This document shows, piece after piece, positions 1 through 64,000 of a stretch of 64,000 nt of DNA. The notes under the pieces were generated by a model, which saw only the letters and a list, made by a program, of their open reading frames with translations, ran no database searches and was not told the DNA's origin. Source of the stretch: Zygnema cylindricum (Eukaryota > Streptophyta > Zygnematophyceae > Zygnematales > Zygnemataceae). The translations under genes were made by a program, and so were the position numbers. The stretch spans positions 20,670 through 84,669 of the forward strand of contig JBBHKE010003056.1 of the NCBI GenBank assembly GCA_037447655.1, written 5' to 3'. Numbering within the stretch: position 1 is the first letter of the stretch; each line of letters begins with the position of its first letter.

Positions 1-1597
1 TCTTTGCGAATGCTGTCAGTGGTATTGTACATGTGCATTTGAAATAGTATTGATGACAGCTCACCGTAGACGCCACAAAGTCGACACATAAATTGGCATT
101 TAAGTGCTAAAACTGATGTTAATGTTATATTTTTTTTCATACACAACACTACAAATTAACGTTAATAAGGGTGACGTTCCATCGGGCGAAAAGTGGCGTA
201 GTTTACAGAAATCCGCGACCCTCCGTACCAAATCGTACCGCCTATTTTGTTTTTATAGGAAAAACAACATTACAGAGAATCTTGCCGATACTCTCCGAAG
301 GTCTTAGAGGTAATACTGGCCGTCGGATGTTCATCTGCGAGGAGTTCGCTTCATTTTTTTCTAACTGTCAACCCACCTCGAGGAGGTGGGTTGGCAGATA
401 CAGAAAAAATAAATCGTGACACGCTGGACGATTAAGCTACGTGTCATGATGGAAAACCAACAAAAAATCTTAAGATTTGCACATGACACGCGGTTTCCAA
501 AATACAACCGAAAATGAAAACGAAATTTCGTAACATTCCCTCGTCACGCTATTTTCGGTAACTTTTGTTCGTCACACTATTTCTCTCAAAGGACTTTCGT
601 TATGCTCGAAAACTGAAACCCTAAACAATGAGTTGGCGTACAGACTAAGCGTCTGCAAAAAGTATAAAAGTTTTGTCGTATGATTACTTCGTACGCAGGT
701 AAATGGTACGCAAGTCAAGATTTGAAGCTAAGTTTGTCGGTGCTAAAATTCTAAAAGATATTCAATATCGGATCGTAGCTTGCGTGGCGCCAGTCAATTT
801 AGAACACGTGGCTTACAGACTCTACATGATGGAACATCGAATCATAGCGTGTTCCCACCGGAAAAAAAATCACTTCCGCAACAGACGGACGTTCGAATAA
901 TGTACGGCTTTCCGAGCACCGACTTTGTAGATTTCGGAAGTTCTCGGAAAACCGTACAAACGACTTCCTCAAAATATTGCCGGATATAGAAGTAGGGTAA
1001 AAGTTGCGTCTTTCTGTGAAACAGGCCAACGGTAACCCGAAAAGCTGACGTAGTAAAAACAACATCCGAACGGCTATTTTGTTGTTTTCGCGCGAAAAAT
1101 CTGCATGACTGAGCCACCGTCGTCGTCCTTCGAGCATAGTAAATTTGAAAATCTGCAGGTTTGTTTTCGCGCCTTTGTTTGATGACGTCAAAGCGTGTGA
1201 CGTGTCATAGGACACCTTCGATCGGAGTTACGTGCCAGAATTTTGGTGTGAACGACACCCGTTTTCCGATGAGTTTTCGGAAAATCATCGGAATGGGCAA
1301 AAAGTTACAAATGCTCCGGTGGGAACCGGCTAATCAACCTGGTTTGTAGAGTTTGCCGTACAATTACAGAAACGTATGATGGAACTTCACCCTAAAGCGA
1401 TCCTCCGAGCAACACTAACGTTTTTTTCCCCAAATTTCGTACTTTATTTTTATATTCGCACTGAAACATATAATTGCGCACCTAAATAAGTTTTCAATTC
1501 CAATAATTAAAACTACTAAACTAACATCATCAATGCTTTCAAAAAAATCGAACATCTCAAAGAACTTTTTCGGTTTCGCCACCTGTCCTTTTTCGGT
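1..1597. other. Non-coding leader with degenerate repeats
   Basis: I see no supportable gene here; the short open frames overlap one another and resemble nothing known. The stretch holds decayed repeats. A sequence ending in ATACACAACACTA at 139-151 matches the terminus of the hAT-like elements at 3259-4152 and 19368-19812. Positions 165-315 are a diverged inverted copy of 2465-2595; both contain a block reading roughly AACAACATTACAG and a block resembling AGGGTGGACTTCCATT. A strong hairpin lies at 365-397. Confidence 0.5.
365..397. repeat. Perfect-looking hairpin (15-bp arms)
   Basis: The arm at 365-379 (CTGTCAACCCACCTC) pairs with 383-397 (GAGGTGGGTTGGCAG) with one mismatch and a 3-base loop. 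A hairpin of the same design but different sequence sits at 22419-22455. Function is unknown; it could be the centre or end of a non-autonomous transposon. Confidence 0.7.
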
Positions 1598-1771
1598 AAG
1601 TTGTATGATCTAACCGTCCCCTTGCAATGTACGTTTTCCAACGGATATACTTCTGTTTGTCGATTGTATGGTAACGTTTATTTTTTATTTGTCATTTCGG
1701 TGTCACTGTACCCTTTATTAATCTCAACGTACCTTTTTGGTTTTGTTTTTCTATTTTCGTCATTTGTTTTA

Positions 1772-2957
1772 GGGAATTTATCATGATAGTGACTGTTTTG
1801 GTTGCGCACAGTCACTTACGTCATTTTGTCAAAAAACGTACGTTATAGTACTTCAGTTTCAAGAGGTTTCGTTTCACTTTGCGTCTAAGGGTGGACTTTT
1901 ATTAGGCGTCCCAGTAATTGTACGGAAGATTTTACTGAAGGGCATGCCTTCCATTAGGTCGTGTCTGTAAACTTGCGTGGCTCATTCTGGTTGGTAGCAC
2001 GTAGGCTAATATTCGATGCCTAAAATCTTGAAAGAATCTTCGAATTCAATGTCAGAACGCAATATTTGTACGGATGGAGGTAATATCTGTACCAGTGGAG
2101 ATAATATCTGTACCAGCGGAGGTAATTAATGACTCGTAAGAGGGCATTAAATGTACTACCCAAAATTTCAAAACGCAACGACAAAAAGGCGGCAGCAAAC
2201 TTTGATGGTGGGAGCGTGACGGAATAATTTCGGCTGATTCGCTGCCACCCTGGCGGAAGGCACATGGCTCTTGCGGCGTATACGCACATACGCGCGCGCT
2301 CATCCTGGATTATTTTAACCTTTTCCACGCGGCCTATTTTTACACGTTCTGTATTCGAGAACTGTCCTCACTCTGCACGATCTTAAAAATCTGTAGGGTT
2401 GGTGACGTGGCGTCACGGATAAAAAGTGCAATTGAATCCGACGGTCTTAATTTACGCCTACAACCTTGGACAATTTTCTGTAATGTTGTTTTCGTTGAAA
2501 AAAAAATATGTACGAATTTGTACGAAACGGTACGGCCTTCGGTAAAAAACCCTACTTTTTCGCTAATGGAAGTCCACCCTAAGTTCAATGTAAAGCTTAG
2601 ACGATTAAATTTCCAATTTTGCGATAAGATTTCACCGTGGAGCTCACATAACGACAAAAAGTGACTGTCTGCAACACTTTTTATTTACATGTGGTTGTCG
2701 CAGTTTTGTTACCGTAAACGTTCGCCGGTCGTGTGAATTGCTAAATTTATTATGACGGTTGATGTTCGCAAGCGCGGCATAATTTTAAGCGGTTGAAACA
2801 ATATTTTGAAAGTCAAAGTTGTTCAACCGATTGACCGTCAAATTTGTACTCAACGGTGCTTTATTTGTACCTGTGTGTACTTCAAACGTACGTTTTTTGA
2901 CAAAATGACGTAAGTGACTGTGCGTAACCAAAACAGTCACTGTCATGATCAATTCCC
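1772..2957. mobile_element. Long-TIR non-autonomous DNA transposon with 8-bp TSD
   Basis: Positions 1772-1844 and 2885-2957 are inverted copies of each other over 73 bp with about three mismatches, starting GGGAATT and ending AATTCCC. The octamer TTGTTTTA flanks both ends (1764-1771 and 2958-2965), which is a clean target-site duplication. The interior contains no transposase-like frame. Long inverted termini starting with G suggest a Mutator-like or foldback element, but an 8-bp rather than 9-bp duplication also allows hAT or P superfamilies, so the superfamily is left open. Confidence 0.8.
2061..2123. repeat. Three tandem 21-bp units
   Basis: Three consecutive 21-bp units at 2061-2081, 2082-2102 and 2103-2123 follow the pattern AATATCTGTACCAGTGGAGGT with a few substitutions. 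They lie inside the long-TIR element at 1772-2957. Confidence 0.8.
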
Positions 2958-3258
2958 TTGTTTTATTATGCTTTGTCGTTTAGCCTACTGTTCCTTTTCG
3001 CAAGGTACGATTCCCAGCGTATTTATTTTGTCGATTTGTAATTTAACGTCTATTTTTATTTGTCGTTTCGGTGTCACTGTACTGCATTTTATACTCTTTC
3101 GTTTTTTATACAGCATATGTTTTTTGTTTTGTTTTTTTTGGTTTCGTCATTTGTTACTTTTTGCTTTGTCGTGTAATCTAACGTTTCCTTTTGCAAGGTA
3201 CGTTTTCCAACGGATTTATTTTTTCTTTGTCGATTTGTAATTTAACGTCTATTTTTGC

Positions 3259-4152
3259 TAGTGTTGTGTATCGGTAGAAAACTTATCGTGATAACACCGA
3301 TACCGATAGTTATCGGTTATCGAACGGTCAGAGGTTCCGATATATCGGTCTGGGACCAACAAATTCCATATCGGCGATAACTTAAAAATATATAGTATGC
3401 ATACAATAGTACTTTATAACATACTGTATTATTTTATTGATTTTATATAGCGTGGCATGCCACGTATGAAAATATGTTCCGTTACAGTTTAACTGGAATT
3501 TATTACGGTAAACGCTGCACATAAACGTTGGCCGGTTAACTGAAAAAAAATTTTACGGCGACGTACGGAAATTTACTAAAAAACTAGTAAACATGGAACT
3601 GGAAAAGGACGACGGACACAAAAGTACAACGGACGCAAAATAACATTCTGCGCGCCGCCGGAATCGAACGGACGACTTGGAATGAGAAAACACGAACGGA
3701 CGGGCCAGCGTGAGCGCCGGCATCCCGGAATGGCTCTTTTGACAGCTTTTGCCAAAAAAGCCGACAGATTGACACGTGGCAGGTCCCCAGTGGATCTCAA
3801 GGAATTAAGGGACAAAGCCATGGCGTCGGATGTGAAAGGTACATCGTTTTTACTGGATCCGTATCAAAATCGTACAGATTTCATGGCGGCTACGGTACTT
3901 TCTATGCTTGTACACGTCCGGAGAATATGATGTACAGTTGAGGGTACAGACCGTACATTAATCTGTACGGTCCGTACAATTATCGCCGATAATTATCGTT
4001 ATCGGCATTATCGCCGATAAGTACCCGATATTATCGGCTACTTATCGGCGATAAGACCGATGTCGATATATCGTAACAATATATCGATTATCGGATACCC
4101 GAAAAAAGGCCCATATCGGTTATCGGCAAATCCTTACCGATACACAACACTA
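3259..4152. mobile_element. Non-autonomous hAT-like element with perfect 8-bp TSD
   Basis: The element begins TAGTGTTGTGTATCGGTA and ends with its exact reverse complement TACCGATACACAACACTA. The octamer ATTTTTGC lies on both sides (3251-3258 and 4153-4160). An 8-bp duplication and a TAGTG terminus are hAT hallmarks. The interior is rich in short palindromic TATCGG/CCGATA words near both ends. An open frame at 3682-3930 resembles no transposase, so the element is probably mobilised in trans. Confidence 0.85.
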
Positions 4153-4544
4153 ATTTTTGCTTTGTTGTTTTAGTGTCACTGTACTTTTTTTTTGTACTCT
4201 GTTTTCTACACAGCGCATGTTTTTTGTTTTTGTACAGCGTGTGTTTTTGTTTTGACGTGTTGTAGTCACGTATTGCACCTTTTTCATCTGTCGATATACA
4301 CGTAACGTCTCGTTTTTTTTTCATTTATGTACAGTTTCAACGTATGTTTTTTTGTCGAATGTAATAGCAACGTCCTTGTTTGTTTTGTCGTTTTATCTGT
4401 GACCAATAGGTCCAACGCACCTTTTACTTTTGTCGTTTTTTCAGCCTCGCTCACATGCTTTCTCTGTCATTTTCTTCTCAACGTACCACCTCATCTTTTA
4501 TTTTTTTTGTCGATTTTTAACGGTTCCCCCCTCTTCCCGCTCCT

Positions 4545-4740
4545 TCCCTTCTCCCTCTCCCTCTCCCGAGTTGATTATAAATTTCCAAAAACAACTACAT
4601 ATTCAATCCAATTCCAAGGGCTCCTGCCAGCTGTCCATCCCGTCGCCCACTCCCTCTCCCGACTTGACAACTAGTTTTTCAAATAACGGAACTCCCGACC
4701 CCTTTTCAAAGGCTCCTGCCAGTTGCTCCCCCATAGGCTA
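4545..4740. repeat. Approximate ~95-bp direct duplication
   Basis: A block running from CTCCCTCTCCCGAGTTGA to GGCTCCTGCCAGCTG (about 4555-4635) is repeated in diverged form from CTCCCTCTCCCGACTTGA to GGCTCCTGCCAGTTG (about 4650-4727). No coding role is apparent. Confidence 0.55.
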
Positions 4741-5014
4741 CAGAGTGAGGAATGATACAAGTTATTTTGCAGACAATCATGGCTACTGCTGTCATGCCAA
4801 TGGAAGGAGTGGCTAAGTCTGTTGTATTGAGTAATTCTGCTCTCACAGCATAAAGTAAGTTTCTGTGATGGCGGGGCCTCACAGTACAGCCAGTTCCAGA
4901 TGAAGCTATATGGCTTCTCAGTTCCGTTGAAAGGCTGTTGGTTCGAAGAAAGAAGTGGTTTGCGTTCGACCGACGAGTCGACGTTTGCGTGTTCCTGCAA
5001 CTGCTTCCGGAATT

Positions 5015-6553
5015 ATGACTGAGCATCCAGCTGTGGAATTGGTGAGTTCATTCAGTTTAAATACTGTAAATATCATTGACTGTAAATATGATTAACTGTA
5101 CAGGCAATCGGCTGTAAATATGATTTAGTCTGATATACTGTAGATATGATTTGCTGTAAACATGATTGACTGTACATAGAATCGACTGTATAGATGATTT
5201 GCTGTTAATATGCATGGAAAGGCTGGCTGGTCTCAGTTCTCATGGGTATGTCTCTGCGTAAATTCTTGAGCAGTCTCACTGATTAGATATTTCAGAAAGT
5301 ATCTTAAGTACATACTCTCTTTTTGATTATTTGAAAAACGAAGAATCTAAAGTACATTATGGATTTTGCTTCTCTGAAAAAACGTTTTTTTTGGTGCAGA
5401 CGGAGGCTTCTTCCACAGCAAGAGTTGGTGGATGAGTGACAGCTGGCTCGTGGCATGGCAAAACAACAAGCCTATTGGCTCACTCGATTTGGTGATGAAG
5501 TGATGACAACGGAGTTTTTCGGGTTTCCCCACTCTCCCTCTGCAAGTACTGCTTCTAGTGCAGGTGACTGGTAAGGGCACAAGGCTCTTTTTCTTTTCTT
5601 TCCTTTTAGATTTTTTTCTGATCTCTTTTGTCGAGTCTTCCTTGAATTAAAAACTGGAATTTTCTGATACTAAATTTGCACTGTCTGGTGTCTGATTTCC
5701 CTACAACTTTGTTTTCTCCACGGGTGTTTCTTTTTCCAAAACTTACATGCTACAATACTGTGAGCACCATTTTCCTTTTCAATATGAGAACAAAACTATG
5801 CTTGATGTTTATTTTAATGCAAGCCGATGTTTTGTTTTCGCTTAATAAATACGTTCCTCCTTTTGGCTCGTTGTTGGAAGTCTGTCTCGTTTAGGTTTTA
5901 TTCTAGATCTTCTTGCTGAACTTTTTGAAACATACTAAGGCCCTTCATATGTCCTTGCGGACCTAATGTATTGCGGACTTAACGGTTCCGTTGAGTTAGT
6001 TTTGATGAATAGCAGTATTGGTTATGGTTTAAAGACAGTTGATAGTTTTCTGGCAATGCAAGTAGTTGAATTGTTGATTTTACTGATTATGCAAATGTCA
6101 TTATTAAATGAAGATTAAACCACGGTGATGGGATTTGCAATGCAGTTACAATAGAGTGTTTCCTTGGTTTAGTATGTGCTTTGGTATAAATATATGCAAG
6201 CTACAGTTGTAATGTTGAAGATCAGTTCTACTGTGTTCAGTTCATAATGTTGAAGGTCTGAACATCTCAGCAGCAATGAAGTACAGCCGCTTAGTTCTGA
6301 TCATTTCTTATCTGATTCAGGTTCGAATCTGAAGATCTTCGATGTTGGATATCTAAAAGAGCGAGACTATTTGTTGGTGTTGATGACAGGTGCTGCTGAA
6401 ACTTGGCTTCCGGATTTCCCTGTGTTAGAAGTTACAGAAGATCCTCAATGGTCCCTTATTGCGAGGAATGGTTCACCTGAGAATATATGTGGATTTGCAA
6501 ATTTGTTGAGAGAATGTGTGGGCGAAGAGATTGCTTCAAACAGGGATCTGAAG
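5015..6553 (+). CDS. Possible unrecognised spliced gene, three exons
   Basis: A phase-consistent three-exon model is 5015-5041, 5443-5563 and 6321-6553. It starts at ATG 5015 and uses GT donors after 5041, 5563 and 6553 and AG acceptors before 5443 and 6321. The third exon encodes an uninterrupted 77-residue stretch with segments such as FDVGYLKERDYLLVLMTG and WLPDFPVLEVTEDPQW; I do not recognise the family. From 6553 the frame could splice in phase to 7862, at the start of the zinc-knuckle exon, which would make one gene of the two, but this is one chance in three. The model rests only on open frames and splice signals. Confidence 0.35.
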
Positions 6554-6559
6554 GTGTGT

Positions 6560-7860
6560 TCTTTTTGGTGGGATTAATCTTGCTGGAAGCTTATACTTTT
6601 TATGGACTTCCATTGACCCTTTCAGCTTACGTTTGGACTATAGTTACATTCGTGTTAAGAATTTTCAGACACAACTTTTTTTTTTAACTTTCAATACTAC
6701 CTTATAATACTGTTATTTTGTTTCTTCTGACACAAAATGTTTTTTGTAATTATGGACAACTGCTTTTATATCCTCTGGCTTTTCAATAGAAAAAGAGGAG
6801 GCTTATTTTGCTCCAAGCAAAACCCTAAAATGTCAAAAGCATATTTGTCATTGGGGTCGAAACTGGAGTCCCGAGCAAATATGGTTCTCCAAAACGGCTT
6901 ACTCTCAATAATGTGAGCCGTTGTATTCTGTTTGATGCGTCTGCTGTATATGTCTCTCTCTCTCCCTGTTCGTCCCTCTCTCTCTCTCTCGTATCTCTCT
7001 CTCTATTTTTTTCAAGTTTCCAATTTGGATTTGTCATGCATTGGCTAATAGTGCAATGTATAGCATTATTGTTCCAGGGAAGTAGCTATTGACAGAATAT
7101 CTTACCAATTCTGTTCGCAATATCATAAGGTGAAGAGATACCGATTGTTTGACAGTAAAAAATGTTTGGAATTTCAGCTCTTGTCAATCAATTCACTGAT
7201 AGTATCTAGTGTTGCAGACTCTGGAACTTACAATTTTTACAAATTTTGACTGTTCAAATATATCAGCTTTGTTCTAGCTGAGGTTTTAAGAGGAAAACTG
7301 CCAAGCTCGTATATTATTTGTAAATCTGGGATCTTTTCAAGTTTTTCATTATGTCTTATTAGTATTATCAATTTCCTGTCTCTTTCCTGTGCGACCGAAC
7401 ATATCACAAAGTCAGGTTTTTGAAAAAAATGCCCTTCATAATGTATAATTTGTGGATTTTCTGTTGACTGTGTAATGGACTTAAAGCTATATTCCACGAG
7501 CCTCCAGTACTCTTTTCCTAGATCAATACAAAATGTATCTCGCTGATATCAAATGTTCTTTAACATCTTTACAGGCCGCCAGTTTCAAGACGTCGCTGAT
7601 TTCTTTTCAACGTAGTTTAAACTCCGTTTTTTTTGTATAATGGCTTTCATTGCCGTAAATGTGTGGCTTTCCTCCAAATCAAAGTCACTGATCACGTGGA
7701 TCCCTCATAATCTTCACGGTGTCCTACTGCAACCTATCCAGATAGAGCGAGAGAGAGTGAGAGAGAGGCCTTTTAGTATAGCTCCTTGTGTTTCTTGTCT
7801 GCATGGACAAAACTGTCTCGCGGATGTTATTTTTTGTATTCTTTTTATTCTTGTAATTTA
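6560..7860. other. Intron-like or intergenic AT-rich sequence with TC microsatellite
   Basis: No supported coding sequence. A pyrimidine-rich simple repeat (CTCTCT runs) lies at about 6953-7007, and a short GA run at about 7745-7767. One possible small exon starts after the acceptor ending at 7575, but its frame soon stops. Confidence 0.4.
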
Positions 7861-7861
7861 G

Positions 7862-10681
7862 GTCAAATTTGTCGTTTTTGGAATTTACACAGATCACATT
7901 GCCAGGGACTGCCCTTATGAGCAAACCTGCCACAATTGTCAGAAGCCGGGACATATTCGTTCTCAGTGTGCGGGAAAAGCTTCTTGCCGCAATTGTGCTG
8001 AAGTGGGCCACATTGCAAGGGAGTGCCCTTATAAACTAACCAAAATCTGGTCACCTCCGGAATGAGTTAAAAATTCCTTAGGAGTGCCAAATCCTTCCTT
8101 CCCTCTCTTCCCCCTTCTGTTTGCACCTTCCCATCCGTCTCTCTCCCCCTTTTTATTTCTGTCTGTCTTTTTCTGTCATCATTGACACAAGCCTGATCGC
8201 CTGATCGCCTACTTTATGAATGGCAAAAAGTTTTTTTTTATGTTAATGTTCGGTCCATGGATAATTGTTCCGAGAAAGATATCATAATGTAGAAGGATAT
8301 AGTATGGATCTGCCGCTCATTGTTCTCTCTTCCCTCCCTCTCTCCTCCCCCCACCTTTCTCTGCCTGTCTCTTTTCTCCCCCCTCTCCCTCCCCCCTTTT
8401 GTCTCTCTTTCCTTTCCTCCCTCTCGCCCAGTTTGCCTTCTTAAAAATGCTTGTCTACTTCCTCTCTTTGTATTAAGCTCTTTAAGAATGCATTTTGACT
8501 GTGAGCGTGGACATGGATGTACTTGTTACCTGACTTATCACTATTTTCATTGTAAGTTCTTTCAGGGCCACTGAATCAAATAGCTTTTACTTTATATTTT
8601 AGACTGCCAGTGCCCCGAGTTTGGCGGGGCAAAATCAAAGTCTGTGGAGAAAATCTGCCACAGTTGCGGTCAGGTAAATCCAGTCGATCTTGTCCAATGT
8701 TAACTTTCTTCATCATCCACTTACTTTATCATCATTGTTAACTTGCTTTATCATGACATAAACTTTCTTTTTCGTCTACATTCTTTGCTAGTTTAGTGCT
8801 TAATATGGTTTTATCAATGATGTTATTCCTGCACAATTAGCGGCTTGTTGATACGGATCTCAAGTTTTTGATAATGCAAGGTGTTAACGAAGCCTAAGAT
8901 CCTACAGTGGATATATTACTTGAAAAATCTTTGAATCGTAGTTTAGAAGCGGGAAACATGCGGATATTCTGTAATTGAATACCCCGTATTTTACGAGTAT
9001 TTAACGGTTTTTTTGGTACAGTACGAATATTGTATGGGGCAACCATAATGCATTTCCAAACCTTTTTTCACATTTAAACTGTCCTTTTTTTGTGGTTTTG
9101 CCCATCTGCTTATGAAGGTGACCGCTTATGTGGTTGGGTTGCACAGGTGGGCCATCTGAAGAGGGACTTTACATCACTGCCAGCCGGAGGTGGGCCTGTG
9201 GATGGAGGGATGATGAACAAGACTTGTCACAATTGCGGGGAGGTTGGCCATTTGAAACGAGACTGCTCCAACCAGGTGCTAAATTATTCCACTTATTTAA
9301 ATCATTCCATGTCTTCGTGCTTAATTAGTCCACTTATTTCTATATTCCGCTTTTCACTTGTGGACAGAACTCGGACGTCCTCATTTTTGAAGGAATGTAT
9401 GAGATGGAAGTGAATTGACTCTTCATAACTTTGTGAGATGGCATTTAATCTCAACGGACTGTACTCATCCGTTTCCTTTATTTGTTTCTTTGTTTTTTTC
9501 CAGACAAATGTTTCGCATGAAATTGTGTCAAACAACTGCAAAGCCTGTCACAACTGTGGCCAGTATTGACATTTGAAGCGTGATTGCGCTTCACTGGTAT
9601 GCACGCCTTCAGGTAACCTTTCTTATTTGAGGTTGTTAGTATTTGATGTACCTGAAGAGTTTGCGGGTAATTAAACATACCTAATTGCTGGCATTACCGG
9701 TCAGTAAATGCAGTGATGGCACAGAAAACATTGCAAATTTTAACTCTTTCTGAACGAATAATGCAGTGACTGGCAAGTAGAGACAGTAATTGCGTGTGTA
9801 GATATAGTTGTATACCCGTGTAGTGAGCGTTTTTGGCACTAAAATCCTCGATATTTGTACGATTTTGTTATAATCGTACAATTTACTTTACTTACTAATG
9901 ACACCAGTATTTGCGTAAGTGTAATTACCCTATGAAGGTGGGCCTTTGTGTTCTGTTATTGACCAATGTGTGTCATCTTCCAGGAAATGGGCGGTCCAAG
10001 TGCAAAGGCTTGCCATCTTTGTGGTCAAGTGGGTCACCTTAAGCGTGACTGTACAAACCAGGTTAGTTCATGTACACTACATTTTATAGCCTGCTGAAGA
10101 ACATATTCTGATTTTCCATACAGTTGCGGTTAAGGTAACTCTTACATTGTCTCTTAAATTAAAATATTTGTTTTTCAATCAAGGAATCAAGTTATTGTCT
10201 GCTATGCACAATAACTTAGTTGTCAAATCATAATTGGCTATTGTGCGTTATTCGTCAAAACTGAAGTATCAACTGCAATCGAAGACGTGCATACTTCCTA
10301 GAAACTTAGTTAGGAACTGTAATTGAACATATACTTCGTTCAGCACAATAAAAACATTGTTAAAACTTAATTTCTAACTCCAATTGAAGAACTATGTGTA
10401 CAAGACAGTAACTTAGTTAGTAACTAAAACTGAATGTATACTTCGTTCGGCACACTAAAAACATTATTGACTTTAATTTGCTTTTTGCGATTTTCGATAT
10501 GCAGGCTTGCCATCAGTGAGGGGATCTCGGACATCTGAAACGTTTCTGTCCCCCAAATCATTCCGATCGTCTGAACACTTACGAAGCTCAAGGAAGGCAT
10601 AATAATGGAGCTTATTATCCAAAATTGATAATAAGGTTAGAACGGAGCCTATGGGACCATGGCAATAGCTGTCAGCTATGA
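7862..10681 (+). pseudogene. CCHC zinc-knuckle (CNBP/GIS2-like) gene, decayed
   Basis: Exons inferred from AG acceptors and GT donors: 7862-8065, 8603-8673, 9147-9275, 9504-9596, 9984-10061 and 10505-10681. They encode a string of CX2CX4HX4C knuckles, including CHNCQKPGHIRSQC, CRNCAEVGHIAREC, CHNCGEVGHLKRDC and CHLCGQVGHLKRDC. Such proteins bind single-stranded nucleic acid. Introns from 8674 onward are all phase 0, and each later exon carries about one knuckle, which suggests growth by exon duplication. The copy looks disabled. TGA interrupts the knuckle at 9567-9569 (where Gly is expected) and at 10517-10519 (where the second Cys is expected), and the final Cys of the knuckle spanning 8673/9147 is Phe. 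The first exon ends in a stop at 8063-8065 and does not join the next exon in phase. The family assignment is firm; the status is less so. Confidence 0.7.
8066..8602. other. Pyrimidine-rich intron-like sequence
   Basis: Contains long C/T-rich tracts at about 8086-8175 and 8325-8430 and no supported exon. It lies between the first two zinc-knuckle exons. Confidence 0.5.
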
Positions 10682-11220
10682 ACTCTACCAGAATGGCAGG
10701 GGTTGTGGGGCTTGTTACGAGGTCAACACAATTAATAATAGTGTTTGATAAAACCTAAAGAACAAATGTATTCTTCTTACATTTGTTTGGTAATGTTTCT
10801 TAGTTATTTTGGCAATGCTTTGGATTTTTTTTGGTTTTTTCCGAGGTTTTTTTAAGTTAACTATTTTTGAAGATGTTTAGGGATGTTGTTTTTATATTTT
10901 TTTTGTCGCTTTATTTTTGGGTAAACAAATCTATTCTGTGGGATTTTTGGGGTTTTTAAAAGGCTTTTCATGAGGTCTTTCTAGGGTCACTCTTACTTGT
11001 AGCAATTGAAATTCGTTCAAAGGCGCCACCTTTTCACTTCTGAATTTTTGCATTATTTTTCCCGCGCTTTTTTTTCCGGGCAGGTAATGTGTACAAGTAG
11101 TCCCCTGTGTTCTGGATAACCCGTGGCCGTAGCGGTGCCAAATTAGTCTTCAATGAGGGAACCCTAATTGGTGTGGAGAGGGAAAAATACATTATGGTAT
11201 GACTCAAATCCCTGGCGGTA

Positions 11221-11735
11221 ATAATGAATAATGGTTTAAATTTCAGTAATAATAATGCTAGCAATATTAATTTGAGTCATACTAATGCTAGTAATAATAA
11301 TTTGTGTAGTATCAATACTAGTAATAATAAAATAGTAATAATAATTTCAGTCATAATAATACTAATAACAATAGTTTCAGTCACAATAATACTAATAATA
11401 ATAACTTGTGTACTAATTAATGCAAGTTTTAAAAATTTGAGTAATAATAATACTAGTAATATACTAGAAATAATAATAACGTAGTAATAATAATTTCAGT
11501 CATGTAATACTAGTAACAATAATTTTAGTCATACTAATACTAGTAATAGCAATTTGAGTAATAATACTGCCCGTAATAGTAATCGAGTAATAATAATACT
11601 GGTAACAACAATTTCAGTAGTGATAATACTAAGAATAATTTCAGTCATATTATGACTAGTAACAAAAATTATAATTTCAGATATAATAATACTAATACTA
11701 ATACAGTAGAATAATTCCATAATAATAATACTTTT
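11221..11735. repeat. Imperfect (AAT)n-like satellite with ~30-bp higher-order period
   Basis: About 500 bp built from AATAATAAT words punctuated by ACTAGTAAT and TTTCAGTCAT at intervals near 30 bp. The short open frames across it are translations of the repeat and are not genes. Confidence 0.85.
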
Positions 11736-12537
11736 ATGTATTGTGTGCTCTTTGTATTTTGTTTTTGCTTTATTTTGTCTAAACTATTTTGTCTTTAAAG
11801 GTTCACACACTATTTTTGGTGAGATGCATGAAAGGGCATTGTGTGATGGTTTCATGATTATTACTTTACTATTATCATTACCATCTGCATGTTTGTCATT
11901 TTAAAGCCCATTATACTTTCGTGGTCATGTTTTTAGTTGAAGATGCACACATGATCACTTCGCAATGGGAGTAGGGAAAACCGTGACATAAAGTAACGGG
12001 TTACCGCCTTTCATGAAATTTTGCAAAAGCTGATAATTTAAAAAATAGAATTATTTTTAGAATTATGATACTAGGAACAAAGCCAAAGGAACTTTCAACA
12101 TTTTTTTGAGTGTCAACAAAAATCAACGCAACATTCCTTATTCACACAAAACGAACGTGAAATAGAACACATTCAGAAAATTGCACACAATTTATTTCAA
12201 AAAAATGGAGAACTCCATGGTCCACCACAAGTCTCACATAATTTGAACATTGGAAAAACCCTATTAAATATCACCTCGATTTCAGGATACTGCACTCTAG
12301 AAATCTGGTGTCTCATATCAAAAACACCATACTATATTGACCTCACATAAATGTCCTTATAAAAAAAAAAAAAAAAACCATAACCGTTCCCATTCTTAAG
12401 AAATAAACTTTCTTCATTCTTAAGATATAAATTGTAAGCCTGTCCCACTGTTGCCTAATATCTTAAGGCCAAAAATTGCTCTTTGTTGTCCATCCACTCA
12501 AAAAAAAAGGTCCAAGCTCTGTGTATGAAGAATACAC

Positions 12538-12652
12538 AGAAAGAGAGGAAGGGAGGGAGGGAGGGAGGGAGGGAGAGTGAGAGAGGGGCAGAATGAGAGA
12601 GAAGAGAGGAGAAGAGGGGGGGGAAGGAGAGAGAAAGAGAGAGAGAGAGAAT
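12538..12652. repeat. GGGA/GA-rich simple repeat
   Basis: Tandem GGGAGGGA units pass into GAGAGAGA, all purine on the + strand. It lies just beyond the stop codon of the multicopper oxidase gene, in its probable 3' UTR. Confidence 0.8.
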
Positions 12653-12664
12653 TCATCCCACACC

Positions 12665-15600
12665 TTACAGGTGCCTATGATGGCCCTTCCCTGGTGGATG
12701 GTGGCCTTTCCCTGGTGGATGGTGGCCCTTCCCTGGTGGATGGTGGCCCTTCCCTGGTGGATGGTGGCCCTTCCCTGGTGGATGGTGGCCTGGTTTGCGG
12801 ACTCCTTTCTTGATGACGTCAGAAGTGATGTTTCCACACGTGGGGAAGTTGCGAGGAAGGGAGGGAAGCTTGTCAAGGCCGGCGGCTATGGCGACTTGCA
12901 TGCCCATGGCCTGGTGGAAGACAATGTGCTGCGGTTCCATAGGGTAACCATGGTAAAATGTGTTAAGGTCAATGGAAAAGCGAGTATTGTTTACCACAAT
13001 ACTTCTTGGTCTATTTTTTACATTGTTGTAATTTTTTGGTTGACGGAGGAGGGAAAAATTATGATTGCGGTTACATGAAGTGCCCATAGTAGAATGTGTT
13101 AGGTTTATAGATTCACAATGAGGGAGAGGAAAAAATCGAGTCAAGGCAACAAAATTCGGATTAAAAGGACGGATGAAAATAGCAACCAACTTAAAAATGA
13201 GTATTCTAATAAACAGACGTCGCAACCAGAGAAGAAAACAGACAATGGATGAGATTGAAAGAGTTTCAACTTCACAAGAACAGTAATCATCTACAAAATG
13301 TAGTGAACAAGAGAAGATTACTTACACAGTGGAAGGCCCATATGCCTGCCAATCAGTTAACAACCCAACCAACACCCAAAATTGTATATTCAAAATCCAT
13401 TGACTTCTTTAATTTTACTTTGATGCTCAGAATATCAAACAGGCACCTCACTTTTCTAAATACAACTAAATCGCTCAGCTTCACATCACCACAGACTCTT
13501 AAGCATAAGCTTCTCCATTTCTTAGAATATGTCCATCATCATAATGAAAAAAACAAACAAGGAATTGTGAGAGCCTTCAGAAGTCATGCTGAAATCTACA
13601 GGCGTACAGAAACGGATCAATTCTCGCCGTAATTTTCCATAATCATTTCTCAAAATTTTGAAGTGTCTATTTTTATGCGGTTGTTAAGAACATGTTAAAC
13701 CATACCTGGATTGTCGGCCTTAAAACGGATTGCCATCCATCCTTTGGGATAAAGAGTGACTGTATTTCGTTTAATTGGATTTTTCAGATTGAAGGACTTC
13801 GGGCTCGTGATGGGATCGTAAGTTCCATAGCCCCATCCGAGCACCCAGAAGTCGTGACCATGAAGATGCCATGGGTGTTGCTCACTGGATCACATCACTC
13901 CAATGAGACAAAACAAATTTAGTAATCCCTTCAGAAGCTTGTCATCATGAATTTCTTCAGGCTTCCACATAAGAAAAGGCATACCATCACAAAACCACAT
14001 GCCCGGATTCTGAATTCGATTCTGAAAGAGAGATAAAAGTAAAGGAAAGATAGCGATAGCAATATTACCTGACATTGTTTAGTGCCAAAGCGTTTTGGAA
14101 AACAACTTGAATTACGGTGTTGAGCTGCAAGACCAAAAAAACCATGTCATGTTTGTTTTATCATGTTCAGGAAAATGCATGTCTCAACAATGCCTCTTAA
14201 CCAAAGGATATACCATTTCTAAATAGTTGCAACGATATAAAACTGGAACCATACGGCGTTACTCACCGTAAGGCATAACTGGCGACACAACCATACGTTA
14301 CATGAATGCACATGAGACAAAAAACAATAGATTTATCAACTAAGGATTAATTATCCTCAATTTAAGCAAAACGAGATACATTTCCATCTTTTCAGACTGA
14401 ATCGCCTAACCAGAGTCAACCATAAAACTCACCTTAGTTTTGTAGATGATACTTTTGGCATTGGCATAAATAGAAACATTTTCCGCCGGCAACGGATTGG
14501 TGTAGTTCCATGCAACCTTTGGCTTGTCATAAGACTTGTCATCTGTAATCGGATTAATTCCATAATATTGTTCAAGAAGGGTTGGGGTTCCAGGGGTGAC
14601 AAATGAATTGTTGTTCATCGCCCATCTGCAAAACAAGCTCTTCATGACATAAGTTTAACAACCACCAAAATCAAATCATAATCCTGAGAAGAAATCATAA
14701 GAATCTTGTCAAGAAAACGACTCTAGAACACATTGTATTTCCGGGCGTACAATAAGAACCAACTATGATCGAATCAAAAATCAGCTGTTACAAAATAATT
14801 GAAATCGATGACACTTACACAAGGTATCCGTTGTATCGATTTTGTGTTCCCACAAGAATAATCTCTCTTGTTTGTGCTGGTATTTTCTCTGTGTACCCTT
14901 TCCGCGTCACAATTTTTCGCTCCTGAGCAATACTGTAATCCGTGTCGTTCCATGCTGGGAAAGTGGTCGGAATGGCGCCTGGGGGATATGCGGCAGCAGC
15001 TCCTTTGTACCGCAGAATAGCAGCTCCAGTAGGACCTGCAGACAAAAGCAACTCCCAAATTTTTTAGGGTTTGCGGAAGGGAGTTTCTCCAGCGTTCCAT
15101 GTATGTGCACTGTTTGATGTTCTGTGAAAATGAATCGCAGCAGCGTACATCCTAGCGTACCGTTGATCAAATCGACTTGCCGTAAATTTAACGAACCGAC
15201 AAGGGATACGGCATGGTGAGCCCAGAGGTCGGACGAAATTGAATCTCATCAACGAGAGGTCTTGAAGGAATCGGCTAAAATTCTGATTCGACGGCAGTTT
15301 CTCATGTAGGAAATGATATCAGATTTCAAGCTTCCAGTCGCGCCGAATGAAGACAGCAAAGTTCGTACGAAAACGCCGTAGGATTTCGTTCGTTTGCTAA
15401 AAGTCTGCTCACTTCCATTTAAAATGACTCGCGACTAGATTCTCCTGTATGTTTGAAAGTTTAAACTTTAAACACAGCAGTTTCCTTCATATCTGGTCAA
15501 ACTCAGTCAAATTTAACAGGTGGCGAAAAGATATATCCATAGGTTGAATATGTTCCAATGTACGTCACACATCAAATGTACTGTCGTTTTTAAATTTTCA

Positions 15601-18599
15601 TACGCATGCCTTTCTAGCGTTTAGGACACGTGCAGTTAAAATGAGCTTCATGTTTTACCGGCATTCCTGTGTCGCACATGCGTCGTGATCCAGTAGTTGC
15701 CGATCGGCTTGTCGGCCGTGAAAACGACAGAGTAGCTCTGTCCGGCGTTGATGTTCAGATTTTCGAGCAGCACGGGATCGGTGTAGGTGCCGTCGGCCTG
15801 GACCACTGCACTCATAAAAGACAAAAAACAAAAACAGATTAAATTTTAGGTGACCATAAGTCACAAGATACCAGGAATCATATACTGGCCAATCTCCTAG
15901 ACACAAGAAACAGAGAGAGGAGATTGGAGGAGCTAAGAGTTATTTCCCAAAAAAAAAAAAAACCAAGAGACTTGGCATGATTGGATGAGACATCCAACGG
16001 CGCCGAGCCTTTCTTGCATTTGTACGACAACATTCCCTGCAGAGGAGAAGTGCAACATCTGAAATACAAAAAAAACCATAAGCCTCACCAGTAAAATTGT
16101 GGCTTTGAATGGCGTAGCTCATATAGGTCAAGGAACCCACATTCACAAGACGGACGCGATACCTGGATTTGAACCACGAAAACGAAGAGTACAAAAATGG
16201 TTAAACTTTAATTACATTTTCCAGGCTCCAATCGAACCAAACGGATGAAAAGGTACAATATGTCCGTACGGAGTATCCCTCACCTTTTCCCCTGCTCGAC
16301 TTCGAACACGCTGTAGCCGCATTCCGTACTGCTGGCGTTACATGCGAGGCAGTCGCCCGCGGCGGCTGCGCTGCAGTTGAATACTCCCTTGCCGTTGACC
16401 AGCAGGCTCTGCGGATCGCCCACCCAGACGAAGGGGCTCGGAAGCTGCTGCTTCAGACCGAGCTCCTGAATCAGCGGGCTGGCGTGCCACCTGGCGACAC
16501 GGTATTCGACGAATGTAATTAGTAACCGTACCAGAAACTCCGTGGAAGAACATGATGGTTGACCGGTTTTCGTGTCCGGGACTTTAATGTACTTTAGTGC
16601 GAAAACTTTTTAGTGTGAGCACTTTACTTGAGGTTACAGTACGGTAATGTACCGTACACAACAATTTGACATTTTGTCGTGCGGGAAAAGTTTTGAAAAA
16701 CGACATTTGAAATATCAACGGACAGTTCGAAACAGCCAAAAACAAACAATAAAATGTCACACCTTACCACCACGACCCTTTTTCTGACTATTTTATTTAT
16801 CTTTCCAAAGAGGGTGGTTTTTTCCAACAAATTTCTGCTTTCGGCCAGAAAAAATTACGAGAAATAAACAAAAAAAAACACGACATAAAAATCAGCACTC
16901 ACCAGTCGTTCAGCAGCATGGGCTTGAGCTCCTTGTCGTATCCAAGAAGAGTCGTTTCGGGAACTTTTGGCGCTTTCGGTTTGATGACGAACAGTCCGTA
17001 CAGTCCGTTGGATTTTTGCAGCGCGTAGTGGCTGTGCCACCAGAACGTGCCGACCTGGTTCACGGTGAAGCTGTACGTGAAAGATTCCCCGGGCAGAATG
17101 GGGCTGCCCAAAAAAAGAGGGGGGAAAAAGGCAGGCGCAAGAAATGTTAAGTTTCCCGGGCAGAATGGTACAAGTACAGTACAGTACTGCCCAAAAAGAG
17201 GGAAGGGGGAAAGGGCGGACACAAAGAAAAAGGATTCCCGAAGCAGGACAGGGTTAAAAAAAAAAAAAAAAAACGGAAAGTGGGATTCTAATGGGCTGCC
17301 AAAATAAAAGGGGAAAAAGGGCGGAAACAAAAAAATATGATTCCCAGGGGGGAATGGGATTCCCCGGGGAGAGTAAGGCTGCCTAATGAAAAAGGAGGGG
17401 AAAAAAGGCAGAGAAAAAAAAAAAAGGCAGCCTCATCGAAGGGGTGTAATTTTGGGATTTTCTAATTAATTCATTGACAAGAATAAACCCAAAAAAATCA
17501 TAAAATAAAGAATCGGTTAAAAAAATATTGTTATTTTTAAAAAACAAATAATAACAAACTTTTGGCTAAGGAAAGTGGACTACTTTAAAAAGTGTACATT
17601 TCTAATTTTTATTTTTCGGATTGAAGTAAAATTAAAGAAAAAATCGAACAAATAAAAACAAAAAAAATGAAGAAAAAAAAACATTTGAAGAGAAAGTAGA
17701 CGAAAAATTGAAGAAAAACTGAAGAAAAATTTGAAGAAAACATTGAAGCAAAATTGGAAAAAAAATTGAATAAACATTTGCAGACAAAATTGATGAAAAA
17801 TTGAAGAAAAAATAAAATAAAAAATTGAAGAAAACATTAAAGCAGTAATTGAAGAAAATGTTTGAGAAAAAGGAAACAGGAGAAATTTTGCATCCGAACT
17901 TAAATAAATAATGCCCGTTTTTAAACCCAAAAAAAACAAAAAAAAATAGATACACAACTCACCACTGGGTCATCATGGGCACTCCGTCCATAAACGGCGT
18001 ATTAGTCTGCATGATGCCGTGCCAGTGGATCTGCACACGTGCCAGGACACGTGGCAGCACCCCATTATTCCCAAAAAAAAAATCCCAAAAAATGAAAGAC
18101 CCACTTGTCAAAAACGAATTCCAAAAAGGAGTTCCAAAAAAGAGTTCCTAAAAAAGAGTTCCAAAAGGAATTCCCAAAAAGAGGTCCAGCACAGGGTTCC
18201 CCAAAGCCTCCCCGAGCGTCCGTACCGTGAGCCCCTCCGAGTACAGGTCGTTGTGGACCGTAATCCGCAGTTTGTCGCCTTGCGTGACGTTGATGTCGGG
18301 CCCCGGGTACACCCCGTTCACCAAGTATATCGCCTTCCTCGAGCAGTCGGGCGCTAGGAACCCGTGCGTCACTGCCGTACAGAGAGATACACAGCCGAAC
18401 CATCAGTCCTCGCTCCCTCTCCCTCTTTCTCACTCGCTCCCTCTCTCCCTCCCCCTCTCTTCCCCGCATGTCTTCCCCGTCATCCCTCTCCCTCACCTCT
18501 GAAATCGTACCGCACCACAGCCGCACTCGCCGCCCTCACCACCATTCCTGCAGTCAGTACGGCCGCCAGAGCCGCCACTCCCGCCAGATTACCCGCCAT
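12665..18599 (-). CDS. Secreted multicopper oxidase (laccase/ascorbate-oxidase type), 13 exons
   Basis: Exons in coding order: 18599-18497, 18371-18226, 18030-17963, 17103-16903, 16490-16284, 16162-16089, 15805-15659, 15035-14819, 14625-14433, 14124-14069, 13884-13706, 13345-13326, 12928-12665. Every intron is GT-AG and all phases agree, giving 624 residues. Residues 1-26 form a hydrophobic signal peptide, so the enzyme should be secreted. Copper motifs are HWHG (85-88), HSH (129-131), HPWHLHGH (474-481) and [12 protein letters not shown] (536-547). These supply the type 2/3 histidines, the type 1 Cys537 with His474 and His542, and an axial Met547. Members oxidise phenols, ascorbate or metals while reducing oxygen to water; the substrate cannot be assigned. 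The C-terminus ends in five GHHPPGK repeats, which is unusual. I see no disabling change. Confidence 0.93.
12686..12790 (-). repeat. 21-bp coding minisatellite, five copies
   Basis: Five near-identical 21-bp units (CCCTTCCCTGGTGGATGGTGG on the + strand) lie inside the last oxidase exon. On the minus strand each unit encodes GHHPPGK in frame, producing a His/Pro/Gly/Lys tail at residues 584-618. Copy number in such arrays tends to vary. The histidine pairs could bind metal, which is inference. Confidence 0.92.
13326..13345 (-). other. 20-bp microexon encoding the copper-binding GIWAFHC segment
   Basis: The preceding exon ends in phase after NP plus one base, and the final exon begins with [10 protein letters not shown]. 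Only a segment ending in HC is missing between them. A 20-bp stretch flanked by GGCAG (acceptor) and GTAAG (donor) supplies two bases to complete Gly and then IWAFHC in frame. It restores the fourth copper motif, including the type 1 copper cysteine. Confidence 0.88.
13890..14068 (-). other. Oxidase intron 10 containing a decoy open frame
   Basis: Exon 10 joins exon 11 in phase (…LNNV then [10 protein letters not shown]). The sequence between them is open for about 60 codons on the minus strand and includes [15 protein letters not shown]. This resembles the enzyme's own C-terminal NPGIWAFHC region without its copper ligands. It could be a degenerate duplicated exon or an alternative exon leading to a premature stop. 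Confidence 0.45.
17085..17425. repeat. Diverged tandem copies of the exon-4 acceptor region
   Basis: The junction sequence at the edge of oxidase exon 4 (GATTCCCCGGGCAGAATGGG followed by CTGCCCAAAA and a G/A-rich tail) recurs about three more times into the adjacent intron, near 17150, 17235 and 17340. Each copy carries a CTGCC word, that is, a possible GGCAG acceptor on the minus strand. Confidence 0.6.
17630..17880. repeat. A-rich (AAAATTGAAGAA)n imperfect repeat in oxidase intron 3
   Basis: About 250 bp of repeated ATTGAAGAAAA words on the + strand (T-rich in the sense of the gene). Open frames rich in F and S here are translations of the repeat. It lies between exons 3 and 4 of the oxidase. 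Confidence 0.75.
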
Positions 18600-18602
18600 C
18601 GC

Positions 18603-18608
18603 CACGTG
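18603..18608. promoter_or_regulatory. CACGTG palindrome directly upstream of the oxidase start
   Basis: A G-box core lies 3 bp upstream of the ATG at 18599 on the minus strand. Further upstream the sequence is very AT-rich (about 18610-18665). G-boxes bind bZIP/bHLH factors in plants, but this one would sit within the transcript if transcription starts in the AT-rich stretch, so its role is uncertain. Confidence 0.3.
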
Positions 18609-19367
18609 TTAAAAAACTAAAATAAATAATTAATAATTATTATTATAATTTGTATAATTTTTTGTTTGTAATTCTCGGACAAAAATTGTCTATAAAAATC
18701 GGAATAGTGAAGATTCCTCTTTACTACAATACCATGCCCATCGTCATTAGTGTTAATAGAATAAAGATTTTATTTCCAATAAGGCGATGGTATTACCATC
18801 AAAGTACAAAACATGTTTGTCACTAAAAAGTATTGATGACCAACAAAGGTTAAAGACCAAAATCCTAAAGGACTAAAAACACAACAAAAATGCATGAAAA
18901 TCCTAAAAGGAAAGAAAGAAAGCAAGTAAAACAAAACCAAACTATTGAAACACTACAAACTAACCTAGCCGCTAAAGCCTCGAACTACGCCCAACTAAAG
19001 ATCAAAACTATGGATATCGTCTACATGCGCAGGGTGGCACGCGGCGGTAAGTCTCGCAGTCCTCAGCCATCAGTCACCACCGTGCTCTGATAATGGCCGA
19101 AGCTTGGGAGCGTTGAAGAGCGACAAAGATGCGTTGGCGGTAGAAAGCCGACATGAGAGCTGTAGAAGGGCTACCCGACCCTCTGACTTCGAAAGATCGT
19201 CGAGCGTAGTCGCGCAAAAAGTTGTCGAAAGACGAGTCTAAGGTCCCAAATATCTGTTAATAAAAAATTGTTATATGTTAATAACCCTAACTTTGTCGCG
19301 GCCATTTTTGGCCGAAAATCATAAATCACATTATTGTAGTGTTATTGACATTAAAAAACAACTCACT

Positions 19368-19812
19368 TAGTGTTGTGTATCAGTAGAGTTTTGCCGATAA
19401 CCGATATATCCCCTTTTTTGGCTTACCGATAATCGATACATCACTACTCGTATTATCGCGATGAAAAACATATAATATCAGTTTCATATCCTCATAACAC
19501 CGGTATTGAAATATCGCCGGTATATGTACGGTTTTTTGCGTACAGCTACAAGTATAGCAGTCCGTACTGAACTCTTTATAAAGAGTACGCAACAGACTGT
19601 CATACGTGGCATGCCACGTTATATACAGATAATACTATAATACATTATATTAAAAAGTACTATAATATAGCGTACTATATTTTTTCTACTTATTTTTGAT
19701 AAGGAATTTGCAAGTCTCGGATTAATATATCACGACCTCTCACCATTCGATAAACGTTAACTATTGGTGTCAATTTTATCGCGATAAGTTTTGTTGCCGA
19801 TACACAACACTA
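19368..19812. mobile_element. Second hAT-like non-autonomous element
   Basis: Begins TAGTGTTGTGTATCAGTAG and ends CCGATACACAACACTA, matching the termini of the 3259-4152 element. The interior carries the same TATCG/CGATA-rich subterminal sequence and a CGTGGCATGCCACG palindrome, also present at about 3450. The flanks (AACTCACT and AAAAAAAA) do not form a duplication, so one end may be rearranged. Confidence 0.65.
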
Positions 19813-21888
19813 AAAAAAAACATTTTGTATCGACCACCCCTCCGAGCCGATAATTATTGGCGATAATTTTTGTTGGTTCCGGCACGATATATCGAGACTC
19901 CTCAACCTTCGATAACCAATAATTATCGTAATTGGTTTTATCTCGATGAGTTTTTCCCGATACACAACAATATAAAATACGACATTCGCACTTGAAATAC
20001 TTGGTTTATAACTTGGTTTATACCAACTCAACGTACACGTTGCGAAGTCGACATACACTGTGGCGTGAATTGCCAAAATAGGTATTTATGTTTTTTATTA
20101 CTTCCTCACTAATACAAGTAAAATAGTTAATAACACTAAATTATAACTTACACTTACTTTTTTAAAATTTTAATAATGATAGACAAAGGAGGCATCCCAT
20201 CGGAGAAGTGTCAATCGGACGACCCATATTACTTATCCGATCAAAGGAATAGTTTTACGGCAAAAGGAGCCTTTCGTTAATGTGAATACTTAGCGAAGGC
20301 GTTAACATTTTTACTTGCAAACAATAACTTCAACTATTTGAAAAAAAAATCTTTGCTGCAAAACATGTAACGGAGAACTATGGGCATGCAAAAGGGTTAG
20401 AGAAAAAGGGAAAAAAAATAAATATTACAAAAAGTGAAGAAAAAAATAGTAAACTGCATAGACAACAAATAAAGGCAACCGTAACAAAAACGAGTAACAA
20501 ACTAAAATACACAAAACTACTAAAAATGAACATATAGAAAGAGATGTAACCTACACTAGTTGAATGCCTCCAACCTTAACAAACTAGGGTCCATGACCTT
20601 GAAAATCGTGGATGTGGACTGCCCCACTTATCATGGTCCACCGTGCTTTGCTGGAGGAGAGTTGCGGCTTGTGCTCGATGAAGGGCAATTGATACACGTT
20701 GACGGTATACACCGGCAAAGAGGCTTGGAGAAAGACTCCCAATACCTCTGGATTTAAATGTTTACAATGTGAAATTAAGTAGGGAATCTTGGAATGACTT
20801 GTCCTAAGTGTTGAAAATCTCTGTTGCAAATGGGAAAATTTATTTGTTTTGTTTTGTGAGCGTATTCTTTTCTCTTCAAAGTCCTTTTGTACCCAACCAC
20901 CAGCCCTACATTCGGTGTCGAATGGAAAGAATCGTGTGCCCACCTAAATCACATGAGGACCCAGCTTGCTCGAGCACTGTAAAAAACTACATTGGGAACG
21001 ATGGCGGAGTATATGGGAAACTCCTTTTTTCACTATCTACTTGGTTCCGACACCAACCACAACAATTTCATCGCGCCTAAATCATGTGGAACAATGCATT
21101 CCCGTTCATAATCATAGTTTTAATGTGAGTAAGTATAAATGACGTTTTGTGGTACAATATGCACAAGAGGATTAAAAAGCTTTGAGGTAAAAATTTGTTG
21201 TTGAATTGCACATTGACAAATAGAGGATTGAATGTGCATCAAAGTAGCCGGAAAAGTTTTGAAATTGTATCATTTTTATGGATGAAAAGGGTTTCAGGTT
21301 ATCTTGATTGCGAGTGTTCTATTGTCTAGATCCAGCGGCGAGAAAAGGCTGAATTTAAGTGAAAAGATTTCACAACGTTGGTATCATTTGATATACCATA
21401 TGACATTTGTCTTATTAGGGTCCGCTCGCGGCCAAAGTTTTATTGTTGGTCCGCTCGCAACCTACATTGTAACTGACGAGGAACACTACCGGTGTTCAGT
21501 AATGCTCTGCGACCAGGCGACGCTAAACATTCTCGCGTACCATGCGGAGTGTCGACATGTGAGACGCGGATTGAACCGGGCGTGACCAAGCCGCTGTTTC
21601 GTAAATACAACTACAAGCCCGAGGAGCGAAAATGTAACAAACAATAATCCGGTCTACAGGCAGAATAACAACTAGTGTGACGAGAAAATGGTCAACAATC
21701 AATGGCAATCAAAACCATGGTATATTCTTTCGGGAACGCTTTGGAAAAAGAGTTGAAAACATCTTGCCTCAATGCGAAGCGTAGGACTTCATAACTTCAG
21801 ATTTAGCGTTCTTTCACGTGATTCACGTAAAAAACGACAAATGTCGGACAGCCGTTAGTGGACTTATGTTCAAAAAGTGTGAAAAGTG

Positions 21889-21906
21889 TAGTGTTGTGTA
21901 TTAGTA
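21889..21906. repeat. Orphan hAT-like left terminus
   Basis: TAGTGTTGTGTATTAGTA differs from the left terminus of the 3259 element at two positions. No matching right end was found downstream, so this is probably a truncated copy. Confidence 0.5.
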
Positions 21907-22418
21907 ACCTCAGACCGACAAAGTACCATTCTTTTTACCGACACAGGCCGCTTCTCCATCAGGCGCTGACAGTAATCGTTCAAAAACGTTTACTGGCACT
22001 AATATTTCGTTCAATTCTCCATGAAGTTGTGTCAGCAAAGAAATCTATCTTGTATGTGCTTTATTTTGATTGGTCCACGTATGTTCCACTTGTGATGGCG
22101 AACATAGTCAAAGATTCAAAAAGAAAAATATCTGAAATTCTATCCGTACAGCCAACCGTAAAATTATATTACATGCCTTTACAATTTGTACGTTTGTGTT
22201 TTTTTTTTGTCGTTGTTTTGTTGTTCGTGCTTCGTTGTGGCGCCGCAAATTCTGGATATCAACGGATGGTGGAGGTGTCACGACACATTCTTAAACAAAC
22301 ATTTTCTCGTTGTTTTCGTTGGATTTGATTCCCGCTTGTCCAAAGGCGCGTGGTAAATGTCCGAAGACGCGTGGTTCGTACGTTACCTTTCCACGAGTAA
22401 ACATTTTACACGTCCGAC

Positions 22419-22455
22419 GATTGGCTAGTCTCCTCCTTGAGGAGAGTAGCCAATC
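22419..22455. repeat. Hairpin with 15-bp arms
   Basis: GATTGGCTAGTCTCC pairs with GGAGAGTAGCCAATC (22441-22455) with one mismatch around a 7-base loop. It lies about 170 bp upstream of the 5' break of copia element A. Confidence 0.65.
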
Positions 22456-22627
22456 ACTCGACGGAGTGACCTTTAGCTTCGAAAATTCAAAATCGGACGG
22501 TCGACGTTGTCGCCCAAAAGTTTGTAGAATCTTGATCAATCCTCAGTAATAATGTCTTATATAAAAAAAAAACAGTACGGAAATAAGTTGGATATGTAGG
22601 AAAATGTAAATTTTTAGTAAACAACCC

Positions 22628-25600
22628 CACTCTGTCCTAAGTTAAAAAAGGCTAACAAAACAAGTTTATACAGGCCGAGATGGCAACAAAGTCAGTTTTA
22701 CAAAGGCTTAAAAAGGCGTACACCTCGTGGAAATGCAATGTTTTGAGCTTCTTCATCACTCCAAGACGAGACTCTGACATTTTCTGAGGAGGACGTAACG
22801 GATCTATTTGCTATGGCGGCAGCAATCGAGGGCGCGAAGGACCTTGGATGGATAATGGATACGGGAGCGTCAGCCCACATGTGGTGGAACAAGGCCATCT
22901 TCAAAAATATGAAAACTACGCCGGAGAAAAATATTTATTATGCTTGTGGAATGAGCGTTCAGACTAGTGCTGTGGGTGATGTGTCATTGCTAGTTGATGT
23001 AGAAGGAAAAGTAAGTGAATGGACTCTTCACAATGTCTTATTTGTGATGACTTTAAGAAAAATCTGTTTTCTTTGTCTTTGGTAAAGCCTTTGAGGTTAA
23101 TTTGAAAAATGGTCGGCAAGTTGTTAGCAAAAATGGAAAAGTTGCGGTTACAGGTACTAGAGATAATAGTAAGATGTACCGCATGGATATGGCTAATACG
23201 AAAGAGAATGATGTTCTGTACTCCGGTGTTTTCCACTTAGATGAGTTGTGGAAAGATTAGGCCATGTAAACTATGATAGTTTGAGAAAAATGGTACTTGC
23301 TGGAAAAATAGAGGGTGTATCAATCAAGGATCAGCCAGTCACAACATGTGATGGCTGCGCTTTAGGCAAAATCCACAGACTGCCATTTTCTAAAGAGTTT
23401 GAGCATTGGTCAACAAAACTTTAATAACAAATTCATTCGGATGTTTTTAGTCCTGCAAAGGTACCATCTGCCGGGGGGATGAAATAAATGGTCACTTTCA
23501 CAGGTGATTTTTCCAAGTTTACAAAAGTTTACTTCATTAAAGAAAAGAGCGAAGTGTTAGGTCACTTCAAACAGTATAAAGCATGGGTTGAAAAACTCCA
23601 TAACTTACCAATTTTAAAGTTCAGATCGGACAATGGTGGGGAATATACTTCGAAGGATTTTGAAACCTTTTTACTTGATGAAGGTATAAGTCATCTTTTG
23701 AATGTTCCGTATTCACCGGAACAAAATGGGGTTTTGGAGAGATTAAATAGAACCCTCATAGAGAGCTCTAGGTCGATGCTTGCAGATAATAATGTGGATC
23801 TAAATTCTGGACTGAGGCTCTGAAATGTGCGGTTTATATTAAGAATAGGATAGGATCAAGATCGGTAGAGACTACTCCTTACGAGATGTGGACAGGTAGA
23901 AAACCAAATGATAGTCATTTCAAAGTCTTTGGTAGTAAATGCTTTATCTTGGATACATCTAATGATAGATGGAAGATAGAACCGAAAGGATTACCAGGTA
24001 TTCTGTTAGGATATGATGATCACTCAAAGGGTTATAGAGTTTTTGTGTTTGATAGGCAGAAAATAATTGTACCGAGAAACATCATTGTTAATGATGAGCT
24101 AGACTCGATAGATTTATTTGAAATGACAGAGCTAGAAAAGCAGCAAAAAATACAGGAATATGTTATTCTAGATTGCATCCATGAAATTGTCCCACAAATA
24201 CGAACTTCACCGGTGGGAACACAAGAGTCTGAAATTCTCCATGTTCTTTCACAAGTTGAGTTCCAACCGGACCTATTCCGGTCAATTCCTAGTGATCTCA
24301 ACCAGCGCAACAAGCGCAATGCAAAGGATTTGACAATTTCAACCTCATAATTTCCGGGGGGAAGAAGATCCAATAGCCGCCTGCAAGCAAGCTCTCACTT
24401 TGCCTACTCGGCAGCCTCAGGAGAGCCTCTAACCATTTGAGAGGCCTTCACATCACTTGAGTGGAACCACAGAATCGAGGCAGCAAACGATGAAATGAAG
24501 TCAATCATGGTAGCTCAAACATGGGAGCTTGTGGACCTTTCTCCGGACCGAAAAACAATCGGCAGCAAATGGGTATTTAACGTGAAGTTAAATCCTGATA
24601 ATACCATTGAACGATATAAGGCCAGACTTGTGGCAAAGGGGTATAATCAAAAGGAGGGAATTGATTTTGATGAAACATTTTCTCCGGTTGTAAGATTTCT
24701 GACTGTTAGGATTTTGCTTTCCCTAGTGCTATAGAAGATATGGAAATACATCAAATGGATATGAAAACAACCTTTTTGCATGGAGAACTAGAGGAGACCA
24801 CTTACATGCATCAACCTGAAATGTATGCAGAACCAAGAAAAGATCATTTAGTATGCAAATTGTTAAAATCTCTATACGGCCTAAAACAGGCCCCTAGGCA
24901 ATGGAATTTGAAGCTTGATGAATTCTTAACTAGCCTAGGATTTCAAAGGATAAGTTATGATCACTCTCTCTATGTTCTAAAGGGTGAGGATGGGATAGTA
25001 TATATAGCGGTGTATGTAGATGATTTACTATTAATTAGCAAATCAATGGCTGAAATAAACAAAATCAAAACTGCTCTAAATTCACGGTTCGAGATGAAAG
25101 ACCTCGGTGAGGCAAAATATATTTTAGTTATCGAAGTAGAGAGGGACAAAAATAAGAAAGTAATAAAGTTGACTTAAAAAGAGGCTATTGCAAACATGTT
25201 AGATGAGTACGGAATGTGGGGGGCAAAAAGATGTCTAACTCCAATGGAGTTTCGGCAGAAGTTAAAGGAAGAAGAGACAAAACCAGGTGTCATTGTTAGC
25301 GAGTATTTAGAGTCACGGGGAGAATGATTTTATGACACAAATACCTTACAGACAGATAGTGTGAAGCTTAATATATTTCATGAATTGTACCCATCGTGAC
25401 ATTGCCGCAGCAGTCAGGGTACTGAGCAGGAGTCTAGAGAATCCGTGAAAATCTGATCTTGATGCAGCAAGGAGAGTCTTAAGATATTTGGCAAGAACAA
25501 AAAACCTCAAACTCACACGAGGCGGAGGAGAAGTGAAGCTGCAAACGTAGAGCGACGCCAGCTATGGAGACATGCGAAGCCAGAAATCTACAATCGGTTT

Positions 25601-26000
25601 TGTCCTCAAAATCGGAAATGGAACTTGCTGTTGGAGCAACAAGCTAGAATGAGTCACAGCTCAATCCACAATGGAGTTAGAATATATGGCAGCAGCTTTT
25701 GCACTCAAGTAACTTCTATGGGTGAAGTCCATTTCGCAAAAACTTGGCTACATGCAAACAAGTCCTCAGGTTATGTGGTAGTACAACGAAGCAGCCATTG
25801 TTATTTACTCTAACCCCAGTCACCACTTCAAGAGCAAACACATGGATGTCATACTACATTTTGTTAGGGAAAATGTGATTACAAGAGTTATTAAAATGTG
25901 TTATTTGCCAGATGAAAAGATGGTAGGTGACATGTTAACAAAAGCTCTTCCTGCTCCTAAGTTGCAGTTTTGCAGACAGGCTATTGGGCTGAGTGAGTAA
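22628..26000 (+). pseudogene. Copia A pol remnant (PR-IN-RT-RH)
   Basis: Visible domains in order: protease WIMDTGASAHM near 22850; the core integrase with RSDNGGEY (about 23625) and SPEQNGVLERLNRTL (about 23715), the first catalytic Asp lying in FTGDFSKF; the post-integrase segment VFGSKCFILDT near 23925; reverse transcriptase with YVDDLLLIS near 25015; and RNase H ending at the TAA at 25998-26000. Several stops and frameshifts separate the blocks (for example near 23085, 23823, 24734 and 25177), so it cannot make a polyprotein. Confidence 0.88.
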
Positions 26001-26023
26001 CTGAGTTTAAAGATTTAGGGGAG

Positions 26024-27012
26024 TGTTGAAATTGGAAATCTATAGTTAAGTAGATAAGGCTGTGAGAGGAGACTTAGGACTTAGAATATTTTTCATCTAA
26101 GTTAGATGTAATACTTACCCTTAATAGTGTGAGAGTAGCAGGTAGTCAGTAGATTGTACTGTTTTTCTACAAGGACACGCGTCGACATTTGAAGACAATG
26201 CAGGTATTCCGGAGTGGCGCCGACGCCCACATACACACGTCACATATCGTACGAGAGGTTTCGGTAAATCAGACAAGCAAGAGACTAATTAGAAAATTCG
26301 GGAGAATGTTCTATGGAAATTGTTGATATGAATCGAGTCGACGGACGAGATTCAAGTGGGGACCACAACGACTAAGTGTGATGTACGCACTCAGGGTATT
26401 CCGTACATTCTAACCAACAATTTTTTAGACGTATGTGATTAATGCTAACTAAGCATTGACAACATTATTAGTATGGACAACATTTGAAAATAACAAGAAA
26501 ACATATTGTTTGTAGTCTAGTGCATTAGAAATTAGTGTTACACTATTCGTTTAGTGGCAAGTAGCAATTAGTTTTTTGGAAGTACTCACAGGACAGTGAC
26601 GTATGGTTTTAGTACTCTGTCGTAGCATAGTACTGTACTTTAGCTCTAGGTGTAGAAAGCTGATTAGCTAGAAAATAGTAGATTCTCACTGTGAGTATAT
26701 AGTTTAGGACTTAGTCATTTTTTATGAATCTAGTTTTGAGAATATAATAATCTAAGGGGCAATTTTTGGTAAACTACCAGATCTTATATCTTATGGTTTA
26801 CTAAGTCATTTGGGCTGCAATTTTGGGAATTGTCAATTAATTGTGTTGTAAATCACTATGGTGATGTTGAGGGAAATTGGTTCTTTGAGTCACATTTTGT
26901 GTCACCTTCAAGTTGGCTGTTGAGTGGGTACTTGATAGCTTTTGTTGTTTTTCATGTCTACCTCTACTACTACTGTTGGTTCACCTTCTGCAACAGTGGT
27001 GGTAGAACAACA
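26024..27012 (+). repeat. Copia A 3' LTR (989 bp)
   Basis: Starts TGTTGAAATTGG right after the polypurine tract GATTTAGGGGAG and ends GTAGAACAACA. It matches the 5' LTR of element E (59658-60630) along its length. Near its 3' end it contains ATGTCTACCTCTACT, the gag start codon of this family, so the first ~19 gag codons lie within the LTR. Confidence 0.85.
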
Positions 27013-27771
27013 TTGACTAAAAAGTTATATTTTACGTGATGAATGAGGGTATCAAAATTTTAATTTGTGTGTCTTTATGTGTCATATTTGCAAACAAGTG
27101 TACGCTTACGATTGCTTGACTTTCATGTGTACGTTTTCGATTAGTTTATTCCTAGTAATGTGCTATTATGGCTAAATAGGACTTAATGACAGTTACGTAA
27201 CTTATGTTGGTTTTTTTGAAACTTAGTGATTCGTTGACAGCTTACAAGTGTATCTATAGGAATGAGCTTTGTTAGGAATTCATCATCAATGCTTAGCGTG
27301 AAAAGTAGGGATCAAAGATGTAGTAGTTTAGGGTTGTCGATTAGGTCATGTATTTGAATGATACATTTATTATTTGATTATACTGTTGTTTATGTGTGAT
27401 TCATTCATTTATTATTATTTATATATGTTATTAATATACTTGTTTGTTATGCATTATTTATACATTTTAACTAGGGTTTCTTCTGATTTTCATGAAACCG
27501 TAGATGTTATTCATGCGTCTGTGTGCACATGGTGTTCTGTCTGTATACGGATTGTTAATACATCTATGTGTGCATTTTGTTGCGTTTGTGTACACATTGT
27601 TTTAGGGTCTTTAATTTTCATCTTACCCTAATTGTTTTTTGTTGCGTCTGTGAACGCATGTGTGTTATTTGGAAGATGCATTTCAATATGGTAGTTCATT
27701 GGCCTAGCTTTGCTTAGCTTTTTTTTTGATAGTTTGGGTGGTTTCTGCGGTATATTTTAGACCAAAGAACA
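27013..27771. other. AT-rich spacer between copia A and copia F
   Basis: No recognisable domain. The longest open frames are hydrophobic, low-complexity translations of T-rich sequence. Confidence 0.5.
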
Positions 27772-29998
27772 ACAGAATAGAGTCCTTACCTTAGCTGTAA
27801 TAGGAATAACACCTTATGAGAAATGGGTCGAAAGGAAACCAGATATCTCTCACCTTAAAGTATTCGGTAGCCAAGTTTGCAGTCTTGACACAAATAGGAA
27901 AAAATGGAAACTAGATGCTAACGGAAAACCTGGATACTTTGTAGGATACAATGAGGATTTCAAGGGATATAGAGTCTATGACTTAGCAAAGAAATATATC
28001 ATTCTAGTCAAACACCTAGTTCTCATGGATGAAGGGAAGTCATTTGACCCCTTCAAATGTACGAAGAAGATAAGAATCGAATTTGAGTCCGAAAGTGAGG
28101 AGAACTCGGTCTTTCTTGAAAGGGACATGAGTGAAACAGTGATTGCAGATTCAGGGGAGATCCAAGATACAAGAGATCCACTAAAAACCTCACATATTCT
28201 TATAGACTTTGAGGAGACTGAAGAGGAGGTACCAGAACCGACTTCTATGGATAAGGGAGCCGATGTGATAGTAAGGAGAAATCTAAGACTTCCCTCCAAT
28301 CCAACTTCAAAGTTAGAGGGAGGGAGAAGGAGTAGCTAAAGGATAAAAGAAAAACATGTCGCTCATAAGGTAACTAAGCTATCTCACCTAGATGAGCCTC
28401 AGTCATACTCGGAGGCAGTGAATAATCCGGAGAAAGACAGATGGATTAGAGCTATAAATGATAAGATGGCCTCCATCATGGAAGCAAATACTTGGGAATT
28501 AGCGAACTGTCCTCCAGACAAAAAACCTATTGGCTGTAAATGGGTGTTTAAACTTAAACTGAACCTAGATAATACCATAGCTATATATAAGGTTTGGTTG
28601 GTAGCAAAACGGTTCACCCAAAAGGAGGGGATTGAATATGAGGAGAATTTTGCTCTAGTTGTTCGGTTCCCATCAGTAAGGATTCTCCTCAGTCTAACAG
28701 CAACGGAAAACATGGATATACACGAGATGGATATTAAGACCGTTTTTCTCAATAGTGAATTAGAGGAAGATATTTTCATGCAGCAACGAGAGGGGTTCCT
28801 GGAGGAAGGAGAAGAGAGCAAAGTATGCAGGCTCATAAAGTCCTTATATTGACAGAAGCAAGCTCCTCGACAATGGAATAAAAAACTAGATGAGTTTCTC
28901 ACCGGTCTGGTATATATCCCTATTTGCTTTGACCATTCTATCTATAAGTTTGAAGATGAGCATGGTGTGATTTTTATTGAAATTTATGTGGATGATCTGC
29001 TTATGTTGAGTAAGTCTTTGGAAAAGATCAATAAGTTAAAGAAAGATCTTAGAAGCAGATTTGACATAATGATTTAGGGGAGGCAAGATATATTTTGGGA
29101 ATTCAAATTGATAGAGATAGGGGGAAAAGGATCATTAGAATTGCTAAGATAGAAGCAATAGGTAATATGCTTGAGAAATTTTAGATGGAAAAGGCAAACA
29201 GTTGTACCACTCCCATGGACTTGAAGAAAAGAACGGGTGGGAGTGTAGAAGGAGAAGTGATAATCTTAGATGATCAAATTAGTCCAGAAGAGAGAGAGTT
29301 TATGAAGTTTATCCCTTAAAGGCAGGTTGTAGGAAGTCTAATATATTTTATGAACTGTACCAGGCCGGACATAGCGGTAACAGTTGGAGTACTGAGTAGG
29401 AATCTTAATGATCCTAGGAAGAGAGATTGGGAGGAAGAAAAGAGAGTCATGAGATATTTGGTTGAAAGCCGAGAGTTATGGCTGCATTTGGGAGGGGAGC
29501 ACACTGATATCACTACTTAGAGTGATGCCAGTTATGGGGATGCACTCATAAGAAGATGCAACTCTGGGTATGTGTTGTATGTGGGGGGAGGTGCTTGTTG
29601 TTGGAGTAGCAAGCAACAAAAGGTGGTTGCTCAGTTTACTTTTGAGACTAAGTATATGGCCTTTTATTTTGCTGTGAAAGAGTTGACGTGGGTCAAATCC
29701 TTGTTGCAAAAACTGGGGTATACGAAGGAGGGAGTGCATGAAGTTTTTTGTGATAACTAGGCTGCCATTGCAATTGTAGCCAATCTAAAACACCATTTCA
29801 AAGCAAAGCATATGGACATAAGATTGAGCTTCGTAAGGGAGGAAGTTGAAAATAAATTGTGTATCTTGTGTATAGGTCCGATGAAGAAATGGTGGCTAAC
29901 ATGATGACCAAACCTGTGCCATCTCCCAAGTTACAAATATTGTAGAGAAAAATGTGGATTAAAAGAGAGGTTAAAATTAGACTAAAAAATAAGGGGAG
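27772..29998 (+). pseudogene. Copia F, 5'-truncated pol remnant
   Basis: Begins within the end of integrase (KPDISHLKVFGSQVCSLD near 27840) and continues through an acidic linker to reverse transcriptase (PIGCKWVFKLKLN near 28525, IYVDDLLMLSKS near 28985) and RNase H (near 29570-29960), then the tract AATAAGGGGAG. Stops interrupt it at about 28338, 28851 and 29076 and frameshifts follow. It belongs to the same broad family as C and D. Confidence 0.85.
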
Positions 29999-30966
29999 TG
30001 TTGAAATCACTAGATTTATGGAGTATTTTCTAGGTGTAATAACTTAGTAGAAAAAAAAAAGAAAAAGCACAGGTAGTCTGCTTCCACCTTTTTTCTCTAT
30101 CCCCCATACTTGTTGTAGTCACTGAAGGAGAGAGAGAGAGAAGTGGAGCCATTTCTGCCTCAGCTCCATAAGCAGGACTATAGAGTGACATAAGTCACTT
30201 TCAACAAAAGGTTAAGTCCGGCAGGACTGGAACCTCAGATCGGGAGAGCGAGGCGTAGCCGTTTGCTCTAACCGGTCTGTTATAGGAGTTCGTTAAAATA
30301 CATAGGGTTTGATAATAACTTAAACTATGTTAGGATCTCTAATCCGATAAACATAAATCACTAATGAAAGGGACATAGACCTAGTTAATATTTAATGCGA
30401 AAATGATCCCGCACGAAACAAATGAATCAGACATTTCTTTCGACAGCTACCATTTAATATCGGTTTTTGATCCAACGGCACATATCGCCGCCGAGATCTC
30501 GGAATGGTCACTTTGGTGTTTTTGGAAGTGGCATGACCTGGCGCCACGTGGAGAGATAATATTTGGTCGCGAGAATTTCGGAGAACATAAGGACGAGTAA
30601 AAATTGGACACGCGTCCACTCAATGGCCTTGTCGTACATATGCCGTACATAAAGAACATCGGCCGTAGTACCTTTTTGTACTATACAGTTATTTGATTGG
30701 ATCGTACTCTAGTAGATAGGGGTTGTGAGAGGGGAGTAGGACTTAACAATGTTTTTTAATAGACATAGAGTTTGTATAAATTGGTATCTTTGCCACCTTA
30801 TAAATTATCGGTTGGTTGGCAGTTTTCAGTGATTTTGTTTGCTACAGACTCAGGCAAGTCGAGACTGCACAAGGGTGAAGTCAAACTGTTAACTTGTCTG
30901 CTTTGGCAATAGTGGTTGTGGTTGAAAGTTGGTTAGTAAAAAACTACCTAGAAACTTCTTCAATTC
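29999..30966 (+). repeat. Copia F 3' LTR, diverged or truncated at its end
   Basis: Begins TGTTGAAATC after the polypurine tract and shares blocks with the C/D-type LTRs: the purine-rich GGAGAGAGAG tract, the GGAACCTCAGATC tRNA-like block, CATAGGGTTTGATAA and GGACTTA. The right end is uncertain because a solo LTR of a related type follows immediately. Confidence 0.6.
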
Positions 30967-32029
30967 TGTAGTCCAATAGAGGACACAGAATTGCATTTTC
31001 TAGGTTTAAACTTGCAAAGGTAAAGTACAGAAAAGAAGCAAAGGCAGTCTGCCTCTAACTCCTCTTTTCAACTCCCACACTTGTCGCAGTAACTGAAGGT
31101 TGTAGAGGGAGCTAGAAGCCGTGGCTGCCTATTCTATCTAGAGAGAGACAGGTAGTAGTGTGGTAGGTTTATCAAAAGGGAACTTCACGGACCCAATATT
31201 TGATCTTGGTATATATCGTCCCTCAAGTTACCAATAGCCGTTAACTTTATTCTATTAGTCTAGGATCAATGCTGAAGAACATTGGGTTTGATATTTATTT
31301 AAAGATATATATGTAGACGAATTCAAATTTACTGCGCGAATATATTTTTAGGACATAGATACAGTTTAGTATTGTACGGTGTACGATACTTTGCGAAACG
31401 AATACAACACATTTGTTTCAACAACGAAACCAATACCGCGCATTTAATTTCGACAACTAGAGTTGAAAGCCGATCTTGATCAAACCGCCACGATAGGCGC
31501 CGAGATTGCAGAGTAGGCGTTTTGGCGGTTTTCAGTCACTGCCACGTCAAATGACACGTGGCACATTCTCATTAGATTGCGACATCTGAGGAGAATATGG
31601 GGGCAAATCGGGATATGGCAGCGTCGACATTTTGGCCATGCCGTACAATGGCCGTAGAGAAAGTACTTCGACATATGTACCTTTTTATGTACGATAAAGT
31701 ATTTTGATTCGTGCTGTACTCTAGTAGTATAGGGTTTAGAGAGTGATTTAGGACTTAGAAAAACTGGCAGGTACCTCCCTCTCTCCCAAAGAGCTTCTAT
31801 ACAAAAGGTCAACTTTGACCTTTCATAACTTACTGCTCAGGGGAGGAAATTCTGAGATTCTATTTGCTATCGACTCAAAGGAGTCTTGTCTTCACAGGGG
31901 TGAAAGTGGTCAAAGTTTGTCGAGCTAGGGTGGCAGTTATTCTTACTGAAACACAAAGGGGTTAGGATTATCCTAGGGGCTTTGTGTGATTTGCCTACTT
32001 TGAGGACCAATGGATGTCTCAGAGTTGCA
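30967..32029 (+). repeat. Solo LTR of the C/D copia family
   Basis: Starts TGTAGTCC and ends CAGAGTTGCA. Internal blocks such as GGCAGTCTGCCTCTAACTCC, GACACGTGGCACA and AGAGCTTCT are shared with the LTRs at 32791, 50902 and 56271. No internal retrotransposon sequence follows, and I find no matching duplication at its flanks, so it may be a recombination remnant. Confidence 0.7.
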
Positions 32030-32790
32030 AATGACGTCTATCTCACATTTTATTTGATCACTTATTCATTCCTCACTTCAATTCCCACTAATCAATTTCA
32101 AAATCCACACATACAATTTCTTCCCAATATCACTTTGTTTGTTGTGTAACCTTACTTACCTTTAACTCGCAAGGCACCCATTAGTCTTTTGCCTTTTTCC
32201 ACAAGAAATTAAAATTGTACCGCAATGTGGATAGAATCTTCATCCAATCCAGCAAAATATCCGTGGCTTCCTCCTCGACCATTTGCGCGACCAAATCCGC
32301 GACCACGGCCACCTCTTTGTCCTCTCTCTGATTTCCCTTCCCCCCAATCAAAACAATGGGCACTTACATGTCCCCACCGCTGACTTGCGCACATGTCCCC
32401 ATCACTGACAAACGTAACATTTTTTTTACAGATCAAGACATTCGACAACAAAATATCCAAATTTAGACATTTGTAGCATGTCAAAATAAAATCAGTCTCA
32501 TTGCCATTAGCAAGTGTATTTTGCATTCCTCCTCTACCTCCTCCACCATTGCAACCTCTACCCGTGAAAGATCTACCACCCCCTCTACCATTGAGTTAGT
32601 TAACAAAAGGGGTTTCATCTTTGACAACATTAAAGGGGACAGATTCACCAAATGTAACTTATGACTTCACTCCTCTACGCGATCATCGCTTGTCTTATCA
32701 ACTTGCTTGACGTAACTCTTTGCGTACTTGTAGGTGGACCTTTTCTTTGATTGAATTGTGTCACTTGGAGTGAGGAATATTCGGGAAAAC
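32030..32790 (-). pseudogene. Antisense gag-like fragment
   Basis: On the minus strand an open frame (32526-32209) contains a degenerate knuckle ending in GHVSAHC and a Gly/Arg-rich stretch (GGRGRGFGRANGRGG) of the kind that follows zinc knuckles in some copia gag proteins. This is a weak call based on composition and the partial knuckle. The rest of the interval shows nothing recognisable. Confidence 0.35.
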
Positions 32791-33818
32791 TATAGAAATT
32801 ATAGGACTAAAATAAAATGTAGAAAAGATGCCAAGGCAGTGTGCCTCTAACTCCTCTTTTCAGCTCCCACACTTGTCGTAGTCACAAAATGTTAGAGAGG
32901 GAGCTAGAGGCATGGCTGTCTATGCTGTCTACAGAGAGAGAGACATGCGGTAGATTTTGGTAGGTTTACCAAAATATACTTGATGGACTAGGATTTGATC
33001 GTGGTACCTACCGTCTGTTAGGTTTGCTGTAACCGGTAGCTTTATCCTATAGTTTAGGATCGGTGCTAGGATACATAGGGTTTGATAGGTATTTAAAGAT
33101 GTACGATTACATGAATTAATTTAACAGCGCGAATAGACATGTAAAATAGACACAGTTAAAATACACGTACGGCGTAGAGTACTTCGCGAAATGAATACCG
33201 CGCATTTGTTTCGACATCAAAATAAATACCGCGCATTGATTTTCGACAGCTAGAATCAAAAGTTGGCATTGATCGAAAGGCCACGATAGGTGTCGAGATC
33301 ACTAAATAGGCGCTTTCACGTTTTCGATCAGAGCCACATCAAGCACCACGTGGCACGACATCATTGGTTTGCAGCATCTCCGGAGATTATGGGCCCTAAT
33401 CCGGATATGGAAAGCGTCAACATTTCGGCCATGTTGTACGATGGCTGTACAAAATGTCCTTCGGCACCCATACCTTTTTGTACAACATACTGTTGTGATT
33501 GGTGCCGTACTCTAGTAGTAGAGGGTTTAGAGATGGATGTAGGACTTCGAAAATTTGCTAGGTAGCATCTCTCCCAGAGAGCTTGTGTACAAAAGGTCAA
33601 CTTTGAGCCTCCATAACTTATTGCCCAATGGAGCAAATTCAGAGATTCTTTTTGTTATCGACTCAGGGAAGTTTTGTCTTCACAATGGTGAAGGTGGTAA
33701 GGGGTTTTTCCTCCCAAGGTGGCAATTATTGTTGCTGAAACACAAAGGGGTCAGGGTTATCCTAGTGGTTTTGTGTGAGCTGCCTACTTTGAGGACCAAC
33801 GGAGGTCTCAGAGTTGCA
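32791..33818 (+). repeat. Copia C 5' LTR (~1028 bp)
   Basis: Starts TATAGAAATTATAGG (TG probably mutated to TA) and ends CTCAGAGTTGCA. It shares many blocks with D's LTRs. After the LTR, ATGGGCCACCC begins the leader of gag. Confidence 0.8.
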
Positions 33819-35603
33819 CGTTATGGGCCACCCTCTACGGTGCACATCTTTAATGGAACAGGTTTCATATACTAGATAAGTATGATGATAGGAGCTCTAT
33901 GTGAAAAAAGGTTTAGGGGGATAGCGAGTGGACGAGTGAGGCGTCTATCCAGCCTCGGTATCCCTCTAGGGTTTCCAAGAACCACGTTTACCGAAAGGGC
34001 ATATCGAGCCCTACAAGAGGAGAGTGAGGATGGGGAGAGCATTGTAAGGACAATGGGGAAAGAAAAGGAGACAACAACACTTATAGCAACCGGATTGGCT
34101 TTCATGTCACCTGTTCCGAGGAAAAATGAGAGTGATATTAATACATGGGATTACAATAACATAGGAGCAAAACACTTCATACTTTGCCATCTTACTCAAG
34201 GACTTGCATCTCCTCATTTACAGGTGGAAAGGGAACTTAATCTATGGGTGACTCTCATAGAGTTGTACCGAAGTGGTACAATTCAGCAATAGCAGTTGGC
34301 TGATCACAAAATAGATGCATATGTACACAAAGGGGGGAAAATGTTGATTTTTTGTAATGAGCTCGCAACACTTTTCATGGAGCTACAAAGTGGTGGAAAA
34401 GTAGAAACTGAAAAGGAAAAAGTTAACTGCTTGCTCATGAAGTTACCCGATGACTACGACAACATAGTCAACTGTGTGCTGGATTTGACGCACTCCAAGT
34501 GGATTTGGAATTGAGTGGTAGGAATGATTCTCGGTCAAGAGAATACGATAGAGATCTGGAGGGGAGGAAAGAGTGGACAAGTGTTGGACGCCGAGATGGA
34601 TTGGAGGAACAAGGATCCCAGAAAGCAGGTTGGAAACTATAGAGGAGGAGGACAGAAAAATCAGTTTGATTAATTGGGACTGTGGGCTCCCAAGGGGCTG
34701 TGTCATTTGTGTAAGAAACCAAGGCACTATATGGCTGAGTGTTCTAATCTAATTAAACCGCGGTTAAAGGAGGGGCAGATCGGTGGATCAAGGAGAGGAA
34801 AGAAAAAGGCCCTTGTGACTCAAGTACTTGAGGAGGAATCTGAGGACGAGGACAATGAGCTGTTATAGGATGAGGAGTTTGAGGTAAAAACCGAGGCCTA
34901 ATTTCCACGTAAGCAAAAATGTGTCTTCACTGGATTGAAATGTGAAACACGTTAGGTTGTGGACTCAGATACCTTCATGCACATGTGTAAGGACAAACAC
35001 ATGTTTACAAAAATGAGGAAGATTCCCACTATAGAGATAGAGTACGTGGATGGGAGAATAGTCATTACTACTTTTGAAGGGTCGATAGACCTGAAAGTGT
35101 AAGTGGAAGGAAAGCCATCCATTGTTACTTTCTTAGATGTGTTGTTTATTCCGAGTTAAACAAAAACCTCAACTCTACTTCTGTGTTAGATGATAAGGGT
35201 TTTGATAGAAGCATAAGGAAAATGAGTTTTTACTGCTAGTTTTGAGGAAGAAGTTTATTTTATTGGTGAAAATGGTAGCCAAGGGATGTTTAGGCTGATT
35301 TCAAACAATTAAAAGAAAAAACTTTACTATGCTGGTGTTCATGAAATAATGTTGTGGCATAAGAGGCTTGGGCATGTGAATATAGATAAGTTAAAAGAGA
35401 TGAAAAAAATGGGGTAGTGGAAGGGATTCATTTTGGTGAGAATGAGAATCTAAGTGATTGTGGTGGATGTGCTCAAGGAAAAGCACACCGATGACCTTTT
35501 CCAGAAACCGCCACCTATAAAGGAGAAAAGGTGTAAGATTTGGTACACACGAATATCTTGGGACCGGCTAAAGTGCCGTCACCTGGGGGGGGAAGATTTA
35601 TGA
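33819..35603 (+). pseudogene. Copia C gag-protease-preintegrase remnant
   Basis: Gag blocks lie at 33819-34514. The zinc knuckle CHLCKKPRHYMAEC lies near 34700, a protease-like VDSDTFMHMCKDK near 34960 (the usual DSGAS is altered to DSDTF), and the GAG-pre-integrase segment LWHKRLGHVN near 35353. Many stops and frameshifts. It ends in the middle of integrase (AKVPSPGGGRFM), where gypsy G is inserted. Confidence 0.85.
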
Positions 35604-37892
35604 TGTCATGCCGCATCTCGTCGGCTATTTTAGTTGTTTATATTTGGGTGTTAGGACGGGCAGCCGCTACACTAATTTGTATTTGGGTATTATTTGGGTC
35701 TCGCAGGACCGTACGACGTGTACCGTACGACCTACATTTTCCGTGATTTCCGGGATGGCGATTGGGTTCGTACCCGCGGTCCTACCGTACGACGTATAAT
35801 TTCCGCGATTTCCGTCGACGGCGGATTTGATTATTTCGCTTCGACCGTACGACTTACGCCGACCGGAATTCCCGCGGCCACGACTTACTGTACAATAGAT
35901 ATCTTACGCGATTTTCGCCGACGGTGGATTCGATTATTTTACATCCACCGTACGACTTACATTACCCGGAATTTCCGCGATTACAAATTGGACCGTATTT
36001 TCGGTCCTACCGTACCTACTTTCATTTCCGGAAATCCCGGCCGACGACAATTTTTAATCGTTTCGCGTAAAGTAGCATCCCCGCCGTCGACGCTGATTAT
36101 GTAATTTTCGTAACTTCGCATCTGGACGGTCGACGCAAATGACAGACAAATTCGCTGTCAGTTCTGACGAAGCTACGCTATTGGACTATTTTAAGTCGTG
36201 AACCATTTGGAGGTTCACGCATTTACATGTAGATAGGAAGGGTTTTAATTTGTAGGTTATAGATTTTGTAACGTAGGGCATAGGATTTCGGCCTCCTATT
36301 GGCCGAATCCAAACTTGACGCAAATATTTACATAGCACGCTGTACTCTGATTGGCTTGTTTTCGCTAGACGTAGTTTTGGTTACTTAGTTGATTTCGCAT
36401 CATTTCCTGCACACAATTTTCAAGTGCATGAATTATTCATTTGATTTATTTTCAGTATTGAGGATTCTCTGCAGCCATCTTTTTATTTGTAAAATTGTCC
36501 GGACAGCTTAGAGGCGATTTTTTGCCTTTGCGTGAAGCGTCTAGTTTTCTATTATATTATCCTTATCTTGTAAAGCCTTACAAATTAATCTATACGGCTT
36601 CGGCCAAGACCTACACGGTTTCCCTTCACTTTTCTCATCTTTTTTGAGTGGATTTCGACCGCGATCTCAAAACACAAACTTCTTTTCCCGATTGTGGCTG
36701 AACTTTAATTAGTGTGGAAGTTGCATTTGGGGTTATTGTTGTGTTGTTTTTATTTATTGTGATTGTGTATTTATTTCTATTTGGCTTTTGCGCATCTTTT
36801 GAGTTTGGTTATCTCAAACCTCATAAGTGTCGGGCATATTGTCATTTGCGGTTTTTATTTATCTTTCTCGGTTGTTTATGCTTTGATTTATTATATTTAA
36901 GTATGAATTCAGATTATCCTTGATAAGATAACTCCTGCAAGGAATATAAATAGACCGTGGGGCCTAGTGGTCATCCATCGGCTTAGTATTCCTGCACTTC
37001 AAAATTGTCTTATTTCCCTTTCTCGCTTGTTTGTTTTTATTTCAATTTCGGTTTTCTTTTTATTTAAAGAAAAAAAAAATATATATATATTTAAAAATAT
37101 ATATTTTTTGATATATATATAATTAGCTTTACATTTATAATTACCATTTGCTTGTTAGTTGATGTTTTATCTTATTGGCCAATTTTCGGCCAACGATATA
37201 CTACACTAACTTAAGCATTTGGTTTTTGTTTTTCCCATTTTTTGTTATATATCTCGAGCATCGTTTGCTCACATTGAGACATATTTCACTAAGGAGTGGA
37301 GTTAGTGGAGCGGATCCGTTCTTGGGAGCTCTGCAAAACTTCGGTTGTAGCAAACAACCGCAGTTCACCCTTGGCAATCACCAGATCGCTAAGAGTGTTA
37401 TGTAAGTATCACGATGCCTTGCGGGTGCAGGCGCGTGTTAAGGTAGGCGGTTGATCGTATAGAGGGATCGTGTTTGGAGTGGATTAGTGTTAATCCACTT
37501 GTATTGAGCATTGCACTCGTCCAGCTTTCCCTGCTTGCTATCTAGCCCTGAGTGGCCTTGGCTGAGTTTGCTTTGCCAGGAGTGGGATTTCTTCCATAGA
37601 TCTTGCCGTTGGAGGCATTCGTTAGCATTTTTGTGGATTGTGTCGCTTTAGATCTGCACTTGGAGTGCTTGGATAGTAAGTTATTGGCCTTTTTAGATCT
37701 GGCCCTTCGACCTTGTCCCCTTGTTTGCAGGGTAGAAGGTTTTGGTAATACGACTCCTTGATAGATCTGGCCATCGAGGCCTTGTTAGAGATTGATTGGC
37801 TGATTGGACAAAAGAGTGGTGTGGCCTGGCATTTGAAGCATATCGGATAAATCGGTTTTGTTATCTGGTCATCATTTGGTGTTATCATTTTT
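35604..37892 (+). other. Gypsy G 5' terminal region and leader
   Basis: About 2.3 kb before gag; the LTR/leader border is not clear and no primer-binding site could be assigned. From about 35708 to 36065 there are four or five diverged units beginning CCGTACGAC and containing TTTCCGCGATTTCCG-like text and GGATTCGATTATTT. An AT-rich palindromic stretch lies at about 37068-37125. No protein is recognised. Confidence 0.55.
35708..36065. repeat. CCGTACGAC-initiated tandem repeats in the 5' region of G
   Basis: Diverged units of roughly 60-100 bp start near 35708, 35789, 35849, 35948 and 36010. Shared words include CCGTACGAC, TTTCCG, CGACGG and GGATTTGATTATTTCG. Repeats at this place in an LTR can act as enhancers, which is inference. 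Confidence 0.6.
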
Positions 37893-39789
37893 ATGCCCAC
37901 CGATTGGGAGAATCTTGATTATCCTGTGGGAACCACTCGATCGTCGGCCTCGTTTAGGCCCACGGAATCCGGACCATCAGATTTATCTAGTCTTTTGGAC
38001 CACCCTTCCCTAAATATCTCGGGTCAAATTTCCCCTTGGGTTCGATCCACTCTCACCTCAATATCTTCCTTATCATCAGTCTCTTCCACATTTTTCGAAG
38101 AGGAATCTGACCGCGATTCCCTTGACGGGTCGGATTCCGATTCATTATCTTTTTGGTTTCCGCAAATTTCCAAGCTTGTTTTATCTCCAAGCATTCCATT
38201 ATTGGAAATGGCTTCCACATCCGAGGGGGGGGGGGCGCCTTCATTTCTGTTTTTCAGGAATGAAGGATACCATGACGTTATCGCATTTTCGAATGCTATT
38301 CGATACCGAAATGCGTGATCTTGCATTTCGGTACCAAGATCGGTTTGACCTACGGGTCGCTTTCTCTCTCTTAGGTCGTTACCTTGGAGGTTCAGCCCTT
38401 ACTCTTTATTCTCGCAAGTATGATTCCGTACTTGCGATGACAGAGTTCTCTCCGTCTTTTGCTGGGAGTCCTGCTATTATAGGACAACTAGAAATTCCAT
38501 ACCAACCGGCTATCCCGGAAGTCCTCGATCTCAACGGCGATGTTATAACACAAGCAGTTGCGGAAATACCGCAACAGTTTGCTATAGCCGCACGTGCTGG
38601 AATTCCAGCACGACCAGCGATGACGATCCCTATATTGGATCCGCTCTCAGTCATGTTCGAAATGTTGCAAGCGGAATACCGTATGCAAAACCCTGACCAA
38701 GTTCGGGAGTTAATGAACTTCGAACGGAAGTCAGGAGAGACCGCCCCTGCCATGCGTGCTCGCATGGAAGCTCTTCGTGAAGCATTGCCTGACTTGATGT
38801 CGGATGCTGAAGCTGTCCAAAAATTTGTAGGATAGTTTTCGAGTCAGTCTAAGAAATTCATCCAGAGTCACCTGACTCAAACGTATGGCTTGAAGTTCAC
38901 TTTCGACCAAGCTGCCCAGCATGCCGTGGAATACGAAATGCAAAATTGTTGGTGGGAAGCCCATGACCGACCTAAAGCGGTCCCGAAAGAACCGATTGTT
39001 CCACCATGGAACAATCCCCGTCCTAACAACCGGCCTCCTAAAGTCCCGGCCATGGGAACCCCACCTGTTGCTCCCGGAAACCGATTATGTTTCCGATGTG
39101 GGAAGACCGGGCATGATGCCCGAATGTGTCTAGACAAAACTGCTACCTGTACACATTGCAAGCAAACCGGACATTATGTCTATCGTTGTCATATAAAAAA
39201 CCCAGAATATTCATATCAAAACCAAATTAAGAGTGGTGGCATTCCAGCTCGATCCGCAAGGCCGGTTCAACCGATTAAAGAACCAGAAAAAAACACCACT
39301 CCACCTAAGGTATCTCGAAGAGAGAGAGAGCGTTTAGAAATGCAAGAGCAAATGGCGGCTATGATGAAAGAACAATTCGCAGCTTTCATGACGCAAATGA
39401 AGCCACAATTTACAGGCATGGCTCGCACTGTTGTACACATGCCCACGTTGGCAGGTCGAATCTTACGAGATTCCACCATCCAACAACGAGAGGCTACGTT
39501 TGACAAAGGTTCGACTGATCACAGTCGTGATGGTAAAACCCCTAACACACGTATTCCTTTGTCATTCACTAAAGAACCTTCTCCTCCCTTTTCTGAAACG
39601 GCTTCAGCCATCGCGGCTGAAGCTCTCAACATAGTGGATCGAACTATACATGAAGCACACCGCGTGAAAAAACGCTTGTGCATTCTTTCCGCTATGATTT
39701 CCGATTCACCAAAAATCTCTCCTATCTCCTTACTCTCCGATAGCGGGTTACAAGCACTTCACCTGCACAAAAATCTTGCTGCTATTTAG
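37893..39789 (+). pseudogene. Gypsy G gag with two CCHC zinc knuckles
   Basis: One frame runs from ATG 37893 to 38318. The continuation to 39789 lies in another frame, so there is a frameshift near 38290. The main body contains a capsid-like segment (ELMNFERKSGETAPAMRARM near 38700). At 39090-39190 two knuckles follow, CFRCGKTGHDARMC and CTHCKQTGHYVYRC, which would bind RNA. TAG stops interrupt at 38833-38835 and 39787-39789. A basic and Met-rich segment follows the knuckles. Confidence 0.85.
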
Positions 39790-40154
39790 CCTATTTCCAT
39801 AGAGGAGCGAAAGTCTCTCGATCCTCACATCAGTTTTTTGGATAATGCGAAGGGTGCATTGTTGATAAATCGTATAGCCCCTTCCTTGCCTCTCATGGAT
39901 ACGGGTGCAAATCCGATGATATTGGGCTCTAGCTTTGCAATGAAGCTTAGTCTAACTCCGGACAAGCTTCAGTCCACTTCTACTTGCTTGTTAACATCAG
40001 CGGGTACAACTGAACCGGTCCTAGGAATCACTAAGGAACCGCTGGTTTTCACGTTCCAGAACGAAACGGCCACAGACTTTGCTGAAATCTCGGTTCACGC
40101 TCTAGTCACTAAATGTAGTGACTATGAATGCCTAGTGGGACGGGACGTTATATT
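39790..40154 (+). pseudogene. Gypsy G aspartic protease, split by copia B
   Basis: The active-site motif LMDTGANPMILG begins near 39895, and the second half ends in YECLVGRDVIF, as in retropepsin-like proteases. The frame is interrupted at 40154 by element B and resumes at 45671 in phase. The protease would have cut the polyprotein. Confidence 0.85.
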
Positions 40155-40892
40155 TGTTGTTTTTAGAAAGCTTTAGTCCTCTTTATGCCTCAGCTGTGAG
40201 AGAGAGCTGTTCAGGACTTAAGCTATTTTTGGTTGAGTTCGGTTCAGTACTTACCGAAATTAGTGTGACAGTGAAGTTGGGAGTTCACGGTTCATTCACA
40301 CTTGGGACACGTGTCGTCACTTGGGAGAATGCGTGAGTATGTCCTCCGTGGACGTACGGAAATTCGGCAGGACTACTGGACTTCGTGAAGTCAATTCTAC
40401 GGTGCCAAATCCTCTAATCGGACCGCTGACAGCCGCCGCCAACAAATAGTGACGAGGCGTGACTAGATCATTATCACTTTACGTTGTCTGAACTTCGGTG
40501 TAAATATGTGTGATAGAATGTTAGAAGTACGGCTGGAATGCCTCCGTACAGCTTAGTGTAGTTTCGGTGTATAAAAGTAGGACTTAGTGAATTTGATTTT
40601 TAGGAACAAATGATATGAAAATTGTACACTCAGTTTTATGTAATTTCATTTCTACATATCTCACAGATTTGTGAGCGGAATTAATTGCAATTTTGTGTGT
40701 GTGTTCCTTTGTATGTTATCTACGTTGTGGCAAATTTTCAGGACGTTTGGAGCGTATTTCTGAAAGTTATAGTCTGTCAAAGTTGCTGTTCAGCCATCGG
40801 TATTTGTGGAAGCTTCCTCTCTTGATTTGTTCTACGATGACTACTGCTGCATCTTCTTCATCTTCAGTACCAACACTTGTCTCAGAACAACA
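40155..40892 (+). repeat. Copia B 5' LTR (738 bp) containing the gag start
   Basis: Begins TGTTGTTTTTAG and ends GAACAACA. A TATA-like GTATAAAAGTAG lies at about 40570-40581. The gag ATG at 40837 lies inside the LTR, and its frame runs through the LTR end into internal sequence. No TGG-type primer-binding site follows; the next bases are GGTCACGGGCC. Confidence 0.93.
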
Positions 40893-43800
40893 GGTCACGG
40901 GCCCGCCTTCACGAATTCCGGTCTTTGATGGACGTGAATATCTGTATTGGGCAGATTTGGTTAAGTCTTACTTCAAGCAAGTGAAACTTATTGATGTGTT
41001 AAATGGATCATTGGCAGAATCTGATGCCAGTTTTGATCAGAAAAATGACCAGGCTTTGCATTTAGTAAAGCTTATGATATCAAAAGAATTGCATATGACA
41101 TATATTAATGTTGCAAAGGCATCAGATTTGTGGGATGCATTGAAATCTTCTTATGTTAAAGCTAGTGACCAGCATGAGATTATAACTGCTGGTCAAATCT
41201 ATGAGTATAAGTACACAGGTGGTAGCATGGTGGAATACACTAATCGGTTTCGAATGTTACTGTCAGAAAATGCATGTTCTGGGGGGACTTTCTCCCCTTA
41301 TCATCAGGCCATGATTCTCCTAAAGGGGCTTCCTAATGAATATAAAGGAGCCTCAGATGAAATGAAAAAATTGTCTAAACCTCTTTGGAATTTGCAAACA
41401 GCTATAGAGTTTATCTTGGCAGAAGAGGCTACTCAGACAGTTTTAGGATTTGGAAAACCAGCTGTAGCATTTACGGCTCAGTTTCAGAGGGAAAATAGAT
41501 ATCAAGGGAATCAGTTTAATCCTCAGTTTGAGAAATGTGTTTATTGCTATACTGATGGTCACTCGTTCAGAGCTTTTCCTTTGTATATAAAAGCTCTTGA
41601 AACAGGTACCTTTCGGAAAGGATGGAGACACCGCGGACCTCCCATTTCCCAAAAACCTCCGAATAAAATTGTTGCATTTTCAGCGGAGGATACGGAATTG
41701 GAGAAGAAAAAGACCGAGGAAACGACACCTGATGTGATCAGTTTTCCAAAAACTGATGACAAAGAGTTCTTTGCTCTCGCCAAACTCGACATGATGGAAG
41801 GAGAAAAGGACCTCGGATGGATAATGGATTCCGGCAGCTCTTCACACATGTGTTGGAACAAGTCTTGGTTTAAGGAAATGTCTTCTATTCCTTTACGTCA
41901 GATCTTTTATGCTTGTGGCTATGCTGTTGAATCAAATGCCAAAGGAAACATAGATCTCGATTGTGTGATAGATGGAAAGGTTGTTAAGAGAACTTTGTAT
42001 GATGTCTTGTATGTTCCAAAGTTCAAGAAAAATCTGTTTTCTACTTCTGTAGCTGAAAGCAAAGGCTTTGAGGTTCTCCAGAAAAATGGCAAGAAAATAG
42101 TGAGCAAGAATGGAAGAGTAGCTCTAGTAGGAACTAGAGGCCCAAACTTTTTGTACCGCATGGACCTGGCTAATAAAATTGATTTTGCGTACTCCAGTGT
42201 CCTATGTGATAATGTTTTGTGGCATAAAAGGCTTGGTCATGTGCACCATGAGAGACTTACTAAGATGATAAACCATAATATGATAGAGGGAGTCAAGCTT
42301 GGTCAAAAAGAGTCCCATGTTTGTGATGGTTGTGCTCTCGGAAAGCTTCACAAGCTTCCTCTACCACAAGTTTCTGATCATCGAGCCACAAATCTCCTTG
42401 GTATTATTCACTCTGATGTCTTCGGCCCTTCCAAAGTTCCCTCTCTTGGTGGCAGCCGCTTCTTTGTCACCTTTACAGACGATTACTCCCAATATAGTCG
42501 CCTATACTTCATGAAGGAGAAGGGAGAAGTCTTCACTCACTTTAAGCACTACAAAATCTGGGCGGAGAAACTTCACGGCAAATCTATTCTTGCTTTGCGA
42601 ACGGATAATGGTGGAGAGTATGTATCTCATGCATTTGCTGATTTTTTGAAAGAGAATGGCATCTCTCGTGAATTTACTGCTCCGTACACACCGGAACAAA
42701 ATGGTGTTGCCGAGAGACTTAATCGGACTTTGACTGAATGTGCTCGATCTATGATGGCCGATAAAGGTGTGGATCCAAAGTTTTGGGGGGAAGCTTTTCA
42801 TTGTGCTTCTTATATCAGAAATAGAGTGGAAACCCGGGCTGTTAGGGGTAAGACACCTTATGAAGTTTGGACAGGCAAAAAGCCAAATGTTAGTCATTTT
42901 AGAGTTTTTGGTAGCAAATGTTTTATCTTGGATAATCTTCCTAATTGGAAGCTTAGTCCAAAATCTGTACCTGGCGTCTTCTTAGGCTATGATGATGAAT
43001 CTGCAGGTTATAGAGTGTATAATCCTCAGAGAGGATGTCTTCAAACAGCCAGGAATATTCAGATTAAAGAAGAAAGTCAATCTGTTGACGTTTTTAGCAT
43101 GGATGCAGCTGAAAGGAAAGAGAAAATACAAGAGTATATCATTTTTGAGCAGGTACCTTTTACTCCATCCTCTTCTACTTCTTCTACCTCTCTCCCAAAT
43201 GCCTCTGGGCCGTCTAATACTCTTTCTGGAGCTGCTCCTTCTGTCGATGCTCCTCCGAATACACGCCTTGTGCGGCAATCTAAGGAACCAACCGTTCCCG
43301 CGTCAGATTTTCCGGGGGGAAGAAGGCAAAGTAGCCGCCTTCGAGGCGACCGAGTTGAGAGTGCTTTTTCTACAAGCACAGGGGAGCCGCTTACTATTCA
43401 TGAAGCTTTTTCCGTTCCTGAAAAGGATTATTGGATCTCGGCTGCAAATGAAGAGATAAAGTCAATTATGGAAGCCCAAACTTGGGAACTTGTGGAGCTC
43501 CCACCGAACAGGAAAGCTATCGGTTGTAAGTGGGTCTTCAAATTAAAATTGAATCCTGATAATACAATTGAGAGATATAAAGCAAGACTGGTTGCTAAGG
43601 GATTTAGCCAAAAGGAGGGAATTGACTATGAACAGACCTTCTCTCCTGTGGTTCGCTTTCCTACTGTTAGAGTTTTGCTATCTCTTGCTGCAATAGAAGA
43701 TATGGAATTGCATCAGATGGATGTTAAGACAGCTTTCTTGCATGGTGATTTGGAGGAAGTAATTTATATGAAGCAGCCAGAGATGTATGCAGAAAAAGGG

Positions 43801-44736
43801 AAAGAAAATCTGGTCTGTAAACTGTTGAAGTCCCTTTATGGTCTGAAACAGGCTCCGAGGCAATGGAACCTGAAATTAGATGAGTTTTTAACCAATCTAG
43901 GCTTTACCAGGATCAGTTCAGATCACTCAGTCTATGTAATGCAAGGTGATGATGGAGTGATTTATGTGGCAGTTTATGTAGATGATTTGCTACTAATTAG
44001 CAAATCCATCAATGAGATTAATAAAATAAAATCAGCTTTGAATTCCCGGTTTGAAATGAAAGACTTGGGTGAGGCTAAGTATATTCTAGGAATTCAAGTA
44101 GAAAGAGACAGGAAACAGAAAATTATTTATTTAACTCAAAAGGAAGCAATTAAGAACATGTTAGAAAAGTTTGGCATGTCGGACGCAAAGGGGAGTGCCA
44201 CTCCTATGGAATTCAGGCAGAAATTGGAAGGCACGGAAACGGATGGTGGTGTTTTGGTTGATGGTTTCTTAGATTCAGGGGAGGCAGATTCTATGTCCTC
44301 CATTCCTTACAGGCAGATTGTCGGAAGCCTCATTTATTTCATGAATTGTACTCGTCCCGACATCGCAGCAGCGGTTGGAGCCTTAAGCCGAAGCCTTCAG
44401 AATCCAAGGAAATCAGACTATGAGGCAGCAAAGAGAGTTCTTCGTTATCTTGCAGGAACTCAAAATCTTAGACTCTCTCTCGGTGGAGAGGAAGTCAAAA
44501 TTCATACATGGAGCGATGCGAGCTACGGAGATATGCCGAGCCGACGCTCCACCACCGGATTCATTTTGAAGATCGGAAGTGGAACTTGCTGCTGGAGCAG
44601 CAAACTTCAGAAGGTAACGGCTCAGTCTACCATGGAGGCTGAGTACATGGCTGCCAGCTCGGCAGTTAAAGAGTTACTTTGGGTAAAAAGTCTCTTCTCC
44701 AAGAGCTTCTCTTTATGCAATCTGGACCACAGATAG
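40837..44736 (+). CDS. Copia B gag-pol polyprotein (1299 aa, 3' end frameshifted)
   Basis: A single frame encodes gag, protease (WIMDSGSSSHM near 41818), a pre-integrase HHCC segment (LWHKRLGHVH near 42217 and CDGCALGK), integrase with FTDDYSQYSR, LRTDNGGEY and TPEQNGVAERLNRTL, reverse transcriptase with VYVDDLLLIS near 43975, and RNase H (TWSDASYGD near 44507, STMEAEYMAAS). An upstream in-frame ATG at 40693 is also open, but 40837 matches the start of the related family. The gag knuckle reads CVYCYTDGHSFRAF, with the last Cys replaced by Phe. A net +2 indel near 44690 ends the frame early. Confidence 0.95.
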   Translation: MTTAASSSSSVPTLVSEQQVTGPPSRIPVFDGREYLYWADLVKSYFKQVKLIDVLNGSLAESDASFDQKNDQALHLVKLMISKELHMTYINVAKASDLWDALKSSYVKASDQHEIITAGQIYEYKYTGGSMVEYTNRFRMLLSENACSGGTFSPYHQAMILLKGLPNEYKGASDEMKKLSKPLWNLQTAIEFILAEEATQTVLGFGKPAVAFTAQFQRENRYQGNQFNPQFEKCVYCYTDGHSFRAFPLYIKALETGTFRKGWRHRGPPISQKPPNKIVAFSAEDTELEKKKTEETTPDVISFPKTDDKEFFALAKLDMMEGEKDLGWIMDSGSSSHMCWNKSWFKEMSSIPLRQIFYACGYAVESNAKGNIDLDCVIDGKVVKRTLYDVLYVPKFKKNLFSTSVAESKGFEVLQKNGKKIVSKNGRVALVGTRGPNFLYRMDLANKIDFAYSSVLCDNVLWHKRLGHVHHERLTKMINHNMIEGVKLGQKESHVCDGCALGKLHKLPLPQVSDHRATNLLGIIHSDVFGPSKVPSLGGSRFFVTFTDDYSQYSRLYFMKEKGEVFTHFKHYKIWAEKLHGKSILALRTDNGGEYVSHAFADFLKENGISREFTAPYTPEQNGVAERLNRTLTECARSMMADKGVDPKFWGEAFHCASYIRNRVETRAVRGKTPYEVWTGKKPNVSHFRVFGSKCFILDNLPNWKLSPKSVPGVFLGYDDESAGYRVYNPQRGCLQTARNIQIKEESQSVDVFSMDAAERKEKIQEYIIFEQVPFTPSSSTSSTSLPNASGPSNTLSGAAPSVDAPPNTRLVRQSKEPTVPASDFPGGRRQSSRLRGDRVESAFSTSTGEPLTIHEAFSVPEKDYWISAANEEIKSIMEAQTWELVELPPNRKAIGCKWVFKLKLNPDNTIERYKARLVAKGFSQKEGIDYEQTFSPVVRFPTVRVLLSLAAIEDMELHQMDVKTAFLHGDLEEVIYMKQPEMYAEKGKENLVCKLLKSLYGLKQAPRQWNLKLDEFLTNLGFTRISSDHSVYVMQGDDGVIYVAVYVDDLLLISKSINEINKIKSALNSRFEMKDLGEAKYILGIQVERDRKQKIIYLTQKEAIKNMLEKFGMSDAKGSATPMEFRQKLEGTETDGGVLVDGFLDSGEADSMSSIPYRQIVGSLIYFMNCTRPDIAAAVGALSRSLQNPRKSDYEAAKRVLRYLAGTQNLRLSLGGEEVKIHTWSDASYGDMPSRRSTTGFILKIGSGTCCWSSKLQKVTAQSTMEAEYMAASSAVKELLWVKSLFSKSFSLCNLDHR

Positions 44737-44904
44737 TGTGGTGTGATAATCAGGCAGCAATCGCTATTGCATCTAATCCCAGTCATCACTTTAAGAGTAA
44801 GCACATTGATATCAAGCTACACTTTGTAAGAGAAAAGGTGATGGGAAAAGTCCCAAATTCCCAAATTGAAGTTCTGTAGAGAGGCTTGTGGACTGAGTGA
44901 CTAG
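44679..44904 (+). pseudogene. Copia B out-of-frame end of RNase H
   Basis: Continues the RNase H text in a different frame (SLLQELLFMQ, WCDNQAAIAIASNPSHHFK, then VREKVMGK). A further deletion of roughly 60 bp relative to element A then jumps to the terminal PKLKFCREACGLSD before TAG 44902-44904. Both lesions affect only the last ~80 residues. Confidence 0.85.
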
Positions 44905-44920
44905 CAGAGTCTAAAGCTTT

Positions 44921-44927
44921 AGGGGAG
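44921..44927 (+). promoter_or_regulatory. Polypurine tract of copia B
   Basis: AGGGGAG directly abuts the 3' LTR start TGTTG and is the expected primer for plus-strand DNA synthesis. The same AGGGGAG tract precedes the 3' LTRs of A, D and F. Confidence 0.85.
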
Positions 44928-45665
44928 TGTTGTTTTTAGAAAGCTTTAGTCCTCTTTATGCCTCAGCTGTGAGAGAGAGCTGTTCAGGACTTAAGCTATT
45001 TTTGGTTGAGTTCGGTTCAGTACTTACCGAAATTAGTGTGACAGTGAAGTTGGGAGTTCACGGTTCATTCACACATGGGACACGTGTCGTCACTTGGGAG
45101 AATGCGTGAGTATGTCCTCCGTGGACGTACGGAAATTCGGCAGGACTACTGGACTTCGTGAAGTCAATTCTACTGTGCCAAATCCTCTAATCGGACCGCT
45201 GACAGCCGCCGCCAACAAATAGTGACGAGGCGTGACTAGATCATTATCACTTTACGTTGTCTGAACTTCGGTGTAAATATGTGTGATAGAATGTTAGAAG
45301 TACGGCTGGAATGCCTCCGTACAGCTTAGTGTAGTTTCGGTGTATAAAAGTAGGACTTAGTGAATTTGATTTTTAGGAACAAATGATATGAAAATTGTAC
45401 ACTCAGTTTTATGTAATTTCATTTCTACATATCTCACAGATTTGTGAGCGGAATTAATTGCAATTTTGTGTGTGTGTTCCTTTGTATGTTATCTACGTTG
45501 TGGCAAATTTTCAGGACGTTTGGAGCGTATTTCTGAAAGTTATAGTCTGTCAAAGTTGCTGTTCAGCCATCGGTATTTGTGGAAGCTTCCTCTCTTGATT
45601 TGTTCTACGATGACTACTGCTGCATCTTCTTCATCTTCAGTACCAACACTTGTCTCAGAACAACA
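44928..45665 (+). repeat. Copia B 3' LTR (738 bp)
   Basis: Almost identical copy of 40155-40892. It ends GAACAACA followed by the ATATT duplication. The gag start codon and first codons are therefore present here too, and the frame runs out into gypsy sequence for a few codons before TAG. Confidence 0.95.
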
Positions 45666-45670
45666 ATATT

Positions 45671-47100
45671 TCGTGTAGGGGGTGGTGTTGACATGCATGA
45701 TCAGACATTTTCTTATAGGCCCACTACCTTCCCGGAATGCAAAATATGCATTCCGCTAATTTCCGCTAGGAAGCCCATGCCTATTATGGCGAATTCGGCC
45801 ACCTCCATACCTGCATTTTCAAGGAATTCGGTGGGGGCTGAAATATTTCATTCATTCTCAGCAGAAGTAATTTTGCCTGATAGTTCTTACTTACCAGAAA
45901 TTTTAAGTGATCCAGGTTTTCTTATAGATACGAGGGAATTTAACCGAATCTATAACCAAACCTTGTCAATTCCACTTTCTCCGATCCCTTCCCCAATCTC
46001 AATCCCTACAGACTCTTCTGGGTTTCTTCCCATTGATTGGAATCCGGTCCAATTGAAACCTCATCCAAATGGATTAGTGATTTTGGACCTTTTCGCTGGA
46101 ATATGCACTTCTCTCCTTGCATGTTTGCGGAACGGATTATTAATCCGATTTTATTATTCGGTGGAGATTGATCCGTTAGCACGGAAAGCACAATTACATC
46201 ATTGTAATCTGTTGCATTCCCAATACCCGCATTTGTTCCCAAAATCTGCATACGAGCATATGCATACTGCCCTCCCACAAGACATCCGGATTGTGGGCAA
46301 CCATCACTCACTGGAGATTGGTCCAATCGATCTAGTTTTTGGCGGATGGGTGTGCCAGGGAATGTCCCGGGCCGGGAAAGGTCTCGGATTAGCCGATCCC
46401 CGCACCAAATTATTTTTTGAGTTGGTTCGCATCTTACATTTTCTACAAACTTTAGATCATACTATGGGGTATATCTTGGAAAATGTCGCGGCCTATAATG
46501 ATCCAAGACCTACGGTTTTGGCTGATTATCAACGAATCGAACAATTAATTGGTCCGCCTCTTATTATTGACGCGGCTCGCCATGGTTCACTAGCACACCG
46601 GGTTCGCTCCAAATGGACGAACTTGATCGATATTGGAAGACTTCGGGAGGCCAACTTGTTAGTTTGTCCTCCTCCTACAGACATTCAGGCTGCCCTTCTT
46701 CCTTTTCATAAGGTGGAGGCTTGCATTCAAAAGGATTGTCCCCCTAATTTCAGTGTCAATGTCCCGGGCCAACCTCTCAAGGTGCTTCCTACCTTAGTTT
46801 CTTACCCACATTCACATGCATTCTCTAATGACGGCCCTGGCATGCTCCGAAACATTCATACCGGTGAGCTTGAAGAGCCTACCTCTACGGAACGAGAACA
46901 CATAATGCATTTCATTCCGGCACTACTGCCGCTCCTGGTCTTATTGAACGTCAAAGATGCACTTTATTAGGTCGTGTCATGGACCCTCAGTCTTTGTCTT
47001 TTGTTTTAGGTCTTGGGTTTGCAGATGGTCGCCACTCTCAGGTACATCCGTCTGAACCAGCTGGGGGGGGGAATGCATCACTAAGAAAATCTTTCCGTAC
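45671..47100 (+). pseudogene. DNMT3-like C5-cytosine DNA methyltransferase domain inside gypsy G pol
   Basis: After copia B and its duplicate target are removed, the protease frame continues into this region in phase. Methyltransferase motifs appear in order: motif I ILDLFAGICTS (about 46080), motif II YYSVEIDP, motif IV GGWVCQGMS (about 46340), motif VI LENV (about 46477), motif VIII AHRVRSKWTNL (about 46593), then a target-recognition segment, GELEEPTSTEREHIM and LIERQRCTLLGR (46930-46975). The last parts are arranged like DNMT3/DRM enzymes. The catalytic Cys is present, but the usual Pro before it is Val. A frameshift near 46908 separates HIM from the final motif. The active enzyme would methylate cytosine in DNA using S-adenosylmethionine. 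Confidence 0.92.
47061..47072 (+). other. Internal G-run resembling the 3' polypurine tract
   Basis: AGCTGGGGGGGGGAAT between the methyltransferase and reverse transcriptase resembles the tract AGCTGGGGGGGGGGATAA at 50443-50458. It is in frame as AGGGNA. It could be a second plus-strand priming site or a trace of how the module was acquired; both are inference. Confidence 0.35.
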
Positions 47101-48900
47101 CACTCCCCAAGGGACCATATTTCAATTTTTCCTCTTTCCTTCTCCAATTCCACCAATTCCGGAAATCTCTATCTACGTTTTCCTCAATCCTAGCCATATG
47201 TCCTGGTCTATTCCCGCATAAACGGCTGTCCAGTCTACAAGCCTCATGCATATTCCACCCACTCCTCATTGGAGTGCTGCTTTTCCAACACGCAGTTGGA
47301 ATCATTCGGTTAATTGCTTTAAACAGACACCTGTAGCTTACGAGTTAGGACAAACGCCTATCGCAGATGAGCAGTTGGCCTTTGCACAAGCCATGGAAGC
47401 TATGACAACCGAAAATCCCGATGCTCCTAAATGGAAATTTGGCACTAATCTAACAAAGGCCAAACAAGAGTTACTGAATGACAAAGTTTTACGAAATATC
47501 GATGCCTTTGCCTTTTCTATGAATGATTTAGGTTGTCACACCGCTTATAAAATGTCGATAGATCTCGCAGATGATCGCCCTATATTGAAACCGAAACATC
47601 GTTTGTCAAAAACTGAATGGGAAATGGTAGACAAGCGATGTGCTAAACTAGAGGAAGCTGGCCTAATCTATCGGTCAGACTCCACATTTGCAGCCCCCAC
47701 TGTCATGCCTCGGAAAAAAGATTCCGAGGGAAATTTTACTGAACGTCGAATGTGTGGTGACTATCGTGAACTAAATGCTAGAACAGTTCAAGATCGTCAT
47801 CCCATGCCTCTTGCCGAAGAAATATTTGATCATGTAGGCGGAGCAAATTATTTTAGTATCCTTGACCTCCGTCAAGGATTCAATCAAATCGAGATAGAGG
47901 AAAAAGACCGGCATAAAACTGCCTTTTAGGGTAGCGACGGCCGATGGGAATGGGCCGTAATGCCATTCGGACTGAAAAATGCTCCGGCAGTATTTCAAAA
48001 AGTCATGGACTTCGTTCTTGGAGGCTGTAAGTTTGCTAGATGTTACATTGATGACCTCATCATTGCCTCGGCTACTATCGAAGAGCACGCTGCTCACATC
48101 GAATGGGTATTGACTGAATTAAAAAAGGTCAGATTAAAATGTCATCCAGCGAAATGCACCTTTGGAGCCGAGGGAGTGCCTTACCTCGGCCATTTTATCT
48201 CGGCTGAGGGGATCACTCCTCTCGAAGCAAAGGTAGAGGCAATCAGTAAATTGCCTGCTCCCACAGACCTCACCAGTCTGCGAGCCTTTCTCGGACTTGC
48301 TAATTATTATCGCAGGTTTGTATCTAATTTTTGCACCATCGCATCTCCGTTAAACAACCTTCTCAAGAAGGAAAAGGCGTTTATATGGGGTCCCGATCAG
48401 ATTTCCGAATTTCAAAAATTAAAAACCGCCTTATCGAGTGCTCCAATTCTCCGTCCTCCCAATCACAAACTTTCTTTTTGTCTCCAAACAGATTTTTGAA
48501 AACCCGGAATCGCCGCCATCTTCACACAAAGAGAGTTGAGCGGAGAGGAATACGTAGTTGCTTACGCGAGTATAAGCAATAACCGGGCTGAATCAAATTA
48601 TAGTAGCTACGAAGGAGAGTGTCTAGCCGCGGTTTGGGGAGTCGTTCACTTCCGCCATTATTTGTACGGAAAACCTTTCACACTCTTAACTGACCATCAG
48701 CCCTTACATTGGCTGATGACGAACGATAAGCTTTCCGTGAAGTTAGCCCGATGGGCTTTAATCTTACAAGAATATGACGTTGAAATAATTCACCGACCAA
48801 GTCTGCTTAGTCTAAACGCAAACGAAATTTCCCGAAATCCTTTGTCCCGAACAACAGATAACGGAGTTCGACAAGATTTCGATGATGACGATGTTCGCGT
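47101..48900 (+). pseudogene. Gypsy G reverse transcriptase and RNase H
   Basis: The reverse transcriptase core includes RMCGDYRELNARTVQDRHPM (about 47749), ILDLRQGFNQIEI, MPFGLKNAPAVFQ (about 47961) and the catalytic RCYIDDLIIAS (about 48038). RNase H follows with LQTDF, ESNYSSYEGECLAAVWGV and TDHQPLHWL. The frame is shared with the methyltransferase C-terminus and stays open except for stops TAA 47219-47221, TAG 47927-47929 and TGA 48497-48499. YIDD and the fold order are Ty3/gypsy-like. Confidence 0.92.
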
Positions 48901-49840
48901 CATGTCAATGGGTTCTTATCTTACTTACTACCTAGCGTCTATTCCGAACCCCTGTCCCGCCACAGATCCTTGGCGTGATGGGCCTCTCATTCTTTTCCTA
49001 TCCTCCCAGACCTTCAGGTCCGGCACCACCTCTGATGAAGAAGATAGAGTGAAAAAGAGGGCAAAAGGTTCCCTTTGGCTCGGGGGATCTTTAGTTCGGT
49101 TGTTGGCAGACGGAAGCCATAGGCATGTTCCACGGCCTACCGAGTGTCTTTCTCTCATTGAGCAGATTCACACCGAGCTTGGTCACTACGGTACCAAGCG
49201 AACGTTAAGTCTAGTTCAGGCACGGTATTGGTGGTCAGGAATGCAAGCTGATGTCGCTGCTATTCTACACAAGTGTGCCACCTTTGACCGTCTCCGAACT
49301 TCTTTCTCTAACCGGCAGACCACGCTTCAACCTCTACCTATTAGGGGTTTGTTCTATCGATGGTCGGTCGATTTGGCCGGACCTTTTCCTATCTCACGTA
49401 GGGGTAAACAATATATTATGATTATGATTGAAAATTTCAGTAAGTGGGTAGAAGTCGTAGCCCTGCCTCACAAGACTGCTAAGTTAACCACTGCAGCTTT
49501 TAAGGAACATGTTCTTATGAGATACGGTGCCCCAGCCGAGGTCCTTACGGATCAAGGTACAAAATTCCGGGGAGAATTTCAAAAGATGCTTGATGAGGCT
49601 CTCATCGATCATCGTCGTACTAGTCGGGATCACCCCCAGGCCGATGGCCTGGCTGAACGAGCAGTCCAGACATTTAAGCGTGCCTTGCGTAAGCATTGCT
49701 TAGAAAAACACATTTCGGTTTGGGACGAGTCCCTTGGTTACATTACCATGGGATATCGCATGTCGGTTTAGGCTAGTCTGGCTAATTTCAACCCGTATTA
49801 TATTTTATTTGGGTGACAGCCGTTGCTCGGTCGCAGTATT
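48901..49840 (+). pseudogene. Gypsy G integrase core
   Basis: The zinc-binding segment HTELGHYGTKRTL…KCATFD (about 49169-49290) has its last Cys replaced by Phe. The DDE core is visible as WSVDLAGPF (about 49363), VLTDQGTKF (about 49541) and HPQADGLAERAVQTFKRAL (about 49630). In-frame stops are TAG 49769-49771 and TGA 49814-49816. It would insert the cDNA into the host genome. Confidence 0.9.
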
Positions 49841-50439
49841 CAGAAAGGCCGCAAGCTTCCCACTTCTGCTGATGTCTGACACTATTTATTTGGAAGAACT
49901 CACTCGCCGTGCTTTGCTTTTTGCCCGTGAAATGCCCATGGCTTTTGATAACCTGCAGATTGCCCAGCTTCGGGAGACAATCGGTTTGCCACTACTCGCA
50001 GTGGCAGTTACAGGCGCAACAGAAGCCCTATCGGGTGGGAGATTATGTTTATCTTCGCAGACAATCTTTTGACACTTTGGACACGGATGTTTCTGCACAC
50101 ATCTTACGGATTATCGAGGTGGATCCGAACGGGATGTTGGGATTACAAGGAGCGGACACGCCGACTTTTCAAGAGCACTCCAAGAATTGTGCTCCATGTT
50201 ACTTACCAGAGTTGTCGCAGGATATGGATCCTATGCGGATGCCGATTACGGAGGCGACGACATGTACCTTTTGTCATCGATCTGACGGGGAAACTACCAT
50301 GCTACTTTGTGATCATTGCAATCAGGGGTTTCACATGGAGTGTTTGGTGCCACCTTTATTGGCAGTTCCCGACGGTCACTGGTTTTGCCAAACATGTCGC
50401 GAGCTACCGGTCGTGTTGGCAACCTCCTCTGTCGCCTAA
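49841..50439 (+). pseudogene. Gypsy G integrase C-terminus with PHD finger
   Basis: After frameshifts, the integrase C-terminal segment (KPYRVGDYVYLRRQSFD near 50010-50065) runs into a Cys4-His-Cys3 PHD finger at 50263-50397. The spacing is CX2C, X11, CX2C, X4, HX2C, X14, CX2C, with the Trp two residues before the seventh Cys (HWFCQTC). The domain sits where chromoviruses carry a chromodomain. PHD fingers usually bind histone H3 tails, so it may steer integration. The stop is TAA at 50437-50439. Confidence 0.88.
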
Positions 50440-50445
50440 AGAGCT

Positions 50446-50456
50446 GGGGGGGGGGA
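50446..50456 (+). promoter_or_regulatory. Polypurine tract of gypsy G
   Basis: A run of ten G followed by A lies seven bases after the stop codon of pol, the expected position of the plus-strand primer. The 3' LTR should begin just after it, but the following 190 bp do not match the start of the element at 35604. Confidence 0.65.
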
Positions 50457-50648
50457 TAAACCGACCTAACCATAACCAGCTAAGTCGTTGACCTTTCTTT
50501 TTCTTCCACCTTGCCTATTGTTGTATTTACCCATTTTTTTGCTTTTATGATTTATTTCATTTCCGATATCTCGCTATCATTTGAGTTTAAGTTGAGCACA
50601 GCTGATGATATTGCATGCATCTTTATGTTATTTGACACATGCACGACA

Positions 50649-50901
50649 ATGATGACCATCACCGATGATTCTTCTCGGTACTCTGGGGTATATTTTTTGA
50701 AAAACAAATCAAAAGCTTTGAAATATTTTAAGCAATACAAGGCATGGAGTGAGAAACTCCATGAAACCTCAATCAAGAGAGTAAAGAGTGACAATGGTGG
50801 TGAGTATACCTCCAACTAGTTTGAGGATTTTATGAGGGAAGATAGAGTACACCGAAAGACAGTTCCAGAAAAATTTGAAAAAGAATGATGTGGCCGAAAG
50901 G
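50649..50901 (+). pseudogene. Copia C integrase middle fragment
   Basis: Continues C's integrase after gypsy G: MTITDDSSRYSGVYFLKNKS, then KRVKSDNGGEYTSN and a degraded segment up to NDVAER at 50901, where D is inserted. It contains the first two catalytic Asp positions. Confidence 0.85.
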
Positions 50902-51934
50902 TGTAGAAAATAAAGGCTATTTTAGTAGTTTCTAGGTTTTGTAAAATGTAGAAAAGAAGAAGAGGCAGTCTGCCTCTAACTCCCCTCTCCAGCTCCCACA
51001 CTTGTCGTAGTCACTGAAAGTTGGAGAGGGAGATAGAGCCATGGCCGCCTATGCTATCCAGACAAGAAAAGACATTAGATTGGTAGAATTACCAAAATAG
51101 ATATTGACGGACCGCGGATTTCAACCTGACGGCTCTGACAGTCAGAGCCGCCGGTAGCCAGTAGCTTTAGCTAATTAGACTAGGATTAAGGATACAATAT
51201 AGAGTTTGATAATTACATAAATATGTACACATAGGCTATTTTCATTTCACGAGATATTTGGACATAGATACACTTTGTAATGTACAGCGTACGGAATATC
51301 CAAAAACGATACCGCGCAATTTGATTCGAAGGCAAAACAAATATCGCGCAAGTATTTATGACGACTACGATTGAAATCCGGTTTAATCGGACGGCCGCAA
51401 AGCATGCCGAGATTGCGGAATAGTTTTTCGGCATTTTGAGGTCAACGTCACGTCGAATGACACGTGGCACAACCATATTGGAATACGGCATCTCCGAGGA
51501 TCACAAGAACGAATCCAAAAATGACATCTATCGACTTTTTAGCCATGTTGTATAATGGCCGTACAGAAAGTACACCGGCACTCGTACCTTTTTGTACGAT
51601 ACAATATTATGATTGGTGCAGTACTGCAGTAGATATAGTTTTATAGAGAGATAAGACTAAGAAAAAATTCATATATTGGACCCTCTCTCTCGGAGAGCTT
51701 CTGTACAAAAGTTCAACTTTGACCCTTCATAACTTACTACTCAGAGGAGCAAATTCATATATTTTTTTTGCTATGGACTAAGGAGAATCTTGCCTTTACA
51801 AAGGTGAAAGTGGCCTGAGTTTTTTTCTGCCAAGGTGGCAGCTATTCTAACTGAAACACAAAGGGGCCAGGGTTATCCTAGAGGCTTCGTGTGAGCTGCG
51901 TATTATAAGGACCTATGGAGGTCTCAGAGTTGCA
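50902..51934 (+). repeat. Copia D 5' LTR
   Basis: Starts TGTAGAAAATAAAGG and ends CTCAGAGTTGCA. It contains GACACGTGGCACA and a minus-strand tRNA-like block near 51105-51170. Confidence 0.88.
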
Positions 51935-54900
51935 TGTTATGGGCCCACCCACTAATATGCCCATATTCAATGGAACAGGAATCATATACTGGGAAAGTAT
52001 GATGACATGAGCTCTATGTGAGAAACGGTTTTGGGAATAGTGAGTGGACAGGTGAGGCCTCCATCAAGTCTTGGGATACCTGTAGGGTTTATAGGAAGCA
52101 GATTCACTAGAGATGCAGATCAATCTTTAACGGAGGAGACAAAAGAAGTGGAGGAGGTGGTCAAAGAAAAGGAGAAGGAGATGGTCACACCAATAGTAAA
52201 CGGTTCGGCATTCATGTTACCTATTCCGAGGAACGAGGAGAATGATATCGATACCTAAGACTACAACAATATGGCGGCTAAGCACTTCATCCTTCGCCAT
52301 CTTAATCAATGGCTTGCATCTCCCCATTTGCAGGTAGAGAGGGCATCCAATCTTTGGGTGGCTCTTATAGAGATGTACCGAAGTGGTATGATTTAGCAAC
52401 AATAGTAGGCTGATCAAAAAAATTAAGGAGTAGGTATACAAAGGGGGGAAGATGTTGGATTTTTGCAATGAGCTTGCTATACTTTTCATGGAACTACAGA
52501 GTGCTGGTAAAGTATTTAGTGAAAAGGAAAAGGTTAACTGTTTAATGATGAAGTTACTCGATGAGTTCGAAAACATAGTCAACCGTATGCTGGACTTGGC
52601 TAACTCAAGGTGGATTTGGAATTCCGTGGTAGGGATGATTCTCGTTCGGGAGAATACGATTGAGATCCAAAGGGGAGGAAAGAGTGGGCAAGGTTTGGCA
52701 GCTGGGACCGATTGGAGGAAAAATGATTCCATGAAACAGGTTGGAAATTATCGAGGGGAGGGGCAGAAAAATCAGATCGAGGAGTTCGAACCAAGGACTC
52801 CCAAGGGTTTTTGCCATTTTTGTAAGAAACCATGGCACTATATGGCTGAATGCACTAAGATAACTGAACTGCGGTTAAAGGAGGGGCGGACCCATGGACC
52901 CATGAGAGGAAAAAAAATGGCCCTTGTGACACAGGTACATGATGCGAAATCCGAGGACGAGGACCATGAACTCCTATTCGATGAGGAGTTGGAAGCAAAA
53001 AACGAGGTTGAAATTCCACGTAAGCAGAAATCTGCTTTCGGTGGATTCAAAGGTGAAGCAGGCTGGATTGTAGACTCAGATGCATCCATGCACATGTGTA
53101 AAGATAAACACCTGTTCACTAAGATAAGAAAGATACCCACTGTAGAGATAGAGTACAAGGATGGGAGGATAGTCACTACTACTATTGTAGGATCAGTTGA
53201 TCTAAAAGTGTTAGTCGAAGCAATGAAATCTATTATTATATTCTCTAATGTATTGTTTATTTCAAAGGTGAACAAAAACCTCATCTCTACGTCTGTATTA
53301 GATGATAAGGGTTTTGATCATAGCACTAGGAAATGCTAGTTTTGAGGAGGAAGTTTATTTTACTGCTGAAAAAGGTAGCCAAGGGATATTTAGGCTGATT
53401 TTAAGCAATGAAAAGAATAAACTTTATTATGTTGGTGTTCATGATATAATGTTGTGGCATAAGAGGCTTTGGCATGTGAATCTATATACGTTAAGAGAGA
53501 TGAAAAAGATAGGAGTAGTGGAAGGAATTCAGTTCGGTGAGAGTGAGAATTTAAGTGATTGTAGTTGATGTGCTCAAGGTAAAGCACACAGGTTACCTTT
53601 CCCAAAAACTTCAACCTATAAGGGAGAAAAGATTCTAGATTTAGTACACACAGATATTTGGGGGCCAGCCAGAGTGGCATCACCTTGAAGAAAGAGATTT
53701 ATGATGACTATCACCGATGATTGGTCTCGGTATTCCAAGGTGTATTTTTTGAAAAATAACTCAGAGGCTCAACAATGTTTTAAACAATATAAACCATGGA
53801 GTGAAAAACTCCATGAAACCTCAATCAAGAGAGTAAGGAGTGAGAATGGTGGAGAGTGTACCTCTAACCAGTTTGAGGATTTTTTGAGGGAAGATGGAGT
53901 GCAACACCAATAGACAGATCCGAAAATCCTGAGCAGAATGGTGTAGCTGAAAGATTAAATAGAACACTAAGTGATAGTGCCAAGAGTATGTTGTTAGATA
54001 TGAAGATAGGAAAAAAGTTTTGGGCCGAAGCAATGAATTGTGTAAATTCTCTCAAGAATACAGTTCTTACTTCAGAAGTAAAAGGCCAAACGCCCTATGA
54101 GAGATAGATAGGCAGAAACCAAATATTTCACACTTAAAGGTTTTCGATAGTCAAGTGTTCAATTTAGACAAATATCAATCAAACTAGAAGTTTGACCCAA
54201 AAGGAAAACCAGGATATTTACTAGGATATGATGAAGATGTAAAAGGATATAGAGTCTATAATCTCAAAAAAGAGGATATTATCCTAGTGAAGCAACTAGT
54301 GGTTATGGATGAACGAAAATCTATAGATTCCTTTAAACATACAAAGACAGTCAGAATCACATTTGAGTCATAAAATTGTGATGACTTGAGCTTCCTAACT
54401 ATCCATGATTTCAAGAAAATGATGATCTTGCAAGCACAGATCAGATCGAGAAGGACACAAATGTGAAACCTCTAGTATTAACTCCAACCGAAGCGGAAGA
54501 CGTGGTGGAAATCGACCCTGAATAAAAGGATAGGGGAGACGTAGAAACTGTTCGAAAGAATTCAAGAGAGCCATGTATTCCGACAACCGAGTTTGAGGGA
54601 GGAAGAAGAAGGAGCAAAAGACTGCAAGAGAGGCAAGTTAACAATAAGGTAACCAAACTGTCTCACCCAGATGAACCTCAAACTTATAATGAGGCAATGA
54701 CTTGTTCAGAGAGAAACCGGTGGAAGACAGCCATTAATGAGGAGAAGGCCTCAATTATGACGGCCGATAAATGGGAATTGATGGATTTTCCTCCAAATAG
54801 AAAGCTAATTGGGTGTTAGTGGGTATTTAAGCTGAAACTCAACCCGGATAACACCATTGAGCGGAACAAGGCTCGGTTAGTGGCGAAGGGATTTACTTTA

Positions 54901-56246
54901 AAAGAGGGAATTGACTACGAGGAGAATTTTGCTCCGATAGTTAGGTTTCCTTCTATTCGGATACTTCTCAGAATGGCAGCAGCAGAAGACATGCAAGTGC
55001 ATTAGATGGACATCAAGACGACTTTTTTACATAGAGAGTTGGAAGAGGAAATTTTTATGCGACAACCCGAAGGATTTGTGGAGCAAGGGGAGGAAAGCAA
55101 GATATGGCGATTGATCAAATCTTTGTATAGGCTGAATCAGGCGCCCCGACAATGGAAGAAGAAGCTCGATGAGTTTTTTACAGGTTTGGGATATATTCGG
55201 ATCAACTCAGAACACTCAATTTATTTGTTTGAGGATGAGGAAGGAATTATTTTTATTGCAATTTATGTTGATGATTTGCTTAATTAAGTAAATCCACGGA
55301 TAAAATAAATAAGTTGAAAAATGATCTAAAAAGAAGATTTGAGATGAAGGATATGGGAGAAGCAAGGTATATTTTTGGAATTCAGGTAAAGAAAGACAGA
55401 GATAGAAAAATAATAAGAATAACTCAAAAGGAGGCCATTGGAAATATGTTAGAAAAATTCCAAATGGACAAGGATAATAGTTGTAGCACTCCTATGGAAC
55501 TAAAGAAGGGAAGTGAGGGGAGTGTGGAAGATAGAGTTATAATCTTAGATGATGAGGTAGGCTTGGAAGAGAAAAGATTTATGCAGACCATCCTTTATAG
55601 ACAAGTAGTGGGATCCCTAATATATTTCATGAATTATACTCGTCCGGACATAGTCGTAGCTGTAAGAGTACTAAATAGGAGTCTCAATGCTCCCACTAAG
55701 AAAGATTGGGAGGCAACTAAGAGAGTCCTTAGATATCTCATAGGGACTAGGTATCTATGGTTGCATTTAGGTTGGAACAATACTGACATCACCACTTGGA
55801 GTGATGCCAGCTATGGGGATGCTCTTATGAGGAGATGCACATCTGGATATGTATTGTATGTGGTTGATGGGGCTCGCTGCAGGAGCAACAAACAGCAAAA
55901 GGTCATTGCTCAGTCCACCATGGAGGTTGAGTACATTGCTTCTTGCTCTGCTGTAAAAGAATTATTTTGGGTCAAGTCTTTGCTTGGTTAGCTTGGTCAT
56001 CTTAAGAGTGGTGTCCGAAAAGTGTTTTGTGATAATCAGGCTGCCATCGCCATTTTTGCCAATCCTAAACCTCACTTTAAAGCCAAACACATGGACATTA
56101 GACTTAGCTTTGTTAGAGAGAAAGTAGAAAACAAGATAATCAATTTGGAGTATAAACCAGATAGTGAAATCGTATCAGATATGTTGCCCAAACCTGTGCC
56201 CTCTCCTAAACTAATTTTTTGCCGAAAAAGTGAGGTCTTAAAATAA
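51935..56246 (+). pseudogene. Copia D gag-pol remnant
   Basis: Gag starts near ATGGGCCCACCC (51938). The knuckle CHFCKKPWHYMAEC is near 52812. The protease site reads WIVDSDASMHM (Gly of DSG changed to Asp). Integrase has MTITDDWSRYS, a VRSENGGE segment and PEQNGVAERLNRTLSD. Reverse transcriptase has IYVDDLLN near 55262. RNase H has TWSDASYGDALMRR and ends near 56246. Stops and frameshifts are frequent, for example at 52256, 53337, 54107, 54817 and 55285. Confidence 0.88.
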
Positions 56247-56270
56247 AAAGTGACTAGAAAATAAGGGGAG

Positions 56271-57302
56271 TGTAGAAATTAAAGGCTATTTTAGTATTTT
56301 CTAGGTTTTGTAAAATGCAAAAATGAAGTAGAGGCAGTCCGCCTTTATCTCCTCTCTCCAGCTCCTACAGTTGTCACAATCACTGAAAGTTTGAGAGGGA
56401 GATATAGCCATGACTGGGTATGCTATCCTGACAGAGAAAGACATAAAATTGGTAGAATTACTAAAATATATATTGACGGACCGGGGATTTGAACCTAGTA
56501 CGTGCTGACTGTCAAAGCCGCCGGTAGCTGGTAGCTTTAGCTAATTAGACTAGGATCAAAGTTATATTATATAGGGTTTGATAATTACATAAATATGTAC
56601 ACATAGGCTATTTCACTTAATGGGATATTTGGACATAGATACAGTTTGTAATCTACGGCGTACGAAATATTCGAAACGGATACCGCGCAATTTGTTCGAA
56701 GGCAAAAACACTATCGCGCATTAATTATGTCGGCTACGATTAAAATCCGGTTTAATCGGACGGTCGCGAAGCATGTCGAGATCGCGGAATAGTTTTTCGG
56801 CGATTTGCGGTCAACGTCACATCGAATGACACGTGGCACAACCATATTGGAATACAACATCTTCGAGGATCAAAAGAACGAATCCAAAAATGACATCTGT
56901 CTATTTGTTGGCCATGTCGTACAATGGCCGTACATAAAGTATACCAGCACTTGTACCTTTTTGTACGATACAGTATGATGATTGGTGCCGTAGTTCAATA
57001 GATAGAGTTTTAGAGATAGATAGGACTTAGAAAAATTTGATAGATTGGACCCTCTCTCCCACAGAGCTTCTGTACTAATTGTCAACTTTGACCATTCATA
57101 AGTTACTGCTCAGGGGAGTAAATTCAGAGATTCTTTTTGCTATCGATTACGGGAGTCTTACCGTCACATGGGTGAAGGTGGTCAGAGTTTTTGTCTGCCA
57201 GGGTGGCATTTATTCTAGCTGAAACACAAAAGGGTCAGGGTTATCCTAGAGGCTTCGTGTGAGCTGCCTACTTTGAGGACCCATGGAGGTCTAAGAGTTG
57301 CA
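56271..57302 (+). repeat. Copia D 3' LTR
   Basis: Starts TGTAGAAATTAAAGG after the tract AATAAGGGGAG and ends CTAAGAGTTGCA. Its tRNA-like block at about 56477-56545 contains GGGGATTTGAACC. Confidence 0.88.
56477..56545 (-). other. tRNA-like relic within the copia D LTR
   Basis: Read on the minus strand, the block ends GGTTCAAATCCCCGGTCCGT, which matches the T-arm/box B and 3' acceptor half of a tRNA; upstream is GCTACCGGCGGCTTTGAC. Corresponding blocks occur in the LTRs at 51105, 33000, 31180 and 30200. A full cloverleaf does not fold cleanly, so it is a relic or a tRNA-derived promoter piece rather than a gene. Confidence 0.4.
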
Positions 57303-59657
57303 AATGGTTAAATAGGACACTAAGTGATAGTGCCAGAAGTATGTTGTCGGATAAAAAGATAGGAAAAGGTTTTTAGGCCGAAGCAATGAACTGTGCAAAT
57401 TACCTCAAAATTAGAGTTCTTACTTAGTCACTAAAGGCGAAACACCTTATGAGAGATGGACCGGCCAAAATCTAGATATTTCTCGCCTAAAAGTTTTTGG
57501 TAGCGAAGTGTTCAGTCTAGATACAGATCGGTCATATTGGAAATTAGATCTCAAAGGAAAACCGAGATAGTTGTTATGATATGATGAGGATGTAAAAGGA
57601 TTTAGAGTTTATGATCTCAAAAGAGAAGATATTATTCTAGTAGAGCATCTAGTTGTTATGGATGAAGGAAAATATGTGGATCCCTTTAAGTATACAAAGT
57701 AGGTAAAAATCAGTTTTGAATCCGAAACTTCCGACAACTCTGAGCTTCCTAACTATCCAAGTTTCAGAGAAGATGATATCCTTGCAGGTACAAATTAGAC
57801 CAAGAAGGACTCCACCGTGTAAACACCAGTGACAACTCTACCCAAAGTGGAAGACATGGTTGAAATAGACCCGTAACCGAAAGACATGAGAGGAACTGAG
57901 ATTGTTCGAAAGAATCCACAAGAACCATCTAATCTGAGAGCACATTTTGAGGGAAGAAGGAGAAGCAGTAAAAGGCTGCAAGAGAAACAAGTTAATAACA
58001 AGGTAACTAAACTATCTCATCTGGATGAACCTGATACTTTTTGAGAGGCGATGAACTGTCCGAAGAGAAACTGGTGGAAAACAACCATCAATGAGGAGAT
58101 GTCCTCAATCATGGCAGCGGATGCTTGGGAGCTGGTGGATTGTCCACCTGACCGAAAACCAATTGGTTGTGAGTGAGTGTTCAAACTTAAATTTAACCCG
58201 GATAACATCATCGAGCGTTATAAGGCCCGATTAGTGGCCAAAGGATTTACCCAAAAAGAGGGAATTGACTACGAGGAAACTTTAGCCCCAATAGTTAGAT
58301 TTCCCTCCGTCCAAATACTTCTCAATCTAGCAGCAGCGGAAGACATGGAGGTGCACCAGATGGACATCAAGACAACCTTCCTGCATGGAGAACTAGAAGA
58401 GGAGATCTTTATGCAACAGCTCGAAGGATTTGTGGAACAAGGAGAGGGGAGTAAGGTATGTCGGCTGATCAAATCCCTTTATTGTTTGAAACAGGCGCCC
58501 CGGCAATGGAATAAAAGGCTAGACAAGTTTATTATCAATCTAGGATATATTCAAAATAAGTTTAGATCACTCAATATATGTATTTGAGGATGAGAAAGGT
58601 GTTATTTTTATTAAAATTTATGTTGATGATTTGCTTGTTTTAAGTAAATCAATGGACAAAATTAATAAACTTAAAACGGATCTAAAAGGAAGGTTTGAGA
58701 TGAAAGATATAGGAGAGGCAAAGTATATTTTGGGAATTCAAGTAGAGAGAAACCAAGAAAAGAAAATAATTAGATTAACTTAGAAGGAGGCCATTGGGAA
58801 CATGTTGGAAAAGTTTCAGATGGATAAGGCCAATAGTTGTACAACTGCAATGGAGTTAAATAAGGGAAGTGAGGGGAGTGTGGTAGGTGTCATAATCTTA
58901 GATGATGAACTAGGTTCTGAAGAATAAAAGTTCATGTAGACGATTCCTTACAGATGGTCTTACTTGATAAACTAGGTCCCGACAAAACAAAAGTTGATGC
59001 AGACGATTCCTTACAGACAAGTAGTGGATAACCTAATCTATTTTATGAATTCTACCCGACCGGATTTAGGTACAGCTCTAGGAGTGCTGAGTAGAAGTCT
59101 GAATGCTCCCTCTAAAAGAGATTGGGAGGCAGCTAAGAGGGTCCTTAGATATCGTATAGGGACGAGGGAGCCATGGTTGCATTTGGGTGGGGAAAATACT
59201 GACATCGTTGGGGATGCTTCGATGAGGAGATGTACTTATGGATATGTATTGTATGTGGGTGATGGGGCTTGTTGCAACAGTAGCAAACAGCAAAAGGTTA
59301 TTGCTGAGTCCACCATGGAGGCTAAGTATATGGCCTCTTGCCCTGGTGTAAAAAGATGATGTGGGTCAAGACTTTGCTTAATGAGCTTGGTCACCTTAAG
59401 AGTGGTGTGCTTAATTTTTTTTGTGATAATCAAGCAGCAATTGCTATCGCTGCCAATCCTAAACATCATTTTAAAGCCAAACACATGAACATTAGACTGT
59501 GATTTGTTAGAGAGAAGGTAGAAGACAAAACATTCAGTTTAGAGTATACACCAGATAGTGAAATGGTAGCAGATATGATGACCAAACTTTTGCCTTCCCC
59601 TAAGCTAATTTTCTACAGGAAGAAGTGTGGTCATAAATTGAAGAGTGACTAGAAAAT
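57303..59657 (+). pseudogene. Copia C terminal fragment (IN end, RT, RH)
   Basis: Resumes as RLNRTLSDSARSM and contains integrase C-terminal text, reverse transcriptase ([20 protein letters not shown] near 58210, EVHQMDIKTTFLHGELEEE, and YVDDLLVLSKS near 58620) and RNase H near 59030-59640. Many stops. A short tandem duplication of the text around ACGATTCCTTACAGA occurs at about 58937-58957 and 58997-59017. It is cut at 59657 by element E. Confidence 0.88.
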
Positions 59658-60630
59658 TGTTGAATTAGGAAATCTTTAGTTCACTAGATAAGGCTGTGAG
59701 GGGAGATTTAGGACTTAGAATATTTTCATCTAAGTCGGATTTACTACTGACCTCTAATAGTGTGACAGTAGCAGGTAGACAATAGAGTGTATTGTACGAC
59801 TATAGGGACACGTGTTGACATTTGAAGACAGTGCAGGTATTCCGGAGTGACACCAACACCCACAGCCACGTGTCATTAATCATATGGGTGGTATTAGTGA
59901 ATCGGACGAACGGAGACTAAGCCGAACATCCGGGAGAGGAGCTTAAGAGAATCGGTGATGCAAACCGACTCGACGGACGCGATTCAAGCGGGGGACCACA
60001 GTGACTGAGTGCGCTGTACGAACTGAGGATGTTTCGTACCATTTTACCGACATACATTTGGACTATTGTGAATAGTGTTAACTAAGCACCGGCAACATTT
60101 ACTTTACAACGATATCTCTAAATATTTGGGAAACAAATATTTTTTGTTTAGCGCATTAGAAAATGGTGTTACATTAGTAGATTTGCTGTAGGTAGGAAAT
60201 AAGGTTTAGGAAAGTACTTACGGTATAGTAAAATATAGTTTAGATAGTTTGTTAGAACATAGCACAGTACCATAGTATAGGGAACATATTTAGTATGGAT
60301 CTGTAGATACTCATTCTGAGTATATAGTTTAGGACTTAGTCAAAATTATGCATCCACTCTTGGGAATATAGTTTCTCTAAAGGTTAAGAAATTTGCAGAG
60401 ACTATTTCTCATGGTTGACTTGGTGAATTGATCTGAAACTTTGTGAGTTGTCAGTTTATTGTTTGGTGTAACATTGTGGTGAATTTGGTGGTAAGTGGCT
60501 TTTTCAGTCACATTCTGTGTCAGCTGAAAGCTGGGTGTTGGAGAAGGTACTTGATAGTTTCTGTTGGTTTTATGTCTACTTCCACTACAACAGCTGGTCC
60601 TCCACCTGCAACGGTGGTTGTAGAACAACA
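59658..60630 (+). repeat. Copia E 5' LTR (973 bp) containing the gag start
   Basis: Starts TGTTGAATTAGG and ends GTAGAACAACA, matching 26024-27012. The gag start ATGTCTACTTCC at 60572 is within the LTR; the frame passes through the LTR end (VVVEQQ then VMGLSSRVPIF). Confidence 0.88.
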
Positions 60631-63600
60631 GGTTATGGGCCTTTCCTCAAGAGTTCCCATCTTCAATGGCCAAAAGTATGCATACAGGGCAGCACTGGTT
60701 GAATCTTCATTTGAAACTTCTGACTTACTGGGGGTCTTGGATGGCTCCATTGATGAGACAGATCCGAGTTGGGCGAAAAAGAATTCAATGGCAAGGAACA
60801 ATCTCATTCTTTGCATTTCAGAAAATCTGGTCATGTCTTGGCTGAAAATGAAAAAGGCGAGCGAGATATGGACTTCACTAAAATATGCTTTTGAGAAAGC
60901 AAATGTTCAGAAGAGCTCTTGGTGGCAAGAAAGATATGGGGATACAAATACTCGGAGGGGATCTAGGGTTGAGTATTGTGATAATTTTTGTGCACTTATT
61001 GATGCACACTCTTCACCTGGTGGATCCTTTCCTCAGTTTCAGCAAGCTGCCTTGCCAATAAGGGGTCTTTCTAGTAGCATGAAAGGTGTTTCGGTTTAGT
61101 AAAAGAGTCATGATAAAGCTAGCTGGTCATTTTAGTTAGCATATAATCTCATATTGGAGGAAGAAAATAATACCAAACTCCTTGAGGGAGAGGTAAAGGT
61201 AGAGGCTTTTGCTGCTGATTTTGAGAAGAGAAATCAGTTTAATCAGAACCGAAATCAATTTAATCAGAATCAGAATCAGTTTAATTAGTTTAATCAAAGG
61301 CAAAATAGGCCACCTTCTACCACTTGTTTTTATTGTTCTGAGAAGGGACATGGATACAAGTACTGTCCCAAGCTCAAAAAGGCAAATGAGAAGGGTTTAT
61401 ACAGACCCGGTTGACAGCAAAGCCCTCATCACCGAGGTTTTCAGGAAATCTAACCCGTGGAAATGCTATTTTTTCAGCTTCTGCAACTGATGCAGATGAA
61501 TCTCTGGGCTTCAATCAGGAAGAGGAGGCGGAGCTATTTGCAATGGCAGCAGCCATGGAGGGTTTGAATGATGCGGGATGGATCATGGACACGGGAGCAT
61601 CTTGCCACATGTGTTGGAACAAAGTTGTTTTTACAAATCTGCAACAGATTTCTCCAAAGAATATATACTATGCTTGTGGAATGAGTGTTCAGACATCAGC
61701 TTAGGGTGATATATCTTTGATGGTAGATGTAGGGGGTAAGTCGGTAGAGAGAACTCTTCACAATGTTTTTTATGTTCCAGACTTTAAAAAGAATCTTTTT
61801 TCTACATCGCTAGTAGAGAGCAAAGGCTTTGAGGTCACTCTGAAAGGAGGTAGACAGGTTGTTAGCAAGAAAGGGAAAGTAGCTGTCACAGGAACTAGAG
61901 ATGCTAGCAGAATGTTGTGGATGGACATGGCTGAATATAAAGAAAATGATGTTCTCTACTCCAGTGTCCAATCTGATAATGAGTTGTGGCATAAACGATT
62001 AGGACATATGAATTATGATAGCCTTAAGAAAATGGTGGTTTCGAGAAAAGTTGAAGGAGTTTCTCTTACTTCTCATCCTATAAGATAATGTGATGGTTGT
62101 TCAATTGGCAAGATCCACAGATTGCTATTTCCACAGGAAATAGATCATAGATCTAACAAGGTTACGCAGCTAATACATTCGGATGTTCTCGGACCTTCAC
62201 AAGTGGTGTTAGTTGGAGGCGTCTATTATAAGGTTACTTTCACAAATGATTACTCGAGATACACAAATGTTTACTTCATGCAGCATATAAGTGAAGTGTT
62301 TACACACTTCAAGCACTACAAAGCGTGGGCGGAGAAGCTTCATGAGGTTCCGATCTTGGCACTAAGATCGGAAAACGGCGGAGAATATACATCAAACGAA
62401 TTTGAACAGTTTCTTCTTGAGGAAGGAATTAGTCATAATCTTACACTTCTTTATACACCGGAATAGATGGTGTTTCGGAAAGATTAAATATGACAGTGAT
62501 AGAAAGTGCTCGGTCCATGCTTGCAGATAAAAGGCTAGATTTGATATTCTGGGTTGAGGCACTTAACTGTGCTGTTTACATTTAAAACCGAATTGCTTCT
62601 AGATCTATTAGCACTACACCGTATGAGCTTTGGACAGGAGAAAAACCTGATGTTAGTCACTTTAAAATCTTTGGAAGCAAATGTTTTATTCTAGATACGT
62701 CTAAGGAGAGATGGAAGATGTATGCTAAGGGTTTACCGAGAATCTTTATGGGGTATGATGATAATGCAAAAGGGTACAAGATCTTTGTGTTTGAAAAACA
62801 AAAAATAATTGTCTCTAGGAATGTTCAGATTAAGGATGAACAAGATTCAGTTGACTTGTTTAAAGAACCAGAGCAACCGGCAAAATAGAAACAGGAATAT
62901 ATCATTTTCCACCAAACACAAAGAGTGTACTTTCCACCGGCAAGTGCCGGTTCCACTAGTGCCTTCACGAGGTGTTTCACTACAAAATCCAGATCAGGTG
63001 GAACCGACTGTTATATTAGATCCGACACAGATCTCGAAGCAAACCAGGCAGACAAATCGAAGGCTTCCGAGGATTGTAGCCTGAGAATTTCCAGGGGGAA
63101 GGAGATCTATCAGCCGTCTGCAAGCAAGTTCTCACTTTGCTTTTTCTACAGCTATAGAGGAGCCTCTAACTATTCAAGAGGCATTTTCATCACCTGAGAG
63201 AAATCACTAGATTGGGGCGGCGAACGATGAAATGGAATCTATTATGGAGCCAGAGACATGGGAGTTGGTGGATCTCCCTTCTGGCAGAAAAGCCATCGGC
63301 AGCAAATGGGTGTTCAAGATGAAGCTGAACCCGGACAACACCATTGAAAGGTATAAGGCCATACTTGTGGCCTAAGGTTACAATCAAAAAGAAGGTATTG
63401 ACTTTGAAGAAACCTTCTCTCCAGTTGTCAGATTTCCTACTGTCAGAATTTTGCTAAGTCTAGCTGCTTTAGATAATATGGAAATTCATCAAATGGATGT
63501 TAAAACTGCCTTTTTGCATGGAGAATTAGAAGAAACTATTTATATAAAGCAGCTTGACATGTATATAGAAAAAGGAAAGGAAGAGCAAGTATGCAAATTA

Positions 63601-64000
63601 ATGAAATCCTCGTATGGGCTGAAACAAGCCCCTAGGCAATGGAATCTGAAGTTTGATGAATTTTTGACTGGGCTGGGCTTGAAGAGGATTAGCTCAAATC
63701 ACTCTGTGTATGTTTTACAATGGGAGGATACGATACTATACATTGCTGTATATGTGGATGACCTTTTGTTATTAAGTAAATCAATGAATGAAATAAATCG
63801 TATTAAAGCAGCTTTAAGGTCTAGGTTTGAAATGAAAGACCTCGGTGAGTTAAAGTATATCTTAGTTATACAAGTACAGAGGGATAGAAAGAAAAAGCTG
63901 ATTATGTTAACACAGAAAGAAGCAATAGGTAAGATGCTGGAAAAATTTGAAATGAAAGATGTAAAAGGGTCTGTAACCCTTATGGAATTCAGACAGAAAT
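60572..64000 (+). pseudogene. Copia E gag-pol, multiple stops, incomplete
   Basis: Gag runs from 60572 to a TAG at 61097-61099. Then come the knuckle CFYCSEKGHGYKYC (near 61325), protease WIMDTGASCHM (near 61580), pre-integrase LWHKRLGHMNYDSLKK, integrase (FTNDYSRYTNVYF, LRSENGGEY, then a stop within TPE-MVFRKD), the VFG-type linker and reverse transcriptase with VYVDDLLLLSKS near 63748. The window ends in the RT/RNase H linker. Roughly ten stops or frameshifts are present. Confidence 0.88.

Follow-up and report, generated by a model that had tools for sequence, protein, structure and literature searches.

A Ty3/gypsy retrotransposon carrying a DNA methyltransferase (DNMT) has been described in Klebsormidium nitens by de Mendoza et al. 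2018 (PMC5890265). This charophyte element, KnitGypsy-Dnmt3, accommodates a Dnmt3-type DNMT in its gypsy Pol frame and its repeats were called DIRS-like; the enzyme showed no activity in yeast, a result deemed inconclusive by the authors. A PHD finger goes unmentioned in the main text of that paper, and the sections on which the present comparison is based describe neither a target duplicate nor a palindrome or a variable joint. The same text presents SymbioDIRS-Dnmt3, a dinoflagellate element with DNMT3 in Pol and split repeats in the order A-coding-B-A-B, whose DNMT methylates CG in yeast. This element differs from the one reported here in possessing a tyrosine recombinase instead of a DDE integrase, and the main text describes no PHD finger for it.

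Chromoviruses, which also belong to Ty3/gypsy, have a domain that reads chromatin at the C-terminus of their integrase. In the family reported here a PHD finger replaces their chromodomain, a DNMT is added and the repeats are split. CrREM1 of Chlamydomonas, which Perez-Alegre et al. are said to have reported in 2005, is reportedly a green-algal gypsy element with both a PHD finger and a chromodomain, placed, unlike the arrangement found here, in a separate and reversed ORF3. A later account mentions a truncated, reversed integrase part with a chromodomain in CrREM1 (PMC2774666). A search of the open-licence PMC literature recovered no published PHD-bearing gypsy element.

Further points of comparison are the Panganiban-Temin circle-junction model and the cleavage of 2-LTR circle palindromes by integrase (PMC11054761, PMC1180852 and PMC1905944), in which integrase cuts a palindrome in circular DNA, as would happen in the present family. 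In retroviruses, this palindrome is formed where the two LTRs meet, and integration proceeds from linear DNA. In the present family the palindrome is located within the LTR, and inserted copies themselves retain the LTR-LTR joint.

Anatomy of the Zygnema element

The window, a stretch of 64,000 nucleotides of Zygnema cylindricum DNA, harbours a decayed Ty3/gypsy element interrupted by a nested copia. The limits given in the original prediction, 35604–50648, proved exact: the first letters are TGTCATGCC, the last are GCACGACA, and the 4-bp target-site duplicate ATGA stands on either side (35600–35603 and 50649–50652). The element sits within an older copia, and the empty site is preserved in a paralogous copia at ~53,700. 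This copy is dead, as its coding region is spread over at least seven separate stop-to-stop frames.

All repeat and coding features lie on the forward (+) strand. The element opens with repeat unit A (35604–36988), present once here and twice, as A1 and A2, in sister copies, with which it shares its end, CGGCTTAGTA; the unit is CpG-rich (CpG o/e 1.61). The domain order is gag, protease, DNMT3-type methyltransferase, reverse transcriptase (RT), RNase H, integrase and PHD finger. Gag occupies two frames (38014–39789) and includes a zinc knuckle (39085–39129) that scores 20.7 bits in Pfam, marginally below the cut-off of 20.8. A weak aspartyl protease match (39892–40062; 19.5 bits, below the cut-off of 24.3) has its equivalent location in the uninterrupted sister copy L009. 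The nested Ty1/copia, foreign to the gypsy element, spans 5,511 bp (40155–45665) between duplicates of ATATT (40150–40154 and 45666–45670). Beyond it lie the DNMT3-type cytosine methyltransferase (45690–46970; Pfam core 46083–46493; DNA_methylase 2.1e-9, above cut-off) and an RT in two frames (47735–48193), matched by RVT_1 as two pieces, one below and one above cut-off. Pfam places RNase H (48500–48781), the integrase H2C2 zinc domain (49142–49285) and the integrase DDE core, rve (49355–49636), between RVT_1 and the PHD finger. The latter is C-terminal to the integrase (50263–50397; 1.1e-11, above cut-off), and its C4HC3 motif scores 45.0 bits in the window and 38.1 bits in L009 against a cut-off of 24, with family 2 at 17.5 bits, below it. 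Pfam scans of the window and L009 detected no chromodomain at the integrase C-terminus. A polypurine-tract-like G-run (50446–50455) stands immediately 5' of repeat unit B (50456–50648), which is single here, is present as B1 and B2 in sister copies, and terminates in GCACGACA.

The proposal that these domains once formed a single polyprotein is borne out by L009, in which every domain lies within one open frame of 2,395 codons. In the window, the nested copia and its duplicate measure 5,511 + 5 = 5,516 bp, as predicted. By arithmetic alone, with the insert left in place, 45546 − 39790 − 5516 gives 240, which is divisible by 3; the frames of the protease and the methyltransferase are thus in register. 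The order protease-RT-RNase H-integrase, with a gypsy-type RT and a DDE integrase, and the short integrase-type target duplicate both conform to Ty3/gypsy (Metaviridae). The direct LTR pair that such elements bear at both insert ends is lacking, since seven copies are laid out as A-coding-B-A-B and the window copy as A-coding-B.

Split repeats and their joints

A repeat search within the window revealed no LTR pair in the element, and the absence of conventional LTRs led to an analysis of split repeats. The earlier reading had overlooked both the missing pair and the split-repeat, circle-like structure. The seven other copies have the DIRS-like layout, yet encode a DDE integrase; B1 and B2 form direct repeats of ~190 bp, and in L009 the 931-bp repeat units are 100% identical. 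The 4-bp target duplicate is exact in six of nine copies, has one mismatch in two and is absent from one.

The joints within this layout behave very differently. At B|A, a palindrome with a 2-nt spacer, GACA-GC-TGTC, is found in 27/27 copies, and the identical joint is present 418 times. The length of the A1|coding boundary is unchanged in all 52 copies compared. The A2|B2 joint is hypervariable, with 14 fillers in 33 copies and 19 in 29, part of the differences (GAT vs AAT) being inherited ones at the start of B. By eye, no tRNA primer site (TGG) was recognised after A.

Single-unit 3' ends were observed in three of 20 sampled cases and in L017, a copy that lacks a target duplicate, ends in GACAGC and is one of two with GC at the single-unit end. 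For two further single-unit candidates (C10 and C750), 5' ends were not found at the expected positions and target duplicates were unreadable; another candidate, C250, adjoins a contig end. The fetched flanks of 4 kb and 3 kb contained no split repeats in family 2 (L012 and L013), and a third family (L019) has B-A-B.

A putative circular intermediate

The window element belongs, as a dead copy, to a Ty3/gypsy clade that is old and abundant in green algae. In the most probable reading of its sequence arrangement, B+A would act as the LTR of the cDNA, the cDNA ends would be joined imprecisely into a circle and integrase would cut the internal palindrome. As a G-run precedes B and A ends where a primer site should begin, the RNA may span A1 to A2, and ordinary reverse transcription would then yield cDNA with B+A at both ends. 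Imprecise end joining into a circle would produce the variable A|B joint. Integrase, ignoring the LTR ends, would cut GACA-GC-TGTC inside the LTR and insert A-coding-B-A-B with a 4-bp duplicate. The A2|B2 joint could also stem from another end-joining route, for example linear concatemers. The window copy may be a single-unit product of the palindrome cut, derived from a one-LTR circle or from linear cDNA cut at both palindromes, or a later B1-B2 recombinant. In addition, the double-stranded circular form of the cDNA may be the substrate of the DNMT, and the PHD finger may tether integrase to nucleosomes whose H3 lysine 4 is unmodified, much as the chromodomain does in chromoviruses. The single-unit origin of the window copy and these two roles are the least certain steps.

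Other readings account for parts of this structure. Templated copying of the DIRS/PAT kind, with the whole A-coding-B-A-B transcribed and B1A2 serving as a splint, would create no new LTR-LTR joint; the layout is identical, and the K. nitens element is described with DIRS-type repeats in a figure legend of PMC5890265. However, a templated A2|B2 would be expected to vary no more than the A1|coding boundary, whereas it is variable; target duplicates, which DIRS-type elements lack, are present, and a Pfam scan of the L009 frame recovered no tyrosine recombinase alongside the DDE integrase. This reading is considered unlikely. Even more improbable, by a wide measure, is an ordinary LTR element with A as its LTR, in which later rearrangements or tandem insertions supplied the extra B and removed the 3' repeat. 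Nested and broken copies are indeed common in this genome, but the same B|A joint recurs throughout, the outer ends from A to B2 bear the exact target duplicate in most copies examined, and L009, with its identical units, already displays the full layout. For the window copy alone, chromosomal recombination between B1 and B2, removing A2 and one B after insertion, is a serious possibility, if short of an even chance: the two B units are direct repeats, and the process yields exactly the observed structure and target duplicate. Nothing specific opposes it; a one-LTR circle or a double palindrome cut gives an equal product, and single-unit 3' ends are not rare.

Returning to the circle reading, a broader proposition, which we hold tentatively at close to even chances, is that the whole retroelement clade integrates via circular cDNA. 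The recognition palindrome would have moved from the LTR ends to mid-LTR, rendering imprecise joining harmless, and every two-unit insert would carry a fossil 2-LTR junction. Methyltransferases would then recur precisely in the retroelements that pass through such circles, namely those of the DIRS type and the present gypsy clade, since free circles of double-stranded DNA have to be marked or protected; this would offer a reason for their presence in both groups. For retroviruses, the circle-junction model of integration was abandoned towards the end of the 1980s. If the proposition is true, a route long thought excluded for retroviruses is used by a natural element. Inserted copies combine a hypervariable LTR-LTR joint with an invariant internal palindrome, which makes the model directly testable in such an element; the open-licence PMC search disclosed no published inserted LTR-LTR junction of this kind.

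The methyltransferase and PHD finger as family traits

Sister copies carry both the DNMT and the PHD finger, which upholds the prediction that the two belong to the element family. In 16 of the 20 loci that were fetched, a PHD finger follows downstream of the DNMT. A recent chance insertion of the DNMT is ruled out by the sister copies. The suggestion that the pair might be peculiar to this element did not hold, as the search brought up at least 22 further proteins with matches to DNMT, integrase and PHD (23 with L009), Haematococcus included. A tree of RT-RNase H sequences places every one of the 25 rows that the L009 DNMT matches within one clade of 27, which includes a chlorophyte protein, so the DNMT was probably captured once. 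Gypsy elements with a DNMT have already been published for one charophyte. As traits of a deep green-algal clade, the DNMT and PHD finger described here argue for a single ancient capture followed by prolonged use.

Among C5 methyltransferases, DNMT3 is closest in sequence and fold. The catalytic domain stands alone, with no ADD or PWWP domain in a Pfam scan of the L009 frame, and the median dN/dS of 0.39 (7 unsaturated pairs) is not very low. It is rather unlikely, although somewhat less so than DIRS/PAT-like copying, that the DNMT and PHD finger are passengers or structural parts of Gag-Pol and the enzyme is inactive. Motif IV (PCN/PCQ) reads WECQ in sister copies and WVCQ in the window: the proline is replaced by Glu in family 1 and Val in the window, and is lost in many relatives. 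Against inactivity, family 2 retains PCQ, the aligned relatives show conservation of the catalytic Cys and of the ENV/ENI and HRxR positions, and the domain is kept throughout the deep clade.

The enzyme may, as the earlier reading suggested, methylate new copies of the element, and the PHD finger may select chromatin. In the window copy, C-to-T changes have left an equally strong footprint at CHG and CG sites, a pattern indicative of plant-type methylation by the host that does not implicate the element's own enzyme in particular. CpG o/e is ~0.8–0.98 in family 1 (13 loci) and 0.77–0.98 in parts of the window copy, a range without CpG depletion that lends no support to the idea of an active lineage heavily methylated at CG. 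CpG decay was rejected as a sign of self-methylation, since the nested and outer copias are the depleted elements (o/e 0.45–0.62). The expansion of PHD genes that has been published for a Zygnema genome may reflect this element.

The element and its setting

The gypsy element (35604-50648) lies inside an older, broken copia (33543-35599 and from 50653 on). Its flanks are of integrase type, with ...ATGA followed by TGTCATGCC on the left and GCACGACA followed by ATGA... on the right, an exact target duplicate; the uninterrupted insertion site is present in a second copia of the window. In single frames of this copy Pfam recognizes DNA_methylase, RVT_1, RNase H, the integrase zinc and core domains and PHD, with zinc knuckle and protease both below cut-offs. 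The nested copia occupies 40155-45665 with target duplicate ATATT, which confirms the length given in the original prediction, and the frame arithmetic that had joined protease and methyltransferase (DNMT) across it is correct. The window copy is dead. A second broken copia, kin to the host copia (77-82% identity in pieces), follows the gypsy element at 51684-54300, and tandem arrays occur outside it at 11245-11670, 12677-12790, 17638-17858 and 58896-59017.

A family with DNMT and PHD

Searches of the Zygnema assembly (352.8 Mb) yielded at least 123 scored matches for PF00145 (782 candidates; all those listed above cut-off), at least 97 for the window DNMT (2,186 candidates), and at least 150 each for the integrase piece (9,155 candidates) and the PHD piece (709 candidates). 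Twenty loci were fetched from the 123 listed PF00145 places and, being picked for long open frames, are a non-random sample; 16 of them have a PHD match downstream of the DNMT, with both facing the same way. The uninterrupted sister copy L009 carries zinc knuckle, protease, DNMT, RT, RNase H, integrase and PHD in a single stop-to-stop frame of 2,395 codons. The PHD match is reversed in L026, and none was found within the fetched stretches of L019, L021 or L020, which a nested insert interrupts. A second family (L012, L013, L022, L028) has a DNMT ∼40% identical to that of L009 and a divergent C-terminal PHD scoring below the Pfam cut-off. Among the 97 listed DNMT matches, 43 have a listed PHD match at most 20 kb downstream, 29 of these at 4.2-5.0 kb. 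PMC9915684 describes a PHD family in Zygnema cf. cylindricum SAG 698-1a that is at least 9-fold larger than in its relatives; should this strain be the host, the expansion may reflect the PHD finger of this element.

KnitGypsy-Dnmt3 of Klebsormidium nitens (de Mendoza et al. 2018, PMC5890265) combines a Dnmt3-type DNMT in the gypsy Pol frame with DIRS-type repeats; the main text of that paper makes no mention of a PHD in it, and no further case was seen in passages of a 2025 survey (PMC12344493). The PHD in a DNMT-bearing gypsy element is new here, as are the target duplicates and a green-algal clade with, probably, one DNMT origin.

A protein search with L009 returned at least 71 proteins (7,998 candidates scored); seeded with a gypsy-DNMT element, it is uninformative on the frequency of such elements. 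Among all proteins collected, 71 match the L009 integrase piece (L009 and L013 included); 31 of these also match its DNMT, and 23 of the 31 its PHD too. Eight, including one that represents family 2 of this genome, match the DNMT without the PHD; P0015 and P0032 match the PHD without the DNMT. Named relatives come from Haematococcus lacustris (P0013, P0014, P0035) and Chromochloris (P0033, named from its tag), the last also bearing a G-patch domain above the Pfam cut-off. A midpoint-rooted RT-RNase H tree was built from 56 of 72 proteins, 16 with too short a match being left out. All 25 DNMT-matching rows fall inside one 27-row clade (support 100/99), whose only other members are P0015 and P0032; the DNMT label requires one gain and two losses, three changes in all. 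P0068, a gypsy-like polyprotein with a chromodomain and a Pfam DNA_methylase (PF00145) that L009 does not match, sits on a long branch outside this clade and is possibly a separate capture.

Repeat layout and a proposed route of integration

A repeat search found no LTR pair at the ends of the window copy. Seven sister loci (L009, L014, L016, L025, L011, L015, L024) have the layout A1-coding-B1-A2-B2; L010 and L019 show B-A-B with A1 not seen, and the window copy and L017 are A-coding-B only. Unit A measures 931 bp in L009, the pair being 100% identical, and, in the window subfamily, roughly 1.39-1.52 kb; unit B is about 190-243 bp. Target duplicates are exact in L009 (TTGG), L014 (AAGG), L016 (CCCT), L015 (CCCC) and L024 (GTGG), agree at 3/4 letters in L025 and L011, and are absent from the ends of L017. 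Behind the PHD, 17 of 20 further copies sampled go on as B, 2 nt and A2, and three otherwise. The single-unit copies L017 (9561) and L044 end in GACAGC with the GC spacer retained, followed by foreign DNA (copia-like at L044).

An invariant B-A palindrome and a hypervariable A2-B2 joint are likewise new. The B-A joint has 418 matches in the assembly (at most 2 mismatches; reversed control 0), and A starts 513 (control 3). Its spacer is 2 nt, mostly GC, in 27/27 local joints, and GACAGCTGTC at the joint is a perfect palindrome. At A2-B2, a pattern that required exact flanks and let the gap vary, and so covered exact-flank copies only, found 14 fillers of 0-10 nt among 33 copies of the window subfamily and 19 of 3-14 nt among 29 of the L009 subfamily. 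The fillers mix G-run and primer-side letters; a GAT versus AAT difference, inherited at the start of B, explains part of the variation. The A1-coding boundary has one length in 52/52 copies by the same kind of search, with substitutions only, and in 2/2 in a further one.

We propose a circular intermediate, a reading that is also new. Plus-strand synthesis would start at the G-run directly before B and minus-strand synthesis at the constant A-coding boundary, which predicts a cDNA of the form (B+A)-coding-(B+A). If its ends are then joined, the product would be a circle with a variable A-B joint, and cutting one B-A palindrome of a two-LTR circle would yield A-coding-B-A-B. In vitro, retroviral integrases cleave circle junctions that are palindromic (PMC1180852, PMC1905944); the accepted retroviral integration substrate is linear DNA (PMC11054761). 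The A-coding-B form of the window copy could come from a cut one-LTR circle, from linear cDNA cut at both palindromes, or from later B1-B2 recombination. Lacking a second A, such a copy should make RNA without the 3' repeat.

Methylation footprint

C-to-T changes in the window copy, counted where three relatives agree, number 32/830 at CG, 30/670 at CHG and 36/2,348 at CHH, an excess over CHH for CG (Fisher p 2e-4) and CHG (3e-5). The pattern is consistent with past CG and CHG methylation in the style of a plant-type host, and does not point specifically to the DNMT of the element as its source. CpG depletion is absent in family 1, and CpG o/e is 1.61 in unit A versus 0.80 in the whole window. 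Imperfect CpG-rich tandem repeats of CCGTACGAC type lie inside unit A at 35722-36039.
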